Shown in pieces: positions 1 through 64,000 of a stretch of DNA of 64,000 bases. Under the pieces are notes generated by a model, which made no database searches, was not told the origin of the DNA, and saw only the letters and a list, made by a program, of their open reading frames with translations. How positions within the stretch are numbered: position 1 is the first letter of the stretch; each line of letters begins with the position of its first letter. Position numbers and translations under genes: made by a program. The DNA is from Lutibacter sp. (lineage in GTDB: Bacteria; Bacteroidota; Bacteroidia; Flavobacteriales; Flavobacteriaceae): positions 62,001 to 126,000 of the forward strand of contig NZ_JAEINV010000004.1 of NCBI RefSeq assembly GCF_016342705.1, given 5' to 3'.

Positions 1-1053
1 TACATATTTATAGCCAAAATAGCCCAGTACACTTAGAATTAAAATAAGAACTGCAACAATTATTAAAATGTACTTTACTACATTATTTTTCTTTTTCTTA
101 ACTAGCTTTTCTATTGATTGAATCGCAGTATCTATGTTGCTTTCAACTTCCACAGGATCGTTTTTATGAACCGCAACTTGTGTGTCTTTTAAAATTAATT
201 CAACCGTATTTCTATCCTCTTTAATTTCTTCAACAATTGGGTTAGATTTGGCGAATTTCACTAAATCGGCACTTTGCAATACTCTTTTTAACTGTTGAAT
301 TGTTTCTTTAGAAATACCTATATTACTAGATTCATTAAAATCATTAATTGTTTCAATTAACTCATTTGTGGTAGATTCTAACGCTGGAATATTAATGTCC
401 TTTTCTATATAAGTTCTAACAATATCTGTTAATTCTGAATAATAAATTTTAACTTTATTTTGTTGCAATAACTGTTTTTCATCTAATTCTTTTAAACGTT
501 TAAACGCTTCTTGAATTGGTGCTACATACACAACAATTTCTTTCTCTTTTTTCTTTCTGAAAATAAAATACAATGCAACTCCAATTAATGCTACTAATAA
601 AAGCAACCACCACAATAAATGCTTGTAATCATCAAAAGTTTTTGGTTCACTTTTAATGGATTTAATTTCAAACATTTTTTGCTTAAGCGTATCAACTTGT
701 ACGGTTGCAACATTAATCAACAAAGAGTCTGTTAAATATTTTGAATTATTAATTAAAATTTGTTGTCTTGGAATAATATATACCCCGCTATCAAAACTAG
801 TTAATAAATACTTTTTTTCAAGTTGGCTTTTTAAAGTGTCTGTTGGTAAAGCTTCTACAAGTTCTACTTTTCCTAAACTATCTAATTTTATCGTTGGAAA
901 AACAATATTGCTATTGCCTTTAACTGCAATTTTAAATTGAATTTGTTCTCCAATTTTAATGGAAGTTTTATCAACTGAAATTGACACAGGATTTTCTTGA
1001 GAATAGCTCAATAATCCTATAAAAAATATGCTAAATAAAAAAAGTTTTTTCAT
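1..1053 (-). CDS. BatD-like membrane protein of the MoxR/DUF58 cluster (3' end cut by window edge)
   Basis: An open frame of 351 codons runs off the left edge without a stop, so the C-terminus is missing. The N-terminus is a Sec signal peptide (residues 1-19, MKKLFLFSIFFIGLLSYSQ). A beta-rich periplasmic region follows, then a membrane segment at about 146-165, a cytoplasmic charged/helical region, and a second membrane segment at about 326-346. This layout fits the BatD/oxygen-tolerance family found downstream of MoxR and DUF58 genes in Bacteroidota; the exact role is unproven. It is the third gene of a moxR > DUF58 > this gene chain. An in-frame ATG at 1083 (10 codons upstream, directly after the DUF58 stop) is possible, but the inner start gives a cleaner signal peptide. 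Confidence 0.75.
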   Translation of the reverse strand, partial: MKKLFLFSIFFIGLLSYSQENPVSISVDKTSIKIGEQIQFKIAVKGNSNIVFPTIKLDSLGKVELVEALPTDTLKSQLEKKYLLTSFDSGVYIIPRQQILINNSKYLTDSLLINVATVQVDTLKQKMFEIKSIKSEPKTFDDYKHLLWWLLLLVALIGVALYFIFRKKKEKEIVVYVAPIQEAFKRLKELDEKQLLQQNKVKIYYSELTDIVRTYIEKDINIPALESTTNELIETINDFNESSNIGISKETIQQLKRVLQSADLVKFAKSNPIVEEIKEDRNTVELILKDTQVAVHKNDPVEVESNIDTAIQSIEKLVKKKKNNVVKYILIIVAVLILILSVLGYFGYKYV

Positions 1054-1086
1054 TTTAAATGCGTTCAACCCAATCAATTTCATTTA

Positions 1087-1959
1087 TTATCTTGTTCCTT
1101 TTTGTTTAAAATAACCCAATAATTTTTTTACATAACTCTCATCAATTCTAGAGCTAATAGTTCCTGCGCCACTATGGTTAAAAGATTTTTCGAAATAATC
1201 TACAGATTTTAAATAATGCTCCGCATAACCATTTCTCACACTTTTTGAAGCAGTATTCACTAACATTGTTTTTCCTGTTTCGGCATCTAACATTGGTACC
1301 AAACCTACATTTGGCATTTCTACATCGTGTTTATCAAAAACTCTAATACCAGTTACATCGTGTTTTCTACCAACAATTTTTAATGTATGCTCGTAATGAT
1401 CATCCATAAAATCAGAAAGTACAAAAACAATGGCTTTTTTCTTCATGACACTCGATAAAAATTTCAACGCTCCGTTAATACTTGTTTTGGTGCTTTTTGG
1501 TTGAAATTCTATTAATTCTCTAATTATTCTAAGTACGTGACTTTTTCCTTTTTTTGGTGGAATAAATAATTCTGCTTCATCTGAAAAAAGTAATAAACCT
1601 ACTTTATCGTTATTTTGAATTGCTGAAAAAGCTAAGGTTGCAGCAATTTCTGTAATGGTATCTCTTTTAAATTGTAGTGTAGTTCCAAAAAATTCTGAGC
1701 CACTCACATCCACCATCAACATCATTGTTAATTCTCGTTCTTCTTCAAAAACTTTTACAAATGGTTCGTTATAACGTGCAGTAACATTCCAGTCAATCGC
1801 TCTCACATCATCACCATATTGGTACTGTCTAACTTCAGAAAAAGTCATACCACGCCCTTTAAATGAACTGTGATATTCACCTGAAAATATATGATCAGAC
1901 AAACGACGTGTCTTAATCTCTATTTTTCGAACTTTTTTAAGTATTTCTTTAGTATCCAT
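1087..1959 (-). CDS. DUF58 domain protein (VWA-like), MoxR partner
   Basis: This is a 290-residue soluble protein. The DUF58 core is plain: FKGRGMTFSEVRQYQYGDD at about 35-53, the DVRAIDWNVTARY block just after it, then a VWA-like start, MMLMVDVSGS, at about 80-89. DUF58 proteins are encoded next to MoxR AAA+ ATPases and are thought to act with them in assembling or maturing membrane or metal-binding complexes; no substrate can be read here. It lies 78 bp after moxR, and the BatD-like gene follows within 33 bp, so the three are probably one operon. Confidence 0.85.
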   Translation of the reverse strand: MDTKEILKKVRKIEIKTRRLSDHIFSGEYHSSFKGRGMTFSEVRQYQYGDDVRAIDWNVTARYNEPFVKVFEEERELTMMLMVDVSGSEFFGTTLQFKRDTITEIAATLAFSAIQNNDKVGLLLFSDEAELFIPPKKGKSHVLRIIRELIEFQPKSTKTSINGALKFLSSVMKKKAIVFVLSDFMDDHYEHTLKIVGRKHDVTGIRVFDKHDVEMPNVGLVPMLDAETGKTMLVNTASKSVRNGYAEHYLKSVDYFEKSFNHSGAGTISSRIDESYVKKLLGYFKQKGTR

Positions 1960-1964
1960 TGTTT

Positions 1965-1994
1965 AAAGTTTGAAAGTTAAAAAGTTTGAAAGTT
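1965..1994. repeat. Short tandem repeat between moxR and the DUF58 gene
   Basis: The 14-mer aaagtttgaaagtt occurs exactly twice (1965-1978 and 1981-1994, period 16) and is followed by a third decayed copy. It is a low-complexity intergenic repeat with no evident function. Confidence 0.6.
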
Positions 1995-2037
1995 GAAAAG
2001 TCCTTTAAACCATTCAACCCATAAACCATGAAACTCT

Positions 2038-3045
2038 CTATGGTACTTCTACTTCGTTAACAATTTTATTAATAATATCTTCAGAAGTAATATTTTCTGC
2101 TTCAGCTTCATAAGTAACACCAATTCTATGACGTAATACATCGTGTACAACGGCTCTTACATCTTCTGGAATTACATATCCTCTTCTTCTAATAAATGCA
2201 TAGCATTTTGATGCCATTGCTAAGTTAATACTTCCACGTGGTGAAGCTCCAAAACTTATTAATCCTTTTAAATCTGATAAGTTATATTTTTCTGGATAAC
2301 GAGTTGCAAAAATAATATCTAAAATATATTTTTCAATTTTCTCATCCATATACACTTCTTTCACCGCCTGACGAGCTCTGTTAATTTGCTCTAATGAAGC
2401 AACAGCATTTACATTTGCAAAACCATCATTTAAATTTTGACGCATAATTAATTGCTCTTCATCCATTTTAGGATAATCAATCACCGTTTTTAACATAAAA
2501 CGGTCTACTTGCGCTTCTGGTAAAGGATAGGTTCCTTCTTGCTCTATTGGGTTTTGAGTGGCCATTACTAAAAAAGGCACATCTAATTTAAAAGTAGTGT
2601 CTCCAATAGTAATTTGACGCTCTTGCATAGCTTCCAGTAAAGCAGATTGCACTTTTGCTGGTGCACGGTTAATCTCATCTGCCAACACAAAGTTTGCGAA
2701 AATTGGACCTTTTTTAATAGTAAAATCATTGTCTTTTACGCTATAAATCATAGTACCAATAACATCTGCTGGCAATAAATCTGGCGTAAACTGAATTCTA
2801 CTAAAATCTCCCTGAACAGCTTTTGCTAATGTATTTATGGCAAGTGTTTTTGCCAATCCAGGCACACCTTCTAATAAAATATGTCCATTACCTAACAAAC
2901 CTATTAATAATCGTTCAATCATATGTTTCTGACCAACAATTACTTTGTTCATTTCCATAATTAACAAATCAACAAAGGCGCTTTCTTTTTCAATTTTTTC
3001 ATTGATAGCTCTTATATCTACGGAACTATTATTTTCTTGAATCAT
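2038..3045 (-). CDS. MoxR family AAA+ ATPase
   Basis: With a start at 3045 (MIQENNSS) the protein has 335 residues, the usual MoxR length. Walker A is GVPGLAKT (60-67), Walker B is VLADEIN (about 120-126), and the sensor-1 block MATQNPIEQEGTYPLPEAQ is at about 161-179. The C-terminal lid carries the SFGASPRG motif. MoxR ATPases act as chaperone-like remodelers together with DUF58/VWA partners, and the DUF58 gene follows directly. The frame opens 17 codons further upstream (3096), but that stretch looks like leader sequence, while family homology starts near the inner Met. Confidence 0.9.
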   Translation of the reverse strand: MIQENNSSVDIRAINEKIEKESAFVDLLIMEMNKVIVGQKHMIERLLIGLLGNGHILLEGVPGLAKTLAINTLAKAVQGDFSRIQFTPDLLPADVIGTMIYSVKDNDFTIKKGPIFANFVLADEINRAPAKVQSALLEAMQERQITIGDTTFKLDVPFLVMATQNPIEQEGTYPLPEAQVDRFMLKTVIDYPKMDEEQLIMRQNLNDGFANVNAVASLEQINRARQAVKEVYMDEKIEKYILDIIFATRYPEKYNLSDLKGLISFGASPRGSINLAMASKCYAFIRRRGYVIPEDVRAVVHDVLRHRIGVTYEAEAENITSEDIINKIVNEVEVP

Positions 3046-3160
3046 ATTTATTGTTTTTAAACGCGTGAATTTAACATGCTTTATAACACGGTGCAAATAG
3101 CCGATTTTTTTTTTAATTTCTTGTTAAAAATTGGTTAAAAAATAGCTGAAAAGGCTAGGT

Positions 3161-3907
3161 TTAATAAGATTTTAACATCAACTGATTGTCTGTAAAAACA
3201 GCATACGTAAAATGCGTAATCCAGTCTCCTGTATTTATATATTTTGAATTTTTTGAAAGATTGATTTCCATTGGTAAATGTCGATGTCCAAAAAGAAAGA
3301 AATCGAAGTGTTTTTCTTGTAATTTTTGTTTGCAATATTGCACCAACCATTCATTTTCTTCACCCAAAAATTTCACATCTTCCTCGCCAGAAATTAATTT
3401 ATTTTTAACCGATAAATACTGGGCTAATCTTATTCCAATATCAGGATGCAACCATCTATACAGCCATTTTGAAAATGAGTTTGTGAAAACCTTTTTCATA
3501 CGCTTGTAACCCTTATCTCCAGGTCCTAAACCATCGCCATGACCAATTAAAAAAGTTTTGTTATTAAATACAAATTCGGTTGGTTTATAGTAGGTTGGAA
3601 TATTTAATTCTGTTTTAAAATAATCCTCCATCCATAAGTCATGATTACCTACAAAAAAATGAATTTTTATACCGCTATCACTTAATTCTGCCAATTTACC
3701 CAGTACTCTTACGAATCCTTTTGGCACGGCTTTTTTGTATTCAAACCAAAAATCAAATAAATCACCTAGTAGAAAAATGTGTTCAGCATCATTTTTAATA
3801 CTATCTAACCAATTTACAAACTTTTGCTCACGAATTTTACTTTGCGCTATTGTTGGAGCGCCAAAATGTTGATCTGAGGCGAAATATATTTTTTTGTTTA
3901 CTTCCAA
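3161..3907 (-). CDS. lpxH: UDP-2,3-diacylglucosamine diphosphatase-like metallophosphoesterase (LpxH type)
   Basis: This 248-residue calcineurin-like phosphoesterase carries all the metal-binding motifs: D12-x-H14, GDLFDFW (48-54), GNHD (87-90), GHGD (122-125) and GHRH (207-210). The FDFWFEYK and GPGDKGYKRMKK stretches are typical of LpxH-like enzymes, which cleave UDP-2,3-diacylglucosamine to lipid X in lipid A synthesis, peripherally at the inner membrane. Length matches the family (about 240-260). It follows the S41 protease by 2 bp and is probably co-transcribed. Assignment to LpxH rather than a general phosphoesterase rests on motif pattern only. Confidence 0.8.
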   Translation of the reverse strand: MEVNKKIYFASDQHFGAPTIAQSKIREQKFVNWLDSIKNDAEHIFLLGDLFDFWFEYKKAVPKGFVRVLGKLAELSDSGIKIHFFVGNHDLWMEDYFKTELNIPTYYKPTEFVFNNKTFLIGHGDGLGPGDKGYKRMKKVFTNSFSKWLYRWLHPDIGIRLAQYLSVKNKLISGEEDVKFLGEENEWLVQYCKQKLQEKHFDFFLFGHRHLPMEINLSKNSKYINTGDWITHFTYAVFTDNQLMLKSY

Positions 3908-3909
3908 AT

Positions 3910-5535
3910 TTATTTTTTAGATTCCAATTCAAGAACTTTTAAAATCATTCTATCCTTTTTTTGAGTTACTATAAAGTAGCCTGTTTCATCAAATAAATTG
4001 CGAGCCATAAAAGCCTTGAAATATACTTTTAAATTATCTCTTGTTGTTGTTGAAAGTGGGCTATTTAAATCTAATTGTTTTATATATTGATTGAGAATTA
4101 CATCATTTTTATCAAAATTTTCAACAAAATCATTCAACTTCCATTTATTCATTTTTGCTCTGTGATCATCAACATATTTAAACACAAAATCATTTAAACC
4201 ACCATAAAGCCTGTTACTAAAAGTATTTACAGTATCAATAGAAACAAATACGTCTGGAATAATTCCGCCACCGCCGTAAACAATTTTACCTTTTGGCGTT
4301 GTATATTTTAAAGCATCATCAACCTTAATACTATCTTTTGATAATAATTCACCATTATGAATTCTTTCTAAATATTCATTATCATAAGAATTTGTTTCTT
4401 TATGATTATATGGTTTTTGAATGGATCTTCCTGTTGGTGTGTAATATCTAGATGTGGTTAACCGAACGGCAGAACCATCACCCAAATCCATTTCTTGTTG
4501 CACCAACCCTTTTCCAAAGGATCTTCTTCCAACAATTACACCTTTATCATTATCTTGTAATGCACCTGCAACAATTTCACTTGCTGAAGCTGAATTTTGA
4601 TCGATTAAAACATATAATTTTCCGTTTTCAAAATCACCTTTTTTTGTTGCAAAAGCCTTATCTACTTCCCCATTTTTATTTTTTGTGAAAACAATTAGTT
4701 TTCCGTCTTCTAAAAATTCATCAATAATACTATTCGCAATATCCATAAAACCTCCTGGATTACCTCTTAAATCTAAAACTAACGATTTCATTCCTTTGGA
4801 AATAAGATCATCCAATCCTTCCTTAAACTCATCGTAGGTAGTTCTTGCAAATCTATCAATATTTATATATCCCAATTCATTATTAATCATATAATAAGAT
4901 GACACGCTTTTAATTGGAACTTCCCCTCTTTTTATATTGAATTTGAAGTTTTTATTTTCAGATCTTCTATAAACCGTAACATTAACCGAGGTTTCAGGCT
5001 CTCCTTTTAACGATTTCATTACAGCGTCACTTATTTTTCTACTTCCTAAAAAAGATTGTTTCTCTTCATCTGAAACACCAGCTAACTTTTGAATACTTTT
5101 TCCAAACAATGAATCTTTACCCGCAACAATAATTCTATCACCTGCTTTTAAACCTGCTCTTTCACTGGGTCCACCTTTAATTACACTGGTTACAGCAACG
5201 GTATCATTATACATTAAAAACGAAACGCCAATTCCAACAAATTTACCTTCCATGCTTTCAGTAACTCTCCCTAAATCTTCTTTTGGAATATATACGGAAT
5301 GAGGGTCAAGCTTCACCAGCATATTAGTGATTGCATTATCTAATAAACTATCGGTATTTACTTTATCTACATAATCATACTGAATGTAATTTATAAGCTT
5401 TTTTATTTTAGCTTCATTAGAGTTTGAGCTAAATAAAACCGATCTATTTTTAAAGTTTAATGTACTTCCTATTAAAATACCAACTGCAACAGCAATCCCT
5501 ATAAACAACGGATAATATGCTTTTCTTTTACTCAT
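3910..5535 (-). CDS. C-terminal processing peptidase, S41 family
   Basis: The protein has 541 residues. An N-terminal signal/anchor segment (about 8-25) is followed by a PDZ domain (about 95-180, core GIGVSFLMYNDTVAVTSVIKGG) and the S41 tail-specific protease domain. The substrate-binding RGNPGG loop is at 257-262, the catalytic Ser is probably S317 in NSASASEI and the Lys K342 in RRSFGKG. CtpA/Prc enzymes trim or degrade periplasmic proteins at their C-termini. The gene overlaps the dCMP deaminase stop by 4 bp and precedes the LpxH-like gene by 2 bp, a tight three-gene operon. Confidence 0.9.
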   Translation of the reverse strand: MSKRKAYYPLFIGIAVAVGILIGSTLNFKNRSVLFSSNSNEAKIKKLINYIQYDYVDKVNTDSLLDNAITNMLVKLDPHSVYIPKEDLGRVTESMEGKFVGIGVSFLMYNDTVAVTSVIKGGPSERAGLKAGDRIIVAGKDSLFGKSIQKLAGVSDEEKQSFLGSRKISDAVMKSLKGEPETSVNVTVYRRSENKNFKFNIKRGEVPIKSVSSYYMINNELGYINIDRFARTTYDEFKEGLDDLISKGMKSLVLDLRGNPGGFMDIANSIIDEFLEDGKLIVFTKNKNGEVDKAFATKKGDFENGKLYVLIDQNSASASEIVAGALQDNDKGVIVGRRSFGKGLVQQEMDLGDGSAVRLTTSRYYTPTGRSIQKPYNHKETNSYDNEYLERIHNGELLSKDSIKVDDALKYTTPKGKIVYGGGGIIPDVFVSIDTVNTFSNRLYGGLNDFVFKYVDDHRAKMNKWKLNDFVENFDKNDVILNQYIKQLDLNSPLSTTTRDNLKVYFKAFMARNLFDETGYFIVTQKKDRMILKVLELESKK

Positions 5536-5957
5536 TTTAAATCTTTAAGATGTGTCAATTCAACTCCTGCTTTTTCTAAAAATTCAAGTCCTATGGTGTC
5601 TTTATATTTCTCAGCATAAACAACCCTTTTAATACCCGATTGATGAATTAATTTACTGCATTCTTTACAAGGAGATAATGTAATATATAACGTAGAATTT
5701 TTGCAAGATTGTGTAGAACTTGCAACTTTTAGTATGGCATTTGCCTCTGCGTGTAATACGTACCATTTTGTATTTCCTTCATTTTCCTCACAACAATTTT
5801 CAAAACCAGTTGGGGTTCCGTTAAAACCATCAGAAATTATCATTCGCTCTTTAACAATTAATGCTCCTACTTGCTTGCGTTCACAGTGCGATAATTTTGC
5901 CCACTCCAAAGCCATTCTCATATAAGCCTGATCGTATTTTAATTGTTTCTTATTCAT
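5532..5957 (-). CDS. dCMP deaminase family protein
   Basis: This is a 141-residue zinc deaminase. The HAEAN motif (69-73) supplies the zinc His and catalytic Glu, and SPCKEC (96-101) supplies the two zinc Cys. The extra Cys/His positions in the first half (C25, C55, C56) fit the dCMP deaminase/ComEB branch rather than cytidine deaminase. The expected reaction is dCMP to dUMP, feeding thymidylate synthesis. Its stop overlaps the start of the S41 protease gene by 4 bp. Confidence 0.87.
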   Translation of the reverse strand: MNKKQLKYDQAYMRMALEWAKLSHCERKQVGALIVKERMIISDGFNGTPTGFENCCEENEGNTKWYVLHAEANAILKVASSTQSCKNSTLYITLSPCKECSKLIHQSGIKRVVYAEKYKDTIGLEFLEKAGVELTHLKDLK

Positions 5958-6013
5958 ATCTATTATAAAAACTTCTAAATTACTAAGTTTCTTTATACTT
6001 TGACGTTAAATAT

Positions 6014-6598
6014 TTACCAAAAGATTGCACCAATTAACATTGGTAAAGTTATTCCTATTACAAAAGATGACACTATTAAAATCCATTCCTTTTTAGAGTA
6101 CCTAAAAATCTTTTGAACCAAAAATCCTAAACTTAAAATGGCTAAAACAATTATTATTTGTGCCAATTCAATTCCCAAAGCAAATTCTAACAATGAAATA
6201 AATTTACTGTTTGAACTGCCTATTAACATTTTAAAATATCCTGAAAAACCCAATCCGTGAATTAACCCAAAAAATAACGCAAAAATTAAATTGGTATTTG
6301 TTTTGGTTTGTTTGGCGGTATTTTTCCCATAAAAAATATTTACCAAAGCTGTAATTATTATAGTTAATGGAATTAAAAACTCTATCCATTGCGTGCTTAC
6401 ATTTACAACTTTATACGCCGCTAAAATTAATGTAAGTGAATGTCCTATGGTAAATAGCGTAATTAACCACAATATTTTTTTCCAGTTTTTAAAATCGTAA
6501 ACAACCGCTAAGGCAATTAAAAAAAGAATATGGTCATAGGCTTTCCAATCCAACACATGAAAAAGACCAGCCTTCAGAAAAAATATAAAATTATCCAT
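6014..6598 (-). CDS. HupE/UreJ family membrane protein
   Basis: This 194-residue hydrophobic protein has about six membrane segments. It carries the His-containing motifs of the HupE/UreJ_2 family: FHVLDWKAYDHILFL near the N-terminus, TIGHSLTL at about 52, and GLIHGLGFSG at about 116. Members of the family are proposed nickel/cobalt or other metal permeases, but the Bacteroidota copies lie far from urease or hydrogenase genes, as here, so the substrate is open. It starts 56 bp after the preceding gene's start region on the same strand and is probably transcribed alone or with weak linkage. Confidence 0.8.
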   Translation of the reverse strand: MDNFIFFLKAGLFHVLDWKAYDHILFLIALAVVYDFKNWKKILWLITLFTIGHSLTLILAAYKVVNVSTQWIEFLIPLTIIITALVNIFYGKNTAKQTKTNTNLIFALFFGLIHGLGFSGYFKMLIGSSNSKFISLLEFALGIELAQIIIVLAILSLGFLVQKIFRYSKKEWILIVSSFVIGITLPMLIGAIFW

Positions 6599-6648
6599 TA
6601 AATCGTCAATTTTAAGTGATTCAAATATAAAACAATGGCAGTTGAAAC

Positions 6649-8175
6649 TTAATTTTCAAACCAATTATTTACTAATTGAACCTCAATAGGGTTTGCAGTA
6701 TTATGTATGTATTCATTTTTAGCGGCATTGTATGTATAGTCCTTAGCCCACTCCTCTTGATTTTCAGCAACTTGCTTTATACTTTCACAAACATACAATA
6801 CATCTTTATTTGTAATTGTTGGATGAATAGACATGCGAATCCATCCTGGTCGCTCTACCATACAACCTTCTAATATTTGTTTTTCTATTCCTTTTGAAGT
6901 TAGCTGATCTACATGCAACAAAAAATGCCCATAAGTTCCCGCACAAGAACAACCTCCACGTGTTTGTATACCAAATTTGTCATTCAATAATTTAACCACT
7001 AAATTAAAGTGAACATTTTTAATGTAAAAAGAAAAAATACCCAATCTATCGGTATGTTGCTCCGCTAAAATAACTAGGTTTGGAATTTTACTCAACTTAT
7101 CAAAAACAATAGTATTTATTTCGTGTTCTCTTTTTATAATATTTTCAACACCCATTTTTTCCTTTAACTGAATAGCAAGGGCAATTTTAATGGTTTGCAA
7201 AAAGCCAGGTGTTCCGCCATCTTCACGCGTTTCAATATCGTCTACATAATCGTGATCTCCCCAAGGATTTGTGTAATTTACAGTGCCTCCTCCTGGATTA
7301 TCCGGAATTAAATTTTTGTACAATTTTTTATTAAAAACCAACACTCCTGAAGTGCCCGGACCTCCTAAAAATTTATGTGGCGAAAAGAAAATAGCATCTA
7401 AATAGGATTCTTCATCTGAAGGATGCATATCTACATGAACATAGGGCGCAGAACAAGCAAAATCCACAAAACACAATCCACCGTTTTGATGAATTATTTT
7501 TGCAATTTTATAATAATCTGTTCTAATACCTGTTACGTTTGAACAGGCTGTAACAGAGGCAATTTTGATTGGTCGGTCTTTATATTTCAGTAATAATTTT
7601 TCAAAACTATCAAAACAAATTAATCCAGATTCTTGACAAGGAATAATCTCTACATTTGCAATGGTTTCTAACCAAGAAGTTTGGTTTGAATGATGTTCCA
7701 TATGTGAAATAAACACTATTGGCCGAAGTTCATCTGGGATGGTTGTATAATTTTTTAAATTTTCAGAAACTTTTAATCCTAAAATCCGCTGGAATTTATT
7801 TACAACTCCTGTCATTCCAGTTCCATCTGTTATTAAAACATCATCTATTCCAGCGTTTACGTGCTGTTTAATTATACTTCTAGCCTTGTGATAAGCCATT
7901 GTCATTGCAGAACCCGTAATGGAAGTTTCGGTGTGTGTATTTGCAATAAATGGACCAAAATCATTTATTATTTTTTCTTCAATAGGTCGATAAAAACGAC
8001 CACTTGCAGTCCAGTCTGTATATATAATTTCTTTTTCACCATAAGGCGATTGAAACTTTTGATGCACACCAACTATATTTTTTCTAAACTGTTGAAAATA
8101 AATCTCTAATTCAGAAATAACACTCTCTAAATGTGAAGAATTTTCTTTTAAAGATTTCTTTGACGGTATACTCAT
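6649..8175 (-). CDS. Class V aminotransferase / cysteine-desulfurase-like PLP enzyme
   Basis: The 508-residue protein has the fold-type I class V signature. The PLP Lys is K268 in SPHKFLGGPGTSG, the preceding strand carries the Asp of FVDFA (237-241), and a HMEHHSN motif at 158-164 sits where SufS/Csd enzymes bind PLP. A Cys-containing loop, RGGCSCAGTYG, lies near residue 405 at the place where cysteine desulfurases keep their active Cys. It is longer than SufS/IscS (about 400) and has an N-terminal extension of about 40 residues plus a C-terminal tail. No suf genes are adjacent, so the physiological substrate cannot be read. Confidence 0.8.
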   Translation of the reverse strand: MSIPSKKSLKENSSHLESVISELEIYFQQFRKNIVGVHQKFQSPYGEKEIIYTDWTASGRFYRPIEEKIINDFGPFIANTHTETSITGSAMTMAYHKARSIIKQHVNAGIDDVLITDGTGMTGVVNKFQRILGLKVSENLKNYTTIPDELRPIVFISHMEHHSNQTSWLETIANVEIIPCQESGLICFDSFEKLLLKYKDRPIKIASVTACSNVTGIRTDYYKIAKIIHQNGGLCFVDFACSAPYVHVDMHPSDEESYLDAIFFSPHKFLGGPGTSGVLVFNKKLYKNLIPDNPGGGTVNYTNPWGDHDYVDDIETREDGGTPGFLQTIKIALAIQLKEKMGVENIIKREHEINTIVFDKLSKIPNLVILAEQHTDRLGIFSFYIKNVHFNLVVKLLNDKFGIQTRGGCSCAGTYGHFLLHVDQLTSKGIEKQILEGCMVERPGWIRMSIHPTITNKDVLYVCESIKQVAENQEEWAKDYTYNAAKNEYIHNTANPIEVQLVNNWFEN

Positions 8176-8190
8176 AATTAAAACTAAATG

Positions 8191-8233
8191 AAAAGAGACA
8201 CTCTAACTATACTACAATTAGAGTGTGTCTTTT
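8191..8233 (-). terminator. Probable terminator of the dsbD-tlpA operon
   Basis: cactctaa (8199-8206) pairs with ttagagtg (8218-8225), and the outer aga/tct bases extend the stem. A T-rich run follows on the minus strand. It lies just after the TlpA stop. Confidence 0.55.
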
Positions 8234-8257
8234 AAGAATAAAAATCAATGCTTTTTA

Positions 8258-9271
8258 TTATATTTTTAATTCATCAAACAATGCTTTTAAATCGTCTGAT
8301 GAAGGTCTTGGTGCATCTGGTGTTACAATAATTCCTTGTGGATCAATTAAAATAAAACGAGGAATTCCGTTAATTTTATAATCTGTTACAAATTGAGATT
8401 TCCAATCGTTATCTGCAAATAATTGAACGCCGCCTAATTCTAAATCAGCAACCATTTTTGTCCAAGCTTCGTGATCTTTAGCCTGATCAATTGAAATACT
8501 TACAAACTCAATGTTTTTCCCGTGATACGCTTTTTCAACTTCCTTTAAAAATGGAATTTCTCTTTTACAAGGTCCACACCACGTTGCCCAAACATCCACA
8601 TATACATATTTTCCTTTTAAATCATCTAACGAAGTTTTTCCACCTTTAAAATTTTCGTAATCAGTAAATTTTGGTGATGCATTTCCTTTTGCTAAAACAG
8701 TGCTTAAATATTGCTTTTCTTCATAAGTTGAGGATATGTATTGCGTAAAACCATCAATTCCTTTCATTTCATCTGCAATAAATATAGAGTCTAAATTTTG
8801 AGTATTCGTTAAAAGTGTATTAAAACCTTCTTTAATTTCACCCATTTTCAAATCGAATGCTGGCTTTTCTAACGAGAATAATGAATCGTTTTCAAAAACA
8901 CCTTCTTGCATTAATGCTCTGGCGGCTAAATAATTGTTTACCTCAGCACCTTCACCTGTAAAGCTAATAGTTTCATCAAATTGCTTTGTATCTAATGACA
9001 CAACTAGTTCAAAGCCGTTTTTTAAATAAATTGAAGCGCTTTCTGCGCCATCAAAAAAGTTATAAATTCCAGTAGCCACTTTTAATGTGTCAGAAAAAGT
9101 ACCATCAGTATTTACTTTAATGGTTTTGCTGTATTCTCTTGATCTAACTACTAAAGAGTCGGAGTTTTGATTCATAATTTTACCTGATAGCGTTACATAG
9201 TCTTTCGGCGCTTCTTCTTTACAAGACGCTACAAGTAAAACAATACTTAAAAAATAAATTAGTTTTTTCAT
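8258..9271 (-). CDS. TlpA-like thioredoxin lipoprotein with DUF4369-type N-domain
   Basis: The protein has 337 residues. The lipobox VASC puts the lipidated Cys at 17. A beta-rich N-terminal domain (about 25-115, DUF4369-like) is followed by a helical linker and a TlpA/ResA thioredoxin domain with the redox motif WCGPC (231-235) and a cis-Pro loop, INGIPRF, near 305. Such proteins reduce or isomerise disulfides in the periplasm or act in cytochrome c maturation. It starts 9 bp after the dsbD stop, so DsbD probably supplies its electrons. Confidence 0.88.
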   Translation of the reverse strand: MKKLIYFLSIVLLVASCKEEAPKDYVTLSGKIMNQNSDSLVVRSREYSKTIKVNTDGTFSDTLKVATGIYNFFDGAESASIYLKNGFELVVSLDTKQFDETISFTGEGAEVNNYLAARALMQEGVFENDSLFSLEKPAFDLKMGEIKEGFNTLLTNTQNLDSIFIADEMKGIDGFTQYISSTYEEKQYLSTVLAKGNASPKFTDYENFKGGKTSLDDLKGKYVYVDVWATWCGPCKREIPFLKEVEKAYHGKNIEFVSISIDQAKDHEAWTKMVADLELGGVQLFADNDWKSQFVTDYKINGIPRFILIDPQGIIVTPDAPRPSSDDLKALFDELKI

Positions 9272-9280
9272 TATTATTAA

Positions 9281-11278
9281 TTATTTAAAATTTGATATTC
9301 CAGTTTTTAACCAATTGTGATATTCCGTAACATCTGGAGTATACGCAACAGGTTCGTTTAATTTTTCTTCGTTTGTATTTATTAACACATAAAAAGGTTG
9401 TGCATTTGCGCCATACTTTATGGTTTGAAATTCACTCCATTTTTGTCCAATATATTTCAATTTTTTACCAGGACGTAATTTAGACTCAATTTCTTCACCT
9501 GCTGGTAATGGTCTTTTATCATCAACATATAATGAGATTAAAACTACATCATTTTTTAAAATTGGTAAAATTTCATCTTTTACCCAAACATTTTGCTCCA
9601 TTTTACGGCAATTTACACAAGCGTGACCTGTAAAATCTAACATAATAGGTTTATTTACTTGTTTTGCATAAGCCAAACCTTTATCATAATCGTTAAAAGC
9701 TACAATATTATGGGGCGGCATTAAATGAGCGCCTTCAGGTATTTCTGAATGGCTGTTTTCTGAAAAACTTCCGGTTTTGACAAATCCAACTCCGTAAGGT
9801 GATTCGCTATAATGTTGTGCTGGTGGAAATGCGCTAATTAAATTTAATGGCGCTCCCCATAATCCAGGAATCATATAAATTGTAAAGGTTAACGATAGTA
9901 ATCCTAAACTTAATCTACCAACTGAAATATGCGAACTTGGTGAATCATGTGGTAATTGAATTTTTCCAAATAAATACAACGCCAATACTCCAAAAATTGC
10001 AATCCAAATGGCTAAAAATACTTCACGTTCTAACCAATGTAATTGCAATACTAAATCGGCGTTTGATAAAAATTTAAATGCTAACGCTAATTCTAAAAAT
10101 CCTAATACAACTTTTACTGTATTTAACCAACCACCAGATTTTGGCAATGAATGTAACCATCCTGGAAATGCTGCAAACAATGCAAATGGAATTGCTAATG
10201 CCAGTGAAAAACCTAACATTCCAATAATTGGCCCAATTTGATTTCCTCCTGCTGCGGCTTCCACTAATAAGGTTCCTACAATTGGACCTGTACATGAAAA
10301 CGAAACAATTGCTAATGCCAACGCCATAAAGAAAATTCCTATGATTCCTCCTCTATCCGCTTGTGCATCAACTTTTGTTCCCCAACTGCTTGGTAATACA
10401 ATTTCAAAAGCACCTAAAAACGATATTGCAAAAATTACTAATAGTAAAAAGAAAATAATATTAAACCATACATTGGTAGATAGAGCGTTTAAAGCATCTG
10501 CTCCAAAAATGGCACTTACCAATAATCCTAAAACTACATAAATAATTACAATAGAAGCTCCATAAATAATAGCGTTTCTAATTCCTGCGGCTCTGCTTTT
10601 ACTTTGTTTCGTAAAAAAACTAACTGTCATAGGAATCATTGGAAAAACGCAAGGTGTTAACAATGCAGCAAAACCAGAAAAGAAAGCTATCAGAAATATT
10701 TTTAACAAACTTTTGTCTTTAGATTTTGGTGATTTAGCTTCAACAACTTTGGCGGTTTCTGTGATTTCTGCAACTTGGTCAGCACTTTCATTTACATCCA
10801 CTGGATTGGCAGAAAAATTAATTCCGTTAGAAACTGGTATTGCAAACGTTAAATCTATATCTGTTGGTGGTAAACAATTGGCATCATCACACACCATAAA
10901 TTCCACAGTTCCTTTAATTGAAAATGCGATTTTTGAAAGTGTTTTTATGCGTTGTTTAAAGGTTGCTTTGTTTTCAAAATATTTAATTTTCATTTCAAAA
11001 ACAGGATCATTTACTGTATGACCTTCTTCTTCTGAGGTTTTTCCAATTATTTCAAAATCCTTAGTAGTTTCAAAAGAAAATGATGTTGGGATTGGCCCGT
11101 CTTCCGGTACATTTTGGGAATATAAATGCCAGTTTTTTTCAATACTCGCATTTATTATTAAATCATATTCAGTTTCTGAAATTTTTTCAACAGATGTGTC
11201 CCATTTTACTGGATCATGAATTTGAGAAAAGCCAATTGAAACTATGAATAGTGAAAGAAATAAAACTAATTTTTTCAT
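9281..11278 (-). CDS. dsbD: Thiol:disulfide interchange protein DsbD
   Basis: With a start at 11278 ([19 protein letters not shown], a Sec signal) the protein has 665 residues and all three DsbD parts. The N-terminal periplasmic domain has CDDANC (130-135). The central eight-helix region carries LTPC (C210) and the second buried Cys in SFSCTGP (C329). The C-terminal thioredoxin domain has CVNC (554-557). DsbD passes electrons from cytoplasmic thioredoxin to periplasmic thiol proteins. An upstream in-frame start at 11320 would add 14 residues before the signal peptide and is less likely. The tlpA gene follows by 9 bp. Confidence 0.9.
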
Positions 11279-11391
11279 ATTAAAGGGTGATTCTTCTATA
11301 AGAACATCAAAATTAAACAATAATTATCATTCAGTCGTTTAATTCAGTGGTTTACCCCACTTCAATATGTTAAATTTTTCTTAATGTATTT

Positions 11392-12243
11392 TTAAAAGGT
11401 TTCTTCTTTAATTTTACTGATTAAATTTTCTATCGGTCTTTTTATATATCTCGAAGCTCTTAAACCTCGCTTTTTTAAAGCCTCATTCATAAAATCTTGC
11501 GCATAAAATGCTATAGAGCCAACAAAATATAACGGAACTGATTTAAGCTCTGCCTTGTATTGTAAAATTTGATGATCTATAAATTTACTAATTCCATCTT
11601 TTATAATTTTCTGCATCACTTCATTTTCTTTATTTTTAAATAAAAAAATTGCAAATTCCGCTAAATATTTATTTGGAGTTTCCGATTGGTATAGTTGCTT
11701 AATTACGGTGTTCTCATTTAAATCATACCTATTTTCAAACGAAACTTTTAGTTCTTGTGGCATTTCGTTATAATAATAACATTTTAACAGTTCTTTCCCA
11801 AAATAATTTCCACTTGCTTCGTCCATTAACATATAACCCATTGCCGGAACTTTTTGATAAATTTGATTTCCATCAAAAAAACAACAATTTGAGCCAGTTC
11901 CTAAAATACAAACTACGGCAGCTGTATTTGTAGAAGCTTTTACCGCCGCCATTGTATCTTCTTTTAGAACTACTTTCGCATTTTTAAAATAGGAATGAAA
12001 AATACTTTCCATTACTTGTATAGTATCTACAGAATTGCAACCAGCGCCATAAAAATATATGAAATTTATAGATTCTCTATATTTTAGAAGTTCGCTATTT
12101 TCTAAAATTATTTTTTCAATGGCTTCCTTTTTTAGGATAGATGGATTTAACCCTTCCGTTCTAATTTTAATTGGAGCTGCATCTTTATTTTCAAACAATA
12201 CCCAATCGCATTTTGTTGAGCCACTATCAGCAATTAACAACAT
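11392..12243 (-). CDS. BadF/BadG-type kinase, probable N-acetylglucosamine kinase
   Basis: This 283-residue ASKHA-fold ATPase shows the phosphate-1 loop ADSGSTKCDW (5-14) and phosphate-2 loop CILGTGSNCCFF (112-123). Both are typical of the BadF/BadG/BcrA family branch that includes eukaryotic NAGK and bacterial GlcNAc kinases. The neighbours decide the likely substrate: GH20 hexosaminidase 27 bp upstream and the NagB fusion before it. The inferred reaction is GlcNAc + ATP to GlcNAc-6-phosphate in the cytoplasm. It is the last gene of the nagB-GH20-kinase operon. Confidence 0.75.
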   Translation of the reverse strand: MLLIADSGSTKCDWVLFENKDAAPIKIRTEGLNPSILKKEAIEKIILENSELLKYRESINFIYFYGAGCNSVDTIQVMESIFHSYFKNAKVVLKEDTMAAVKASTNTAAVVCILGTGSNCCFFDGNQIYQKVPAMGYMLMDEASGNYFGKELLKCYYYNEMPQELKVSFENRYDLNENTVIKQLYQSETPNKYLAEFAIFLFKNKENEVMQKIIKDGISKFIDHQILQYKAELKSVPLYFVGSIAFYAQDFMNEALKKRGLRASRYIKRPIENLISKIKEETF

Positions 12244-12270
12244 ACTATTTTACTTTTTTTTGATGAATGA

Positions 12271-14334
12271 CTAATTTTTAAATGAATTTTTCCCTCCTTT
12301 TTCATTAATTATGAAAATGAATAGTTTATTTAAATCTTCCAAAATAATTAACTCTACATCAACAACTGGTTTTTGAAGTTTTAACAACAACTCTTTTCCA
12401 TTATTAACATCTTCTGCCTTTATTTTTTTTGAATTTATTATTGATAAAAGTGTTGTTGAAATTTCGGCTACATTTTTAGATAACGGAGCAATCTCATTCA
12501 AAATTGGACTCTTTTTTTCTAGCAATAAAAACTGATTGTAATTGTTAGACCACTTTTTTAAATAAGTTATAATTTCCTTTTTACTATTTTCATTTTTTGT
12601 TGCAGTATAATTTTCTACAAACTTATTAAAAATAATGCCCTCACTTGCATCTGCTGAACAAGCGTCTGCAAATAATGTAAAAGGTGAAAAAGTTTTATAT
12701 TCCGTTCCTCCACTATTTCTAGTATATATTTTTAACGGTTCGCATATTTTAGTTAAATCTAAAAGTGCTGCAATATTTTGATTGTTAGTAATATTTCTTA
12801 AAATTACATCTCTGTTTTTAATATGTGTTATTCCTAGTTCTTCCAACCTAAAACTTACAGTTTCCAATCTTTTGTACATATCAGCTACATCAATAATTTC
12901 TTCAGAAGACCAAAAGCGTTCAGCAATAGCCGCTGTTCTTGGCCAAATTCTAGAATCTAAAGTTAAACTAGTTGTCAACTCACTCCACATGGTTGCTTCA
13001 CCCCCCAAAATACGAGCACTTTCTTCAACTGTTAAATTATTGTTTTTTGGTAGAGGATTTACAATATAATGATCACTAGCAGGCTGCATTAAATCTATAT
13101 AAAAACCATTTGAAAGCACTGTTTTATAGCCTTTTTTAGCCGCATTAAATAATGAACTTCCACCTTCAACACCTTCATTAACTCCTTTCCAAGAATGAAT
13201 TAAAGCCGAAGTTGGCATTTTATCGGTCATAATTTCTTCCCAACCCATTACTAATTTTCCGTGTTTTGCTAAAATTTCTTCTAAACGAATATTCATAAAG
13301 GTTTGCAAATTGTGATTGGAATCTATAGCGTGTTTCTTCTTAAATTCTTGAATTTTTAGGTTTTCATCCCAGTGTTTTCCTTCATTTTCATCACCTCCTA
13401 TATGAAAATATTGATCTGGGAATAGTGCCGCCATTTCTCCAAATAAATCACCTAAAATTTCATAGGTTCTCTCGTTTGTTGGATCTAATGTTGGATCAAA
13501 TATCCCAGAAAACCTTTCAATTGAATACGTAGTATCTTTACTTCCAATTTCAGGATATGCAGTTAAAATTGCTGTTGCATGTCCAGGAACATCAACTTCA
13601 GGAACCACACGAATTCCTCTATCCGAAGCATATTGTACAACTTCTTTAATTTGTTCTTGCGTATAATACAATCCGTCTGAACCTAATTGATGTAGTTTAG
13701 GATGTGTTTTAGATTCAATCCTAAATCCTTGATCATCAGTTAAATGCCAATGGAATACATTCATTTTAACCGACGCCATGACGTCTAAATTTCGCTTTAA
13801 AACATCAACTGGATGAAAGTGACGCGCAACATCTATCATTAAACCACGCCATGTAAATCTTGGAAAATCATGAATTGTAACTTCAGGAAAAAAATAGGCT
13901 GTTTCATTATTTTCAACCAATTGAAGCAATGTTTCTAAGGCGTAAATTACCCCAATATCAGTAGTTGCCTCAATACTAATTTTTGTAGGTGAAACGTGTA
14001 ACTGATACGATTCATCTTCATTAATTTCTAGTTTTCCGATTCTTTTATATGCAATTTCAAGTGTTGCATTTTTTATTTTATTTGCATTAAAAGCAAATCC
14101 ATTTTCAAAAAAAATACCTGTTCTACCACTTAACCTTTGAATAAATTTAGTGGTAGCAATATCAATTCTTTTGGTTATTTCTTGATGAACAACTACTGTG
14201 AATTTTGGAGAGATTTCAATATTGGAATTACCTAAAACTATTTCTTGAGGCCAAGGCATTATGTTTAATTCCTTTGATTGACTCCAACCAGCAATTGCAT
14301 ACAACGATATAAAGAAGAAAAGTATTTTTTTCAT
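12271..14334 (-). CDS. Beta-N-acetylhexosaminidase, GH20
   Basis: The 687-residue protein has a Sec signal peptide (MKKILFFFISLYAIAGWSQS). A GH20b N-domain (about 22-150) precedes the GH20 barrel. The catalytic Asp-Glu pair is D315-E316 in HIGGDENEGKHW, and the substrate-pocket motifs FHWHLTDDQGFR (about 194-205) and PEVDVPGHA (245-253) are intact. GH20 enzymes remove terminal GlcNAc or GalNAc by substrate-assisted catalysis, so this one should work in the periplasm on chitobiose- or glycan-derived oligosaccharides. It lies 9 bp after the NagB fusion and 27 bp before the kinase. Confidence 0.92.
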   Translation of the reverse strand: MKKILFFFISLYAIAGWSQSKELNIMPWPQEIVLGNSNIEISPKFTVVVHQEITKRIDIATTKFIQRLSGRTGIFFENGFAFNANKIKNATLEIAYKRIGKLEINEDESYQLHVSPTKISIEATTDIGVIYALETLLQLVENNETAYFFPEVTIHDFPRFTWRGLMIDVARHFHPVDVLKRNLDVMASVKMNVFHWHLTDDQGFRIESKTHPKLHQLGSDGLYYTQEQIKEVVQYASDRGIRVVPEVDVPGHATAILTAYPEIGSKDTTYSIERFSGIFDPTLDPTNERTYEILGDLFGEMAALFPDQYFHIGGDENEGKHWDENLKIQEFKKKHAIDSNHNLQTFMNIRLEEILAKHGKLVMGWEEIMTDKMPTSALIHSWKGVNEGVEGGSSLFNAAKKGYKTVLSNGFYIDLMQPASDHYIVNPLPKNNNLTVEESARILGGEATMWSELTTSLTLDSRIWPRTAAIAERFWSSEEIIDVADMYKRLETVSFRLEELGITHIKNRDVILRNITNNQNIAALLDLTKICEPLKIYTRNSGGTEYKTFSPFTLFADACSADASEGIIFNKFVENYTATKNENSKKEIITYLKKWSNNYNQFLLLEKKSPILNEIAPLSKNVAEISTTLLSIINSKKIKAEDVNNGKELLLKLQKPVVDVELIILEDLNKLFIFIINEKGGKNSFKN

Positions 14335-14343
14335 AATAATTTT

Positions 14344-16275
14344 TTAATAATAGTATCTTTTAAAAGCTTCTAAAGCGGCATAATCTGCCAACCCTAATTG
14401 ATGATATTTTTGTGCGGTTTCATTATTTCTTTCCTCAGCACGCACCCAAAACTCTCGAGTATCATTTCCTTGAAACATCACGCCATCTTTTTGAGATTGA
14501 TGAAAGAAAATTGCTTTTCTTTTTCTCAGTACTTGATCTGGACTCATTGGAACTGCCATATCAATTTGGTGAATATCCCACTCGTGCCAAGCTCCTCTGT
14601 ACAACCAAACCCAACAATCATCCATATACTTTTCTGGTTTCAAAATTTCTAAGGCTGCAAAAATAGCATCTAAACAAACTTTATGTGTTCCGTGCGGATC
14701 TGCTAAATCACCTGCTGCATAAATTTGATGTGGTTGAATGGAAGCGATTAAATTTGTGACAATATCTACATCTTCTTTCCCAATAGGTTTCTTCTTTACT
14801 GTTCCTGTTTCATAAAATGGGAGATTTAAAAAATGAACATTTTCATCGGGAACACCAACAAATCTTGTTGCGGCTAGTGATTCTCTCTTTCTAATTAATC
14901 CTTTTAAATTTCTAACTTCAATGGCATCTTCAATAGCATCGCTTTTTGATTTTAATTTATCAATAATTACATCAATATTTATACTACCGGAGTTTACATC
15001 TTTCACCACTTCAGCATACTTTAATGCTTCATAATCTGAAACTGCAATATTTCCTGATGTTTGGTAAGCAACGTGTACTTCGTGCCCTTGATCAACCAAT
15101 CTATCAAACGTTCCGCCCATTGAAATTACATCATCATCTGGGTGCGGACTAAATATAAGCACTCTTTTTTTAATTGGGTTTGCGCGTTCTGGCCTTGATG
15201 AATCATCCGCGTTTGGTTTTCCGCCTGGCCATCCGGTTATTGTGTGTTGTAATTTATTAAACATTTTAATGTTTATATCATACGCTGAACCTTCTTGAGA
15301 TAGAAGGCTTGACATTCCATTATTATTATAATCTTTATCTGTTAACTTCAAAATAGACTTTTTAGTTAATTTACATAACCAAATAATAGCTTTACTCGTC
15401 AACTCTTCTGTCCAAATACAAGGTCCAACTAACCAAGGTGTATTTAAACGCGTTAAATCTTGCGCTGCTTCATCATTTAAAATAAAGGTTGTATTATCAT
15501 GCTCCTGAAGATATGTTGCCGGAACTTCAGAGGTGATTTCACCTTCTATAGTATCTTTAATTACAGATGCTTTGTTGTGTCCCCAAGCTAATAAAACAAT
15601 TCTTTTAGCTTTTCTTACAGTTCCAATACCCATTGTAATTGCTTTTTTTGGAACGTTATCAATTCCTAAAAAAGAAGGTGCAGCATCTACTCTGGTCAAA
15701 TGATCTAATGTAATACTTCTTGTGCCCGAATTATAATGTGATCCTGGCTCGTTAAATCCAATATGTCCAGTTCTACCAATTCCTAATAATTGAAAGTCTA
15801 GACCTCCAAGTTCCTTAATTTTTAAATCGTAATCTATACAATATTGGTGTAAATCTTCTGGGGAAACTTTTCCGCATGGAATGTTAATGTTTTTAGAATC
15901 TATATCAACATGATTGAATAAATGTTGATGCATAAAATAGTAGTAACTATGCACACTATTTTTATCCATAGGATAATATTCATCCAAATTAAAAGTAATA
16001 ACATTTGAAAAACTAAGCCCTTCTTCTTTATGCATTCTAACCAATTCTTCATATACTTTAATTGGAGAAGAACCCGTTGCTAGGCCTAATATGCAATGTT
16101 TATTTTCCTTTTCTTTTGTTCTAATTAATTGTGCTATTTCTTGAGCAACACAAATAGATGCTTCAATAGAACTTGAAAAAACAATGTTGTGAATTTTCTC
16201 AAATCTAGTATCTTCAAATTGGCCTGCCGGCTGGTATTTAATTTTAGTTGTAGTCATAGTTAAATTTTTATCCAT
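14344..16275 (-). CDS. nagB: Glucosamine-6-phosphate deaminase (NagB) fused to a PIG-L/LmbE deacetylase-like domain
   Basis: The protein has 643 residues and two domains. The N-terminal NagB part (about 25-320) has the sugar-phosphate loop LATGSSP (65-71), NLDEYYPM (97-104) and the LGIGRTGHIGFNEPGS block (164-179). The C-terminal part (about 370-643) is a PIG-L/LmbE domain with the zinc motif SPHPDDD (376-382) and a later DPHGTH. NagB turns GlcN-6-P into fructose-6-P plus ammonia; PIG-L proteins are zinc N-deacetylases. Since no nagA is visible nearby, the fused domain may deacetylate GlcNAc-6-P, but this is inference. A second in-frame Met lies at 16257. It heads the nagB-GH20-kinase operon. 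Confidence 0.9.
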   Translation of the reverse strand: MDKNLTMTTTKIKYQPAGQFEDTRFEKIHNIVFSSSIEASICVAQEIAQLIRTKEKENKHCILGLATGSSPIKVYEELVRMHKEEGLSFSNVITFNLDEYYPMDKNSVHSYYYFMHQHLFNHVDIDSKNINIPCGKVSPEDLHQYCIDYDLKIKELGGLDFQLLGIGRTGHIGFNEPGSHYNSGTRSITLDHLTRVDAAPSFLGIDNVPKKAITMGIGTVRKAKRIVLLAWGHNKASVIKDTIEGEITSEVPATYLQEHDNTTFILNDEAAQDLTRLNTPWLVGPCIWTEELTSKAIIWLCKLTKKSILKLTDKDYNNNGMSSLLSQEGSAYDINIKMFNKLQHTITGWPGGKPNADDSSRPERANPIKKRVLIFSPHPDDDVISMGGTFDRLVDQGHEVHVAYQTSGNIAVSDYEALKYAEVVKDVNSGSINIDVIIDKLKSKSDAIEDAIEVRNLKGLIRKRESLAATRFVGVPDENVHFLNLPFYETGTVKKKPIGKEDVDIVTNLIASIQPHQIYAAGDLADPHGTHKVCLDAIFAALEILKPEKYMDDCWVWLYRGAWHEWDIHQIDMAVPMSPDQVLRKRKAIFFHQSQKDGVMFQGNDTREFWVRAEERNNETAQKYHQLGLADYAALEAFKRYYY

Positions 16276-16357
16276 AATAGAACAGAGTATTGTATTGTAA
16301 ATTTATGAAATGCCTTTTTTAAATCTTTATTTTTTCGACAAATAGCTACTATTTACC

Positions 16358-16397
16358 TATAAAAAGCAAACGAAAAAAAGTGAATTCCGTTTGCTTT
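16358..16397 (-). terminator. Terminator between the SusCD pair and the nagB operon
   Basis: The 10-bp arms aaagcaaacg (16363-16372) and cgtttgcttt (16388-16397) match perfectly across a 15-nt loop, and the minus strand continues with a T run. It should end susC-susD transcription and make nagB a separate unit. Confidence 0.75.
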
Positions 16398-16429
16398 CAA
16401 TTAATCAAATCTCAATATAAAAAAACACT

Positions 16430-18007
16430 TTAGAAATTACTTCCTGGCACATCCCACCAAAGTCTTGTTCCTCCGTTGTCTGGACCATTTAAAAAGGTGA
16501 TTGCTTTTGCAACATTTACATTGTTGGTATTTTTTTCATTTTGAACAAAATTTACTCTTCTAATTTGAATATTTGTATCAATAGTACCACCACTATTATT
16601 TATTACAACCGGGAAAATTCTAGGATACCCAGTTCGTCTAAACTCGCTCCAAGCCTCTTGCCCATCAGGAAATATTGCAATCCATTTTTGTGTAATTATT
16701 TGTTCTAATTTTGCTTCATTCGTTCCGCTAGTATTAAAAGCTATTTTAAGATCTCCTGCATATGCAATATTATTAACTGGGTTTAAAGCATCTACAAAAT
16801 CTGCCGGTGTGCTAGTATTGTCTAACAAATAAGCATCCACACCTGCAACGCTATGTTGTGAAAAAGAAGCTCTTATTCCTGCTTCATAATTACTTTTTGC
16901 ATCACCAGCATTTGACCAACCTCTTAAAGCAGCCTCTGCACGTAAAAACCAAATTTCTGATGCAGTCATCCATTGAATTGTTTCACCATCAATTACACTT
17001 CCTATAGAAGAATGGCCCACGTATTGCCCTTTTGCTTCAATAGCAATTCCCATTCTAATTCCTTTATAAGCACCGGCTAAAGCAGGATCTTCTGCTGGGT
17101 TAAAGTATTTTTCAATTCTTTTATCCTTAAATCCTTTTAATATGGATTCCATTTCAGCACTCATTCTAATATCTCCCCAAGATCCACTAATGGTAGCAAT
17201 TGGATGAGAAAAACCAGTGTTAATTTTCATATCCATTGTTTCTAATAAACCTGCACTACTAGCTAATGAAAGTTCACCTTGTGCTTTTGCTAAAGCAGGA
17301 TTCTTTTTAACAATTCTCATTGCTAATCTTAATCGTAATGAATTTGCATATTTTCTCCATTTCGAAATATCCCCACCTAACGTAGACATATCAAAAGGAA
17401 TAAACTGCGCATCACCTTCAAAAGCTTCTAAACCATCAATTGCAGCACCTAATTCATTAAAAAATGCCTCATATGCTACCTCTTGAGAATCATATTCTCC
17501 AGTTGTGGTATAATCATCAAATTTTGTATAACGAATTGGCCCATAAATATCTGAAACTCTATGCATTGCTGAAACTCTAATAATAGTTGCCAAATGCACA
17601 AACTTTACACCAGACTCATCTCCACCAACGGCTACTGCATTTTTAACATCTAACGCAAATGGCATTACGCTTCCATAGGCATCTCCCCAAGGGAAACCAT
17701 TCCATCCATCCACCAAAGAATAGGTCATGTTATTCACATTTCCAGCAAATGGAGTTGGCGGTGTCATATATCCTGAATACACGTCACCAATTAACCCTTG
17801 CTGTAATTGATAATTCCAAGCTGGAGTTACATTAAAAACATTTAAAAACATTGGAGTAAACGAGCCTCCAATATGATTGTTCATTTGGGTCAAACTTTGG
17901 TTTGAAATTCCATTTGGATCTGTATTGATGTCTTCAAAATCACCTGTACAGTTTAGTAAACTAACAGCTACAATTGCTATTAGTGTATATTTTATAAGTT
18001 TATTCAT
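16430..18007 (-). CDS. SusD/RagB-type glycan-binding lipoprotein (amino-sugar locus)
   Basis: The 525-residue protein has a lipoprotein signal with Cys at 20 (VSLLNC). The helical TPR-like core with RLRLAMRIVKKNP and the C-terminal SEIWFLRAEAALRGW and EAWSEFRRTGYPRI segments mark the SusD_2 branch (SusD/RagB family). It sits 4 bp after the susC stop and forms the lid of the SusC transporter at the outer membrane. With GH20, NagB and the kinase just downstream, the ligand is probably an amino-sugar oligosaccharide; the sequence alone does not show which. Confidence 0.9.
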   Translation of the reverse strand: MNKLIKYTLIAIVAVSLLNCTGDFEDINTDPNGISNQSLTQMNNHIGGSFTPMFLNVFNVTPAWNYQLQQGLIGDVYSGYMTPPTPFAGNVNNMTYSLVDGWNGFPWGDAYGSVMPFALDVKNAVAVGGDESGVKFVHLATIIRVSAMHRVSDIYGPIRYTKFDDYTTTGEYDSQEVAYEAFFNELGAAIDGLEAFEGDAQFIPFDMSTLGGDISKWRKYANSLRLRLAMRIVKKNPALAKAQGELSLASSAGLLETMDMKINTGFSHPIATISGSWGDIRMSAEMESILKGFKDKRIEKYFNPAEDPALAGAYKGIRMGIAIEAKGQYVGHSSIGSVIDGETIQWMTASEIWFLRAEAALRGWSNAGDAKSNYEAGIRASFSQHSVAGVDAYLLDNTSTPADFVDALNPVNNIAYAGDLKIAFNTSGTNEAKLEQIITQKWIAIFPDGQEAWSEFRRTGYPRIFPVVINNSGGTIDTNIQIRRVNFVQNEKNTNNVNVAKAITFLNGPDNGGTRLWWDVPGSNF

Positions 18008-18011
18008 TTTT

Positions 18012-21000
18012 TTAGAAATTTACGTTAATGTTTAATCCTATACTTCTTGTAGATGGCTGACCATAAATATCAACACCTTGTAATCCTATTCCTGTACTTG
18101 AAGCGATATTCGGGTCGAACGGAGCATCTTTATAAATAAAGAATAAATTGTTTGCTATTACTGATAATCTCAAGTTTTCAACAAAACTCTTTTCGAATTT
18201 TAAGTTGTATCCTAATGAAATTTCTCTTAAACTAACATTAGTGGCATCATACACATATTCACCTAATAAACCTGCTCTTCCTCCTGTTTTTAAATAATAA
18301 TCTTGCGCCGACATTTGTTTAGCTGCGCCACTAGTATCAACAACATTTATCATTCCTCCGTTTGTATTTCTTGCGTTTGCAGATGCTTGAGAAACACCAT
18401 AAAAATCGTTTACAGATTCTGTAACACTAACTACTTCACCACCAAATTTTGCATCAATTAAAAGATTCAATGAGAAATTTTTATAATCAAATGTGTTGCT
18501 CCACCCAAAAGTAAAATCTGGTTGTGCGTGTGCAATAGTCTCAAAATCAGTAGTTTCTAATGTTAAACTTCCAGCATCATCCGTTACAATTGGCAAACCT
18601 TCTGCATTTCTTTTAACTGAACGACCTCTTATACTACCAAAATCTTCGCCTTCAATTAATGAATATCCATAACCATTAACACCTGGAGCAGTTAAAATTG
18701 CTTCTCCGTTTTGTAGGGAAGGGTGTACAGAAACTACTTTGTTTTTATTAGTTGCAAAATTTAACGTTGTATTCCAATTAAAAATATCGCCCACTATTGG
18801 TTTTGCATTTAACACAAGCTCTATTCCGCTGTTTGAAATTTCACCTGCATTAACAATATTTTGTACATAACCGTTTACGTTTGGTTCTGCTGCAATAAAA
18901 AATATTTGATCGGTAGTTTTTGAATTGTAGTAAGTAAAATCAATTCCTAATCTGTTGTGGAAAAAACGCCATTCAGTACCAATTTCAAATGATTTTTGTT
19001 CTTCAGGTTTTAATGTTTCACCTTCTTTTACGCCAAATAATGGCTTTGTGAAATTTCCTTGCCCAACCGGGATTGAGTTTAAAGGAATTGTTGCATATGC
19101 TGGAATATCTTTACCAACAACCGCATAAGATGCTCTAATTTTTGCAAATGAAATATTTTCTGGCATTTTAAACATTTCAGACAATACACCTGTTGCTCCA
19201 ACTGAAGGATAAAAGAATGAATTAGTATCTGTGTTTACTAATGTTGAAGACCAGTCACTTCTTCCTGTAATATCTAAAAATAATTTGTTTTTATATCCAA
19301 AATTAGCAGATCCAAAAATAGATTGTACTTCTTTATTTGATACCGATTGTTTGATATCATTTGTACTCGCAAAGTTTCCAATTGTAAATACATTTGGATA
19401 CGTTAGCCCTCTTCCTGTGCCAGAATCTAATAATAATTGATCACCCACTGAATACTTAGTTAAACTTGTGCCCAACACTCCAGAAAAAGTAAAATCTTCA
19501 GAAATATCTTTGCTGTAGCTTGCAATTAAATCTATATATTGTTGCGTGTTTTCAGTTTTTTCTAAAATATATCTACCCGTTGTTGGTACAAAAGTTAAAT
19601 CGCTACCAGCATACATTCTTTTATCAAAAGTAAAAAATGTTTTATCAAAACTTCCTCTAGATTGGAAAGACAAGTCTTCTGTAACTTGGTATTTTACACT
19701 TACGTTCGCTAAAACTCTTTGAGCAATATCCTTACTTGGATTACGGTTAACTAACCAATATGGATTTTGTTGAATATTTTCATCAAATGAAGTGGCGTAT
19801 TGATCCATCATATTTGTTGAAGTATTAAAATATTCAAATTTATTTTTGTAAGTATTTAAGTCAATTCCAACCGGATTTAAATATAAACCAGTTAAAGGAT
19901 TTGAGTATAATCCATTGGTTGAACGGTTCCAAATTCTTTGATCTGACACATTAATATTTGCTGAAACTTGAATTTTATTATTTAAAAAATTAGCTGTTTC
20001 ACGCAAGTTTAAATTATTTCTCACCATGCTATTATTTGGCATTACACCTGCGGCAGTTGTATTTGCGTATGAGAAAAAAGTCTGTGCTTTTTCATTACCC
20101 GCTGTTAAAGAAATAGATTGAATAGCGGTATTTCCTGTTTTAAAGAAATCATTAACGCTATTTGTTAGTCCGCTTTTTTTAGCGCCCCAAGATTTAGGAT
20201 CTGTTACATTACCATTTTCGGCAATTGGTTGCCCAACTGAATTTGATTGGTATTCTGTTTGTAACTCTGGTAAAGAAACTACATCATCAACAGTAATACT
20301 TGAACTAAAGTTTACCTGAACTTTTCCATCTTTTCCGCTTTTAGTTGTAATTAAAATTACGCCATTTGCTCCTTGACTTCCGTATAAAGCTGCTGCGGAA
20401 GCTCCTTTTAAAACCGACATACTCTCAATATCATCTGGATTTAATAATGACAATGCATCTCCACCATCTCTATTTCCAATTTGACCTCCAAAAATACTAG
20501 TTCCAGGTTCTTCTCCATTTTGTCCGTTTCCACTGTTTAACATTGGAACACCATCAATAACATACAATGGATCATTATTTGTTGTTGAAGAATTTCCTCT
20601 TAGCACAACTTTTGAAGCTCCACCAACACCTGATGAACTTTTAGTAATAGTTAAACCAGCTGATTTACCCGATAAACTATTAATTGGGTTTGTTTGTTTT
20701 ACTTTTGTTAAATCATCTCCTTTTACTTCTTGAGCAGAATATGTTAACGCTTTCTTTTCTTTTTTCATTCCTAAAGCGGTAACAATTACTTCGTTTAAAC
20801 TTAATGCATCATCTGCTAAAACAATATTTAAAGTAGTAGCATCTGTAATATTTACAGATTTAGTTTTCATTCCAATAAAAGAAAAAACAAGTACATCGCC
20901 TTTTGAAGCTTCTATACTATATTTTCCATCAAAATCTGTTTGACTTCCTTTTGTTGTTCCTTGTATAACAACATTTACTCCAGGCAATGGAGCACCATCT

Positions 21001-21104
21001 GATTCAGCAGTAACTGTACCAGAAATAGTTTTTAACTGCGCACTAATTTGTTGAGTAAACGCAAGTGAAAAAACTAACATTAATAGTGGTAATAATTTTT
21101 TCAT
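18012..21104 (-). CDS. SusC/RagA-type TonB-dependent outer-membrane transporter (amino-sugar locus)
   Basis: The 1030-residue protein has a Sec signal (about 1-22), a carboxypeptidase-D-like regulatory domain (about 25-110, with GVNVVIQGTTKGSQTDFDG), a plug domain holding LYVIDGVPM and SMSVLKGASAAALYGSQGANGVI, then a large beta-barrel ending in ...NINVNF with the C-terminal Phe expected for BAM export. There is no STN domain, so signalling through an anti-sigma factor is unlikely. It imports oligosaccharides using TonB energy, paired with the SusD encoded 4 bp downstream. An operator-like palindrome lies about 120 bp upstream of the start. Confidence 0.95.
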   Translation of the reverse strand: MKKLLPLLMLVFSLAFTQQISAQLKTISGTVTAESDGAPLPGVNVVIQGTTKGSQTDFDGKYSIEASKGDVLVFSFIGMKTKSVNITDATTLNIVLADDALSLNEVIVTALGMKKEKKALTYSAQEVKGDDLTKVKQTNPINSLSGKSAGLTITKSSSGVGGASKVVLRGNSSTTNNDPLYVIDGVPMLNSGNGQNGEEPGTSIFGGQIGNRDGGDALSLLNPDDIESMSVLKGASAAALYGSQGANGVILITTKSGKDGKVQVNFSSSITVDDVVSLPELQTEYQSNSVGQPIAENGNVTDPKSWGAKKSGLTNSVNDFFKTGNTAIQSISLTAGNEKAQTFFSYANTTAAGVMPNNSMVRNNLNLRETANFLNNKIQVSANINVSDQRIWNRSTNGLYSNPLTGLYLNPVGIDLNTYKNKFEYFNTSTNMMDQYATSFDENIQQNPYWLVNRNPSKDIAQRVLANVSVKYQVTEDLSFQSRGSFDKTFFTFDKRMYAGSDLTFVPTTGRYILEKTENTQQYIDLIASYSKDISEDFTFSGVLGTSLTKYSVGDQLLLDSGTGRGLTYPNVFTIGNFASTNDIKQSVSNKEVQSIFGSANFGYKNKLFLDITGRSDWSSTLVNTDTNSFFYPSVGATGVLSEMFKMPENISFAKIRASYAVVGKDIPAYATIPLNSIPVGQGNFTKPLFGVKEGETLKPEEQKSFEIGTEWRFFHNRLGIDFTYYNSKTTDQIFFIAAEPNVNGYVQNIVNAGEISNSGIELVLNAKPIVGDIFNWNTTLNFATNKNKVVSVHPSLQNGEAILTAPGVNGYGYSLIEGEDFGSIRGRSVKRNAEGLPIVTDDAGSLTLETTDFETIAHAQPDFTFGWSNTFDYKNFSLNLLIDAKFGGEVVSVTESVNDFYGVSQASANARNTNGGMINVVDTSGAAKQMSAQDYYLKTGGRAGLLGEYVYDATNVSLREISLGYNLKFEKSFVENLRLSVIANNLFFIYKDAPFDPNIASSTGIGLQGVDIYGQPSTRSIGLNINVNF

Positions 21105-21221
21105 AAGTATAATTAAATGGTTAAATAATTAAAGTCTAAACCTAGAATTATCAAAAGATTATAAAAAATTATTTCTATAAACAACGGAAAAAAAAGAACG
21201 GAAAGCAGGTTTTTTAATATT

Positions 21222-21238
21222 AACGAAAACGTTTTATT
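21222..21238. promoter_or_regulatory. Operator-like palindrome between susC and the lytS-type gene
   Basis: The core aaaacgtttt (21226-21235) is a perfect palindrome, set in aacgaaaacgttttatt. The CGAAAACGTTTT shape is that of LacI-family operators. A closely similar palindrome sits at the next SusC promoter (30487-30506). No LacI gene is seen in the window. Confidence 0.5.
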
Positions 21239-21327
21239 CTTAATTTATATTTTTATTGCAAATTGTTTTGTTATCCTAAAAAAAACCTATAATTTTTCAC
21301 AAAATTTAATATTAAAACTTTAAATAT

Positions 21328-22386
21328 TTGAGCTTTTTAAAACTAGAATGGCTTGAAAATTCAAGCAACAAAATACCATTACAATACCATTTGTTTTTTT
21401 GGTTTGGTTACTTCTTATTTAATGTAGTTAGATGGGGCAGTTATTTTGATGATTATTGGTATTCTTTAAAATCTAACTTAGTAGAATTTCCTTTGCATAT
21501 TGTAATTGTGTATTTTAATATTTATTATTTAATACCAAAATTCATTTTAACCAGAAAATTTAAACGCTATATTCTCTTTCTTTTAGTTTCTTTATTCTTA
21601 TTATATTGTATAAGAACCGGTTTAAATTTTTTATTAGTAACAAAAAATATTTGGCCAGAAGCGGATGGCATGCAACAAGCATTTACATTTAACCATATTA
21701 TTGCCGTAATTTTGGGAGAATTGTATGTGGTAGCTTTGGCTTCTGCCATAAAATTAACGTTTGATTGGATTTATGAAAAAAGACGCGCTGAAGATTTACA
21801 AAAAATACAATTAAGTACTGAACTTGATTTTTTGAAATCGCAAATTCAACCACATTTCTTTTTTAATACATTAAACAACTTATATGCATTAACTCTTAAA
21901 AAATCAGATATAGCTCCAGATGTTGTTTTAAAATTGTCCGACATTATGCAATATGTTTTGTATGATGTAAAAGAACCTCTTATAAGTTTACACGACGAAA
22001 TTAACTATATTCAAAATTATTTAGAACTTGAAAAATTAAGATATGGAGATATTGTGAATGCTGAAATAACTATTTCTGGCAACATAGAAGATGTTAAAAT
22101 ACCACCTTTACTCTTTTTACCTTTTATAGAAAATTGTTTTAAGCATGGTGCGCATGAAAATGAAGCTATTGATGTGCAAATTAAGTTTGAAATTCAAACA
22201 AATAAGTGGCTTAAATTTTGTGTTAAAAATACTTTTGTACATTTAAACGAAACCAACCAAAAACATGGTATTGGAATAAAAAATGTAAAAAGAAGATTGC
22301 AATTATTGTTTAATAATAACTTTAAATTAAAGACCTTTGTAAAAAAGCAACACTATTTTGTGAAATTAAAAATACCTATTCAATGA
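21328..22386 (+). CDS. LytS-like membrane sensor histidine kinase
   Basis: The 352-residue protein has four membrane segments in the first 145 residues (about 20-36, 52-73, 80-105, 122-145). A His_kinase domain (PF06580 type) follows, with the phospho-acceptor H176 in QIQPHFFFNTLNNLY, and an ATPase domain with N-box LPFIENCFKHGA and G-box HGIGIKNVKRRL. The only usable in-frame start is TTG at 21328: a stop lies 13-15 nt before it and the next in-frame ATG is deep inside, past the third membrane segment. It overlaps its response-regulator gene by 4 bp. No periplasmic sensing domain is present, so the signal is probably membrane-borne or from a partner protein. Confidence 0.88.
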   Translation: MSFLKLEWLENSSNKIPLQYHLFFWFGYFLFNVVRWGSYFDDYWYSLKSNLVEFPLHIVIVYFNIYYLIPKFILTRKFKRYILFLLVSLFLLYCIRTGLNFLLVTKNIWPEADGMQQAFTFNHIIAVILGELYVVALASAIKLTFDWIYEKRRAEDLQKIQLSTELDFLKSQIQPHFFFNTLNNLYALTLKKSDIAPDVVLKLSDIMQYVLYDVKEPLISLHDEINYIQNYLELEKLRYGDIVNAEITISGNIEDVKIPPLLFLPFIENCFKHGAHENEAIDVQIKFEIQTNKWLKFCVKNTFVHLNETNQKHGIGIKNVKRRLQLLFNNNFKLKTFVKKQHYFVKLKIPIQ

Positions 22387-23105
22387 AAATAAAATGTATT
22401 ATTATTGATGATGAACCTTTAGCAATTGAGGTTATTAAAAGGCATTTAGATGAATTTCAGAATATAGATTTACTAGCTACATTTAATACACCCATTGCAG
22501 CTTTACAAACCATAGAAACCAATGAAATTGATGTCATTTTTTTAGATATAAATATGCCAAAAATGAGTGGTTTAGAATTTTTAAGAACACTTACAAATAA
22601 ACCACACATTGTAATTACAACAGCTTATAGAGAATTTGCCGTTGAAAGTTTTGATTTAGATGTGCTAGATTATTTAGTAAAACCTATTCCCTTTGGAAGG
22701 TTTTTAAAAGCTATTAATAAAATTCAAGCAAGAATAAACCTAGAAAAAGAAAAACAATTTGACATTGTTATAAAAGAAGAGCCTTTTATTTTTTTGAAAG
22801 TTGATAAAAAAATGATGAAAATTAAACTGAATGACATTTTATATATTGAAAGTTTAAAAGATTATATCAAAGTTTTTACCATTGCAGAAAATTATCTTGT
22901 TCATAAATCTATGACTAGTATTTCGGAAGAATTACCCAGTGATAATTTTTTAAGAATTCATAGGTCCTTTACTATTGCCATTAATAAAATTTCTTCCGTA
23001 GAAGGAAACTCCATTGAAATTAATAAAAAAAGAATCCCAATCGGCAGAAATTATCTTGTGCAAGCAAAGCAAAAAATATTTAATAGTACAGATTTTATCG
23101 ATTAG
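22383..23105 (+). CDS. LytTR-family response regulator
   Basis: The 240-residue protein has a receiver domain (about 3-118) with the acidic pair D9-D10, phospho-acceptor D55 in FLDINMPKMSG and K100 in YLVKPI. A C-terminal LytTR DNA-binding domain (about 135-238) contains the ILYIESLKDYIKVFT and FLRIHRSFTIAINKI segments. It is translationally coupled to the sensor kinase through a 4-bp overlap. Likely targets are the downstream permease/acetyltransferase genes and the divergent susCD pair, judged from position only. Confidence 0.92.
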   Translation: MKIKCIIIDDEPLAIEVIKRHLDEFQNIDLLATFNTPIAALQTIETNEIDVIFLDINMPKMSGLEFLRTLTNKPHIVITTAYREFAVESFDLDVLDYLVKPIPFGRFLKAINKIQARINLEKEKQFDIVIKEEPFIFLKVDKKMMKIKLNDILYIESLKDYIKVFTIAENYLVHKSMTSISEELPSDNFLRIHRSFTIAINKISSVEGNSIEINKKRIPIGRNYLVQAKQKIFNSTDFID

Positions 23106-23243
23106 TTTATCAGAAAAAAACCGTTAATGTTTCATTAAGTTAAGTTCAGCTATGTTTTTATGTTGAATAGAGAAAATAATTTCTAATACTTATTTTTAAT
23201 GGTATCTTAGAAAAATATTTTTTTAACCAAACATAAAATAACA

Positions 23244-24566
23244 ATGTCATCATCTACACAACTTAACTCTAATAAAAATACGTTAATTCCAATTTTAATA
23301 ATTGCAGGATTATTTTTTATTTTCGGATTTGTAACCTGGATAAATGGAGCCTTAATCCCATTTATGAAAACTATTAATGAATTAACCTCTGCGCAATCTT
23401 TTTTAGTGGCATCTGCCTCTTATATCTCATTTGTCGTTATGGCACTTCCCGCTTCTTATATTTTAAATAAAATTGGCTATAGAAAAGGAATGAGTTTAGG
23501 TTTGTTTGTTATGGCGTTAGGCGCCTTGGTTTTTATACCAGCCGCAGAAGCAAGAACTTATTGGGTGTTTTTAACCGGGATTTTTATTCAAGGAATGGGA
23601 ATGACGTTATTACAAACTGCTTCAAACCCATATATTACAATTTTAGGTCCTATAGATAGTGCCGCAAAACGTATTGCAATTATGGGAATTGCTAATAAAG
23701 TTGCAGGAGCTTTAGGATCACTTATTTTTGGAGCAATTTTATTATCAGGTATCGATGAAATAAAAGAAAAATTAAGCCTGGTTGACGCTTCAGAAAAAAC
23801 ACAATTATTAGATACCATGGCTGACAGTGTTGTAATGCCCTATATTATTATGGCTGCTGTTCTTTTTGTATTAGCCATTTTAATTAGAAAAGCTCCATTA
23901 CCACACGTTGAAGCAGAAGAAATTGAAGAAGAAACTAATGGTAAAACAACCAAAACAAATATTTTTCAATTTCCTCATTTATGGTTGGGAGTTTTAACAT
24001 TATTTGTATATGTTGGCGCTGAAGTAATTGCAGGAGATACTATTATTGCATATGGAATTTCCTTAGGCATATCAGCAGCTGAGGCAAAATATTTTACAAC
24101 ATTTACCTTAATGGCTATGGTTGCTACTTATGGGTTGGGCGTATTTTTAATTCCTAAATATATTAACCAAGCACTCGCATTAAAATTAAGTGCTGTTTTA
24201 GGAATTATTTTAACTTTTTGTATTGTATTTACTACAGGCTTTGTGTCTATTTTATTTGTAGCAGCTTTGGGTGTTGCAAATGCATTGGTTTGGCCAGCAG
24301 TTTGGCCGTTAACATTAAAAGGTTTAGGAAAATTCACCAAAACAGCATCGGCTTTATTAATTATGGCTATATCAGGAGGAGCAATTATTCCACCTTTATA
24401 TGGACGTTTTGTAGATAGTAATAAAATGGAATTGCTTTCACAGGGTTTAAGTGAAGCTGCAGCTTCTGCACAATCTGCAACATCGGGATATTGGATTTTA
24501 TTGCCTTGTTATGTTATTATTTTATACTATGCTATTTCAGGGCATAAATTAGGATTAAAAAAATAA
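23244..24566 (+). CDS. nagP: MFS sugar permease, FucP/NagP type
   Basis: The 440-residue membrane protein has about 12 predicted segments. FGFVTWINGALIPFMK near residue 28 and the GMGMTLLQTASNPYITILGP stretch near 117 are hallmarks of the FHS (fucose-galactose-glucose:H+ symporter) family, which includes NagP permeases for N-acetylglucosamine. Position supports GlcNAc: the gene lies in the amino-sugar locus and is followed within 15 bp by the NagX-type gene. The symbol is by analogy; glucose or fucose transport cannot be excluded. It starts 138 bp after the response regulator, leaving room for its own promoter. Confidence 0.82.
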   Translation: MSSSTQLNSNKNTLIPILIIAGLFFIFGFVTWINGALIPFMKTINELTSAQSFLVASASYISFVVMALPASYILNKIGYRKGMSLGLFVMALGALVFIPAAEARTYWVFLTGIFIQGMGMTLLQTASNPYITILGPIDSAAKRIAIMGIANKVAGALGSLIFGAILLSGIDEIKEKLSLVDASEKTQLLDTMADSVVMPYIIMAAVLFVLAILIRKAPLPHVEAEEIEEETNGKTTKTNIFQFPHLWLGVLTLFVYVGAEVIAGDTIIAYGISLGISAAEAKYFTTFTLMAMVATYGLGVFLIPKYINQALALKLSAVLGIILTFCIVFTTGFVSILFVAALGVANALVWPAVWPLTLKGLGKFTKTASALLIMAISGGAIIPPLYGRFVDSNKMELLSQGLSEAAASAQSATSGYWILLPCYVIILYYAISGHKLGLKK

Positions 24567-24581
24567 TTTAAATTTTTATTT

Positions 24582-25685
24582 ATGGCTACTCAAAGACTAA
24601 TGGCGCTTGATGTAATGCGCGGTTTAACCATTGCATTAATGATTATGGTAAACACTCCAGGAAGTTGGAGTTACGTATATCCACCTTTGTTACATTCAAC
24701 TTGGAATGGTTGCACACCAACCGATCTGGTTTTTCCTTTTTTCTTATTTATTGTAGGTGTATCTATGTGGTTTTCATTTAAAAAGTTTGATAAAGGAATT
24801 ACTAAGAAGTCGCTTTACAAAGTATTGAAAAGGTTTTCTATCATGTTTTTATTGGGTGTTTTTTTGAATGCTTTTCCAAATTTTGATTTTGAAAATTTAC
24901 GCTATTTAGGTGTTTTGCAACGCATTGCAATTGCTTATTTAATTGGCGCTCTTTTATGTATGCATTTCAATTACAAACAATTACTGCTTATTTTTGGTAG
25001 TATTTTAATTGGCTATTGGGGATTGTTATTTTTTGGTGCATCTAATGCTCCTTTTGATTTATCTACCAATATAGTTCGTAAAGTTGATATCTTATTATTT
25101 GGTGAAAACCATATATACAACGGTTTTGGAATGCCTTTTGATCCCGAAGGATTGTTATCATCTATACCTGCAGTAGCAACCTTGTTATTAGGTTATTTTT
25201 CAGGAAGATTTATAGACCTTTCTGAAAACACCATGAAAGCTATAAAAAAATTGCTATTAATTGGTGCTTTAACCTTATTTGTAGGTTTTATTTGGAGTTT
25301 TATTTTCCCTATTAACAAACCTTTATGGACTAGCACATACGTTTTATATACTGGTGGTTTAGCAATGGCTTTCTTAGCTTTTTTATTGTGGATTATTGAC
25401 GCTCATCATTATAAAAAATGGGCAACTCCATTTATTCATTTTGGTACAAATCCATTAGCTATTTATATGTTTTCTGGTTTATATGTATCTTCAATTATTT
25501 ATTTCATTGAAATACCTACAAATACTGGTGAAATACTGTCTGGTTATGGTTTTTTATTTCAAAAAGTATTTGTTCCAATTGCTGGAAATATGAATGGATC
25601 TTTATTATTTGCTATCACTCATATTATTTTCTTTTGGTTTATTACCTATGTTTTATACAAAAAGAAAATATTTATAAAGATTTAA
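24582..25685 (+). CDS. nagX: NagX / HGSNAT-type membrane acetyltransferase (DUF5009-like)
   Basis: The 367-residue protein has about ten membrane segments. The N-terminus RLMALDVMRGLTIALMIMVN is the family signature, and H38 in PLLHSTWNGCTPTDLVFPFF matches the catalytic His used by human heparan-alpha-glucosaminide N-acetyltransferase, which moves acetyl groups across a membrane onto glucosamine. Bacterial NagX members are found in chitin/GlcNAc clusters; their reaction is not settled. It follows the permease by 15 bp and ends before a strong terminator. Role in acetylating periplasmic glucosamine residues is inference. Confidence 0.82.
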   Translation: MATQRLMALDVMRGLTIALMIMVNTPGSWSYVYPPLLHSTWNGCTPTDLVFPFFLFIVGVSMWFSFKKFDKGITKKSLYKVLKRFSIMFLLGVFLNAFPNFDFENLRYLGVLQRIAIAYLIGALLCMHFNYKQLLLIFGSILIGYWGLLFFGASNAPFDLSTNIVRKVDILLFGENHIYNGFGMPFDPEGLLSSIPAVATLLLGYFSGRFIDLSENTMKAIKKLLLIGALTLFVGFIWSFIFPINKPLWTSTYVLYTGGLAMAFLAFLLWIIDAHHYKKWATPFIHFGTNPLAIYMFSGLYVSSIIYFIEIPTNTGEILSGYGFLFQKVFVPIAGNMNGSLLFAITHIIFFWFITYVLYKKKIFIKI

Positions 25686-25730
25686 AATTAGTTTTCATCC
25701 AATATCATATAGAAGTATCTATACATAAGA

Positions 25731-25767
25731 AAAGCCTATTCAAATTAATGAATAGGCTTTTTATTTT
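25731..25767. terminator. Bidirectional terminator between nagX and the second susD
   Basis: The 12-bp arms aaagcctattca (25731-25742) and tgaataggcttt (25749-25760) are perfect, with a 6-nt loop. T runs follow on the plus strand and an A run precedes, so it can serve both converging units. Confidence 0.85.
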
Positions 25768-25783
25768 TAGTTTAAAACTCCAA

Positions 25784-27271
25784 TTATATTGGATTTTGAA
25801 CCATTAAATTGTTGGAATCCATTTCATCTTGAGGAATTGGGAAATTCCATCTGTTATCACCTGCTGCAACTTGCAAAATATTATTAGTGATTGCTGCAGT
25901 ATGATTAGATCCTGTTCTATCTAAAGGTAAATCTAAACGTTTTAAATCATACCATCTAAAACCTTCTCCCCATAATTCAACACGACGTTGAATCATAATT
26001 TCATCAATTAAAGCAGTACCTGTTTTTGTTGATAAAACGTATGCTGCATCTCTTGTTTTAGCCATCGCAAATAAAGCCTGAGCTGCTAAAACATCTTGAT
26101 TGTTTCTAGCCAATGCTTCTGCTTCAATTAAATACATTTCAGCTGCACGCATTAACGGAACATCTACTCTACTATCTCCATTATCAACAGCAATAAACTT
26201 TTGATTGGTATAAGGGAATTTTTTATGTGTAGATAATAAAGAAACTCCTGCTGGTAAATTTAAATGTTTACCTGTTGGATCCCATAATGTTTTACGAACA
26301 TCAGTTGCAGAGATTTTATCGTATAAAAGATTATTTATAGATCTAGGATTTGCTCTAATTGCAGATGAACTAAAGTTTCTTGAAATATAAGCTCCATAAT
26401 TACCAAATGTATCTGTTTGGTCTGCAATTATTTGACTTGCCCACATAAATTCAGGATTAGATTCTGAATTAATTTGGAAACCTTGCGCATATGTTGCAGC
26501 ATCCATTAATGTAAATCCAACTCTTGCTTCAGCAGAATATTTTGCAGCATTTACCCAATCTCCTTGAACTAATGCAACTCTGGCTTTTAATCCTTTTGCA
26601 ACATTTTGATTGATATGAGATTTGTTTATACGTGCATATCCTTGTAATAAAGTTATGGCATCATCAATATCATCATTAATTTGTGCATATACCTCTTCTA
26701 CAGTGTTTCTAGCAATTGGATCTGTTGAGTTGTCTAACTTAATTGGCACACCTAACTGACTGTTAACTTCTCCTTTTTTATAACGTCCTCCGTATGATTG
26801 AACTAAGTGGAAATGACAATAAGCTCTATAAATTAAAGCTTGACCTTTAATAATGTCCTTGTCTGCTTGATCTCCTTCAGCGCCATCAACTCCATTAATT
26901 AAAACATTTGCATTTGCTATCCAACCGTAAAACATTAACCAGTTTGATCTATTATAAGCGTCTGATGGATCTGAGTTAGTTTGCCATCTTAAGTTAGTTG
27001 ACCAGTTATTTGCATTATGCACATGGTCTTCACCTGCCTCATCAATATGTATAAAATAAGCACCAATACCACCTCTTCCTTGGCTAACATATCTAACATA
27101 AAGTGATCTGTGAATACCATTTAAAGCTGTCATAGCATTATCTGTACTTAACAATACTGCATTTGAAGATACTTGGTCTGTTGGATACGTATCTAAAAAA
27201 TCCTTTTCACAAGCAGTAAAAAGCACATTTACCGCCAGTATTCCGATGAAAATAATTAATATTTTTTTCAT
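25784..27271 (-). CDS. SusD/RagB-type lipoprotein (PL6 locus)
   Basis: The 495-residue protein has a lipobox Cys at 21 (LFTAC) followed by EKDFLDTYPTDQVS, a common SusD N-terminus. The RAYCHFHLVQSYGG and RAAEMYLIEAEALARNN helices and the C-terminal RRVELWGEGFRWYDLKRLD block identify the SusD family. It lies 10 bp after susC. It should bind the oligosaccharide at the cell surface; the divergent PL6 lyase suggests a uronic-acid polymer. Confidence 0.9.
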   Translation of the reverse strand: MKKILIIFIGILAVNVLFTACEKDFLDTYPTDQVSSNAVLLSTDNAMTALNGIHRSLYVRYVSQGRGGIGAYFIHIDEAGEDHVHNANNWSTNLRWQTNSDPSDAYNRSNWLMFYGWIANANVLINGVDGAEGDQADKDIIKGQALIYRAYCHFHLVQSYGGRYKKGEVNSQLGVPIKLDNSTDPIARNTVEEVYAQINDDIDDAITLLQGYARINKSHINQNVAKGLKARVALVQGDWVNAAKYSAEARVGFTLMDAATYAQGFQINSESNPEFMWASQIIADQTDTFGNYGAYISRNFSSSAIRANPRSINNLLYDKISATDVRKTLWDPTGKHLNLPAGVSLLSTHKKFPYTNQKFIAVDNGDSRVDVPLMRAAEMYLIEAEALARNNQDVLAAQALFAMAKTRDAAYVLSTKTGTALIDEIMIQRRVELWGEGFRWYDLKRLDLPLDRTGSNHTAAITNNILQVAAGDNRWNFPIPQDEMDSNNLMVQNPI

Positions 27272-27281
27272 TTTATTTTAT

Positions 27282-30200
27282 TTAAAATTTAACATTTAAT
27301 CCTAGTGAAACAATTCTCGAAGGCGTATAAATATTGGAAGTTGTTCCATTAAACTCTTGTTGAATATTCATTCCTTTTCTTGCATTTAAAGAAAATACGT
27401 TTTCAGAACTCACATAAAGTTGTGCAGTTGAAATACCTAAATTAGTTAACACCTCTTTTGGCAATCCGTAAGATAAACTTATTTGCTTTAAATTTAAATA
27501 TGAAGCGTCTACCAACCATCTATCTGAAGTTGCATTAAAATTTGTAGTTTGTGAAGCATCTAATCTTGGAATATTTGTAATATCCCCTGGTTGTTGCCAA
27601 CGGTCTAAAATATCTTTGCTTAAGGCAGTTCCATATGTACCCGCACTCATAATTGCCTGGTAATTATAATCTAACGTTTCACCTCCAATTTGATATGTGA
27701 ATAAAAATCCTAAATTAAAGTTTTTGTATGAAATTGAATTTGAAATAGAACCTGTTAAATCAGGTATTGCAGACCCCGCATAATGATATTCCGCATTTGC
27801 TTGGTTTGTTGTTAATACGTTTCCATCAATAGTTCTTATATCAGCCCCATTTGCAGTAACTGCATCTTCGTTTGCTACATATAACGCAGCTCCATCTGTA
27901 GGATCTACACCATGCCAATCTTTTAACCAATAATCATAAATAGATTTACCAACCATATATTTTTTTGATCCAGTAACAATTTCTTCTTGAGGAAGTTTTG
28001 TGAATTTATTATCAATGGTTGAAGCATTTAAACCAATATTCCATTTGAAATTATCATTTCTTAAAACATCAAAATCTAAACTTACTTCAATTCCTTTATT
28101 ATACATTGTTCCAATGTTTTGAGGAATACTTTCACTTCCGCTTGATAGTGGTAATGGAACATCAAATAACAAGTTAGCAGATTCACGTTTAAAATATTCA
28201 ATAGTTCCGTTTAACTTTTCAAATAAACCAAACTCTACAGCAATATCATAACTAGCGCTTGTTTCCCATTGTAAATTTGGAGCTTCTAAAGTTCCTAAAA
28301 TATACCCTGATTCTGCTTGGTTATTATAATCTAAATTATATAACCCTTGGTAAGCATAGAAACTAATTCCTGAATTATTTCCTAACTCTCCATAAGAAGC
28401 TCTTAATTTCATTAAGTCAATCCATTTTTGATTACCCATAAACGACTCTTTGTCTAATCTCCAAGCACCTCCTAAAGACCAGAATTGACCCCAACGTGTG
28501 TCTTTTGAAAACTTTGAACTTCCATCTGTTCTAAAAGAAGAACTTAAAAAATATTTTCCGTTAAAATCATAATTTAATCGACCAAAATAACTTTCATCAT
28601 TTAAATTATCTTCATAAGAACGTAAATCTGTTGTTGTAACAAAGTTTATTAATTCCGTATTTCCATCAGCAATAATACCTCTTTTTGTACCGTCTAACAC
28701 ATTAATTCTTAAATCTAAAGATTCATGAGCTACTAAAGCACTGAAATTATGATTACCTATAGACTTAGAATAATTTAGTAATTGGTTAAAACCAACTGAA
28801 GTTCTTCTATTGTAAGTACGTGCAGCTAAACCTCCAGGTGCACCATCACCAACTGTTTTATTCCAAAAAGTAGTATTGTATATATTACGTTGATCAAAAC
28901 TAACGTTCGTTGTAAAAACAAGCCCTTCCATTAATTTAATATCAAAATAAGTTTTTCCAGAAAGAGAAGTTTTTTCATCTATATCATCATTCCAATCAAT
29001 TTCAGCAACAATATGTCTACCACCACTTGCACCACTTGGACGAGTTGCTAATAAATCGTAAATTCTATCACCATTATCATCTAAAATATAGGCTCCACTA
29101 GCATCGTGTTGATATATATTATATATTGGACCAATACCTCTGGTAAAACGAATTGGGTTTACAAATGAACTTGATTGTGTATCTGTTGCTTGAGATTGGT
29201 TTCCTGTTGAAGTTGTAGCTCCAATGTTTAAACCTGTTTTCAACCATTTATTTGCTTGATAATTTAAATTGATACGCCCTGAAATTCTTTCGAAATCTGA
29301 ATTTTTAATATAACCTTCTTCATTTAAATATCCTAAAGAAGCATAAAAATCGCTTTTTTCAGTTCCTCCTTGGTAGCTTAAATCATAATTTTGACGATTT
29401 CCTAATCTAGTAATTGCATCAGACCAATCTAAATCATCTGGATATAATAACTGAGCGCTTGGATTTAATTTCCCATCTACTCCAACAATTTGATCATTAG
29501 CAACATTGTAAGGGTTATTTAATAGTTGATTGTAAATTGTGTTAGAAGCAGTTTGGTTTGCTGCTGTAACAGCAGCATCTGTTGCTACCCCAGGTACCGC
29601 AATACTGTTTCTTAAAGATTCCCACATTGCTGGGTAATATTGATCCGCATTTAATCTGTCATATTCTTTAATAGAACGATCTACAATACTTGAAGAAACA
29701 TTTAAAGAAAACTGACCTTCAGCACTTCTTCCTTTTTTTGTTGTAATCATAACAACTCCATTCGCTGCTTTATTACCATAAAGAGATGTTGAAGAAGCAT
29801 CTTTTAAAACTGTTAAACTTTCAATATCATTAGAGTTAATAGCACTAATATCACCATAGTAAATCATTCCATCAACAACATATAAAGGAGAACTGGATGC
29901 ACCCACTGAACCAAATCCTCTAATACGGATATCTTGTCCTTCACCAGGCTGACCACTTGCAGCAGTAACACTTACACCAGCAGATGCTCCTTCCAAAGCA
30001 CTTGTAACGTTAGCCAAAGCTCTATTCCCAATATCATCGCTATTAATTTGAGTTGCAGCACCAGTATAGTCACTTTTTTTAGCAGTACCGTAGGCTACTA
30101 CTATCACTTCTTCTAATAAATTAGCATCTTCTTGCATAGATACATTTATTAAATTTGAATCACCAACAGTTACGCTAGTCGTTTTCATACCAATAAAAGA

Positions 30201-30416
30201 AAATACAATTACATCTCCTTTTTTAGTACTAATTTGATATTTACCATCAAAATCAGTTTGAGTACCTTTAGCTGTACCCTTAATTAATACAGTAACTCCA
30301 GGCAATGGTCCACTACCATCTGATACAGTCCCTGAAATTGTTTTTTCTTGCGCAAATGCAACTTGCACTAATAACACAAGAATGAGTGTTAAAATCCCTT
30401 TAAACTTTGTTTTCAT
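27282..30416 (-). CDS. SusC-type TonB-dependent transporter (PL6 locus)
   Basis: The 1044-residue protein has signal peptide MKTKFKGILTLILVLLVQVAFAQ, a carboxypeptidase-D-like domain (about 25-105), a plug with LYVVDGMIYYGD and SLTVLKDASSTSLYGNKAANGV, and a barrel ending in SLGLNVKF. It is paired with the susD 10 bp downstream. The upstream region holds a 20-bp near-perfect palindrome at about the expected transcription start, pointing to repression by a LacI-type regulator encoded elsewhere. Confidence 0.95.
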   Translation of the reverse strand: MKTKFKGILTLILVLLVQVAFAQEKTISGTVSDGSGPLPGVTVLIKGTAKGTQTDFDGKYQISTKKGDVIVFSFIGMKTTSVTVGDSNLINVSMQEDANLLEEVIVVAYGTAKKSDYTGAATQINSDDIGNRALANVTSALEGASAGVSVTAASGQPGEGQDIRIRGFGSVGASSSPLYVVDGMIYYGDISAINSNDIESLTVLKDASSTSLYGNKAANGVVMITTKKGRSAEGQFSLNVSSSIVDRSIKEYDRLNADQYYPAMWESLRNSIAVPGVATDAAVTAANQTASNTIYNQLLNNPYNVANDQIVGVDGKLNPSAQLLYPDDLDWSDAITRLGNRQNYDLSYQGGTEKSDFYASLGYLNEEGYIKNSDFERISGRINLNYQANKWLKTGLNIGATTSTGNQSQATDTQSSSFVNPIRFTRGIGPIYNIYQHDASGAYILDDNGDRIYDLLATRPSGASGGRHIVAEIDWNDDIDEKTSLSGKTYFDIKLMEGLVFTTNVSFDQRNIYNTTFWNKTVGDGAPGGLAARTYNRRTSVGFNQLLNYSKSIGNHNFSALVAHESLDLRINVLDGTKRGIIADGNTELINFVTTTDLRSYEDNLNDESYFGRLNYDFNGKYFLSSSFRTDGSSKFSKDTRWGQFWSLGGAWRLDKESFMGNQKWIDLMKLRASYGELGNNSGISFYAYQGLYNLDYNNQAESGYILGTLEAPNLQWETSASYDIAVEFGLFEKLNGTIEYFKRESANLLFDVPLPLSSGSESIPQNIGTMYNKGIEVSLDFDVLRNDNFKWNIGLNASTIDNKFTKLPQEEIVTGSKKYMVGKSIYDYWLKDWHGVDPTDGAALYVANEDAVTANGADIRTIDGNVLTTNQANAEYHYAGSAIPDLTGSISNSISYKNFNLGFLFTYQIGGETLDYNYQAIMSAGTYGTALSKDILDRWQQPGDITNIPRLDASQTTNFNATSDRWLVDASYLNLKQISLSYGLPKEVLTNLGISTAQLYVSSENVFSLNARKGMNIQQEFNGTTSNIYTPSRIVSLGLNVKF

Positions 30417-30486
30417 TCTTTAAACGTTTGAATTAATAATCTTCTAATAAACACTTTTATAAGGCTTTTATACCCTTATAAACAGC

Positions 30487-30506
30487 CTGCGAAATCGTTT
30501 TCGCAG
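30487..30506. promoter_or_regulatory. 20-bp operator-like palindrome upstream of the PL6-locus susC
   Basis: ctgcgaaatcgttttcgcag is palindromic except for one base pair. On the minus strand it begins 7 nt after CATCTTTG, a one-mismatch version of the Bacteroidota -7 box, so it would cover the transcription start. The shape fits a LacI-family operator and resembles 21222-21238. Confidence 0.6.
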
Positions 30507-30748
30507 ATGTAACAAAGATGCACTATTTTACAATTGGTTTCGAAAAAAATTTATTAATATAACCTATTATATATCAACACATTAACAGCTAAAGTGATTT
30601 ATGTAACATTCTTTAATATATTATTTTTAATAATTTATTTGCATTTTATTATATTTTTCATTATTTTATATGGCTACATTAAAGATTGTTTTTGAGGTAT
30701 ATTAAACCTTATTTTATTCCATAATTTTTTTAGATTAAAATTTTTAAA

Positions 30749-30756
30749 TATCTTTG
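30749..30756 (+). promoter_or_regulatory. -7 box (TAnnTTTG) for the PL6 lyase gene
   Basis: tatctttg matches the Bacteroidota sigma-ABfr -7 consensus exactly and lies 37 bp before the ATG. No clear -33 TTG was found at the usual distance. Confidence 0.5.
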
Positions 30757-30767
30757 GAAAACCAAAC

Positions 30768-30777
30768 TGGTTAACCA
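30768..30777. promoter_or_regulatory. GntR-like operator candidate in the PL6 leader
   Basis: tggttaacca is a perfect 10-bp palindrome just downstream of the -7 box. TGGT-n-ACCA is the general pattern of many GntR/FadR-family operators. No such regulator is encoded in the window. Confidence 0.4.
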
Positions 30778-30792
30778 ATTAATATTCAATCT

Positions 30793-33213
30793 ATGAAACT
30801 CAAATTTTCCTGTTTATTTTTAATATTTATACAAGTACAAGTTGCGTTATTTGCACAAACACAGACTCTAACAAGTGTTGGCACTATTGATGAATTTAAT
30901 ACTGCAATTAAAAAAGCTATTCCAGGATCTACTATTATATTAAAAAATGGCATTTGGAAAGATGTAAAGCTAAACGTACATGGTATTGGAACTAAAGAAG
31001 CTCCAATAACAATAACCGCTGAAAAAGATGGAGAAGTTATAATTACAGGAAACTCTAAACTCACCATTTCTGGTAAATACATGGTAGTCAATGGTTTGTG
31101 GTTTAAAGATGGAATACCAACTGATAAAGAAGTGATTTCCTTTAAAAAAGATTCTAAAACTTTTGCCTACAATTGTAGATTAACTAATTGTACTATTTCA
31201 AATTACAATCCAACCGATAAATCTATAGAAAGCCATTGGGTTGACATGTGGGGACAAAACAATAGAGTTGACCATAATAATTTTACTGGCAAAACAAATG
31301 GAGGTACAACATTGGTAGTTTGGTTAAAAGGAGAAGAACATATTGAAAATAAACACTTAATTGATCACAATTTTTTTGGGGAACGACCTGAGCTTGGTGT
31401 AAATGGTGGAGAAACCATTAGAATTGGAACTAGTGAAAACTCCATGAAATCATCAAAAACTACCGTTGAATTCAACATATTTAAACATTGCAACGGTGAA
31501 ATTGAAATAATTTCAAATAAATCATTTGATAACATATACAGAAACAACTTGTTTTTAGAAAGTGAAGGTACTTTAACCTTACGTCACGGTAATAGAGCTT
31601 TGGTAGAAAACAATGTTTTTGTAGGAAATAACAACCCGAGAGTTGGTGGTATTAGAATTATTGGTGAAGGACATACCGTACAAAACAACCTTTTAATTGG
31701 TATTTCTGGTGATGATTATCGTGCTCCAATTGTAGTTATGAATGGAGTGCCAAACTCTCCTTTAAACCGTTACTTTCAAGTAAAAAATGCTACTATTCAA
31801 AATAATACTTTAATTAATTGTAATGCAGTTCAATTTGGAGCAGGAAAAGACAATGAAAAAACACTAGCTCCAATAAATTCAGTGTTTGCAAATAACTTAA
31901 TAACCAACACTAATGGTGGAAAAATTTACAATGCCCATGATGTTATAAACGGAATTACCTTTACTTCAAATTTTGTAGATGCTGACGTAGAAATAGACGC
32001 TAATTACTTCACAAAAGCACTTGTAGAATGGGAAATGTTAGGCTCCTTACCAATGCCTTCAGTAAATAATGAAATTTTAAAAACTGCCATAAAAATAGCA
32101 ACAAGTCCAGTTGTAGATATCACGAATTCTACAAGAACTAACTTTGTTGCCGGCGCATTTAATTTAGGAAACAAAATAATTCCTGAAGCTATTAAAACAG
32201 TGGCTGGCCCAACGTGGAAACCACTTATTGAAAAACCAACTATTGTTCAAAAAACACAAACATTTGAAGTTGACCCTGGTGTTGAAACACTTTCAAAAGC
32301 ATTAAAAAAAGTAAGTTCTGGTGATGTTTTACTTTTAAATCCGGGTGTTTATTTGGTTGATAAATCAATGAAAATTAATGGGAACATCTCAATTATTGGT
32401 AAAATTGAAGGTAGTGGAGTAGAAATAAAAGCAAATGAAAATTTAGAAAAACCTATTTCCTACTTTTTTAGAGTTACACAAGGAGCTAGTTTTACAATGA
32501 AAAACATTACGTTAAATGGAGACGCTAAGGATGTTGTAAAATACGCGGTAGTTTCACCTGATGAAAATGAATCAGAAATTTATAACTTAACTATTGATAA
32601 TTGCCAATTAATAAACTTTACCAACAAAAATGGAGGAAGTGTTTTTAAAGCCTATGTTGGTACTATTGCCGATACAATTAGCATAAAAAACTCCATTATT
32701 TCTGATGCGTATAGAGGCTTAAATTTATCCTATGAAAAAGATCCTCTAGGAAAATACAATGCAAAAAATTTATTGGTTCATAATACTGTTTTTAAAAATA
32801 TAGATGAATTTGCGATTAATTATTACAAAAGCGGTTCTGCAGTTGAAGGAGGTAATTTAAAAGTAACCAATTGCATTTTCAGTAAAATCTATAATGATGA
32901 AAAAGGATATGCCATTAAAAACAAAAATATAGACAATGTAAGTATTGTAAATTCTGTTTTTGAAGGGAGTTATCAAGTTAAAAATCTAGTAAGTTTAAGC
33001 AGCCCAACTCAAACCATTACAAATTGTTTAGTGTATGATAACGGAAGCTTAAAAATTGCTAATGGAGCAATTTCAACAAATGTAGAATTCAAGAACCCTA
33101 AATGGGAAGATAAAAAATTATTTATTCCAAGCGATAAATCTCCTTTACTAAAAGAAAATAATGGCATTGCAAACATAGGATTGCAAATAAAAATAATAAA
33201 CAACCACCAATAA
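30793..33213 (+). CDS. Two-domain polysaccharide lyase family 6 (alginate / chondroitin-B lyase type)
   Basis: The 806-residue protein has a Sec signal (cleavage near FAQTQ, about 21) and two parallel beta-helix domains (about 25-400 and 480-800). The first shows the PL6 catalytic layout: calcium-site motif LGVNGGETIRIG (201-212), acidic residues E236 and E238, base K243 in ISNKS and acid R264 in TLRHGN. K and R are 21 residues apart, the same spacing as K220/R241 of the characterised two-domain alginate lyase AlyGC. The length also matches that exolytic, dimeric type (about 750). Alginate is the more likely substrate in a marine flavobacterium, but dermatan sulfate is also known for the family. 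It is divergent from a susCD pair. Confidence 0.85.
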   Translation: MKLKFSCLFLIFIQVQVALFAQTQTLTSVGTIDEFNTAIKKAIPGSTIILKNGIWKDVKLNVHGIGTKEAPITITAEKDGEVIITGNSKLTISGKYMVVNGLWFKDGIPTDKEVISFKKDSKTFAYNCRLTNCTISNYNPTDKSIESHWVDMWGQNNRVDHNNFTGKTNGGTTLVVWLKGEEHIENKHLIDHNFFGERPELGVNGGETIRIGTSENSMKSSKTTVEFNIFKHCNGEIEIISNKSFDNIYRNNLFLESEGTLTLRHGNRALVENNVFVGNNNPRVGGIRIIGEGHTVQNNLLIGISGDDYRAPIVVMNGVPNSPLNRYFQVKNATIQNNTLINCNAVQFGAGKDNEKTLAPINSVFANNLITNTNGGKIYNAHDVINGITFTSNFVDADVEIDANYFTKALVEWEMLGSLPMPSVNNEILKTAIKIATSPVVDITNSTRTNFVAGAFNLGNKIIPEAIKTVAGPTWKPLIEKPTIVQKTQTFEVDPGVETLSKALKKVSSGDVLLLNPGVYLVDKSMKINGNISIIGKIEGSGVEIKANENLEKPISYFFRVTQGASFTMKNITLNGDAKDVVKYAVVSPDENESEIYNLTIDNCQLINFTNKNGGSVFKAYVGTIADTISIKNSIISDAYRGLNLSYEKDPLGKYNAKNLLVHNTVFKNIDEFAINYYKSGSAVEGGNLKVTNCIFSKIYNDEKGYAIKNKNIDNVSIVNSVFEGSYQVKNLVSLSSPTQTITNCLVYDNGSLKIANGAISTNVEFKNPKWEDKKLFIPSDKSPLLKENNGIANIGLQIKIINNHQ

Positions 33214-33215
33214 AA

Positions 33216-33253
33216 AAAAAGCCTAACAACAATTAATTGTTGTTAGGCTTTTT
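33216..33253. terminator. Strong bidirectional terminator after the PL6 gene
   Basis: A 38-bp perfect palindrome with 19-bp half-sites centred at 33234/33235 (gcctaacaac against gttgttaggc, flanked by A5 and T5). It lies between the convergent PL6 and esterase genes and should end both. Confidence 0.9.
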
Positions 33254-33296
33254 AAGTTATTAAATGAAATCATCATTCAATACAATTTAATTAACT

Positions 33297-35240
33297 TTAA
33301 AATTTATATTTAACATCTGCTGTAATAGTTTTCCAATCATCTGTTCTAAAAGGTATAGCGGGAAAACCTTCTTTATTAAATAAGTTGCTTTTTGATGCAT
33401 CACCCATCCAACTATATCTGATATGCAATGGTGATTTAATCCCAGTAATTGAAATTAGTATTTTATTATCAACAATAGTTGCGTTCACATTATTAAAAAC
33501 CTGATCTTCTCCTGCTGCTTCAAACCCATAAATATTGCCTTGTTCATCTGTTGTTGTTAAACCTCCTCCAATATCATTAAAATAAACTATAATTTTATCA
33601 TCGTTTATTTCCATAGATTTATATGTAGGCCCCGAATGTACCATTTTAATATTATATAAATTATTTAAAGCAATTGACGCTAGTCTTTTTCCTACTATAT
33701 GTTTATTCCTAGGATGAATATCCTTTGGGTTACCAACATCCGTTGTTACCACCATCCCAGTATTTGGTAATTGTAAGGTTTTGGTTTGCGCTTCTCGCAA
33801 TTCTGCCCAATCACAACCAGTATTACTATCTCCTTTTGAATTAAACGTTGCCAATTGAACATAATAAAAAGGAAATAACCTACCATTCCATTTTTGCCTC
33901 CAGTCATTTATTAATAAAGGAAATGTTGTTCTATATTGATACGCACGACTTGCATTTGTTTCACCTTGATACCAAAGAACACCTTGAATTCCAAAAGGAA
34001 TTATTGGGTTAATCATAGCGTTATAACATAATGAAGGATAATCATTAAAATTAACCGCATTGTAAATAGATTCAATTTTATATTTCCAAATTCCACTTAA
34101 GGGAAATTCTTTTTCACCAATAGTTAATGTAAAGTTTTTAGCATCGCCATAAAGGCCGCCGCTTCCTGAACTATCAACAACTCTAATCGAAATTACATTA
34201 TCTCCTTCTTTTAATATATTGGCATTAATAAAATATGTTCTTTTCTGATCCCACCCTTTTGTTTCACCAACTTTTACGCCGTTTACATATGTAGTATCAT
34301 CATCATCTACTGCTGGGATATTTAAAATTACATCCTTTCTTAAATCTTCTTTTTTTAATGTAATATGTTTTCTAAGCCAAATAACGCCATCAAACTCTCC
34401 CAATTCTTGAGATTCCCAAACTTCTGGTTCATTCATTTGTAACCAAGAAGAATCATCTATATTTAACTCTTTATATGTTTCAACTTTAGCGTCAGAAAAA
34501 GGCTCATTTTGAAATTTTTCTATTCTCTTTTGAGTTTCTGAAATTTTTACATTCAATAGAGAATCTAAATTGGTTTTTGGATAGGTTGAGATTAAATTTT
34601 TAAATTCATAACTGCTTTCAAAACCTTCACGACTTATCCAAGTTTCAATATTTGAACCACCCCAAGATGCGTTTATTAATCCAATAGGAATTTGTAACGA
34701 ATCATATAATTGTTTCGCAAAAAAATAACCAACACCCGTAAAATCAGTTATAGTTTCGGAATTGCACACATCCCAAGATGTGTTATTGAAATTAGCATTG
34801 GGTAAAGAACATATTTCTTTTGGAATTTTTATATGTCTAATTTTTGAATAAGAAGCTGCGTTTTTTATTTCAACTTCTGCATTCTCAGATTGCCCAACAA
34901 TCCATTCCATATTAGATTGCCCACTACATAACCAAACTTCGCCAACTAATATATTGTTTAATTTTATGGTGTTTTTTCCAATTACAACTAACTCAAAAGG
35001 ACCACCAGCTACTTCAGGATTTAAAGTAACCATCCATTTACCATTTGCGTTTGTTTTTGTTTTTTTACTTTGCTTATTAAAACGCACTTCAATTTTTTCA
35101 TTCGCTTTTGCCCAACCCCAAACAGGAATATCCGCATTCCGTTGTAATACCATATTGTCACCAAATATGCTTGCTAATGAAACTTGAGAATTGATAGTGC
35201 AACTAAAAAAAAGCACTAATAAAGTTAGTAAATATTTCAT
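33297..35240 (-). CDS. Sialate O-acetylesterase-type SGNH esterase (SASA family)
   Basis: The 647-residue protein has a Sec signal (MKYLLTLLVLFFSCTINSQ). Block I is CSGQSNMEW (nucleophile Ser, near residue 105), the oxyanion block WYQGETNA lies near 425, and the C-terminal catalytic Asp/His pair is in KDIHPRNKH near 520. Between blocks I and III sits a galactose-binding-like jelly-roll insert (about 255-385, with VYDDDDTTYVNG-like AVDDDDTTYVNG). Family members remove acetyl groups from sialic acids or from xylan and related plant polysaccharides. No sialidase or xylanase is nearby, so the acetylated substrate is unknown. It converges on the PL6 gene. Confidence 0.85.
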   Translation of the reverse strand: MKYLLTLLVLFFSCTINSQVSLASIFGDNMVLQRNADIPVWGWAKANEKIEVRFNKQSKKTKTNANGKWMVTLNPEVAGGPFELVVIGKNTIKLNNILVGEVWLCSGQSNMEWIVGQSENAEVEIKNAASYSKIRHIKIPKEICSLPNANFNNTSWDVCNSETITDFTGVGYFFAKQLYDSLQIPIGLINASWGGSNIETWISREGFESSYEFKNLISTYPKTNLDSLLNVKISETQKRIEKFQNEPFSDAKVETYKELNIDDSSWLQMNEPEVWESQELGEFDGVIWLRKHITLKKEDLRKDVILNIPAVDDDDTTYVNGVKVGETKGWDQKRTYFINANILKEGDNVISIRVVDSSGSGGLYGDAKNFTLTIGEKEFPLSGIWKYKIESIYNAVNFNDYPSLCYNAMINPIIPFGIQGVLWYQGETNASRAYQYRTTFPLLINDWRQKWNGRLFPFYYVQLATFNSKGDSNTGCDWAELREAQTKTLQLPNTGMVVTTDVGNPKDIHPRNKHIVGKRLASIALNNLYNIKMVHSGPTYKSMEINDDKIIVYFNDIGGGLTTTDEQGNIYGFEAAGEDQVFNNVNATIVDNKILISITGIKSPLHIRYSWMGDASKSNLFNKEGFPAIPFRTDDWKTITADVKYKF

Positions 35241-35317
35241 TTTTATAAAAAAGAGTTAATTTGATATTATATATATGATTAATTTTTTGAATTATATTTT
35301 ATACTATTGTAATTAAG

Positions 35318-35390
35318 TACTCTCGATTTTTAAGATTTGTACGACTTAAAAATTGGAGATTTTCGGACGTGCCAAATCGTTAATAGAGTA
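35318..35390. other. Nested inverted-repeat element, unknown (structured RNA or tiny mobile remnant)
   Basis: The outer arms tactct (35318-35323) and agagta (35385-35390) bracket cgattt (35324-35329) and aaatcg (35374-35379), and an inner 9-bp hairpin is formed by atttttaag (35326-35334) and cttaaaaat (35345-35353). The segment is locally richer in G and C (ttcggacgtgcc) than its surroundings. The arms compete, so more than one fold is possible. There is no open frame in it. Confidence 0.4.
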
Positions 35391-35528
35391 TTTATATATG
35401 TTCGTTATTTATTTTAAAAGCAAGCATAAATTTTATGAGTTATTAGCAAATGTTTTAATTTAATTGAATTAATAAGTTACAAAGCTTAGTTCATTTCTCA
35501 AGAAAATTATTTGAGCGCCAATATTAAA

Positions 35529-35963
35529 TTAATCTTTTATCGAATTAAAGAATGATTCAATAAATTCATATTCCTTATCTGGAAGCTCTATAAAATTAAA
35601 ACAAGTTTCAAGCGTACTACAAACTTTGACCTGAACAGGTAATTTAAATTCATCTTTTAGTAACTCAAAACCCAAACATGTAACAACTTGATTTGGAGTA
35701 TTAGTTAACATTACTAATTTTTGATTAGCCAAGAGTTTGTTCTTTTTAGAAATTAAAATGATATTCTTAGATATTTCTTCTATGCCAAAAATAAATTTTG
35801 CTTTTCTAAAATCATGAATTACATTAAAAATTGGGTTATAATTTTTATCATTCCCTACTTTCTTTTTAAATTCAATTAATTCGTCCAAATTAAAATTTCC
35901 AATATATGTTTCAATAATCAGCGAATAGTTATTTAAAACTATATATTCTATTTTATTTACCAT
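35529..35963 (-). CDS. Hypothetical STAS-like small protein
   Basis: This 144-residue soluble protein has no signal peptide. The pattern of an N-terminal strand pair, a helix (NLDELIEFKKKV), VIHDFRKAKF, a long helix, VMLTNTPNQVVTC and a final CSTLETCFNFI helix resembles the SpoIIAA/STAS-like fold seen in many Bacteroidota orphans. I do not recognise a specific family. It stands alone, with 288 bp of non-coding sequence on one side and 250 bp on the other, so it is probably its own transcription unit. Confidence 0.65.
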   Translation of the reverse strand: MVNKIEYIVLNNYSLIIETYIGNFNLDELIEFKKKVGNDKNYNPIFNVIHDFRKAKFIFGIEEISKNIILISKKNKLLANQKLVMLTNTPNQVVTCLGFELLKDEFKLPVQVKVCSTLETCFNFIELPDKEYEFIESFFNSIKD

Positions 35964-36170
35964 AAAAAATCTAAATGTTTTTATTTTGAGTATCTAGATA
36001 TTCGTAAATGCCAAATATTTATGTTAAATCTCATATGAGTTTTATCAGAAAAGTAAATTGTTATTAATTTTAAAAACTGCTGTTTCTTAAATTTCTAAAA
36101 GAAATCAGCAGTATTAACTCAACTTAATTAATCAATTTTAATAGGATAAATGATTATTTTAATTTTTAAA

Positions 36171-36205
36171 AAACAGCTCATAACACAAGGTACTATGAGC
36201 TGATT
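36171..36205 (-). terminator. Terminator after the SusC-SusD-PKD triad
   Basis: cagctcata (36174-36182) and tatgagctg (36194-36202) form a perfect 9-bp stem with an 11-nt loop. A T run follows on the minus strand. It lies 9 bp past the PKD-lipoprotein stop. Confidence 0.8.
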
Positions 36206-36213
36206 TTAAGTGC

Positions 36214-37068
36214 TTATTTTTTTCTAAATTGAACATCTTTTATAGTAATTGTAGGAGTTCCACCACTACCACATTTTATAACTAAGTAAACAGTACCACT
36301 TGAAGGAAATGTAATAAGACCCTCATTTCTGTCGCATCCAACAGTGCTAATTAAGCCATCAAAAGGAGCTAAACCACAACCAGCCCAAGTATTAATAGAC
36401 CTAACAACTGCTCCCGTAGCATAATCCGCGCCTTGAACAGGAACTGTTGTAGAGGCGTACACTTCAAACCAAGTGTCTGCTAATCCTTGGGTAGAAGCTA
36501 CATTCATATCTATCTTATATCTTTGACCCGCTTCTACTTGAACAGCTTGATAAATAGCTTGCTGCGACCAACCTCCACCAGTAGTAATACTTACACTTCC
36601 AGTATTAAATTTCCAAAAATCACCATTGCTTATTTTTAATACGGTCCATTTTGCGTGATCTTCAGCAGTTGCAAAAAGTCCTCCTTGAATTAAATTAGCG
36701 GCAGGATCAGAGGTAGTTACTACAACGTTTTTTTCTGCCACAAAAGATTCACCTCCAATACCAACCGCATAATGTTTTACTGCATACGTTCCAGCATCTG
36801 GAAAATAAATCTCTTCTTCCATTTTCCCAACAAAAGTTGGGTCGCCATTTCCAATATTCCATTTAGAGGTCATATAGTTTGTGGCCAAAGATTTTACCAT
36901 ATATTTATTTACTGCACCTTCCACAGGAGTCACACTAAAAGTTGCATCTAATTCTTCTCCTGCAATTCCATTTCCTATTTCAACATCATCTGGCTGACAT
37001 GCAGTAAATACTCCAAATGATAATACAGCAAAAAACAATAAACTTGTTACTAATTTTATTTTTTTCAT
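36214..37068 (-). CDS. PKD-domain surface lipoprotein, probable glycan-binding (SGBP-like)
   Basis: The 284-residue protein has a lipobox Cys at 24 (VFTAC). A PKD-like domain (about 40-120, WNIGNGDPTFVGKMEE then FPDAGTYAVKHYAVG) is followed by a jelly-roll, CBM-like domain (about 125-284) that contains two Cys-bearing loops (AGCGLAPF, VGCDRNE). It is the third gene of a susC-susD-lipoprotein operon (18 bp after susD), the usual place for a surface glycan-binding protein. PKD lipoproteins of this kind occur in flavobacterial laminarin loci, but no glucanase is near to confirm that here. Confidence 0.75.
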   Translation of the reverse strand: MKKIKLVTSLLFFAVLSFGVFTACQPDDVEIGNGIAGEELDATFSVTPVEGAVNKYMVKSLATNYMTSKWNIGNGDPTFVGKMEEEIYFPDAGTYAVKHYAVGIGGESFVAEKNVVVTTSDPAANLIQGGLFATAEDHAKWTVLKISNGDFWKFNTGSVSITTGGGWSQQAIYQAVQVEAGQRYKIDMNVASTQGLADTWFEVYASTTVPVQGADYATGAVVRSINTWAGCGLAPFDGLISTVGCDRNEGLITFPSSGTVYLVIKCGSGGTPTITIKDVQFRKK

Positions 37069-37086
37069 TTTTTTAGATTTAAATTA

Positions 37087-38598
37087 TTAATAACCTGGAT
37101 TTTGAACAATTACTGAGTTTTCTAATTCCTTAACAGGAATAGGTAAAACTTCATTTTTTCCAGCTACAAAACCTCTAGAAGCCAATACTGTTGTTGCTTT
37201 TCCTGTTCTAACCAAATCAAACCAACGATGTCCTTCACAAGCTAGTTCTTTTCTTCTTTCTAAAGCAATTGCATCTAAACTTACTGGAGTTGAAGGCAAT
37301 CCAACTCTAGCTCTAACAGCATCTAATAATGCTTGGGCCCTTGCTCCACTTCCACCTAAAGCTTCAGCTTCCATTAAATAAGTGTCTGCCAACCTAATAA
37401 TGTATGTGTCTTGATAAAAATTTAACGTTGGATCACCTCCTAGCGTTGTTGCATCAGATTTTAAAGGCACAAATTTGGCCATAAAATAACCTGTATTTGT
37501 TGATGCTTCATTTACAGAAGAATAACCAACAACTTGCCCATCTGCAATTAATGCCTTTACATCTATAATTGTAGCGTCAAAACGAGGATCATCTTTTAAA
37601 ACATCGTGCAAATTTTGAGTAACTGTATTCACTCCCCAACCAGAAAAATAGTCTGGTGCAGTAGACCCTTCTGTTCTTGTATAATCTCTAATACCCACCA
37701 TAATACTTAAAATATTACCTTCTGTACCAAAACCAAGTCCAGACCAATCTGCTCTACCAGCTTCCGTGTGCACATCTTCAAGAATACTTTCTGTATTAAA
37801 TTTATTTTTATGAACCCAAAGATCTTTAAAGTTATCTAACAAACGATACCCAAACTGACTTGTTCCTCCTGGCGTACCATTTACTTCTGCTAACTGTTCT
37901 GCAGCTTCAGATAATTTATTGTCATATAAATATACTTTTCCAAGCATAGCTATTGCAGCGCCTTTAGTCCATCTACCTCCTTCTGTTGTAGTATTTATTG
38001 AAGTAGGTAAAAGAGCAATTGCTTCTAATAAATCTTTTTCAATTTGCGCATATACAACTTCTTTTGTTGATTGAGGATATGTTTGAGCTTCAATAGGAGA
38101 AATAGTTTTTGTCATTAATGGAATATTTCCAAACATTCTAACTAAATTAAAATGATAATAGGCCCGCATTGCTTTGCATTCCCCTTCAAATCTTAATTTT
38201 AAATTTTCATCCATTGGAACATTCGGCAACTTTTGAAGCAACGTATTTGCTCTAAAAATTCCTTGATAATGATTACTCCAAAAAGCTCTTGGCATATTTG
38301 TTGGAGTTAGCTGGTGGTATGAAAAAAGTGAAATAGCATCGCCTGGTACGGATGCCCCATAATTATCGTCTGACCCAGCATTCATAAAAGAAATCATATT
38401 GTCCCAACTTGATGAATTGAAACTCATAATATCATACGCTGCAATAAGCGCAGAATATGCTTCATCAGCATTTTGGTAATATGTTTCTTCTAAAGAAGTT
38501 CCCTTAGGTGTAATTTCTAAATAATCTTTACTACATGAAAGCAGTAAAACTGTGCTTACACAAGTAATAACTATATTTTTAATATTTTTTGTTTTCAT
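37087..38598 (-). CDS. SusD/RagB-type lipoprotein (enzyme-less triad)
   Basis: The 503-residue protein has a lipobox Cys at 22 (LLLSC) then SKDYLEITPKGTSLEETYY, a typical SusD start. RAYYHFNLVRMFGNIPL, DTYLMEAEALGG and ERRKELACEGHRWFDLVRTG are family helices and the C-terminal block. It lies 11 bp after susC and 18 bp before the PKD lipoprotein. The ligand is not evident. Confidence 0.9.
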   Translation of the reverse strand: MKTKNIKNIVITCVSTVLLLSCSKDYLEITPKGTSLEETYYQNADEAYSALIAAYDIMSFNSSSWDNMISFMNAGSDDNYGASVPGDAISLFSYHQLTPTNMPRAFWSNHYQGIFRANTLLQKLPNVPMDENLKLRFEGECKAMRAYYHFNLVRMFGNIPLMTKTISPIEAQTYPQSTKEVVYAQIEKDLLEAIALLPTSINTTTEGGRWTKGAAIAMLGKVYLYDNKLSEAAEQLAEVNGTPGGTSQFGYRLLDNFKDLWVHKNKFNTESILEDVHTEAGRADWSGLGFGTEGNILSIMVGIRDYTRTEGSTAPDYFSGWGVNTVTQNLHDVLKDDPRFDATIIDVKALIADGQVVGYSSVNEASTNTGYFMAKFVPLKSDATTLGGDPTLNFYQDTYIIRLADTYLMEAEALGGSGARAQALLDAVRARVGLPSTPVSLDAIALERRKELACEGHRWFDLVRTGKATTVLASRGFVAGKNEVLPIPVKELENSVIVQNPGY

Positions 38599-38609
38599 AA
38601 TTCTTAAGA

Positions 38610-41600
38610 TTAAAATTGAATGTTAGCTCCAAACATAAAAGACTTAGCTTGAGGGTAATATCCTCTATCTATTCCAAAAGTACTTCCACCAATTTCTGGA
38701 TCATATCCTGTATATTTTGTGAAGGTTAATAAATTTTCTGCAGTTACAAATAATCGTAGTTTTTGAGCCCCAATTTTACTTATTGTAGCTGAAGGTAAAG
38801 AATACCCTAGTTGAATAACTTTAAGTCGTAAATAATCACCATCTTCTAAATAAAAATCTGAAAATCTAGAGAAATTTAGGTTCGTATCTGCCGTGGTTAA
38901 TCTTGGATACGTATTTGATGTGCCCTCACCAACCCATCGGTCTAAAGCTTTTGTTTGATAGTTTGGCGCAGAACCTAAATCAATTCTTCTTAAGCCTTGG
39001 AAAATCTTATTCCCCGCAACTCCTTGAAATGACATACTTACATCAAAACTTTTGTAATCCATATTTAAATTAAAACCAAAGGTGTATTTTGGAATTGGAC
39101 TTCCTAAGTATTGTTTATCGGTATCTTCTATTTTACCATTATCATCAGTATCTACCCAACGGAAATCACCTGGTTTAGCATTTGGTTGAATTACAATACC
39201 TGCACTATTTACATAAGAATCTATTTCTGCTTGATTTTGGAAAATTCCTGCAGTTTTAATTCCATAAAAAGTATTTCTAGCCATTCCAATTTCTGTTCTG
39301 GTTAATGTTCCCATAGATTGGAAACCTACACCACCAGAAATAAATGTTTTCCCTTGACCTAAATATGTAACTTCATTTTCTAAATAAGAAACGTTACCAC
39401 TAGCTCTAAAATTTAACTCACCAAATTGTTTATTAAACCCTAATTCAAGTTCAACACCACGGTTTTCCATATCTGCAACGTTTCCTAAAGGAAGACCAGA
39501 TGCTCCAACAAAACCTGGTATTTCAACACTTTGTAAAATTCCTGTTGTTTTTTTCTTATAAAATTCTAACGTTAAATCTAATGCATGAAATAATTTGGCG
39601 TCAATACCAATATTTGTTTGGGTTGTTTCTTCCCATTTTAAATCTGGATTAGATGGAGCGTTAGGACTTGTTCCAATTTGAACATTTCCGTCTGTACCTA
39701 AAGGATAGTTACTTCCACCAGAAACCAATGCTAAATAACCGAAGTCACCAATAGCATCATTACCTGTTACACCATAACCTCCTCTTACTTTAAGTGTATT
39801 TACAATTGAGTTTTCTTTCCAAAAATCTTCTTTTGACGCAACCCATCCTCCCGAAAAAGAAGGGAAAACTCCATATTTATTGTTTGATCCAAATCTTGAA
39901 GAACCATCTCTTCTTATAACTCCAGTAAATAAATATTTTTCTTTATAATCATAGTTTACTCTTGTAAACAAAGATGTGAGTTTGTGCAAATCATTTGAAT
40001 ATGAACTACCAAATTTATCGCTTTCAGCCACATTATACCTAAATGAAGCCAATCTATAATCACTGGTTGGAAGACCTCTATAAGTTGTGCTAGAACCATA
40101 TGAGTTATTGTCAACATAAACTCCTTGACCTACTAATACTGTGAAATTATGATCTTCAATTTGTTTGGTGTATGAAATTATGTTTTCATTATTCCATCCA
40201 AAATTTTTGTTCATAGTTCTATTAATACTGTTTTCATCATTTATATTATTACCATTCAAATAGTACATTGGTGTAAATCCTTCAAAACCCCAATAACTTA
40301 ATTTAGCTCCTAAAGTTGATCTAATTTTTAAACCCTCCATCGGTGCTATTTCCAGGTATGCATTTCCAACAAAATCATCCGACCAATTGTAATTTCCTAA
40401 CCTTGTACTTACATACGCCAATGGGTTTGTCATATTATTCTGAACAATTGATGAAATTCCATAAGGATTACCGTTTTCATCCGTCATAACTGCATTTCCT
40501 AAATAAGGTATTCCATTTGCTTTTACAGGATCCGTTTCTACTAATGGTGTAATTGGATCTAAATGTAAGGCTGAACTTAAAGGTCCTCCTTGTTCCGCAT
40601 TGGTATTTCCAATATTCAACGTTTTTTGGTGAGAATACCCTAATGTTTGACCTGCAGTAAAAAGTTTAGATATTTTGTGCGTTGAATTTAAACGCATACT
40701 TTTTTTATTTAAACTAGAAATTTCCGGAGTTACAATACCATCTTGCATTTGAATACCAAATGACGCATAGAAATTAGAAACATCATTTCCTCCACTCAAA
40801 CTTATTTCGTGTGAAGATCTTTGCGCATCATCTGCAAATATTGCATTTTGCCAATCAGTCCCTTTTCCAAAAGAACTTGGGTTTGCATAAATTATTTCTC
40901 CACCACCATTTACGGATTGCTCATTCATTATTACAGCATACTCAGTTGCGTTTAATAAACTTAATGTTCTTGCTGCTTTTGAAATACCTGTAAAGCCTGT
41001 GTAGCCTACATTAAGTTTTCCTTGTTTTCCCTTTTTAGTAGTTATTAATATAACGCCTCCAGCTGCTCTAGCACCATAAATTGCTAATGATGCAGCATCT
41101 TTAAGAACTTCCATTGATTCTATGTCTGATTGATTTACAAAACCAATACCTCCATTATCAACAATTACACCGTCAACAACCCAAAGAGGATCATTACCAG
41201 CTTCGGTAAAAGTGGTAATACCACGTACTCTAATAGTTGAAGAAGATCCTGGTTGCCCAGCATTAGCAGCAATAGTTACCCCAGAAACTCTACCTTGTAA
41301 AGCTTGTTCAACACGTCCATTAGGTATATTTTCAATATCTTTAGCTTTCACTGCAGAAATAGCACCTGTTACAACACTTTTCTTTTGAGTTCCATAACCA
41401 ACAACCACAACTTCATCAAGCGCTGCACTACTCATTTGCATGGTAATATTTAGTGGTCCATTGGTAATTGCAATCTCTTGTGTTATAAATCCCATAAAAG
41501 AGACTACGATTGTTTTTGCATTTTCCGATACTTCTAATGAAAATTTTCCATCAAAATCGGTTGAAGTTCCGTTTTTTGTTCCTTTTTCAATTATGGAAGC

Positions 41601-41744
41601 ACCTGGCAAAGCAAAATTGTCTTCAGAAGATATAATAGTACCCGACACAATTTTTTTATTTTGTGCTGAAACCATTAAAAAACTAAAGCATAAAAAAAGA
41701 AAGAAAATCAATCTTAATTTTTCTGTTTGTAATTTAAATTTCAT
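38610..41744 (-). CDS. SusC-type TonB-dependent transporter (enzyme-less triad)
   Basis: The 1044-residue protein has a Sec signal ending at about 28 (FLMVSAQ), a carboxypeptidase-D-like domain (about 32-115), a plug with PLWVVDGVIVDNGG and SMEVLKDAASLAIYGARAAGGVI, and a barrel ending SFMFGANIQF. It opens a three-gene operon and is divergent from the propeller-type regulator, with 219 bp between the two starts. Confidence 0.95.
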   Translation of the reverse strand: MKFKLQTEKLRLIFFLFLCFSFLMVSAQNKKIVSGTIISSEDNFALPGASIIEKGTKNGTSTDFDGKFSLEVSENAKTIVVSFMGFITQEIAITNGPLNITMQMSSAALDEVVVVGYGTQKKSVVTGAISAVKAKDIENIPNGRVEQALQGRVSGVTIAANAGQPGSSSTIRVRGITTFTEAGNDPLWVVDGVIVDNGGIGFVNQSDIESMEVLKDAASLAIYGARAAGGVILITTKKGKQGKLNVGYTGFTGISKAARTLSLLNATEYAVIMNEQSVNGGGEIIYANPSSFGKGTDWQNAIFADDAQRSSHEISLSGGNDVSNFYASFGIQMQDGIVTPEISSLNKKSMRLNSTHKISKLFTAGQTLGYSHQKTLNIGNTNAEQGGPLSSALHLDPITPLVETDPVKANGIPYLGNAVMTDENGNPYGISSIVQNNMTNPLAYVSTRLGNYNWSDDFVGNAYLEIAPMEGLKIRSTLGAKLSYWGFEGFTPMYYLNGNNINDENSINRTMNKNFGWNNENIISYTKQIEDHNFTVLVGQGVYVDNNSYGSSTTYRGLPTSDYRLASFRYNVAESDKFGSSYSNDLHKLTSLFTRVNYDYKEKYLFTGVIRRDGSSRFGSNNKYGVFPSFSGGWVASKEDFWKENSIVNTLKVRGGYGVTGNDAIGDFGYLALVSGGSNYPLGTDGNVQIGTSPNAPSNPDLKWEETTQTNIGIDAKLFHALDLTLEFYKKKTTGILQSVEIPGFVGASGLPLGNVADMENRGVELELGFNKQFGELNFRASGNVSYLENEVTYLGQGKTFISGGVGFQSMGTLTRTEIGMARNTFYGIKTAGIFQNQAEIDSYVNSAGIVIQPNAKPGDFRWVDTDDNGKIEDTDKQYLGSPIPKYTFGFNLNMDYKSFDVSMSFQGVAGNKIFQGLRRIDLGSAPNYQTKALDRWVGEGTSNTYPRLTTADTNLNFSRFSDFYLEDGDYLRLKVIQLGYSLPSATISKIGAQKLRLFVTAENLLTFTKYTGYDPEIGGSTFGIDRGYYPQAKSFMFGANIQF

Positions 41745-41854
41745 AATAATTAATACGTTAAATTTTGGTTAATAATCGAATAGTGTAAATCTATATTTTA
41801 AAAAATCGGCTCCATATTTATTGCCTACGCTTTAATTACACCTTGCAAATGATT

Positions 41855-41869
41855 TGGTTACGTCAACCA
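41855..41869. promoter_or_regulatory. Weak operator-like inverted repeat between susC and the propeller regulator
   Basis: tggtt (41855-41859) and aacca (41865-41869) flank acgtc. Directly beside it gcaaatgatttgg forms another short dyad. It is a candidate site for the adjacent LuxR-type regulator; arms are only 5 bp. Confidence 0.3.
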
Positions 41870-41924
41870 TACATCATTTTTGTTTATTACTTAGTTAATA
41901 GCGATTTAAATTGATTTTTTATGT

Positions 41925-41932
41925 TACATTTG
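41925..41932 (+). promoter_or_regulatory. -7 box (TAnnTTTG) for the propeller regulator gene
   Basis: tacatttg matches the consensus exactly, 31 bp upstream of the ATG at 41964. Confidence 0.5.
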
Positions 41933-41963
41933 AAATCATTATATATAATAAAGTATCTTATTT

Positions 41964-44855
41964 ATGATTCGTAAATATTCTTTTGCTTTCTTAGTTTCAC
42001 TATCTTTTATTGTTCAGGCTCAAATTGATACTGCTTTTTTAAAAAAAGTTAAATCATCCGTTACCGAAACCATTAGTTTTGATAAAAATGATTTCAAATC
42101 TGATTCACAATTTTGGACGATGATTGAAGACCATGATGGTCTATTAATTTTTGGGAATAATGCTGGAATATTAATTTATGATGGTGAATATTGGAAAAAC
42201 GTCTTTTTACCTAACAAATCTTCTGTTAGAAGTTTATTGATGGATGAAAAGGGAGTTATTTGGGTAGGTGGCTATAATGAAATTGGAAATTTAATAAAGG
42301 ATGAATTTGGAAATTACTATTATAAGTCCTTAATGGATTCACTTCATTTAGACACTGTTAATTTTGAAAACACTTGGAAAATACATTCTTTCAATGGTAA
42401 AATAGTTTACAGAACCTTTAAAGAATTAATTGTTATTACTGGTAAAGCTGTTACTCACATAAAAGCAAATCAAGCTTTTACGTATTCTGAAATAGTGAAC
42501 GGTCAATTAATTGTTCAAGATGAAAATAATGGAATTTATTTATTAAATAAAAATGGAGACAAACTAACCAATGCCTTTTATACTAAAGACATTAAAAGCA
42601 ACACTTTAATAGCCTCTTTACCTTTAAACAAGAAAGAAATTTTTTTTATTACCCGAGAAGGTTATGTGTATTTAGCTGATTTAAATTCCAAAACAATCCT
42701 TAAAAAAAATGAACTATTTGAAAAAGGGCATATTGATCCCATAAATTGTGGAATACAAAAAAATGATTCTACCTTACTTTTAGGAACGTTAAGTTCAAAA
42801 ATAATTGAGTTAAAAAACAATGGAGAATTTACCACAACTAACATCACTTTTTCTAAAGTTAAAAACACTGCAATTCTTAATTTTTATAAACTAAAATCAA
42901 ATAATATTTGGGTACTTCAAAACAATGGCATTTCATGTTTAGATTTCAATTCACAATACGCTAACATTTTTGATTACGCTTCAGTTTATGATATTTTAAT
43001 TGATAATGAAACCATTTATTTAGCAACAAATGAGGGCGTTTATTACTTAAATAAATTTGACAATTTTAATTATAAAGTTAATAAAATTGAAGATTTACCG
43101 GGCCAAGTTTGGTCATTAAAAAAAGTAGGGGAAGAAATTATAATAGGTCATAATGATGGGCTTTTTGTTTTAAAAGATAATATTATAAAACGAATAGATA
43201 ACAGAACCGGTTTTTGGAAAATAACACCAATTAAGGGAGAAAAAAATACTTTTCTAGCATCAAGCTACAATGGCTTATTTTTATTAAAAAAAGAACAATC
43301 AAATTGGGTGTTAAAACATCAAATTGATGGGTTTGACGAATCTACTAGAGATATTCTCGCCGCCGATGAACCAAATACTTATTGGGTGTGTCATGGCTAC
43401 AAAGGCGTTTATAGATTAGTCATCAATTCAGAAAATACACGCGTAGAATCCGTTGAGCACTTTACTACAAATAATGGTTTTAAATCGCCTTTCAATATCA
43501 ACGTAGTAAATTATAAAGGACAAATTGTTTTCACTACAAATAATGGTATTTATACATTTAATAGGAACACCAAAACTTTTATACCTGAACCAACGTTAAA
43601 TTCAATTTTAGCCCCTTCAAAAAACACAAGGAAGTTACTATTTACAATGGAAAAAACTTGGTTTGTACAAGATGATGAAGCTGGATATTTTTTGAATAAT
43701 AACGAAAAAAAAATCATAAAAACACCTTTTTTAAATTTAAAAGGGACATTTAATGAAGGAATGGAATGTATTTTACCTTATAATAACTTTATATTTTTTG
43801 GTACAAAAGACGGCATGTTTTTGTATGATATTAATAATTACAATAGCCAAAATACCTTTACATCTTTTAGCAGCATAACTTATACAAAGGGGATAAATAA
43901 AAATTCAGCTTCTTTACAATCTGATAATAACATAAAAATACCTAATAATTCTGATATTTTAAGATTTGAATTTAGTGCTCCCAAAATTGCACCTTATACT
44001 AATGTCCAGTATCGCTATTTTCTAGAAGGGTCAGATGAAAACTGGTCTTCATGGTCTTCAAACCCCTTTAAAGAATATACAAAATTAAGTCATGGTCAAT
44101 ATGTATTTAAAGTAAAAAGCAGAAGTAACACTGGAGTTGAGGGAAAAGAGGTGTCTTATGCTTTCACAATACTACCTACCTGGTATCAAACCAAACTTGC
44201 TTATTTTTTATACATATCACTGTTTTGTATTATTACTTTTTTACTTTATCAACTCATTTTAAAAAAAATTGAAGGTGAAAAAAGAAAAACTAAATTAGAA
44301 ACTTTAAAAGACCAAAAGTTAATTAGGCTAGAATTAGAACAACTTAAATTATCAATTGAAAAAAAGAAAATTAAAGATGATAATAACCATTTAGAGATGG
44401 ATTTAATTGATAAAAGTAAAGAATTGGCAAATTATACTTTATTGTTAAGCAAAAGAAAAGAAGCTTTTATAGAATTAAGTAATGATCTAAAGCAACTGAA
44501 AGATATTGTTAAGAATAATGAGTCAAAAAATAAGATTGTACAAATATTTAAAAAGTTAAATCAGAACAGTATAGGAGACAAATATTTAGAAATATTTGAT
44601 GTTAATTTTGAAAGGGTTCACAACAATTTTTTTATGGATTTAAAACAAATCGATGCAACATTCTCTCAACGCGAATTAAGATTGTGTGCTCTAATTAAAA
44701 TGAATTTAACAAATAAAGAGATTTCACATATTTTAAATATTTCCAATAGAGGTGTTGAAACTGCTCGATATAGAATTCGTAAAAAACTGAACTTGCCATC
44801 ATCAGAAAGTCTCACCTTATTTTTAGAGAATTTAACTATTGAAACAAATGACTAA
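41964..44855 (+). CDS. Propeller / Y_Y_Y membrane regulator with C-terminal LuxR-like HTH
   Basis: The 963-residue protein has a signal peptide (to about 19, VQAQ), a long periplasmic region of two-component-regulator propeller repeats (about 45-640; for example GLLIFGNNAGILIYDGEYW and VIWVGGYNEIGN), a Y_Y_Y domain (about 660-735, with VQYRYFLEGSDENWSSWS), one membrane helix (about 746-765), a coiled coil (about 767-850) and a LuxR-like helix-turn-helix (900-963, LTNKEISHILNISNRGVETARY). Unlike hybrid two-component sensors it has no kinase or receiver domain, so ligand binding outside must reach the HTH directly through the membrane. Position points to control of the divergent susC-susD-PKD operon. 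Confidence 0.88.
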   Translation: MIRKYSFAFLVSLSFIVQAQIDTAFLKKVKSSVTETISFDKNDFKSDSQFWTMIEDHDGLLIFGNNAGILIYDGEYWKNVFLPNKSSVRSLLMDEKGVIWVGGYNEIGNLIKDEFGNYYYKSLMDSLHLDTVNFENTWKIHSFNGKIVYRTFKELIVITGKAVTHIKANQAFTYSEIVNGQLIVQDENNGIYLLNKNGDKLTNAFYTKDIKSNTLIASLPLNKKEIFFITREGYVYLADLNSKTILKKNELFEKGHIDPINCGIQKNDSTLLLGTLSSKIIELKNNGEFTTTNITFSKVKNTAILNFYKLKSNNIWVLQNNGISCLDFNSQYANIFDYASVYDILIDNETIYLATNEGVYYLNKFDNFNYKVNKIEDLPGQVWSLKKVGEEIIIGHNDGLFVLKDNIIKRIDNRTGFWKITPIKGEKNTFLASSYNGLFLLKKEQSNWVLKHQIDGFDESTRDILAADEPNTYWVCHGYKGVYRLVINSENTRVESVEHFTTNNGFKSPFNINVVNYKGQIVFTTNNGIYTFNRNTKTFIPEPTLNSILAPSKNTRKLLFTMEKTWFVQDDEAGYFLNNNEKKIIKTPFLNLKGTFNEGMECILPYNNFIFFGTKDGMFLYDINNYNSQNTFTSFSSITYTKGINKNSASLQSDNNIKIPNNSDILRFEFSAPKIAPYTNVQYRYFLEGSDENWSSWSSNPFKEYTKLSHGQYVFKVKSRSNTGVEGKEVSYAFTILPTWYQTKLAYFLYISLFCIITFLLYQLILKKIEGEKRKTKLETLKDQKLIRLELEQLKLSIEKKKIKDDNNHLEMDLIDKSKELANYTLLLSKRKEAFIELSNDLKQLKDIVKNNESKNKIVQIFKKLNQNSIGDKYLEIFDVNFERVHNNFFMDLKQIDATFSQRELRLCALIKMNLTNKEISHILNISNRGVETARYRIRKKLNLPSSESLTLFLENLTIETND

Positions 44856-44936
44856 TCAAAAAGACTAAAAGGTCACATACGTTTTTAGCTGAAACTATGT
44901 TTATACAGTTCTAGAAATTTCTCTTTTATAAATTAA

Positions 44937-44970
44937 CAAAGCCTGATAATAAAATAATTATCAGGCTTTG
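44937..44970. terminator. Hairpin terminator between the propeller regulator and the tRNA 3'-end copy
   Basis: A perfect 14-bp stem: caaagcctgataat (44937-44950) against attatcaggctttg (44957-44970), 6-nt loop. It may end the regulator gene on plus, or be the old trailer terminator of the tRNA gene on minus, since it lies just beyond the tRNA-end copy. Confidence 0.8.
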
Positions 44971-44976
44971 TTTTAA

Positions 44977-44993
44977 GTACCCCGAGTGGGAAT
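44977..44993 (-). repeat. Displaced copy of the tRNA-Leu 3' end (candidate attachment-site remnant)
   Basis: gtaccccgagtgggaat is identical over 17 nt to 56909-56925, which is the T-arm end, acceptor stem and discriminator of tRNA-Leu(CAA), in the same orientation. The match stops at once on both sides. A hairpin terminator follows on the minus strand, as it does for the intact tRNA. Confidence 0.75.
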
Positions 44994-45123
44994 TTTTAAC
45001 GCTATTATCATACTGTTAATGTGTATTTTAGAGATTTTCAGTACCATATTAGTACCATTAATATTTTAATATCAGAAAAATATAACCTTTCCAAAACAAG
45101 TTCTGAATGAAAATAAATTAAAA

Positions 45124-45180
45124 ACAATAACCTTGATTCAAACCATAAACCAAGGCTATTATCAACTTAAAATAAATGAA
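45124..45180 (-). repeat. Intergenic hairpin repeat, copy 1 (after GH97)
   Basis: ataaccttg and caaggctat form a hairpin (one G-T pair), and the minus strand then runs into T-rich sequence. A related copy lies at 47307-47366 between GH13 and GH97: both share ccaaggctatta, then ..ca.ct.aaaata.atgaa. It probably terminates or stabilises the operon transcript. Confidence 0.6.
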
Positions 45181-45215
45181 ATTGTTAATTTTTAAAAAAA
45201 TAAAATTTTATTTAA

Positions 45216-47291
45216 TTATTCAACCAAACTAACTTTAATCGCTGTTCCACCACCTGGAGCAAGAATCAGTGTTATTATTGACTCACTATCTATATTTTGC
45301 TTTGAAATATCAATAGGATAAGGATTGCTTTTATAGTTTGCTTCTTTTCCATCTGTATAAATTTCTGCAGTATATTTTTTAGTTGAATCCAAAAAAGAAA
45401 AAGATACTTTTATTTCTCGTTTTTCACTATTTGTAATTGCTCCCAAATACCAATTTTTTGCTTCCCAATCTTTACGTGCAATCACAACATATTCACCTAT
45501 TTTCGCATCCAAAACTTTTGTTTCTGACCAAATAGATGGCACTTCTTTTACAAATTTAAAAGCTGGTTTTCCAACATAATTTTCTGGTAAATCTGATGCC
45601 ATTTGCAAAGGGCTAAAAAGCACCGCATATAATGCCAATTGTTTTGCAAGTGTGGTTTGCACTTTAGCTCCTTGAACAGATTTATAATCAAATCCAAAGT
45701 TCCCAGGAGTAAAATCCATTGGGCCTGAAAGCATACGTGTAAAAGGTAATATGGTAGTGTGTTCTGGTGGATTTCCTCCATCGTTAGACCAAGCATTGTA
45801 TTCTTGCCCTCTAGCACCTTCTTGTGTCATTAAATTCGGGTAGGTACGTTGTAAACCTGTCCCTTTTACAGGTTCATGATTATCAATCATAATATGATAT
45901 TTTGCAGCGGTTTCAATTACTTTTCGGTAATGACGCACACCGAATTGACTATCATGCCATTCTTTTTTGTCTAAATATTTATTTACATAACCTGTTTTTA
46001 CTGCATTTACGCCCATTTTATTATATAATTCAAAAGCTGCTTCCAATTGATTTTCATAATGACTTGCAGCGCCAGCAGTTTCATGATGGCCAATTAATCT
46101 TACGCCTTTTTTAGCTGCATAACTACTAATTTCCTCAATATCAAAATCTGGATATGGTTGTGTAAAACTGAATGAAGTACCATCAGCTGTCCAATCTCCG
46201 TCCCAACCAACATTCCAACCTTCAACTAAAACACCATTAAAGCCATTTTCAGCAGCAAAATCTATGTATTCTTTTGTGTTTTTGGTAGTTGCACCGTGCT
46301 TTTCTCCAGATCCCCAAGTGTATTTTTCTAAATGCATTCCCCACCAAATACCAATATATTTTGAAGGTTCTATCCACGATAAATCTTCAATTTTAGATGG
46401 TTCATTTAAATTTAACATTAAAGTTGAGGTTACTAACTCTCCTGGATTTTCCGCAATAATAATTGTTCTCCAAGGCGTTTCAAAAGGTGTTTTTGTGTAC
46501 ACTTTTACACCATCAGCCCAAGGAACTAATTCACTTTGAAATTTATTTTTTTCTGTATATCTCAAAGTCATAGAAGCAAAATCAGTTAAATTAGCTTCGT
46601 GAATTGCTAAATACATTCCATCTTTTGTTTCAAAAGTTGCAGGCGTATTTATAGTCTCTGTTTTGCTTATTGGAGATTTTCTGTATAAACTTTCATAATA
46701 ACTATTATCAGAATGTACTGGAATCCACCAAACACTGTGTTCTTCAGGAAACGTAAATTCCGTTAATTCATTGGAAATTTTTACTTCGTTTAAATTTGGT
46801 TGTTCTGGAAAATAATATCTAAATCCTAATCCATCATTAAATACCTTAAAAATGATATCAACCAATCTTTTATCGCCTGACGTTTCTTGTAAATGAACCG
46901 TCAGTTTTGTGTGTTGATCTTTAATAGTTTTAAATTCTCCCCAAGGCTGTTCCCAAGTTGTATTTACTGAGTCAATTTCAGAATTTATGATTTTAAATCC
47001 ATTTGTCATTTTCTGATTTTCAACAAATTCAAAGCCCATTTTTGAAGTTGTAATAATTGATTTTTTACTTGAAGTTAGTTCATATTGTGGTTCTCCAGAT
47101 GCACTTAAACTAAAAGTAAGTTGATTTTTATTATTAGGAGATGAAATAGTTAAAATTTCATCAACATTTGTACATGAGTTTAAAATAATTACAAAAAATG
47201 TAAGTATGGATAAGGCTTGTATTTTAAAGTTCATTATATGATTTAATTTGGCGTTGCTAAATGCAGTTTTAATGTTGAATTTATTTTTCAT
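45216..47291 (-). CDS. susB: GH97 alpha-glucosidase (SusB-like, inverting type)
   Basis: The 691-residue protein carries a lipobox at LNSC (Cys 40); an inner Met at residue 20 (47234) would give a more ordinary lipoprotein signal and may be the true start. An N-terminal beta-sandwich (about 45-300) precedes the GH97 barrel. The inverting-type residues are visible: E404 in GHHETAG, E473 in IDNHEPVKGTG and E491/E497 in QEGARGQEYN. The site where retaining members keep a catalytic Asp is G434 in VKTGYV, as in SusB. It should release glucose from malto-oligosaccharides, and is the last gene of the starch operon. Confidence 0.9.
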   Translation of the reverse strand: MKNKFNIKTAFSNAKLNHIMNFKIQALSILTFFVIILNSCTNVDEILTISSPNNKNQLTFSLSASGEPQYELTSSKKSIITTSKMGFEFVENQKMTNGFKIINSEIDSVNTTWEQPWGEFKTIKDQHTKLTVHLQETSGDKRLVDIIFKVFNDGLGFRYYFPEQPNLNEVKISNELTEFTFPEEHSVWWIPVHSDNSYYESLYRKSPISKTETINTPATFETKDGMYLAIHEANLTDFASMTLRYTEKNKFQSELVPWADGVKVYTKTPFETPWRTIIIAENPGELVTSTLMLNLNEPSKIEDLSWIEPSKYIGIWWGMHLEKYTWGSGEKHGATTKNTKEYIDFAAENGFNGVLVEGWNVGWDGDWTADGTSFSFTQPYPDFDIEEISSYAAKKGVRLIGHHETAGAASHYENQLEAAFELYNKMGVNAVKTGYVNKYLDKKEWHDSQFGVRHYRKVIETAAKYHIMIDNHEPVKGTGLQRTYPNLMTQEGARGQEYNAWSNDGGNPPEHTTILPFTRMLSGPMDFTPGNFGFDYKSVQGAKVQTTLAKQLALYAVLFSPLQMASDLPENYVGKPAFKFVKEVPSIWSETKVLDAKIGEYVVIARKDWEAKNWYLGAITNSEKREIKVSFSFLDSTKKYTAEIYTDGKEANYKSNPYPIDISKQNIDSESIITLILAPGGGTAIKVSLVE

Positions 47292-47306
47292 AATTGAAAA
47301 AACTTA

Positions 47307-47366
47307 AATAATAACCTCAATTTCAAATTAATAAAACCAAGGCTATTACCACTCAAAATAGATGAA
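47307..47366 (-). repeat. Intergenic hairpin repeat, copy 2 (between GH13 and GH97)
   Basis: aataacct and aggctatt pair around an AT-rich loop. The sequence is a diverged copy of 45124-45180. In the minus direction it lies after the GH13 stop and just before the GH97 start, where it could attenuate GH97 expression. Confidence 0.6.
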
Positions 47367-47370
47367 TCTT

Positions 47371-48771
47371 CTAATTTTTTAATACTAAATATTGATAAGG
47401 CGCTAACGTAAGTTCAGTTTCAAGTTGAACAGTTGCATTTGTAAATGCGTTATTCCAAATGATAGATGTTAGTGCAGATGAACTTGTATATTTAATTGTT
47501 TTGTTTCTTAAATTTGAAATTACCAACACTTTTTCTTGATTAATTTCCATTGTAAAAGCACACACATCATTGCTGCTAAACCCAGTAAGTCTTCCTCTTC
47601 TAATTGCGTTGCTTTGGTTTCTGAAATTGATAATTTGTTTATATTCTTTTAACAATTCATAATCTGAAACATTCCAATTAATAGGTTCTTTGTTAAAGAA
47701 ATTAATACGTGTATTATAACCAACTTCCTGTCCGTTGTAGATCATTGGAACAGATTTCATATAAGCCGCTACAACAAATGCAGCCATAGATCCTTCTTTT
47801 CCTCCAAATAACTGATAAGGAGTTCCATCAAAACTATTTATATCATGATTTGAAGTATATCTAATAACTCGTTTTGAATTATCCGATACATTTATATATT
47901 CATCATTATTTTTATCTTGAATAGAAGTTGCCGAACGGTTATTTCCTAAAACATCTTTTAACGTCCCAAAAAATCCAAATCCAAAAATATAATCAAAGCC
48001 CATAGAAAAATTAGTGTTATTTGAACCTTCCGCAAACAATAGCATAGGTTGATTTTTTATTTTTCTAATTGCTTCATTTGCTTTTTTCCAAAAATCTTGA
48101 GGTACAAAATCTGCATAATCACAACGAAAACCATCAATGTTTGCATTATAAACCCAATAAGACATAGCATCAATCATTGCTGCACGTAACTCGGGATTAT
48201 TATAGTTTAACTGTGCAACATCTTGATAATTAGTGTTAGGCGGAATGATAATATTTCCACTTGCATCTTGTTGATACCAATCTTTATGTGCTGTAATCCA
48301 AGGGTTATCCCAAGCAGTATGGTTTGCAACCCAATCTAAAATTACTGTTAAATCTCTGTTATGAGCTTCTTCAACAAAATCTCTTAAATGCTCTAATGTA
48401 CCAAATTCTGTACTCACTTTTTTATAATCTGCTACAGCGTAGGGCGAACCCAAACCACCGGCAGATTTTATCTGTCCGTTTGGAAAAACAGGCATTAAAT
48501 AAATTACATTAGCACCTAGGTTTTTTATAGAATCTAATCTTTTTTGTGCTCCTTTTAAAGTTCCTTCAGAACTAAACGCTCTTAAATTTATTTGATAAAT
48601 TACAGCATCTTGAGGGTCTGGAACATTAGAAAATGGCACCCCATATTGAGTATAATCAGTAACAATATCTGGTTCTTCTTGTAACTCTGGTATTTGATCA
48701 TCAGTATTCTGACAAGAAAGTAAAAAGGTTGTAAAAAAGAATGTTAAAAATATACTTAAAAATTTCTTCAT
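47371..48771 (-). CDS. Alpha-amylase family lipoprotein, GH13
   Basis: The 466-residue protein has a lipobox Cys at 20 (FLLSC), so it is probably anchored in the outer membrane. The four GH13 regions are intact: DWVANH (146-151), GFRCDYAD (214-221, nucleophile D218), LFAEGSN (245-251, acid/base E248) and TSNHD (306-310). It is shorter than SusG (about 690) and has no carbohydrate-binding insert. It should cut starch or maltodextrin for uptake by the SusC/SusD pair encoded upstream. It lies 67 bp after susE/F with a hairpin between. Confidence 0.92.
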   Translation of the reverse strand: MKKFLSIFLTFFFTTFLLSCQNTDDQIPELQEEPDIVTDYTQYGVPFSNVPDPQDAVIYQINLRAFSSEGTLKGAQKRLDSIKNLGANVIYLMPVFPNGQIKSAGGLGSPYAVADYKKVSTEFGTLEHLRDFVEEAHNRDLTVILDWVANHTAWDNPWITAHKDWYQQDASGNIIIPPNTNYQDVAQLNYNNPELRAAMIDAMSYWVYNANIDGFRCDYADFVPQDFWKKANEAIRKIKNQPMLLFAEGSNNTNFSMGFDYIFGFGFFGTLKDVLGNNRSATSIQDKNNDEYINVSDNSKRVIRYTSNHDINSFDGTPYQLFGGKEGSMAAFVVAAYMKSVPMIYNGQEVGYNTRINFFNKEPINWNVSDYELLKEYKQIINFRNQSNAIRRGRLTGFSSNDVCAFTMEINQEKVLVISNLRNKTIKYTSSSALTSIIWNNAFTNATVQLETELTLAPYQYLVLKN

Positions 48772-48787
48772 TTTATATATGTTTATT

Positions 48788-48824
48788 ATTGAGATTGCTT
48801 ATAAAAATTTTAAGCAATCTCAAT
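48788..48824. terminator. Perfect hairpin between susE/F and the GH13 gene
   Basis: A 14-bp stem attgagattgctta (48788-48801) against taagcaatctcaat (48811-48824), 9-nt loop. The T run follows on the plus strand, so on the minus (operon) strand it more likely acts as a processing or stability hairpin than as a full terminator. Confidence 0.6.
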
Positions 48825-48838
48825 TTTTAATTTAGTTA

Positions 48839-50188
48839 TTATAGTTTTTGAACTATGTAAGTTGCGGTTTCTTTGTTGTTTGGAACTAATTTAAACGTTA
48901 TTTCATAAGTTCCAGATTCAGCAATATTATGGGCTCCTGGGTCATCTAAATAAACAATGCCATCATCATTATTTCGTGCTCCGTAATTAACGGTCCATTC
49001 ATTATTCAATCTAAATTTTACAGCTCCTGGTTTTAAATCGGCAGTAACTTTCCATTCATTTGTGTCATTATCAAAAGTCATAGGCGTACTAGTATCCCAT
49101 CCACCTTCTGTTGCATCTCCAATAATTCCATAACTAATTTTAGTTACTGAATAATTTGCTGTTGCAGGATCTTCATTAATTTTAAAAGTAACTTCAAAAG
49201 TTGCCGCTTCTGAAATAGTATGAGCTCCTTGATCACCTAAGTAAGCAATTCCATCTGTACTATTTTGAGAACCATAATTAATATCCCAAGAATCATTTAA
49301 TCTAAATTTTAAAGCCCCAGATTGAAGATTTAAATTAGAAATCCAAAGCTTATTTTGGTAATCATAAATCATATTAGTATCACTATCCCAACCACCTGGA
49401 GTTGCTGTACCAATAAGACCAAAAGAACTTAATTGATATGACCACGTAAGATTGTTTAAATTGGCAGTTATGAGGTACGTTCCTGGTTCCGGAACGGAAA
49501 GATCCATATCATTCTTTTCTTCAATTTTACCATCGCCATTTGCTCCATAAAATGTTGCCCAATTTCTTTCAGGATTAATTTTAAATCCTAAACCTTTATT
49601 GCTAGGAAATGTAATATAACCTTGATAAATTCCATTATCTATGGTTGTTAATGTAGCGGCATTATCTACATTCCAATCTTGATAAGCACCAGGCACAAAT
49701 ATTTCCCCAAAAATGATGTTTTTTTCATAAGGAGTAATTTTTAACACTGTTGCTTTAGAATAGGCTGCGCGGTCCATATAAGACTCCACACGAATCACTA
49801 ACGTTCCTTCAACATCTGGTTGAAGTCCTAAGTTAAGTGCAATTTCATTCAACTCAACTCCTGAAAATGATTTGCTTAAAACATCAACCCCTGCGGCTTT
49901 ACTAATAGCATTTTTCCAAGCATTATCTCCAACAGTATCTGCAGGAATATCAAATTGAACTTTATAACTTACAGGCGCTTCAATAGGATACACAACAGAA
50001 GACCAAGAAGCAGTAGCTAAAGATTCATTTTCATTTTCTTCAGTTACTATCACACTTGATGGGAAAATTTCTGCAGTTGCATCAAAATTAACAACCTCTA
50101 ATACCGTAAGTATAGCATCCTCCTCACACGCTGTTCCTAAAATTAAAACAGCAAAAAGTAGTACGATTTTATTTATATATTTTTTCAT
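48839..50188 (-). CDS. SusE/SusF-like starch-binding lipoprotein with tandem C-terminal domains
   Basis: The 449-residue lipoprotein has Cys at 21 (GTAC). An N-terminal SusE-type domain (about 25-155, VSYKVQFDI) is followed by a middle domain (about 158-255) and two near-identical CBM-like SusF domains (about 258-350 and 354-445). Both contain PGGWDSDT/EGGWDTST, then KFRLN.xW.xNYG and DGI.YL.D.GAH. It binds starch at the surface and aids capture. Its place, 11 bp after susD in a susC-susD-susE order, matches the Bacteroides Sus layout, though a single gene covers what are two genes (susE, susF) there. Confidence 0.88.
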   Translation of the reverse strand: MKKYINKIVLLFAVLILGTACEEDAILTVLEVVNFDATAEIFPSSVIVTEENENESLATASWSSVVYPIEAPVSYKVQFDIPADTVGDNAWKNAISKAAGVDVLSKSFSGVELNEIALNLGLQPDVEGTLVIRVESYMDRAAYSKATVLKITPYEKNIIFGEIFVPGAYQDWNVDNAATLTTIDNGIYQGYITFPSNKGLGFKINPERNWATFYGANGDGKIEEKNDMDLSVPEPGTYLITANLNNLTWSYQLSSFGLIGTATPGGWDSDTNMIYDYQNKLWISNLNLQSGALKFRLNDSWDINYGSQNSTDGIAYLGDQGAHTISEAATFEVTFKINEDPATANYSVTKISYGIIGDATEGGWDTSTPMTFDNDTNEWKVTADLKPGAVKFRLNNEWTVNYGARNNDDGIVYLDDPGAHNIAESGTYEITFKLVPNNKETATYIVQKL

Positions 50189-50199
50189 ATTGTTTAATT

Positions 50200-51693
50200 T
50201 TAATAACCAGGGTTTTGTACCAATCCAGGATTTGCATCTAAAGCTGATGTTGGAATTGGAAATAATTTTCTATAGTTTTCTGAATTACCTCTAAAATTAT
50301 TTGGTAATAAGAATTTGTCAAATCGTATCATATCCTGTCTTCTGTGTCCTTCCCAATTTAACTCAAAACCTCTTTCATTGTAAATATCGTTTAAGGTTGG
50401 GTTTCCAGCTAAACGATCCAATCCAGCACGTTGCCTAACTTCATCTAAAAATGGTTTTGCATCTCCCGCTTTATTTAGTCTTACATTACATTCTGCCTTC
50501 ATTAATAATACATCAGCATATCTATAAATAGGAAAGTCGTTAGAAGCTCCACCCCCATCCATTGGAGTTACAGGATAAAACTTCATATTACGAACACCTG
50601 CTTGAGGTGCTGCGCCTGGATTGTCCAGTGAAGACACTTCCAAGGTATAAGTTGTTCCACCAGGTTGTTCACCAATTAAAAATTGTTTTTTACGAATGTC
50701 ATTATCATCATACTTTAAGAAAAAATCTGAAGGAACAATTGTTCCATTCCAACCGCTAAAACCAAATAATTCTTGTGCGTGAGGACCATTTAAACTACGT
50801 ACTGTAAAAATATTACGAGATACTACATTTGCAGATGCAAACATGGCTAGAATGGTTTCATCTTCTGGTAATACATCTCCAAATAATTCATAGTATTTAT
50901 AACCTAATGGATTGTTGGCATCAACTGCTCCTGAGTGCAGGCTAAAACCACCTTCACTAACTTTATTACAAGCTTCTAAAGCTTCTTGCCATTTTGCTGT
51001 ACCAGTATAAACTTCAGCATTTAAATAAACTTTTGCTAATAAAGTATACCCAGCCCATTTATTGAATCTTCCATAGTAATTTCCTCCTTTTGATGCTGAA
51101 AGATTTTCAACATTTTCGGTTAATTCACTCAATACAAATTGATAAATTTCTGCTCTGTTTGCTTGTGGAATTTTATCTACAGTAATATTATTTTCTGTAT
51201 AAAAAGGAACATTTCCATAATCATCCATTAGTAAGTAGTAGAAAAAGGCTCTTAAAACTTTAGCTTCTGCAATTTTTGAAACTTCAGCATTTGAACTTAC
51301 CAATTGATCTACCGCTAAATTGGCATTGTAAATTGATTTGTACAACCAATTCCATGTATTTCCTATGATATAATCTGTTGGTAACCATTCGTGTTTATAT
51401 AAACGTGCAAAATCTAATTGCCAATCCCCTGTATTTCTATGTGGAATTACTTGTTCATCTGCACACATAGCGTTCATATCGTACCATCCATTATCTGCTC
51501 CAGCATAACCTACACCTCCCCAGTTTCCACCAATTTGAGCATATACACTAGCTAGTGCTACATCTGCACCTTCTGCTGAGCCATAAAATTCATCTGCTGA
51601 ATATTTATCATATACGTGCTCATCAATATTGGTACATCCTAAAAGTAATAAGAAACTTAAACTTCCTATTATTAATATATTTTTGATTTTCAT
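50200..51693 (-). CDS. susD: SusD-type starch-binding lipoprotein
   Basis: The 497-residue protein has Cys at 20 (LLLLGC) and the SusD/RagB fold: AKVLRAFFYYLLMDDYGNVPF, YRYADVLLMKAECNVRL and the C-terminal NWEGHRRQDMIRFDKF block. Aromatic residues are plentiful in the W-rich N-terminal third (GNWGGVGYAGADNGWYD). The genes around it (SusC, SusE/F, GH13, GH97, SusR) make starch or maltodextrin the likely ligand. Confidence 0.92.
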   Translation of the reverse strand: MKIKNILIIGSLSFLLLLGCTNIDEHVYDKYSADEFYGSAEGADVALASVYAQIGGNWGGVGYAGADNGWYDMNAMCADEQVIPHRNTGDWQLDFARLYKHEWLPTDYIIGNTWNWLYKSIYNANLAVDQLVSSNAEVSKIAEAKVLRAFFYYLLMDDYGNVPFYTENNITVDKIPQANRAEIYQFVLSELTENVENLSASKGGNYYGRFNKWAGYTLLAKVYLNAEVYTGTAKWQEALEACNKVSEGGFSLHSGAVDANNPLGYKYYELFGDVLPEDETILAMFASANVVSRNIFTVRSLNGPHAQELFGFSGWNGTIVPSDFFLKYDDNDIRKKQFLIGEQPGGTTYTLEVSSLDNPGAAPQAGVRNMKFYPVTPMDGGGASNDFPIYRYADVLLMKAECNVRLNKAGDAKPFLDEVRQRAGLDRLAGNPTLNDIYNERGFELNWEGHRRQDMIRFDKFLLPNNFRGNSENYRKLFPIPTSALDANPGLVQNPGY

Positions 51694-51702
51694 TTTCTTT
51701 TA

Positions 51703-54700
51703 CTATTTAAATTTAACATTTAACCCTAAAGAGAAACTTCTGGTTCGTGGATAAATTCCATTATCTCCACCAAAACCATTTCCGCCACTTAAATTAAGTT
51801 CTGGATCTATTCCAGAATAATCTGTAATTAATAATAGATTGTTTCCAGTAAATGAAAGACGAACAGATTCAATATATTTTACATTTTCCAAGTTAAAATT
51901 ATAACCGACAGTTACGTTTTCTAATCGGATAAAAGAGCCATCTTCAAGCCATAAATCTGATCCGTATTTTGAGTTAAATAAGCCTAAAGGCACTGCACTT
52001 TCTAAAACATTTGATTTCCCTATATTTTCAAGATAACTTAATGTAGATCGTATACTATTGTATATTTTGTTTCCTCCTGAACCTCTCCATAACATAGAAA
52101 CATCTAAATTTTTATGCTGAAAAGTTGGATTAAAAGCAAAGGTGTATGTAGGTAGCGCTGAGCCATTTATCAATCTATCAGGACTTTCATTTCCTTGGTC
52201 TATAATTCCATTATCATCAACGTCCAAAACTGTTTCAGAATTAACACCGTCTTTTCCTGTATGATGTAAAATATTAAAAGTACCTATTGGTTGCCCTTCA
52301 ATTAAATAAGAATTTGGACCCCAAGAAACATAATCGGTATTTAAAGGAACTCCATTAATACTTCCACTTAAATTTAACACTTCATTTCTAATAAAGGATA
52401 CGTTTCCAGCAAGCGTTAAAGTTGTATTATCCGATTTTATTAGATCATATCCTAATCCTATTTCAATTCCTTCATTTAAAATACTTCCTACATTTGCTTT
52501 AATTGTTCCATAAGGAAATGGTGGTTGAGGGACTGTATAATCAAACAATAAATCATCCGTTGTAGAAGTGTAAACATCTATAGATCCTTTTAATTTATTG
52601 TCTAAAAGGGCAAAATCAACTCCAACATTTGTTTGTTTTTTAGTTTCCCAACGTAAATCTTCATTGGCATTTTGAGTTACATTAAAGTTGGTAATTTGTG
52701 ATCCTCCAAAATAAGTTACACCAGCTCCGCCCACTAAAGAAATTGAATTTTGCGGGTACAACCCTTGTTGGTTTCCTGTTTCACCATAACCACCACGTAA
52801 TTTCAAATGATTAAATATTTTTTGGTTTTTCATGAAAGGCTCTTGGTCAATTTGCCAAGCAACTGAGGCCGATGGAAAACTACCCCATTTATTGTTTGCT
52901 CCAAATACTGAAGAACCATCACGTCTTAAACTAGCAGTTACTAAATATTTATTTAGAAACGAATAATTTACACGACCTAGAAATGACACTAAAGTTCTAT
53001 CGTTTTTATAAGAAGATAAATCTCCAGGAACCACTTTAGACAAGTCTCCAAGTTGTAATGCATTGTATGTTGCAATATCATTTAAAAAACCTCTAGCTTG
53101 TGCATAATTCCCTTGATAGGTTTGATTTTGCCATTCGTATAACACTAATGCATTAATGCTGTGGTCTCCAAAAATTTCTTTATAGGTAAGGCTAACATTT
53201 GTTAGTTTTTCATTTTGCTTATTTGTGTTAATATTTGCATATCCATTTTGATCAATTGCATATGAACTTGTTGAAACTGCTGGCAAATAAAAACCATTGG
53301 TATTATTTGTTTTTCTCCAGCTTCCAAACCAACCTACTGTCAAACCTTTTGTTAATTCTAAATCTGCTTTTAAACTTCCAAACAAATTATCATATTGTCC
53401 TTCATTCGTGACTGTTTGTGAAACAGCATAAGGATTTAGATATTGAAAAACATTTGGATCTGTATAATAACTTCCATCTGAATTAAAAACTGGATCTGTT
53501 GGACGCATTACATACGCATTAGAAATTAAATTTGATGTAAATGCTGCCCTTCCAATACTTTGAACACTACTTTTTGTTTCTGTAATTCCACTATTAAGGT
53601 TGAATGTTAATTTTAATTTATCATCCAAAGCAGATTGCGTAGCTTGAATTCTACCAATATATTTTTTATTATTAGAATTTATTACAACACCGTCTTGCAA
53701 AATAGCACTTATAGAAGCTCTATAGCTAAACTTATCTGTTCCACCTCCAAAAGCTAATGTATGATTTTGTGTTAAACCGCTTCTAGTTAAAATATTATAC
53801 CAATCGGTATTTGAACCGTGATTTGCAGAAGCTGGAACACCAACTAATTGCGCTTGTTCCCACCACTGATTAGCATTTAACATATCCAATTTTTTTGGAA
53901 TAAAATCAATTGCTGAACTTGCAATGTATTCAACAGTTGATCTGCCTACTTTATTTTTTTTAGTACTCACAATAATTACACCTGGAGCACCTCTAGATCC
54001 ATAAACAGCTGTTGCCGATGCATCTTTTAAAATATCAATCGAAATAATTTCACTTGGTGGAATTTGGTTTAATAAATCCATATTTCCTTGAATTCCATCC
54101 ACAACAACTAAAGGATCGTTTCCTCCAATTAACGATGAAATTCCACGAATTCTAACGCTTGGTGATGATCCAGGCTCGCTACCTGTTTGTGTAATATTAA
54201 CACCCGCTGCTTTTCCTGAAATTAACTGAAGAGGACTTGTTACAGCACCTTCATTCATGTTTTTTTCTGAAATAGAAACTACCGATCCAGTTACGTCTTT
54301 TCTGTTTGCAGATCCATAACCAATAAGTACAATTTCATCTAAAGTTGTAGTGTCTGGTAATAATTGAATTTTAAAGGAAGCTACACTTGCTTTTACTAAT
54401 TGTGTTTTATAACCTATAAAACTTATTTCAATAATAGCATTTTGGTTGGCAACTTTTATACTAAAATTTCCATTAAAATCGGTTACTACACCATTTAAAG
54501 TTCCCTTTTCAATTATTGATGCTCCAGGCAAAGGCAACCCATTTTCATCAGTTACAATTCCATTGATAGTTTTTTCTTGATCTTTATTATTTATTGAAAT
54601 AGTTAATTCATTGGAGCTACTATTTGCATATAAATTATTTTGAACATTTAATATTAGGACTAAAATAATTAGCAATAAATGTTTCATTTTAAAATGTGTT

Positions 54701-54747
54701 TTGAATAGTGAATATCTTAATCCATTATTCTTAAATTTTATATTCAT
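51703..54747 (-). CDS. susC: SusC-type TonB-dependent transporter for malto-oligosaccharides
   Basis: The 1014-residue protein has a long N-region before the signal core (MKHLLLIILVLILNVQNNLY begins at residue 21, position 54687), a form seen in other Bacteroidota SusC proteins. A carboxypeptidase-D-like domain (about 57-140), plug (PLVVVDGIQGN, SIDILKDASATAVYGSRGAPGVI) and barrel follow. The chain ends SLGLNVKFK, with one Lys after the usual C-terminal Phe. It opens the starch operon, divergent from the SusR-like gene. Confidence 0.93.
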   Translation of the reverse strand: MNIKFKNNGLRYSLFKTHFKMKHLLLIILVLILNVQNNLYANSSSNELTISINNKDQEKTINGIVTDENGLPLPGASIIEKGTLNGVVTDFNGNFSIKVANQNAIIEISFIGYKTQLVKASVASFKIQLLPDTTTLDEIVLIGYGSANRKDVTGSVVSISEKNMNEGAVTSPLQLISGKAAGVNITQTGSEPGSSPSVRIRGISSLIGGNDPLVVVDGIQGNMDLLNQIPPSEIISIDILKDASATAVYGSRGAPGVIIVSTKKNKVGRSTVEYIASSAIDFIPKKLDMLNANQWWEQAQLVGVPASANHGSNTDWYNILTRSGLTQNHTLAFGGGTDKFSYRASISAILQDGVVINSNNKKYIGRIQATQSALDDKLKLTFNLNSGITETKSSVQSIGRAAFTSNLISNAYVMRPTDPVFNSDGSYYTDPNVFQYLNPYAVSQTVTNEGQYDNLFGSLKADLELTKGLTVGWFGSWRKTNNTNGFYLPAVSTSSYAIDQNGYANINTNKQNEKLTNVSLTYKEIFGDHSINALVLYEWQNQTYQGNYAQARGFLNDIATYNALQLGDLSKVVPGDLSSYKNDRTLVSFLGRVNYSFLNKYLVTASLRRDGSSVFGANNKWGSFPSASVAWQIDQEPFMKNQKIFNHLKLRGGYGETGNQQGLYPQNSISLVGGAGVTYFGGSQITNFNVTQNANEDLRWETKKQTNVGVDFALLDNKLKGSIDVYTSTTDDLLFDYTVPQPPFPYGTIKANVGSILNEGIEIGLGYDLIKSDNTTLTLAGNVSFIRNEVLNLSGSINGVPLNTDYVSWGPNSYLIEGQPIGTFNILHHTGKDGVNSETVLDVDDNGIIDQGNESPDRLINGSALPTYTFAFNPTFQHKNLDVSMLWRGSGGNKIYNSIRSTLSYLENIGKSNVLESAVPLGLFNSKYGSDLWLEDGSFIRLENVTVGYNFNLENVKYIESVRLSFTGNNLLLITDYSGIDPELNLSGGNGFGGDNGIYPRTRSFSLGLNVKFK

Positions 54748-54862
54748 GTTTTTTCAAATTAAGGATTGTTGTTAATTAGTTTTAGAATTCACTTTAATAA
54801 TAATTTGTTTGGTTTTGCATACATATTTGATTTGAATTAATTAATTTGGTTAATTATTCTCT

Positions 54863-54870
54863 CAAAATTA
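54863..54870 (-). promoter_or_regulatory. -7 box (TAnnTTTG) for starch susC
   Basis: On the minus strand TAATTTTG matches the consensus, 116 bp upstream of the susC start. A long leader of about 110 nt is implied. Confidence 0.5.
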
Positions 54871-54903
54871 GACACAAAGAGGAGCTGAGAAAAAAAGTGA
54901 ATT

Positions 54904-55020
54904 AAAAATCTAGATAAAAAAGATATTATATTAAAATTAAAATGCTTTATATTAGCTTTTTACTAGAATTTAAGCAAAATAAAAATCTAGACTATTTTAA
55001 AAAAAATCCATATGGATTTT
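54904..55020. promoter_or_regulatory. Candidate SusR operator cluster
   Basis: aaaaatctaga occurs at 54904-54914 and again at 54981-54991 (77 nt apart, near seven helical turns). The 18-bp perfect palindrome aaaatccatatggatttt lies at 55003-55020. All are upstream of the susC -7 box and between the divergent starts. Confidence 0.4.
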
Positions 55021-55217
55021 ATGTGTAAATTGAGTAATTTTCTATTTTTTATAATAATTTAAGTTTAAAAAACTTATATTATTATAAAAATACACTATGC
55101 TATATTTTAACATAATTCCTTATAATAAAAGTGTAATTTTGATTTTTATACATTCAAAATTGAAACATTTATAAATAATAGCTACCTTTAAAATCTTGTT
55201 ATAATTATAAAATATAA

Positions 55218-56816
55218 ATGCGATATATCTTTCTGTTAATTTTTGTGAATTTAAGTATTAATGTTGCTGCTTCCGATTCTATAACATTGCTTCAAAGACT
55301 TGAAAAAACGATTACAAATAAAAATTTTTATCTGAAAAAAAAGTATGAAAAAATTGCCATTCTAAAATTAAATTTAGAAAAAAATATTTATGGCGGCAAC
55401 AATCATGAGTTATATGAATCTTATATGCTCTTATTTAATGAATACAAATCTTTTCAATACGACACCGCTTATTATTATATAGATTTAGCGAAGGAAAAAG
55501 CAATTTTTTTAAAAGATTCGGTAAAACTTTCTAGAGCAAAAATTAATGAGGGTTTTGTACTTCTTTCATCTGGACTATTTAAAGAAGCTATTGATACACT
55601 TTCGAGCATTCCAGTTAATTCATTACCAAAAAATATTAAATTTCAATATTATGCCGTAACAGCAAGAGCTTTTTATGATTTAGCAGATTACACCAGAGAT
55701 TTTAGATATACCATAAATTATGTTCATAAAGGGAATGAAAATTTGGATTTAGCACTTGAAAACGTTGAGCCAAATACTAATGATTATTATAATACTGAAG
55801 GGTTGAAAAAATTGAGAATTCAAGATTGGAATGCAGCTGAGCAAGCCTATACTTATTGGTTAAACAATCTTGATTTACAACCCGATTATTACGGAATTGC
55901 GACTTCAAGTCTTGCTTATATTTATTCAGTACAAGGTTTTAATGAAAAAAATATTGAATATTTAACGCTTTCTGCAATCTCTGACTTAGAAAATGCAACA
56001 AAAGAAACAGTTGCTTTAAGAAATTTGGCAAGTGAATTGTACAAATTAGGCGATTTAGATAAAGCTAATAAGTACATTTCCTTGGCGATGGAAGATGCTA
56101 CTTTTTATAATGCACGTCATCGAAAAATTGAAATTTCTACCATTTTACCTATTATTGAAAAAGCGCAACTTCATAAAATTGAAGGACAAAAAAACATGTT
56201 GAAAAAAATTGTTTTCTTACTGATTATATTAGCATTAGTTGTATTTATTTTTTCAATAATCATTGTAAAGCAACTAAAAAGTAGAAACATTTCTAGAAAA
56301 AATTTGGTTGAAACAAACGCTAAGTTACAAGAGCTAAACACAAATCTTAAAGAAGCCGATATTATAAAACAAGAGTATATTACTTATTTTTTAAAAGTTA
56401 CTTCAGACTTTATTCATAAAATTGATACTCTTCAAAAAAGCACACTTCAAAAAATTATTGCTAAAAGACCAGATGAAGTGATTCCTATTTTAAAAAGATA
56501 TAGTGTAAAAAAGGCAAGGGAGCATCTTTTTCATCAATTTGATGAAGTTTTTTTGAAGCTTTTTCCTTCATTTAAAGAAGAATATTACGCTCTTTTTCCG
56601 GAAAACGAAAGAGCAGATATTTTTAAAACTGAACTTTTAAATACTGAACTTAGAATTTTTGCTCTTTATAGGTTAGGTATTCAAGACAGTAGTCAAGTTG
56701 CTGATTTTTTAGAACTTTCTATCTCAACAATTTATACTTATAAAACAAAAATTAAAAGTAAGTCTAATTGTAAAGATACTTTTGAAGAAAAAATAATGGC
56801 TATTAAAACACTTTAA
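55218..56816 (+). CDS. susR: SusR-like membrane transcription regulator (TPR region, TM, HTH)
   Basis: The 532-residue protein has a signal peptide (to about 18), a helical, TPR-like periplasmic region (about 20-320), one membrane helix (about 327-350), a coiled-coil linker and a DUF6377-like C-terminal part with a helix-turn-helix (about 470-515, [28 protein letters not shown] split over two helices). Bacteroides SusR has the same plan and a close length (about 540). SusR senses maltose or malto-oligosaccharides in the periplasm and activates the sus genes; divergent placement next to susC supports the same role. Confidence 0.85.
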
Positions 56817-56869
56817 AAATATTCTTTGTTACTAAAATTACAATTCACACAACCAATATAAAGTGGTAG

Positions 56870-56905
56870 AAAAAAACCTGATAGAACTTCATCTACCAGG
56901 TTTAA
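56870..56905 (-). terminator. Terminator of the tRNA-Leu gene
   Basis: aaacctg (56874-56880) pairs with caggttt (56897-56903) and the stem continues by four pairs after one mismatch. Seven T residues follow on the minus strand. Confidence 0.75.
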
Positions 56906-56908
56906 CAT

Positions 56909-56925
56909 GTACCCCGAGTGGGAAT
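56909..56925 (-). repeat. tRNA-Leu 3'-end copy within the intact gene (attachment-site partner)
   Basis: gtaccccgagtgggaat here is part of the functional tRNA-Leu and matches 44977-44993 exactly over 17 nt, including one base beyond the mature 3' end. Confidence 0.75.
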
Positions 56926-56991
56926 CGAACCCACACTCCCGAAAGAACTGGATTTTGAATCCAGCGCGTCTACCAATTCCGCCATCGGGGC
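56910..56991 (-). tRNA. tRNA-Leu (anticodon CAA)
   Basis: The 82-nt minus-strand cloverleaf begins GCCCCGATGGCGGAATTGG and closes with TCGGGGT plus discriminator A. The acceptor stem pairs 7 of 7 (one G-T). The anticodon stem CTGGA/TCCAG holds loop TTCAAAA, so the anticodon is CAA, reading UUG. The variable arm is short, the T-arm has GTTCGATTC, and the CCA end is not encoded. A -7 box lies 17 nt upstream and a terminator downstream. Confidence 0.95.
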
Positions 56992-57007
56992 ATTTTTAAT
57001 TGGATTG

Positions 57008-57015
57008 CAAATTTA
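57008..57015 (-). promoter_or_regulatory. -7 box (TAnnTTTG) of tRNA-Leu
   Basis: On the minus strand TAAATTTG fits the consensus exactly and puts the transcript start a few bases upstream of the mature tRNA 5' end at 56991. Confidence 0.6.
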
Positions 57016-57079
57016 TAAATTTTTTTCATCTAAAGCATAAATTTTTCATTAAGTTACTTAAATGCTATGTAAATAATTT

Positions 57080-57087
57080 TAAATTTG
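57080..57087 (+). promoter_or_regulatory. -7 box (TAnnTTTG) of the prs-rplY operon
   Basis: taaatttg matches the consensus 28 bp before the ATG at 57115. A TTG start at 57085 would fall inside this box, which argues for the ATG. Confidence 0.6.
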
Positions 57088-57114
57088 CACTACAAACAAC
57101 AACACAACAACAAA

Positions 57115-58056
57115 ATGGAAAACTGTCAATTAGAACCTAAAATTTTTGCCTGTAGGCAAAGTAAAGAATTAGCGTTGGAAATAGCTAAACACTATGGCTT
57201 AACGTTAGGAAATGTAGTTATCTCTAATTTTAGTGATGGCGAATTTCAACCAGCCCTAGTTGACTCGGTAAGAGGAAGACGTATTTTTATTGTTGGATCA
57301 ACTTTCCCAAATTCAGACAATTTAATGGAAATGCTGTTAATATTAGACGCAGCTAAAAGAGCTTCAGCTAGACATATTACCGCAGTAATTCCTTATTTTG
57401 GCTGGGCCCGCCAAGATAGAAAAGATCAGCCACGTGTTGCAATCGGCGCAAAATTAGTTGCCAATTTATTACAAGCGGCAGGCGCTACTAGAATTATGAC
57501 TATGGATTTACATGCAGATCAAATTCAAGGCTTTTTTGAAAAACCAGTGGATCATTTATACGCATCTACCATCTTTTTACCCTATGTAAGAAGTTTAAAT
57601 TTAGAAAATATCACAATTGCTTCTCCTGATATGGGTGGTTCTAAAAGAGCATATGCCTATTCAAAATATTTAGAAAGTGAAGTAGTAATTTGCTATAAAC
57701 AACGCCTAAAAGCCAATGTAATTGACACCATGGAATTAATTGGTGATGTTGCAGGTAGAAACGTAATATTAGTAGATGATATGATTGACACAGGAGGAAC
57801 ACTTACCAAAGCAGCCGATTTAATGATGGAAAAAGGAGCTTTAAGCGTAAGAGCAGTTTGTACGCACCCTATACTTTCTGGGCAAGCCTATGACAGAATT
57901 GAAAAATCTCAATTATTAGAATTAATAGTTTCTGATACAATTCCTTTAAAAAGAGCGTGTTCTAAAATAAAAGTTGTATCTTGCGCCCCTTTATTCGCTG
58001 ATGTTATGCATAAAGTACAAGACAACAGATCCATCAGTGGACAATTTTTAATGTAA
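57115..58056 (+). CDS. prs: Ribose-phosphate pyrophosphokinase
   Basis: From ATG 57115 (MENCQLEPKIF) the protein has 313 residues, the standard length for class I PRPP synthases. The FSDGEFQP flag region, the ATP-binding AKRASARHITAVIPYFGWAR stretch, DLHADQIQGFF and the PRPP-loop VDDMIDTGGT are intact. It makes phosphoribosyl pyrophosphate from ribose-5-phosphate and ATP for nucleotide, His and Trp synthesis. It is followed by rplY after 21 bp, a common pairing. Confidence 0.96.
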   Translation: MENCQLEPKIFACRQSKELALEIAKHYGLTLGNVVISNFSDGEFQPALVDSVRGRRIFIVGSTFPNSDNLMEMLLILDAAKRASARHITAVIPYFGWARQDRKDQPRVAIGAKLVANLLQAAGATRIMTMDLHADQIQGFFEKPVDHLYASTIFLPYVRSLNLENITIASPDMGGSKRAYAYSKYLESEVVICYKQRLKANVIDTMELIGDVAGRNVILVDDMIDTGGTLTKAADLMMEKGALSVRAVCTHPILSGQAYDRIEKSQLLELIVSDTIPLKRACSKIKVVSCAPLFADVMHKVQDNRSISGQFLM

Positions 58057-58077
58057 ATAATAATTAAATATAAATAA

Positions 58078-58704
58078 ATGCAATCAATTACAATCAAAGG
58101 ATCTCAAAGAGAAAGCGTGGGTAAAGTAGCTACTAAAGCCTTACGTAATGCTGGAAAGGTACCTTGCGTATTATACGGAGGGGACAAGCCATTACACTTT
58201 TCAGCCGATGAAGTTTCATTCAAACCATTAGTGTATACAGCGAACGTTTATACAGCAACGATTGAGTTAGAAGGAAAAACTTACAATGCAATTTTACAAG
58301 ACATTCAGTTTCACCCAGTAAGTGACAAAATCTTACATGTGGACTTTTATCAATTATTTGATGATAAGTTAGTAACAATGAATATTCCTGTAAGATTAGT
58401 GGGTGTTTCACCAGGAGTTTTAAATGGTGGATCGCTTCGTTTTGCAATGCGTAAATTAAGCGTAAGAGCTTTACCTGCTGATTTACCTGATTTTATTAAT
58501 GCTGACATTTCTAAATTAAGAATTGGACATAAATTATATGTTACAGCTTTAAAAAATGATAAATTCTCAATTTTACACCCAGAAAATACAGTAGTTGTTC
58601 AGGTTAGAACTGCACGTAGTGCTGTATTAACTGATGATGAAGATGAAGAAGGTGAAGAAGGAGCTGCTGAAGATGGAGCTGCTGAAGAAACTTCTGCTGA
58701 ATAA
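58078..58704 (+). CDS. rplY: 50S ribosomal protein L25/general stress protein Ctc
   Basis: The 208-residue protein has the L25 N-domain, which binds 5S rRNA ([20 protein letters not shown], then VPCVLYGG), and the TL5/CTC beta C-domain. It ends in an acidic tail rich in Glu, Asp and Ala (about 185-208). The length fits the Ctc form rather than the short E. coli L25. It is co-transcribed with prs. Confidence 0.95.
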
Positions 58705-58727
58705 GTCTAAATCTAATAAACATTATA

Positions 58728-58756
58728 AAAGCGTTGCAATTGCAGCGCTTTTTCTT
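58728..58756 (+). terminator. Terminator after rplY
   Basis: aaagcgttgcaa and ttgcagcgcttt (58728-58751) form a 12-bp stem with one G-T pair, and a T-rich run follows. Confidence 0.8.
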
Positions 58757-58792
58757 TTTAAAAAAAGCATTCTTTTTTATTACTTTTGCTAA

Positions 58793-59425
58793 ATGATTTT
58801 AAAAAAATTGGCGAAAATTATTTTTGGTTTTAAAAAAGAAACACCACCTGAAAATAATATGAAAACATTTTTAATTGCTGGCTTAGGAAATATTGGTGAA
58901 AAATACGCAAATACCAGACACAATATTGGATTTAAAGTTTTAGACGAATTGGCATCAAAAGAAAACATAACTTTTGAAACAGAAAAGTTAGGCGATATAG
59001 CTAAATTCAGATTTAAAGGAAGAACTTTTATTTTATTGAAGCCTTCAACATACATGAATTTAAGCGGAAAATCAGTAAAATATTGGTTAACAAAGGAGAA
59101 AATTTCTATTGAAAATTTATTGGTTATTTGTGATGATTTAAATTTAGAATTTGGCTCAATTAGAGTAAAAGCTAAAGGAAGTGATGGCGGTCACAATGGT
59201 TTAAAAGATATAAATGCGGTTTTAAACACCCAGCAATATGCTAGATTTAGATTTGGTGTTGGCGCAGACTTTTCTAAAGGAAAACAAGTAGATTACGTTT
59301 TAGGCGAATGGGATTCTGAAGAAAACAAAGCGCTTCCTGAACGTTTAGATAAAGGGTGTGAGATTATCAAATCTTTTGGAACGGCAGGCTTAAATAATAC
59401 TATGAATGCCTTTAACGGTAAATAA
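58793..59425 (+). CDS. pth: Peptidyl-tRNA hydrolase
   Basis: The 210-residue form starts at ATG 58793. The catalytic core begins at an inner Met (58859) with FLIAGLGNIGEKYANTRHNIG, which holds the catalytic His and Asn; YMNLSGKSV and DDLNLEFGSIRVKAKGSDGG complete the active site. Starting at 58859 gives 188 residues, the usual Pth length. A -7 box at 58781-58788 would start the transcript right at the outer ATG, so the inner start is possible. It releases tRNA from stalled peptidyl-tRNA. Confidence 0.93.
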   Translation: MILKKLAKIIFGFKKETPPENNMKTFLIAGLGNIGEKYANTRHNIGFKVLDELASKENITFETEKLGDIAKFRFKGRTFILLKPSTYMNLSGKSVKYWLTKEKISIENLLVICDDLNLEFGSIRVKAKGSDGGHNGLKDINAVLNTQQYARFRFGVGADFSKGKQVDYVLGEWDSEENKALPERLDKGCEIIKSFGTAGLNNTMNAFNGK

Positions 59426-59535
59426 TCTTGTATCCATACAATTTAATTAGTTGTATTGAATCTTAGTTTTCAGATTCACTTCTAAAACTAAGTTCTAAAA
59501 ATAAATTCGACACACCTTCAGAATAAAAATTCTAG

Positions 59536-59988
59536 CTAATTTTGATCACTTGCATACCATTCCGCATGGGAAGTACCAGTTTCTCTTAATTTTAATGAAT
59601 GTAACTCAATATTTTCTGGTAATCTGCTTTTAATTTTTTGAGCAAAATCTATCAACATCATTTCACTTGTTGGCTGATAATCTACTAAAATAACGCTGTG
59701 TCCTCTTTTTTCTAATTCAGCCGCCAACTCAATATGTGGCGTATTTTTATTAAAAACAGTAGCGTGATCAAATTTATTTACAATTTCTGAAGCCACTATT
59801 TTTTTAAGATCGCCAAAATCTATCACCATTCCTAATTTTACATTTGATGCATCTTTTATTGGCTTACCAATTACAGTAACCGACAGTTTATAACTATGCC
59901 CGTGAACATTTTTACATTTACCATCATAGCCATACAATGCATGACCCGTTTCAAAATCGAATTGTTTTGTTATTCTTATTTTACTCAT
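59536..59988 (-). CDS. queD: 6-carboxy-5,6,7,8-tetrahydropterin synthase / PTPS family (QueD)
   Basis: This 150-residue protein has the zinc ligands H16, H29 and H31 with the catalytic Cys in CKNVHGH (25-31), the FDHATVFN segment and a C-terminal RETGTSHAEW with the pterin-anchoring Glu. QueD converts dihydroneopterin triphosphate to 6-carboxytetrahydropterin in queuosine synthesis; PTPS making tetrahydrobiopterin precursors is the alternative. It is the last gene of a minus-strand chain. Confidence 0.88.
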   Translation of the reverse strand: MSKIRITKQFDFETGHALYGYDGKCKNVHGHSYKLSVTVIGKPIKDASNVKLGMVIDFGDLKKIVASEIVNKFDHATVFNKNTPHIELAAELEKRGHSVILVDYQPTSEMMLIDFAQKIKSRLPENIELHSLKLRETGTSHAEWYASDQN

Positions 59989-60008
59989 TTCTAATTTGAG
60001 TTATTAAT

Positions 60009-60191
60009 TTAATCTTCTAAATCTTTTCGGTTTTTTGCCTTATAATACACAAAATATGCAATGCCTGCCAAAAGTACAAATGGTAAATATGTACCAATTA
60101 TAATACCTATTTCATAACCACCATCTGGAGCGTTTTTAAGCTTCTCTTCAATAGATACTTCTTGCAAAAGCGCAATAAAACTTCCTAACAT
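60009..60191 (-). CDS. Small single-pass membrane protein (60 aa), unknown
   Basis: The 60-residue protein has a short soluble N-part, one membrane helix (about 30-50, IGTYLPFVLLAGIAYFVYY) and a basic C-tail (KAKNRKDLED). It starts 3 bp after the enoyl-CoA hydratase stop and ends 20 bp before queD, so it fits in the operon. The even spacing and clean topology make a real gene likely; the function is unknown. Confidence 0.65.
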   Translation of the reverse strand: MLGSFIALLQEVSIEEKLKNAPDGGYEIGIIIGTYLPFVLLAGIAYFVYYKAKNRKDLED

Positions 60192-60194
60192 TTC

Positions 60195-60950
60195 TTATTT
60201 TTTAAATTTTTGAAGTGCCTTTTTGGTAAATTCAGACAACACTAGTTTCCCACTTATTTCGGCTCTCTCATTTAATAACTGTTCCCAGTTTTCAGTGTTT
60301 TTCCAAAGTACTTTTTTCATTTCAACTAAAGCATTTGGATTATAACTTGCCAAATTATTTGCTAAATTTTCAACCTCTTTATCCAATTCATCAATCGTTT
60401 GAAAAACAGTAGCAAACAATCCTTTTTCCTTTGCCCAATAAGCCGTTTTCCAACTAGTCGCATCTAATGTTAACTCACTTAAAGCTGCAACTCCCATTTT
60501 ACGCTCAACAACTGGCTCAATGACAAACGGACCAATACCTATGGTTAATTCAGATAATTTCACAGACGCTTGTTCTGTAGCTAAACAATAATCACAAGCC
60601 GCAGCTAAACCAACGCCGCCACCAACTGCTTTACCTTGAATACGACCAATTATTAGTTTTGAACACAAACGCATGGCATTAATCACATTGGCAAAACCTA
60701 AAAAAAATTGTTTTCCATCTTCAAAATTTGAAATTGCCACCAATTCATCAAACGAAGCTCCTGCGCAAAAGGCACCTTCTTTTTCACTTTTCAAAATTAT
60801 TACATGAACTTCTTTATTTATACTTAGCTCAGTAAAAGCGGTTGCTAAACGTTGTAATAATTCACTTGGAAACGAATTACTTGCTGGATGAAAAAATTCA
60901 ACCGTTGCAATATTATTTTGAATATGTGTGTATAAACTTCCGTTGCTCAT
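60195..60950 (-). CDS. Enoyl-CoA hydratase/isomerase family protein
   Basis: From ATG 60950 (MSNGSLYTHIQNN) the protein has 251 residues; a TTG at 60959 is the only longer start. The crotonase fold is shown by AFCAGASFDEL, with the first oxyanion residue, and GRIQGKAVGGGVGLAAACDYCLAT. The substrate cannot be read: the usual catalytic Glu pair of true hydratases is not clear, so it may be an isomerase or a divergent member. It is in a chain with MATE, GNAT and hydrolase genes. Confidence 0.88.
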   Translation of the reverse strand: MSNGSLYTHIQNNIATVEFFHPASNSFPSELLQRLATAFTELSINKEVHVIILKSEKEGAFCAGASFDELVAISNFEDGKQFFLGFANVINAMRLCSKLIIGRIQGKAVGGGVGLAAACDYCLATEQASVKLSELTIGIGPFVIEPVVERKMGVAALSELTLDATSWKTAYWAKEKGLFATVFQTIDELDKEVENLANNLASYNPNALVEMKKVLWKNTENWEQLLNERAEISGKLVLSEFTKKALQKFKK

Positions 60951-60961
60951 AATTGCCAAAG

Positions 60962-62296
60962 TTACGGGTTTTTAATCAAATATTTTGTTCTAAATTTCAC
61001 CACCAACACACTAGATCTTATCAACATCCAAACTGCAAAAGCAATCCAAATGGCATATAATTTTAAATTAAAATAATCTCCAATTAATAACACGGGTAAA
61101 AACCCGAAAAAAGTAGCAAAAATTAATAAGTTTCTTAATGTTGCAGCTTCAGCCAACCCTTTAAAAATTCCATCATAAACAAAAGCAATTGCATTTATGG
61201 GCTGCATAATTAAAACAATCCAAAAAATACTATAGAAGGATGTTAAAACAACTTCATCTTGTGAAAATAATTCTCCTATTTGAAAGTAAAACAAACCACA
61301 TATTAATGCTAAAATACAAGCAACTCCAACGGAATATTTACTTAGTTTCAAACTCAATTTCCATAGTTTTTTATAGTTCTGTTCTCCTAATAATTTTCCA
61401 GATACAATATTTCCAACGCTTGCATACCCGTCAATAAAAAAAGCAAAAAATAACCATATTTGAAAGGCTATAGTTTGTGCCGCAATATAATTGTTACCAT
61501 ATTTTGTAGCGAATGAATTTGCCAAATACAACGCTACATTTAAAGCTGCAGCACGTATTGCTAAATTAAAACTGATAGACAGTAACTTTCCAATTTCTTT
61601 ATTAAAAGGAAACGATATTTTTAACTTAAAAGGTGTTTTTTTAAGTAATAAAACTAAGGCTAAAATTGCCATAATAAATTGTGAAATAACACTTGCCCAC
61701 GCAGCGCCAACAATATTCATTGGTTCTAAAAAACCTTCAACACCAAACACTAATAAAAAATCTAAACCAATATTTAAAACAGCGCCTATAATACTTATTA
61801 CCATTGGCCAAAATGTATTTTGAAGCCCTCCAAAAACACCAAAAACAGAAAAAACAAATAAGGTTAATGGAAATCCAATAGCTCTAATTTTAAAATATTC
61901 CACAGCGAAGTTTAAAATGAGCCCTTCCGCATTATATAGTTGAAATATTTCTGTTACAAAAAAAAGTGAGACCAAACAAATAAACACACTTAATACAATA
62001 TTAATTCCAATAATTTGAGCTGGCAAAGTATCTATTTCATGTAGTTTTTTAGCGCCTAAATATTTCCCAACAGTTGCAGAAATAGCAGAACGTGTTTGCG
62101 CCAAAATCCAAACCATTGCAGATATAAAAGAACCCGCAATACCAACAGCTGCCAAAGCTTCCGTTGGGTGATCTTGAATATTTCCAACAATAGCAGTATC
62201 AGTAATTGAGAGTAACGGTTCTGCGATTCCAGAAATAATGGCTGGAATGGCTAATTTATTAATAGATTTAAAAGATATGTTCGTTTTTTTATGCAT
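60962..62296 (-). CDS. MATE family efflux transporter (DinF-like)
   Basis: The 444-residue protein has about 12 membrane segments. The N-terminal INKLAIPAIISGIAEPLLS and TDTAIVGN segments and GVFGGLQNTFWPM are typical of the DinF branch of MATE. Family members export drugs or organic cations against sodium or protons. Its start overlaps the GNAT gene by 8 bp. Confidence 0.92.
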   Translation of the reverse strand: MHKKTNISFKSINKLAIPAIISGIAEPLLSITDTAIVGNIQDHPTEALAAVGIAGSFISAMVWILAQTRSAISATVGKYLGAKKLHEIDTLPAQIIGINIVLSVFICLVSLFFVTEIFQLYNAEGLILNFAVEYFKIRAIGFPLTLFVFSVFGVFGGLQNTFWPMVISIIGAVLNIGLDFLLVFGVEGFLEPMNIVGAAWASVISQFIMAILALVLLLKKTPFKLKISFPFNKEIGKLLSISFNLAIRAAALNVALYLANSFATKYGNNYIAAQTIAFQIWLFFAFFIDGYASVGNIVSGKLLGEQNYKKLWKLSLKLSKYSVGVACILALICGLFYFQIGELFSQDEVVLTSFYSIFWIVLIMQPINAIAFVYDGIFKGLAEAATLRNLLIFATFFGFLPVLLIGDYFNLKLYAIWIAFAVWMLIRSSVLVVKFRTKYLIKNP

Positions 62297-62795
62297 TTAA
62301 AACAAGTTCAAAACAATAAAAAGGAAATGCACTTTGTTTGGGGAAATATATAGATTCTAACTGTTTATAATTTCGGTTTTGATAGAATTTTATATTTCTT
62401 GAATTCTGACTAAACGTATCTAATCGCACGGAATTATAGTTGTTTTCACTAGCGTAATTTTCTGCAAAATCCATTAACTGTTGCGCATAACCTTTACTTT
62501 GAAATTTTGGATGCACTGCCAACCTATGAATATATAAATTGTTTGAATTGTTAGTTAACCATTGTACACTTTTATATTCAACATCTTCAATTTCGGTAAG
62601 CGCTATAATTCCAATAATTGTGTTGTCAATTTCAAGCTTATAAAGTTGTTGCAATTCAATATCATTCTTTAAAACTTCTAAGGAAGGATAATGTTCATTC
62701 CATTGAAAAATTCCCTTTTCATTTAAGTGTTGTGCACAACTTTTTGTAAGTGAATACATTTGATTTAAATCTTTTATGGATGCTTTTTTAATCAT
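62289..62795 (-). CDS. GNAT family N-acetyltransferase
   Basis: This 168-residue single GNAT domain has the acetyl-CoA loop HPKFQSKGYAQQLM (motif A, about 95-108) preceded by the RLAV strand. The C-terminal strand region NRNYKQLESIYF fits small-molecule acetyltransferases. The substrate is unknown. It overlaps the alpha/beta hydrolase stop by 4 bp and the MATE start by 8 bp. Confidence 0.88.
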   Translation of the reverse strand: MIKKASIKDLNQMYSLTKSCAQHLNEKGIFQWNEHYPSLEVLKNDIELQQLYKLEIDNTIIGIIALTEIEDVEYKSVQWLTNNSNNLYIHRLAVHPKFQSKGYAQQLMDFAENYASENNYNSVRLDTFSQNSRNIKFYQNRNYKQLESIYFPKQSAFPFYCFELVLNA

Positions 62796-63640
62796 TTTCT
62801 CAAAATAAATTCAATGGTTTTAGCAACAACTTTCTCTAAATAATTTGGCATAATTTTACTATTCCAAGGTTGTATATTACCTAACGAATGATTCATATCT
62901 TTTATTAATAAAAGTTCACTGTTAGGATTCCAAGAATGTAAATTTTCAGCTTCGTTTGGCAACACAACATCGTCATTTGATCCGTGAATAATTAAATGTG
63001 GAATGGTTAATTTAGAAATTGCATTTTTAATAGTTAACCTCGCTTCATTTTCTTTAAAATTTGTGTAAAACTCAAAGTAATGTGGCATTTTTTGCTTGGT
63101 TCTGGAGTTTTCAACGTATGATATTCCATCTTTTCGCCACGTTTCTAAAAGATTTCCTGTAGGAAAACGCGTTCCAAAATCTGACACAGAAGACCACGTA
63201 ATTACTTTGGAAATTTTACTGTTTTCTGAAGCTTTTATGGATACAATTCCACCTCCACGAGAATGTCCAATTAAAATAATATTTTTAACATCAATTTCAT
63301 TTTCAAAACTTTCGTTGGTACAAATCCAATTTATGACATCTTCTAAATCATTTAATTCTATGGTAAAATTATTTTCTCCAAAAGCATTTAAATCTGGAAA
63401 ATCAATTGCGTTTTCAACCGTTCCACCGTTATGAGAAAAATTAAATTTAACGAAAAACAAATTGCTTTCCACAAACTTTGGGGCTGTTAAATTCCACGCG
63501 CCCCAGTCTTTATATCCTTTGTAGCCATGACAAAAAATAACTACTGCTTTTTTTGTGTTGTTTTGATTGAAATAAACATCGGTTACTATTGGTTTTTTAT
63601 GGAGCTTACTTTTTACAACTGTGTTTATTATTGATTTCAT
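62792..63640 (-). CDS. Alpha/beta hydrolase
   Basis: The 282-residue protein shows the oxyanion HGYKGYKDWG region (39-48), the nucleophile elbow GHSRGGG with S127 (125-131), a late Asp in HGSNDDVV and a His in DMNHSLG. It resembles the dienelactone hydrolase/acyl-peptidase-like group without a signal peptide, so it is cytoplasmic. The physiological substrate is unknown. It lies 9 bp after the nuclease gene's stop and is coupled to GNAT by a 4-bp overlap. Confidence 0.88.
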   Translation of the reverse strand: MKSIINTVVKSKLHKKPIVTDVYFNQNNTKKAVVIFCHGYKGYKDWGAWNLTAPKFVESNLFFVKFNFSHNGGTVENAIDFPDLNAFGENNFTIELNDLEDVINWICTNESFENEIDVKNIILIGHSRGGGIVSIKASENSKISKVITWSSVSDFGTRFPTGNLLETWRKDGISYVENSRTKQKMPHYFEFYTNFKENEARLTIKNAISKLTIPHLIIHGSNDDVVLPNEAENLHSWNPNSELLLIKDMNHSLGNIQPWNSKIMPNYLEKVVAKTIEFILRK

Positions 63641-63649
63641 TTTTATGAT

Positions 63650-64000
63650 TTAAAAAGGTAAATTCTCGTTTTGTTTAAACGGAATGTCTGGATTTAATAT
63701 TTCTACAATAATTTCTTTTATCGTGTCTAAAAATAAGTCTAAATTTTCTGGTTGAATACTGTTTTCATTTGCGCCTCTTTTTTCTGAAAAATTCATTTTT
63801 AAAAACCCTGAGTTTAAGTTTTTAAATGAAATAATACCGGCTTCTAAAGGTTTTGAATTGTTATAATTTTCGTCCTTAGTAAATATATAAGCATACAATA
63901 ATACCTGAAGTGCTTTGGTATATTTGTAATCTTCTTTTAACAGCGAAAAATCAGATATTTTCAAATCTTTCGCCTCAACTTTTCCGGTTTTGTAATCTAT
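63650..64000 (-). CDS. PD-(D/E)XK nuclease domain protein (5' end cut by window edge)
   Basis: The reading frame is open from the right edge (64000) to the stop at 63650, so the N-terminus is missing. The visible start, IDYKTGKVEAKDLKISDF, is the (D/E)XK part of a RecB/Cas4-type nuclease core, and the downstream helix YTKALQVLLYAYIFTK is the QhxxY motif region of AddB/RecB nucleases. It probably is the C-terminal part of an AddB-like recombination nuclease. The chain upstream is not visible. Confidence 0.75.
   Translation of the reverse strand: MDYKTGKVEAKDLKISDFSLLKEDYKYTKALQVLLYAYIFTKDENYNNSKPLEAGIISFKNLNSGFLKMNFSEKRGANENSIQPENLDLFLDTIKEIIVEILNPDIPFKQNENLPF

Follow-up and report, generated by a model that had tools for sequence, protein, structure and literature searches.

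The window (the whole 64,000-nucleotide stretch of DNA from a marine Lutibacter that was analysed) contains a single tRNA gene, tRNA-Leu(CAA), located by ARAGORN at 56909-56991 on the minus strand. The exact 17-mer GTACCCCGAGTGGGAAT lies on the plus strand at 44977-44993 and again at 56909-56925; given the span and strand of the tRNA gene, the second copy forms its 3' end. The interval between the two copies holds genes for GH97, GH13, SusE/F, SusD, SusC and a SusR-family regulator, with no other open reading frame of at least 100 amino acids, so that the starch genes and their regulator are indeed all that the repeat encloses, as an earlier note on this DNA had stated. The features are as follows.

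41964-44855, plus strand: left-flank regulator of another polysaccharide-utilisation locus, PUL (Pfam Y_Y_Y, GerE; 81% identity in G007, 79% in G024)
44938-44969, minus strand: hairpin of the CTGATAAT..ATTATCAG type, taken from its sequence to be the native terminator of tRNA-Leu, at present 12 kb away from that gene (same type at 4 of 28 other sites)
44977-44993, minus strand: putative att core, distal side, read as the displaced original tRNA 3' end (exact 17-mer; architecture as at the distal ends in G025, G002 and G014)
45040-45056, plus strand: double repeat AGTACCATATTAGTACC, probable integrase arm site (sole match in the window at up to 3 mismatches; same motif in the G025 element)
45216-47291, minus strand: GH97 glycoside hydrolase, a mosaic component of the unit (Pfam PF10566, PF14508, PF14509)
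47371-48771, minus strand: GH13 alpha-amylase (Pfam PF00128, PF23915 SusG_C)
48839-50188, minus strand: SusE/SusF-type outer membrane protein (Pfam PF16411, PF14292)
50200-51693, minus strand: SusD (Pfam PF07980, PF14322)
51703-54747, minus strand: SusC TonB-dependent transporter (NCBIfam TIGR04056, 722.4 bits, cut-off 368.25)
55218-56816, plus strand: SusR-family regulator (NCBIfam NF058541, 515.6 bits, cut-off 480)
56873-56903, minus strand: hairpin, putative right end of the island, now 3' of the tRNA gene (from sequence; similar to the right end of the G002 module that lacks an integrase, z 6.8)
56909-56925, minus strand: putative att core, tRNA side, the tRNA 3' end (exact 17-mer)
56909-56991, minus strand: tRNA-Leu(CAA), the target gene; it is intact, and the island presumably provided its 3' end (ARAGORN)
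57085-58056, plus strand: prs, right flank, adjoining tRNA-Leu in the genus (NCBIfam NF002320)

With a SusC/SusD pair, SusE/F, GH13, GH97 and a SusR-type regulator, the cargo is, by its predicted proteins, one complete starch (Sus-type) locus with its own regulator. It shares all of these components with the known Sus-type locus, from which it differs in having one SusE/F-type gene, a mosaic GH97 and an att-flanked setting. Deviant base composition, which is frequent in tRNA islands but not required, is not seen here. The GC content equals that of the flanks and codon use deviates only slightly more; composition, which had been proposed as a check, was thus rejected as a sign of foreign origin. 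The nearest SusR found is only 67% identical, and therefore no recent donor can be recognised. Window positions 45216-54747 have no megablast match among plasmids, and none of the six island proteins has a match in PHROGs.

The two copies of the 17-mer have the same orientation, so that direct repeats of the tRNA 3' end stand at both ends of the cargo. There are no further copies in the window, even at 3 mismatches, and the whole genome containing the window (G000) has exactly two. Dinucleotide shuffles of the window give a mean of 0.01 matches at up to 3 mismatches, bearing out the earlier view that a chance match is very unlikely. The exact repeat is 17 bp long, as first described; however, the core common to comparable elements in other genomes of the genus is 14 bp (GTACCYCGAGTGGG), their distal copies differing in the final 3 bases of the 17-mer. 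The likelihood that the distal copy matches by chance, or that it is an ancient tRNA remnant with no relation to the Sus genes, is negligible. Fragments of tRNA genes do occur near integration hot spots, but the shuffles and the adjoining hairpin and arm repeat, which match those of integrase elements, speak against it.

Both copies have a hairpin after them on the minus strand, as the earlier note had observed, although only the tRNA-side hairpin is followed by a clear T-run, that after the distal hairpin being imperfect. Hairpins of the distal type adjoin the tRNA gene itself in G008, G016, G024 and G033, these being 4 of 28 other sites; different hairpins stand at others. The AGTACCATATTAGTACC motif is found also near both ends of an integrase element in G025; a window search at up to 3 mismatches gave no second arm repeat on the tRNA side of the island. 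The distal ends of the island and of elements in G025, G002 and G014 have a common layout, consisting of hairpin, core, about 50 bp and double arm repeat. Over the 75 bp past the core, the island resembles these three with z scores of 4.3, 6.1 and 7.2, respectively, each exceeding all 1000 mononucleotide shuffles. Because the native-type hairpin lies beside it and AGTACCATATTAGTACC is placed as in the integrase elements, the 44977 copy appears to be the tRNA-Leu(CAA) 3' end of the host itself, displaced. The attR pattern was tried as a family-wide detector and rejected, as G000 was the only one of 397 family genomes to have it; the motif seems to be genus-level.

The elements in G025 and G002 carry an integrase at tRNA-Leu(CAA), 144 and 136 bp from the tRNA gene, respectively. 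The G025 integrase has Phage_integrase and Phage_int_SAM_5 domains, and that of G002 is 81% identical to it. Among phages, 69 records match the G025 integrase, all at less than 60% identity. The right end of the island is unlike the right ends of these two integrase elements.

The comparison within the genus covered 38 genomes, from a collection with one genome per species. In flanking genes, G007 and G024 group with G000 with support 1.0. The earlier note had called for empty sites, and sites free of the island are found in G007 and G016. In the sister species G007, the flank is collinear with the window up to 44861, ending 61 bp before the tRNA gene, and the left-flank regulator lies 68 bp from the tRNA gene. 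In G016, a conserved gene matching window positions 9281-11320 lies 265 bp from it. The G007 site is probably not pristine, however, since its tRNA T-arm and hairpin differ; it looks scarred by another element. The island SusD occurs in 1 of the 38 genomes (E≤1e-60), G000 itself, and is missing in the sisters G007 and G024, and the 17-mer is present in 3 of the 38. Neither a Sus locus kept at this place by all relatives nor a 17-mer shared by all of them, the two outcomes held to contradict integration, is thus observed. SusC lies within 10 kb of the tRNA gene in at least 10 of 25 sites, but as at most 16 candidates were scored per genome, this count has no proper baseline and enrichment is not claimed.

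The Sus genes might instead have been imported through homologous recombination in conserved genes on either side, a route proposed for PUL islands of Bacteroides; the available text of PMC8845570 describes such islands between core genes and lacking mobile-DNA functions, and the right flank is here conserved in the genus. Such an import leaves the displaced tRNA end, the hairpin and the arm repeat unexplained. Furthermore, prs-rplY-pth of G000 groups with G007 (support 1.0), so that the right flank does not look imported, and this origin is very improbable.

A search for the segment elsewhere, which the earlier note had suggested, found the six-gene unit collinear, in the same order, in 7 other genomes of the family. 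The neighbours within 6 kb of these units are largely unrelated. In G180, the unit lies between integrase and conjugation genes and looks from this gene order like part of a conjugating element; in L107 it is beside an integrase at a tRNA-Arg gene. A tRNA-Leu(UAA) gene lies within 2 kb of the unit in L114 and G170. L114 also has a double repeat near the tRNA gene, and no integrase was found in its sequence, which, like that of L107 and L140, was covered up to the end of GH97 only. The other three of the 7 units show, in the DNA examined, no link to a tRNA gene or an integrase. No second exact 16-mer of the tRNA 3' end was found around the unit in G170, L107 or L114, and G170 has no second copy even at up to 2 mismatches.

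Since the same six genes occur in the same order in 7 other genomes with mostly unrelated neighbours, the Sus locus seems to be mobile as a unit. The earlier proposal that a complete PUL moved as a unit is supported to this extent, except that the predicted GH97 is mosaic, its history differing from that of the other island genes. It is mostly 64-74% identical to the GH97 of another PUL type and 41-44% identical to those of the collinear units. Collinear units in other genera suggest that the unit is old in the family, and the Sus locus could accordingly be ancestral at tRNA-Leu(CAA), with losses in other lineages, G007 and G024 included, in place of a gain in G000. This is highly unlikely, as SusD is present in 1 of 38 genus genomes, the neighbours of the unit differ between genera, at least two losses are required in a clade of three, and integration marks remain at the far end.

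The preferred reading, to which we assign a probability of about 0.88, is that 44977-56908 is an 11.9-kb genomic island inserted at the 3' end of tRNA-Leu(CAA) through site-specific recombination, of the kind carried out by tyrosine integrases. The footprint of integration recognised in the earlier note is in this way supported by sequence evidence of several kinds: the repeat, the native-type hairpin, ends homologous to those of integrase elements, the island-free sites, and the same genes associated with mobility genes in other genera. In the process envisaged, the element would have substituted its own core for the final bases of the tRNA gene and supplied a new terminator, while the host's original 3' end and terminator would have been pushed to the far end, remaining at 44938-44993 and followed by the arm repeats of the element (45040-45056). 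An integrase of the G025/G002 class may have carried out the insertion, and may have left later through excision or through deletion of a tRNA-proximal module.

The island contains six annotated genes only and no integrase, and is therefore degenerate or non-autonomous. No integrase remnant was found in the island or the rest of the window at E≤1e-4, only short chance-level matches having E values of 0.2 to 9; nor does G000 have anything related to the G025 integrase at E≤1e-20. The earlier claim that an integrase was lost is thus correct as to its absence, the loss itself being conjectural. The island may, on the other hand, never have had an integrase, its ends being recognised by an integrase supplied in trans from another element at this tRNA gene. 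G002 has a tandem array in which the integrase element beside the tRNA gene is followed by an 11.8-kb module without integrase, nearly equal in size to the 11.9-kb island; a Pfam search of 9 of its proteins gave no mobility protein. At its left, the island is similar to each of the two distal ends in G002 (z 6.1 for the outer, 4.6 for the inner); at its right, it is similar to the corresponding end of the module, where CCTGATAG..CAGGTTTAACAT precedes the core. Against this stand the number of cases, two, and the inner G002 core copy, which has 2 mismatches. At that level 0-4 matches, mostly 2-4, are expected by chance in the sequence searched, and for this reason the copy rests on its own arm repeat and hairpin. 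In addition, the unit adjoins an integrase in L107 and is accompanied by conjugation genes in G180, which implies that it can travel on autonomous elements too. Movement in trans is on balance unlikely, though far less so than the other alternatives. Slightly more doubtful is the wider proposal that the island and the G002 module belong to a class of non-autonomous cassettes of about 12 kb, with shared ends and ordinary metabolic loci, moved in trans at tRNA-Leu(CAA); if it were true, PULs in the genus would spread in a satellite-like manner and not as parts of ICEs. The integration step is common to movement in trans and to the preferred reading.

Riemerella anatipestifer is placed within the Flavobacteriales. 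Its 10K genomic island, which has a tyrosine integrase, resembles the present island as a tRNA-adjacent island with direct repeats; it differs in that the tRNA is tRNA-Arg, the repeat is 53 bp long and the integrase is active, and PULs are not mentioned in the available text of the report (PMC6764341). Islander-type tRNA-targeted islands, as far as described in the portion of PMC4383910 consulted, likewise have a regenerated tRNA gene and a displaced 3' fragment at their ends; the window island differs in lacking an integrase, in its cargo of one PUL and in the native-type hairpin beside the displaced fragment. Being att-flanked, integrase-less and PUL-carrying, the island is CIME-like, a kind already known. 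In the accessible part of PMC5704250, CIMEs retain att sites while integration and transfer genes are absent, as is found here, and a tandem arrangement beside an integrase element is described, as seen in G002. The examples given there come from other bacteria, such as Streptococcus, Streptomyces and Legionella. As to an origin from an ICE or IME, the cargo unit occurs with integrase and conjugation genes in G180, and the window island holds no ICE remnant. Because att sites still flank it, a matching integrase might move the island again.

PUL-carrying ICEs and mobile elements of gut Bacteroidetes, in the excerpts available (PMC6907783, PMC8845570), also have SusC/SusD loci as cargo, and the six-gene unit with integrase and conjugation genes in G180 is like them. 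The window differs in that its host belongs to the Flavobacteriaceae and its copy is without mobility genes. PMC8845570 states, in the part accessible, that most of the variable regions of Bacteroides ovatus and B. xylanisolvens, often with PULs, showed no mobile-DNA functions, and weighs several routes of movement for them. For Flavobacteriia, the available text of PMC6298971 presents its results as corroborating the hypothesis that PULs are exchanged through horizontal transfer. A literature search joining PUL, tRNA gene, direct repeat and horizontal found no paper.

PUL repertoires vary among close relatives. The starch PUL is encountered here in forms that can be read as stages: accompanied by integrase and conjugation genes (G180), with an integrase at a tRNA gene (L107), near a tRNA gene with a double repeat and no integrase found (L114), and as an att-flanked, integrase-less island (the window). 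These offer a testable route from ICE cargo to a seemingly ordinary chromosomal PUL, and a displaced tRNA end accompanied by a hairpin and an arm repeat offers a signature with which to search for others. Together with the G180 copy, the island suggests how nutrient genes of this kind could pass from one species to another, the genes for their movement being lost afterwards.

Two copies of the 17-mer GTACCCCGAGTGGGAAT are found in the window, at 44977 and 56909, both on the plus strand. There is no further match in the window, even with up to three mismatches (shuffle expectation 0.01), and the same two copies are the only ones in the entire genome, G000. One copy lies inside tRNA-Leu(CAA), and the two enclose the starch genes and their regulator, bearing out the earlier note on both points.

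44938-44969: hairpin of the CTGATAAT..ATTATCAG type, adjoining the distal copy of the tRNA 3' end (the core)
Between the 17-mer copies, minus strand: GH97, GH13, SusE/F, SusD and SusC
Between the 17-mer copies, plus strand: SusR-family regulator
56873-56903: hairpin that now follows the tRNA
56909-56991, minus strand: tRNA-Leu(CAA), the sole tRNA gene of the window

Followed in the direction of the tRNA, the tRNA itself comes first, then the island, the 3'-end copy and the flank, which is the arrangement that integration into the 3' end of a tRNA should leave. Base composition was considered as a mark of a foreign island and rejected. The mean GC of the island genes (0.315) equals that of the core flanks (0.314 and 0.319), and the codon difference is weak with six genes (island-flank distance 0.062-0.064, flank-flank 0.041; GC3 0.170 in the island genes, 0.209 and 0.210 in the core flanks). 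The comparison with the flanks that the earlier note had proposed therefore does not set the island apart.

The prs gene was detected in 35 of 38 genus genomes, G000 among them, and its neighbourhood was compared in 30 of the 37 others (2.9 to 20 kb each, 17 extended). tRNA-Leu(CAA) is present in 28 of these loci, the other two being contig ends; with the window there are 29 sites. Fourteen of the 30 loci carry, on the same side, a match to the gene at window 9281-11320, a partial one at 70% in one of them; in the other 16 it was unseen within the DNA examined. The gene is as near to the tRNA as 265 bp (G016) and as far as 45.6 kb (the window). In G007, the sister of G000 (support 1.0 on prs-rplY-pth), window 33295-44861 is collinear except for a gap at 35.3-36.1 kb, and the tRNA follows after 61 bp. 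Relatives with an island-free site, which the earlier note had proposed to look for, thus exist in G007 and G016. G024 has the same regulator as G007 and the window flank, separated from the tRNA by 3.1 kb of different DNA, in which no tRNA copy was seen. The island SusD (E<=1e-60) was found in G000 alone of the 38 genus genomes. SusR (E<=1e-3) was found in seven; besides G000 only G005 exceeds 50% identity, and its SusR-bearing locus is another PUL type. The tRNA T-arm of G007 (L074), CCGGGATCGAACCGG, and the hairpin after it are unlike those of the other congeners seen, and for this reason its empty site may carry the scar of a lost element.

Seed-recognised integrase genes occur at four of the 29 sites (G025, G002, G006 and G015), within the DNA examined. 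In G025 a 16.6-kb element occupies tRNA-Leu(CAA), with its integrase (Phage_integrase, Phage_int_SAM_5) beside the tRNA and a hairpin, GTACCTCGAGTGGG and AGTACCAGATTAGTACC at its far end. The integrase in the same place in G002 is 81% identical and the far end is alike; in G014 such an end is found on a different contig, next to a gene that resembles the tRNA-bordering gene of G030 and others. Upon alignment with these ends, the window's 75 bp past the core gave z values of 4.3 (G025), 6.1 (G002 outer), 7.2 (G014) and 4.6 (G002 inner), each exceeding all 1000 mononucleotide shuffles. The exact pattern of core, 40-70 bp and arm repeat (a double repeat, probably an integrase arm site) occurs in three of the 38 genus genomes, G000, G014 and G025, and the control matches none; the ends of G002 depart from it. 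Judged by their sequences, the island ends appear to be of the same class as those of the integrase elements at tRNA-Leu(CAA).

G026 (L078), G020 (L085), G001 (L086) and G010 (L098) have a long hairpin (GGAAA..TTTCC) beside the tRNA, similar to the one in the G025 integrase element, and some of them seem to have decayed arm repeats as well. No integrase was found beside the tRNA in these four, and the hairpins and repeats are possibly traces of lost elements. A second element class has a different integrase (Phage_integrase in G006), a cargo that is restriction-like, judged by eye, and distal tRNA copies, at a distance of 15.7 kb in G006 and 16.4 kb in G015. In G006 (L076) and G015 (L099) the tRNA T-arm is CCGGAATCGAACCGG, while the displaced copy still has TGGGAATCGAACCCA, the usual form in the genus.

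The hairpin type at 44938 directly follows the tRNA in four of the 28 other sites (G008, G016, G024 and G033), the remaining sites having hairpins of different kinds. The far-end hairpin of the G025 element is likewise that following the tRNA in its relative G008. On these grounds the 44938 hairpin is read as the native tRNA terminator, moved 12 kb together with the native 3' end. The hairpin at 56873-56903 would have arrived with the island; its region bears a weak likeness to the native one (z 2.8, no higher than the best shuffle).

G002 has its far end at 22.9 kb from the tRNA and, between the two, an inner core copy with two mismatches. Since chance alone would give 0-4 copies of that kind in the sequence searched (10 Markov replicates), the case for the inner copy depends on its preceding hairpin and following arm repeat. 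The tRNA-proximal 11.0 kb contains the integrase. The outer 11.8 kb has ordinary genes (acetyltransferase, S15 peptidase, LytTR regulator, histidine kinase and others) among nine proteins searched, with no integrase match. The right end of the Sus island resembles that of this outer module (z 6.8), and neither resembles those of the G025 and G002 integrase elements. Accordingly, loss of the island's integrase together with a tRNA-proximal element is one possibility, and the other is that the island is a non-autonomous module. In G037 (L088) and G009 (L101) tRNA-Leu(CAA) is directly adjoined by a locus that contains SusC together with genes recognised by eye as GH32, MFS and LacI-type; just beyond the far end of the G037 locus, 13 kb away, are a hairpin and a two-mismatch core copy, the latter at the chance-expected level.

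Among 66 named loci that have a SusR relative, compared over up to 10 kb each side, four (L107, L114, L140 and L164) have the complete six-gene set with order and orientation unchanged. SusD at E<=1e-150 was found in five of 397 sampled family genomes, G000 included, and the other four (G334, G170, G180 and G153) also have the whole unit. With G334 and L164 taken as one contig, since their lengths and identities agree, there are seven other copies in the family; the gene set does occur elsewhere, as the earlier note had proposed to check. Best-segment identities are 68-77% for SusC, 73-75% for SusD, 53-67% for SusR, 46-51% for SusE/F, 53-59% for GH13 and 41-44% for GH97. The identity of the window GH97 (45216-47291) to GH97 of another PUL type, common in Flavobacterium, is 64-74% for the most part and 53% in a single short segment. 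As this is far nearer than GH97 of the collinear starch units, the window unit is a mosaic, in which one gene, GH97, seems to have been swapped.

Neighbouring genes up to 6 kb from the units (BLASTP, E<=1e-20; L107, L114 and L140 on the SusR side only) include one clear common neighbour, a MutS recognised by eye, 84% identical between G170 and L114. G170 and G334 share a short-stretch match of 39-49%, and G000 and G153 SusC-like proteins matching at 29%. G170 (L220) and L114, from two genera, both have the unit at 1.8-1.9 kb from tRNA-Leu(UAA), but it is oriented one way in the first and the other way in the second, and these are therefore probably two insertions. L114 has a double repeat, TTGTACCTATGTTGTACC, between SusR and the tRNA; a search for an integrase in that locus found none. 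L107 does have an integrase (Arm-DNA-bind_5, SAM_5, Phage_integrase), located between SusR and tRNA-Arg. In G180 the unit is situated between an integrase and a conjugation module, with these matches:

BfmA/BtgA: 89.4 bits, cut-off 24
MobB relaxase: 414, cut-off 200
Coupling protein: Pfam T4SS-DNA_transf above cut-off; MobC model 167.7 against 900
TraN: DUF4138 above cut-off, TIGR03780 below
TraM: Pfam above cut-off, TIGR03779 below
TraK: below cut-off
TraG: 310, cut-off 261.55

We read the G180 element as a putative ICE. A link to a tRNA or an ICE is thus seen for four of the seven other copies; G334, G153 and L140 have none within the DNA examined.

At least 10 of the 25 sites with 10 kb or more examined have a SusC gene on the island side, no more than 10 kb from the tRNA, a tally from which no statistical enrichment is claimed because at most 16 candidates per genome were scored. 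Window 11400-44900, which separates the conserved gene (9281-11320) from the island, has three further SusC genes. G007 shares much of this stretch and G024 part of it; of the other loci compared, G001 and G003 match single genes of it at this place. The flank therefore seems to have gained PULs earlier than the Sus island. That a complete starch PUL with its regulator integrated site-specifically at tRNA-Leu(CAA) is well supported.
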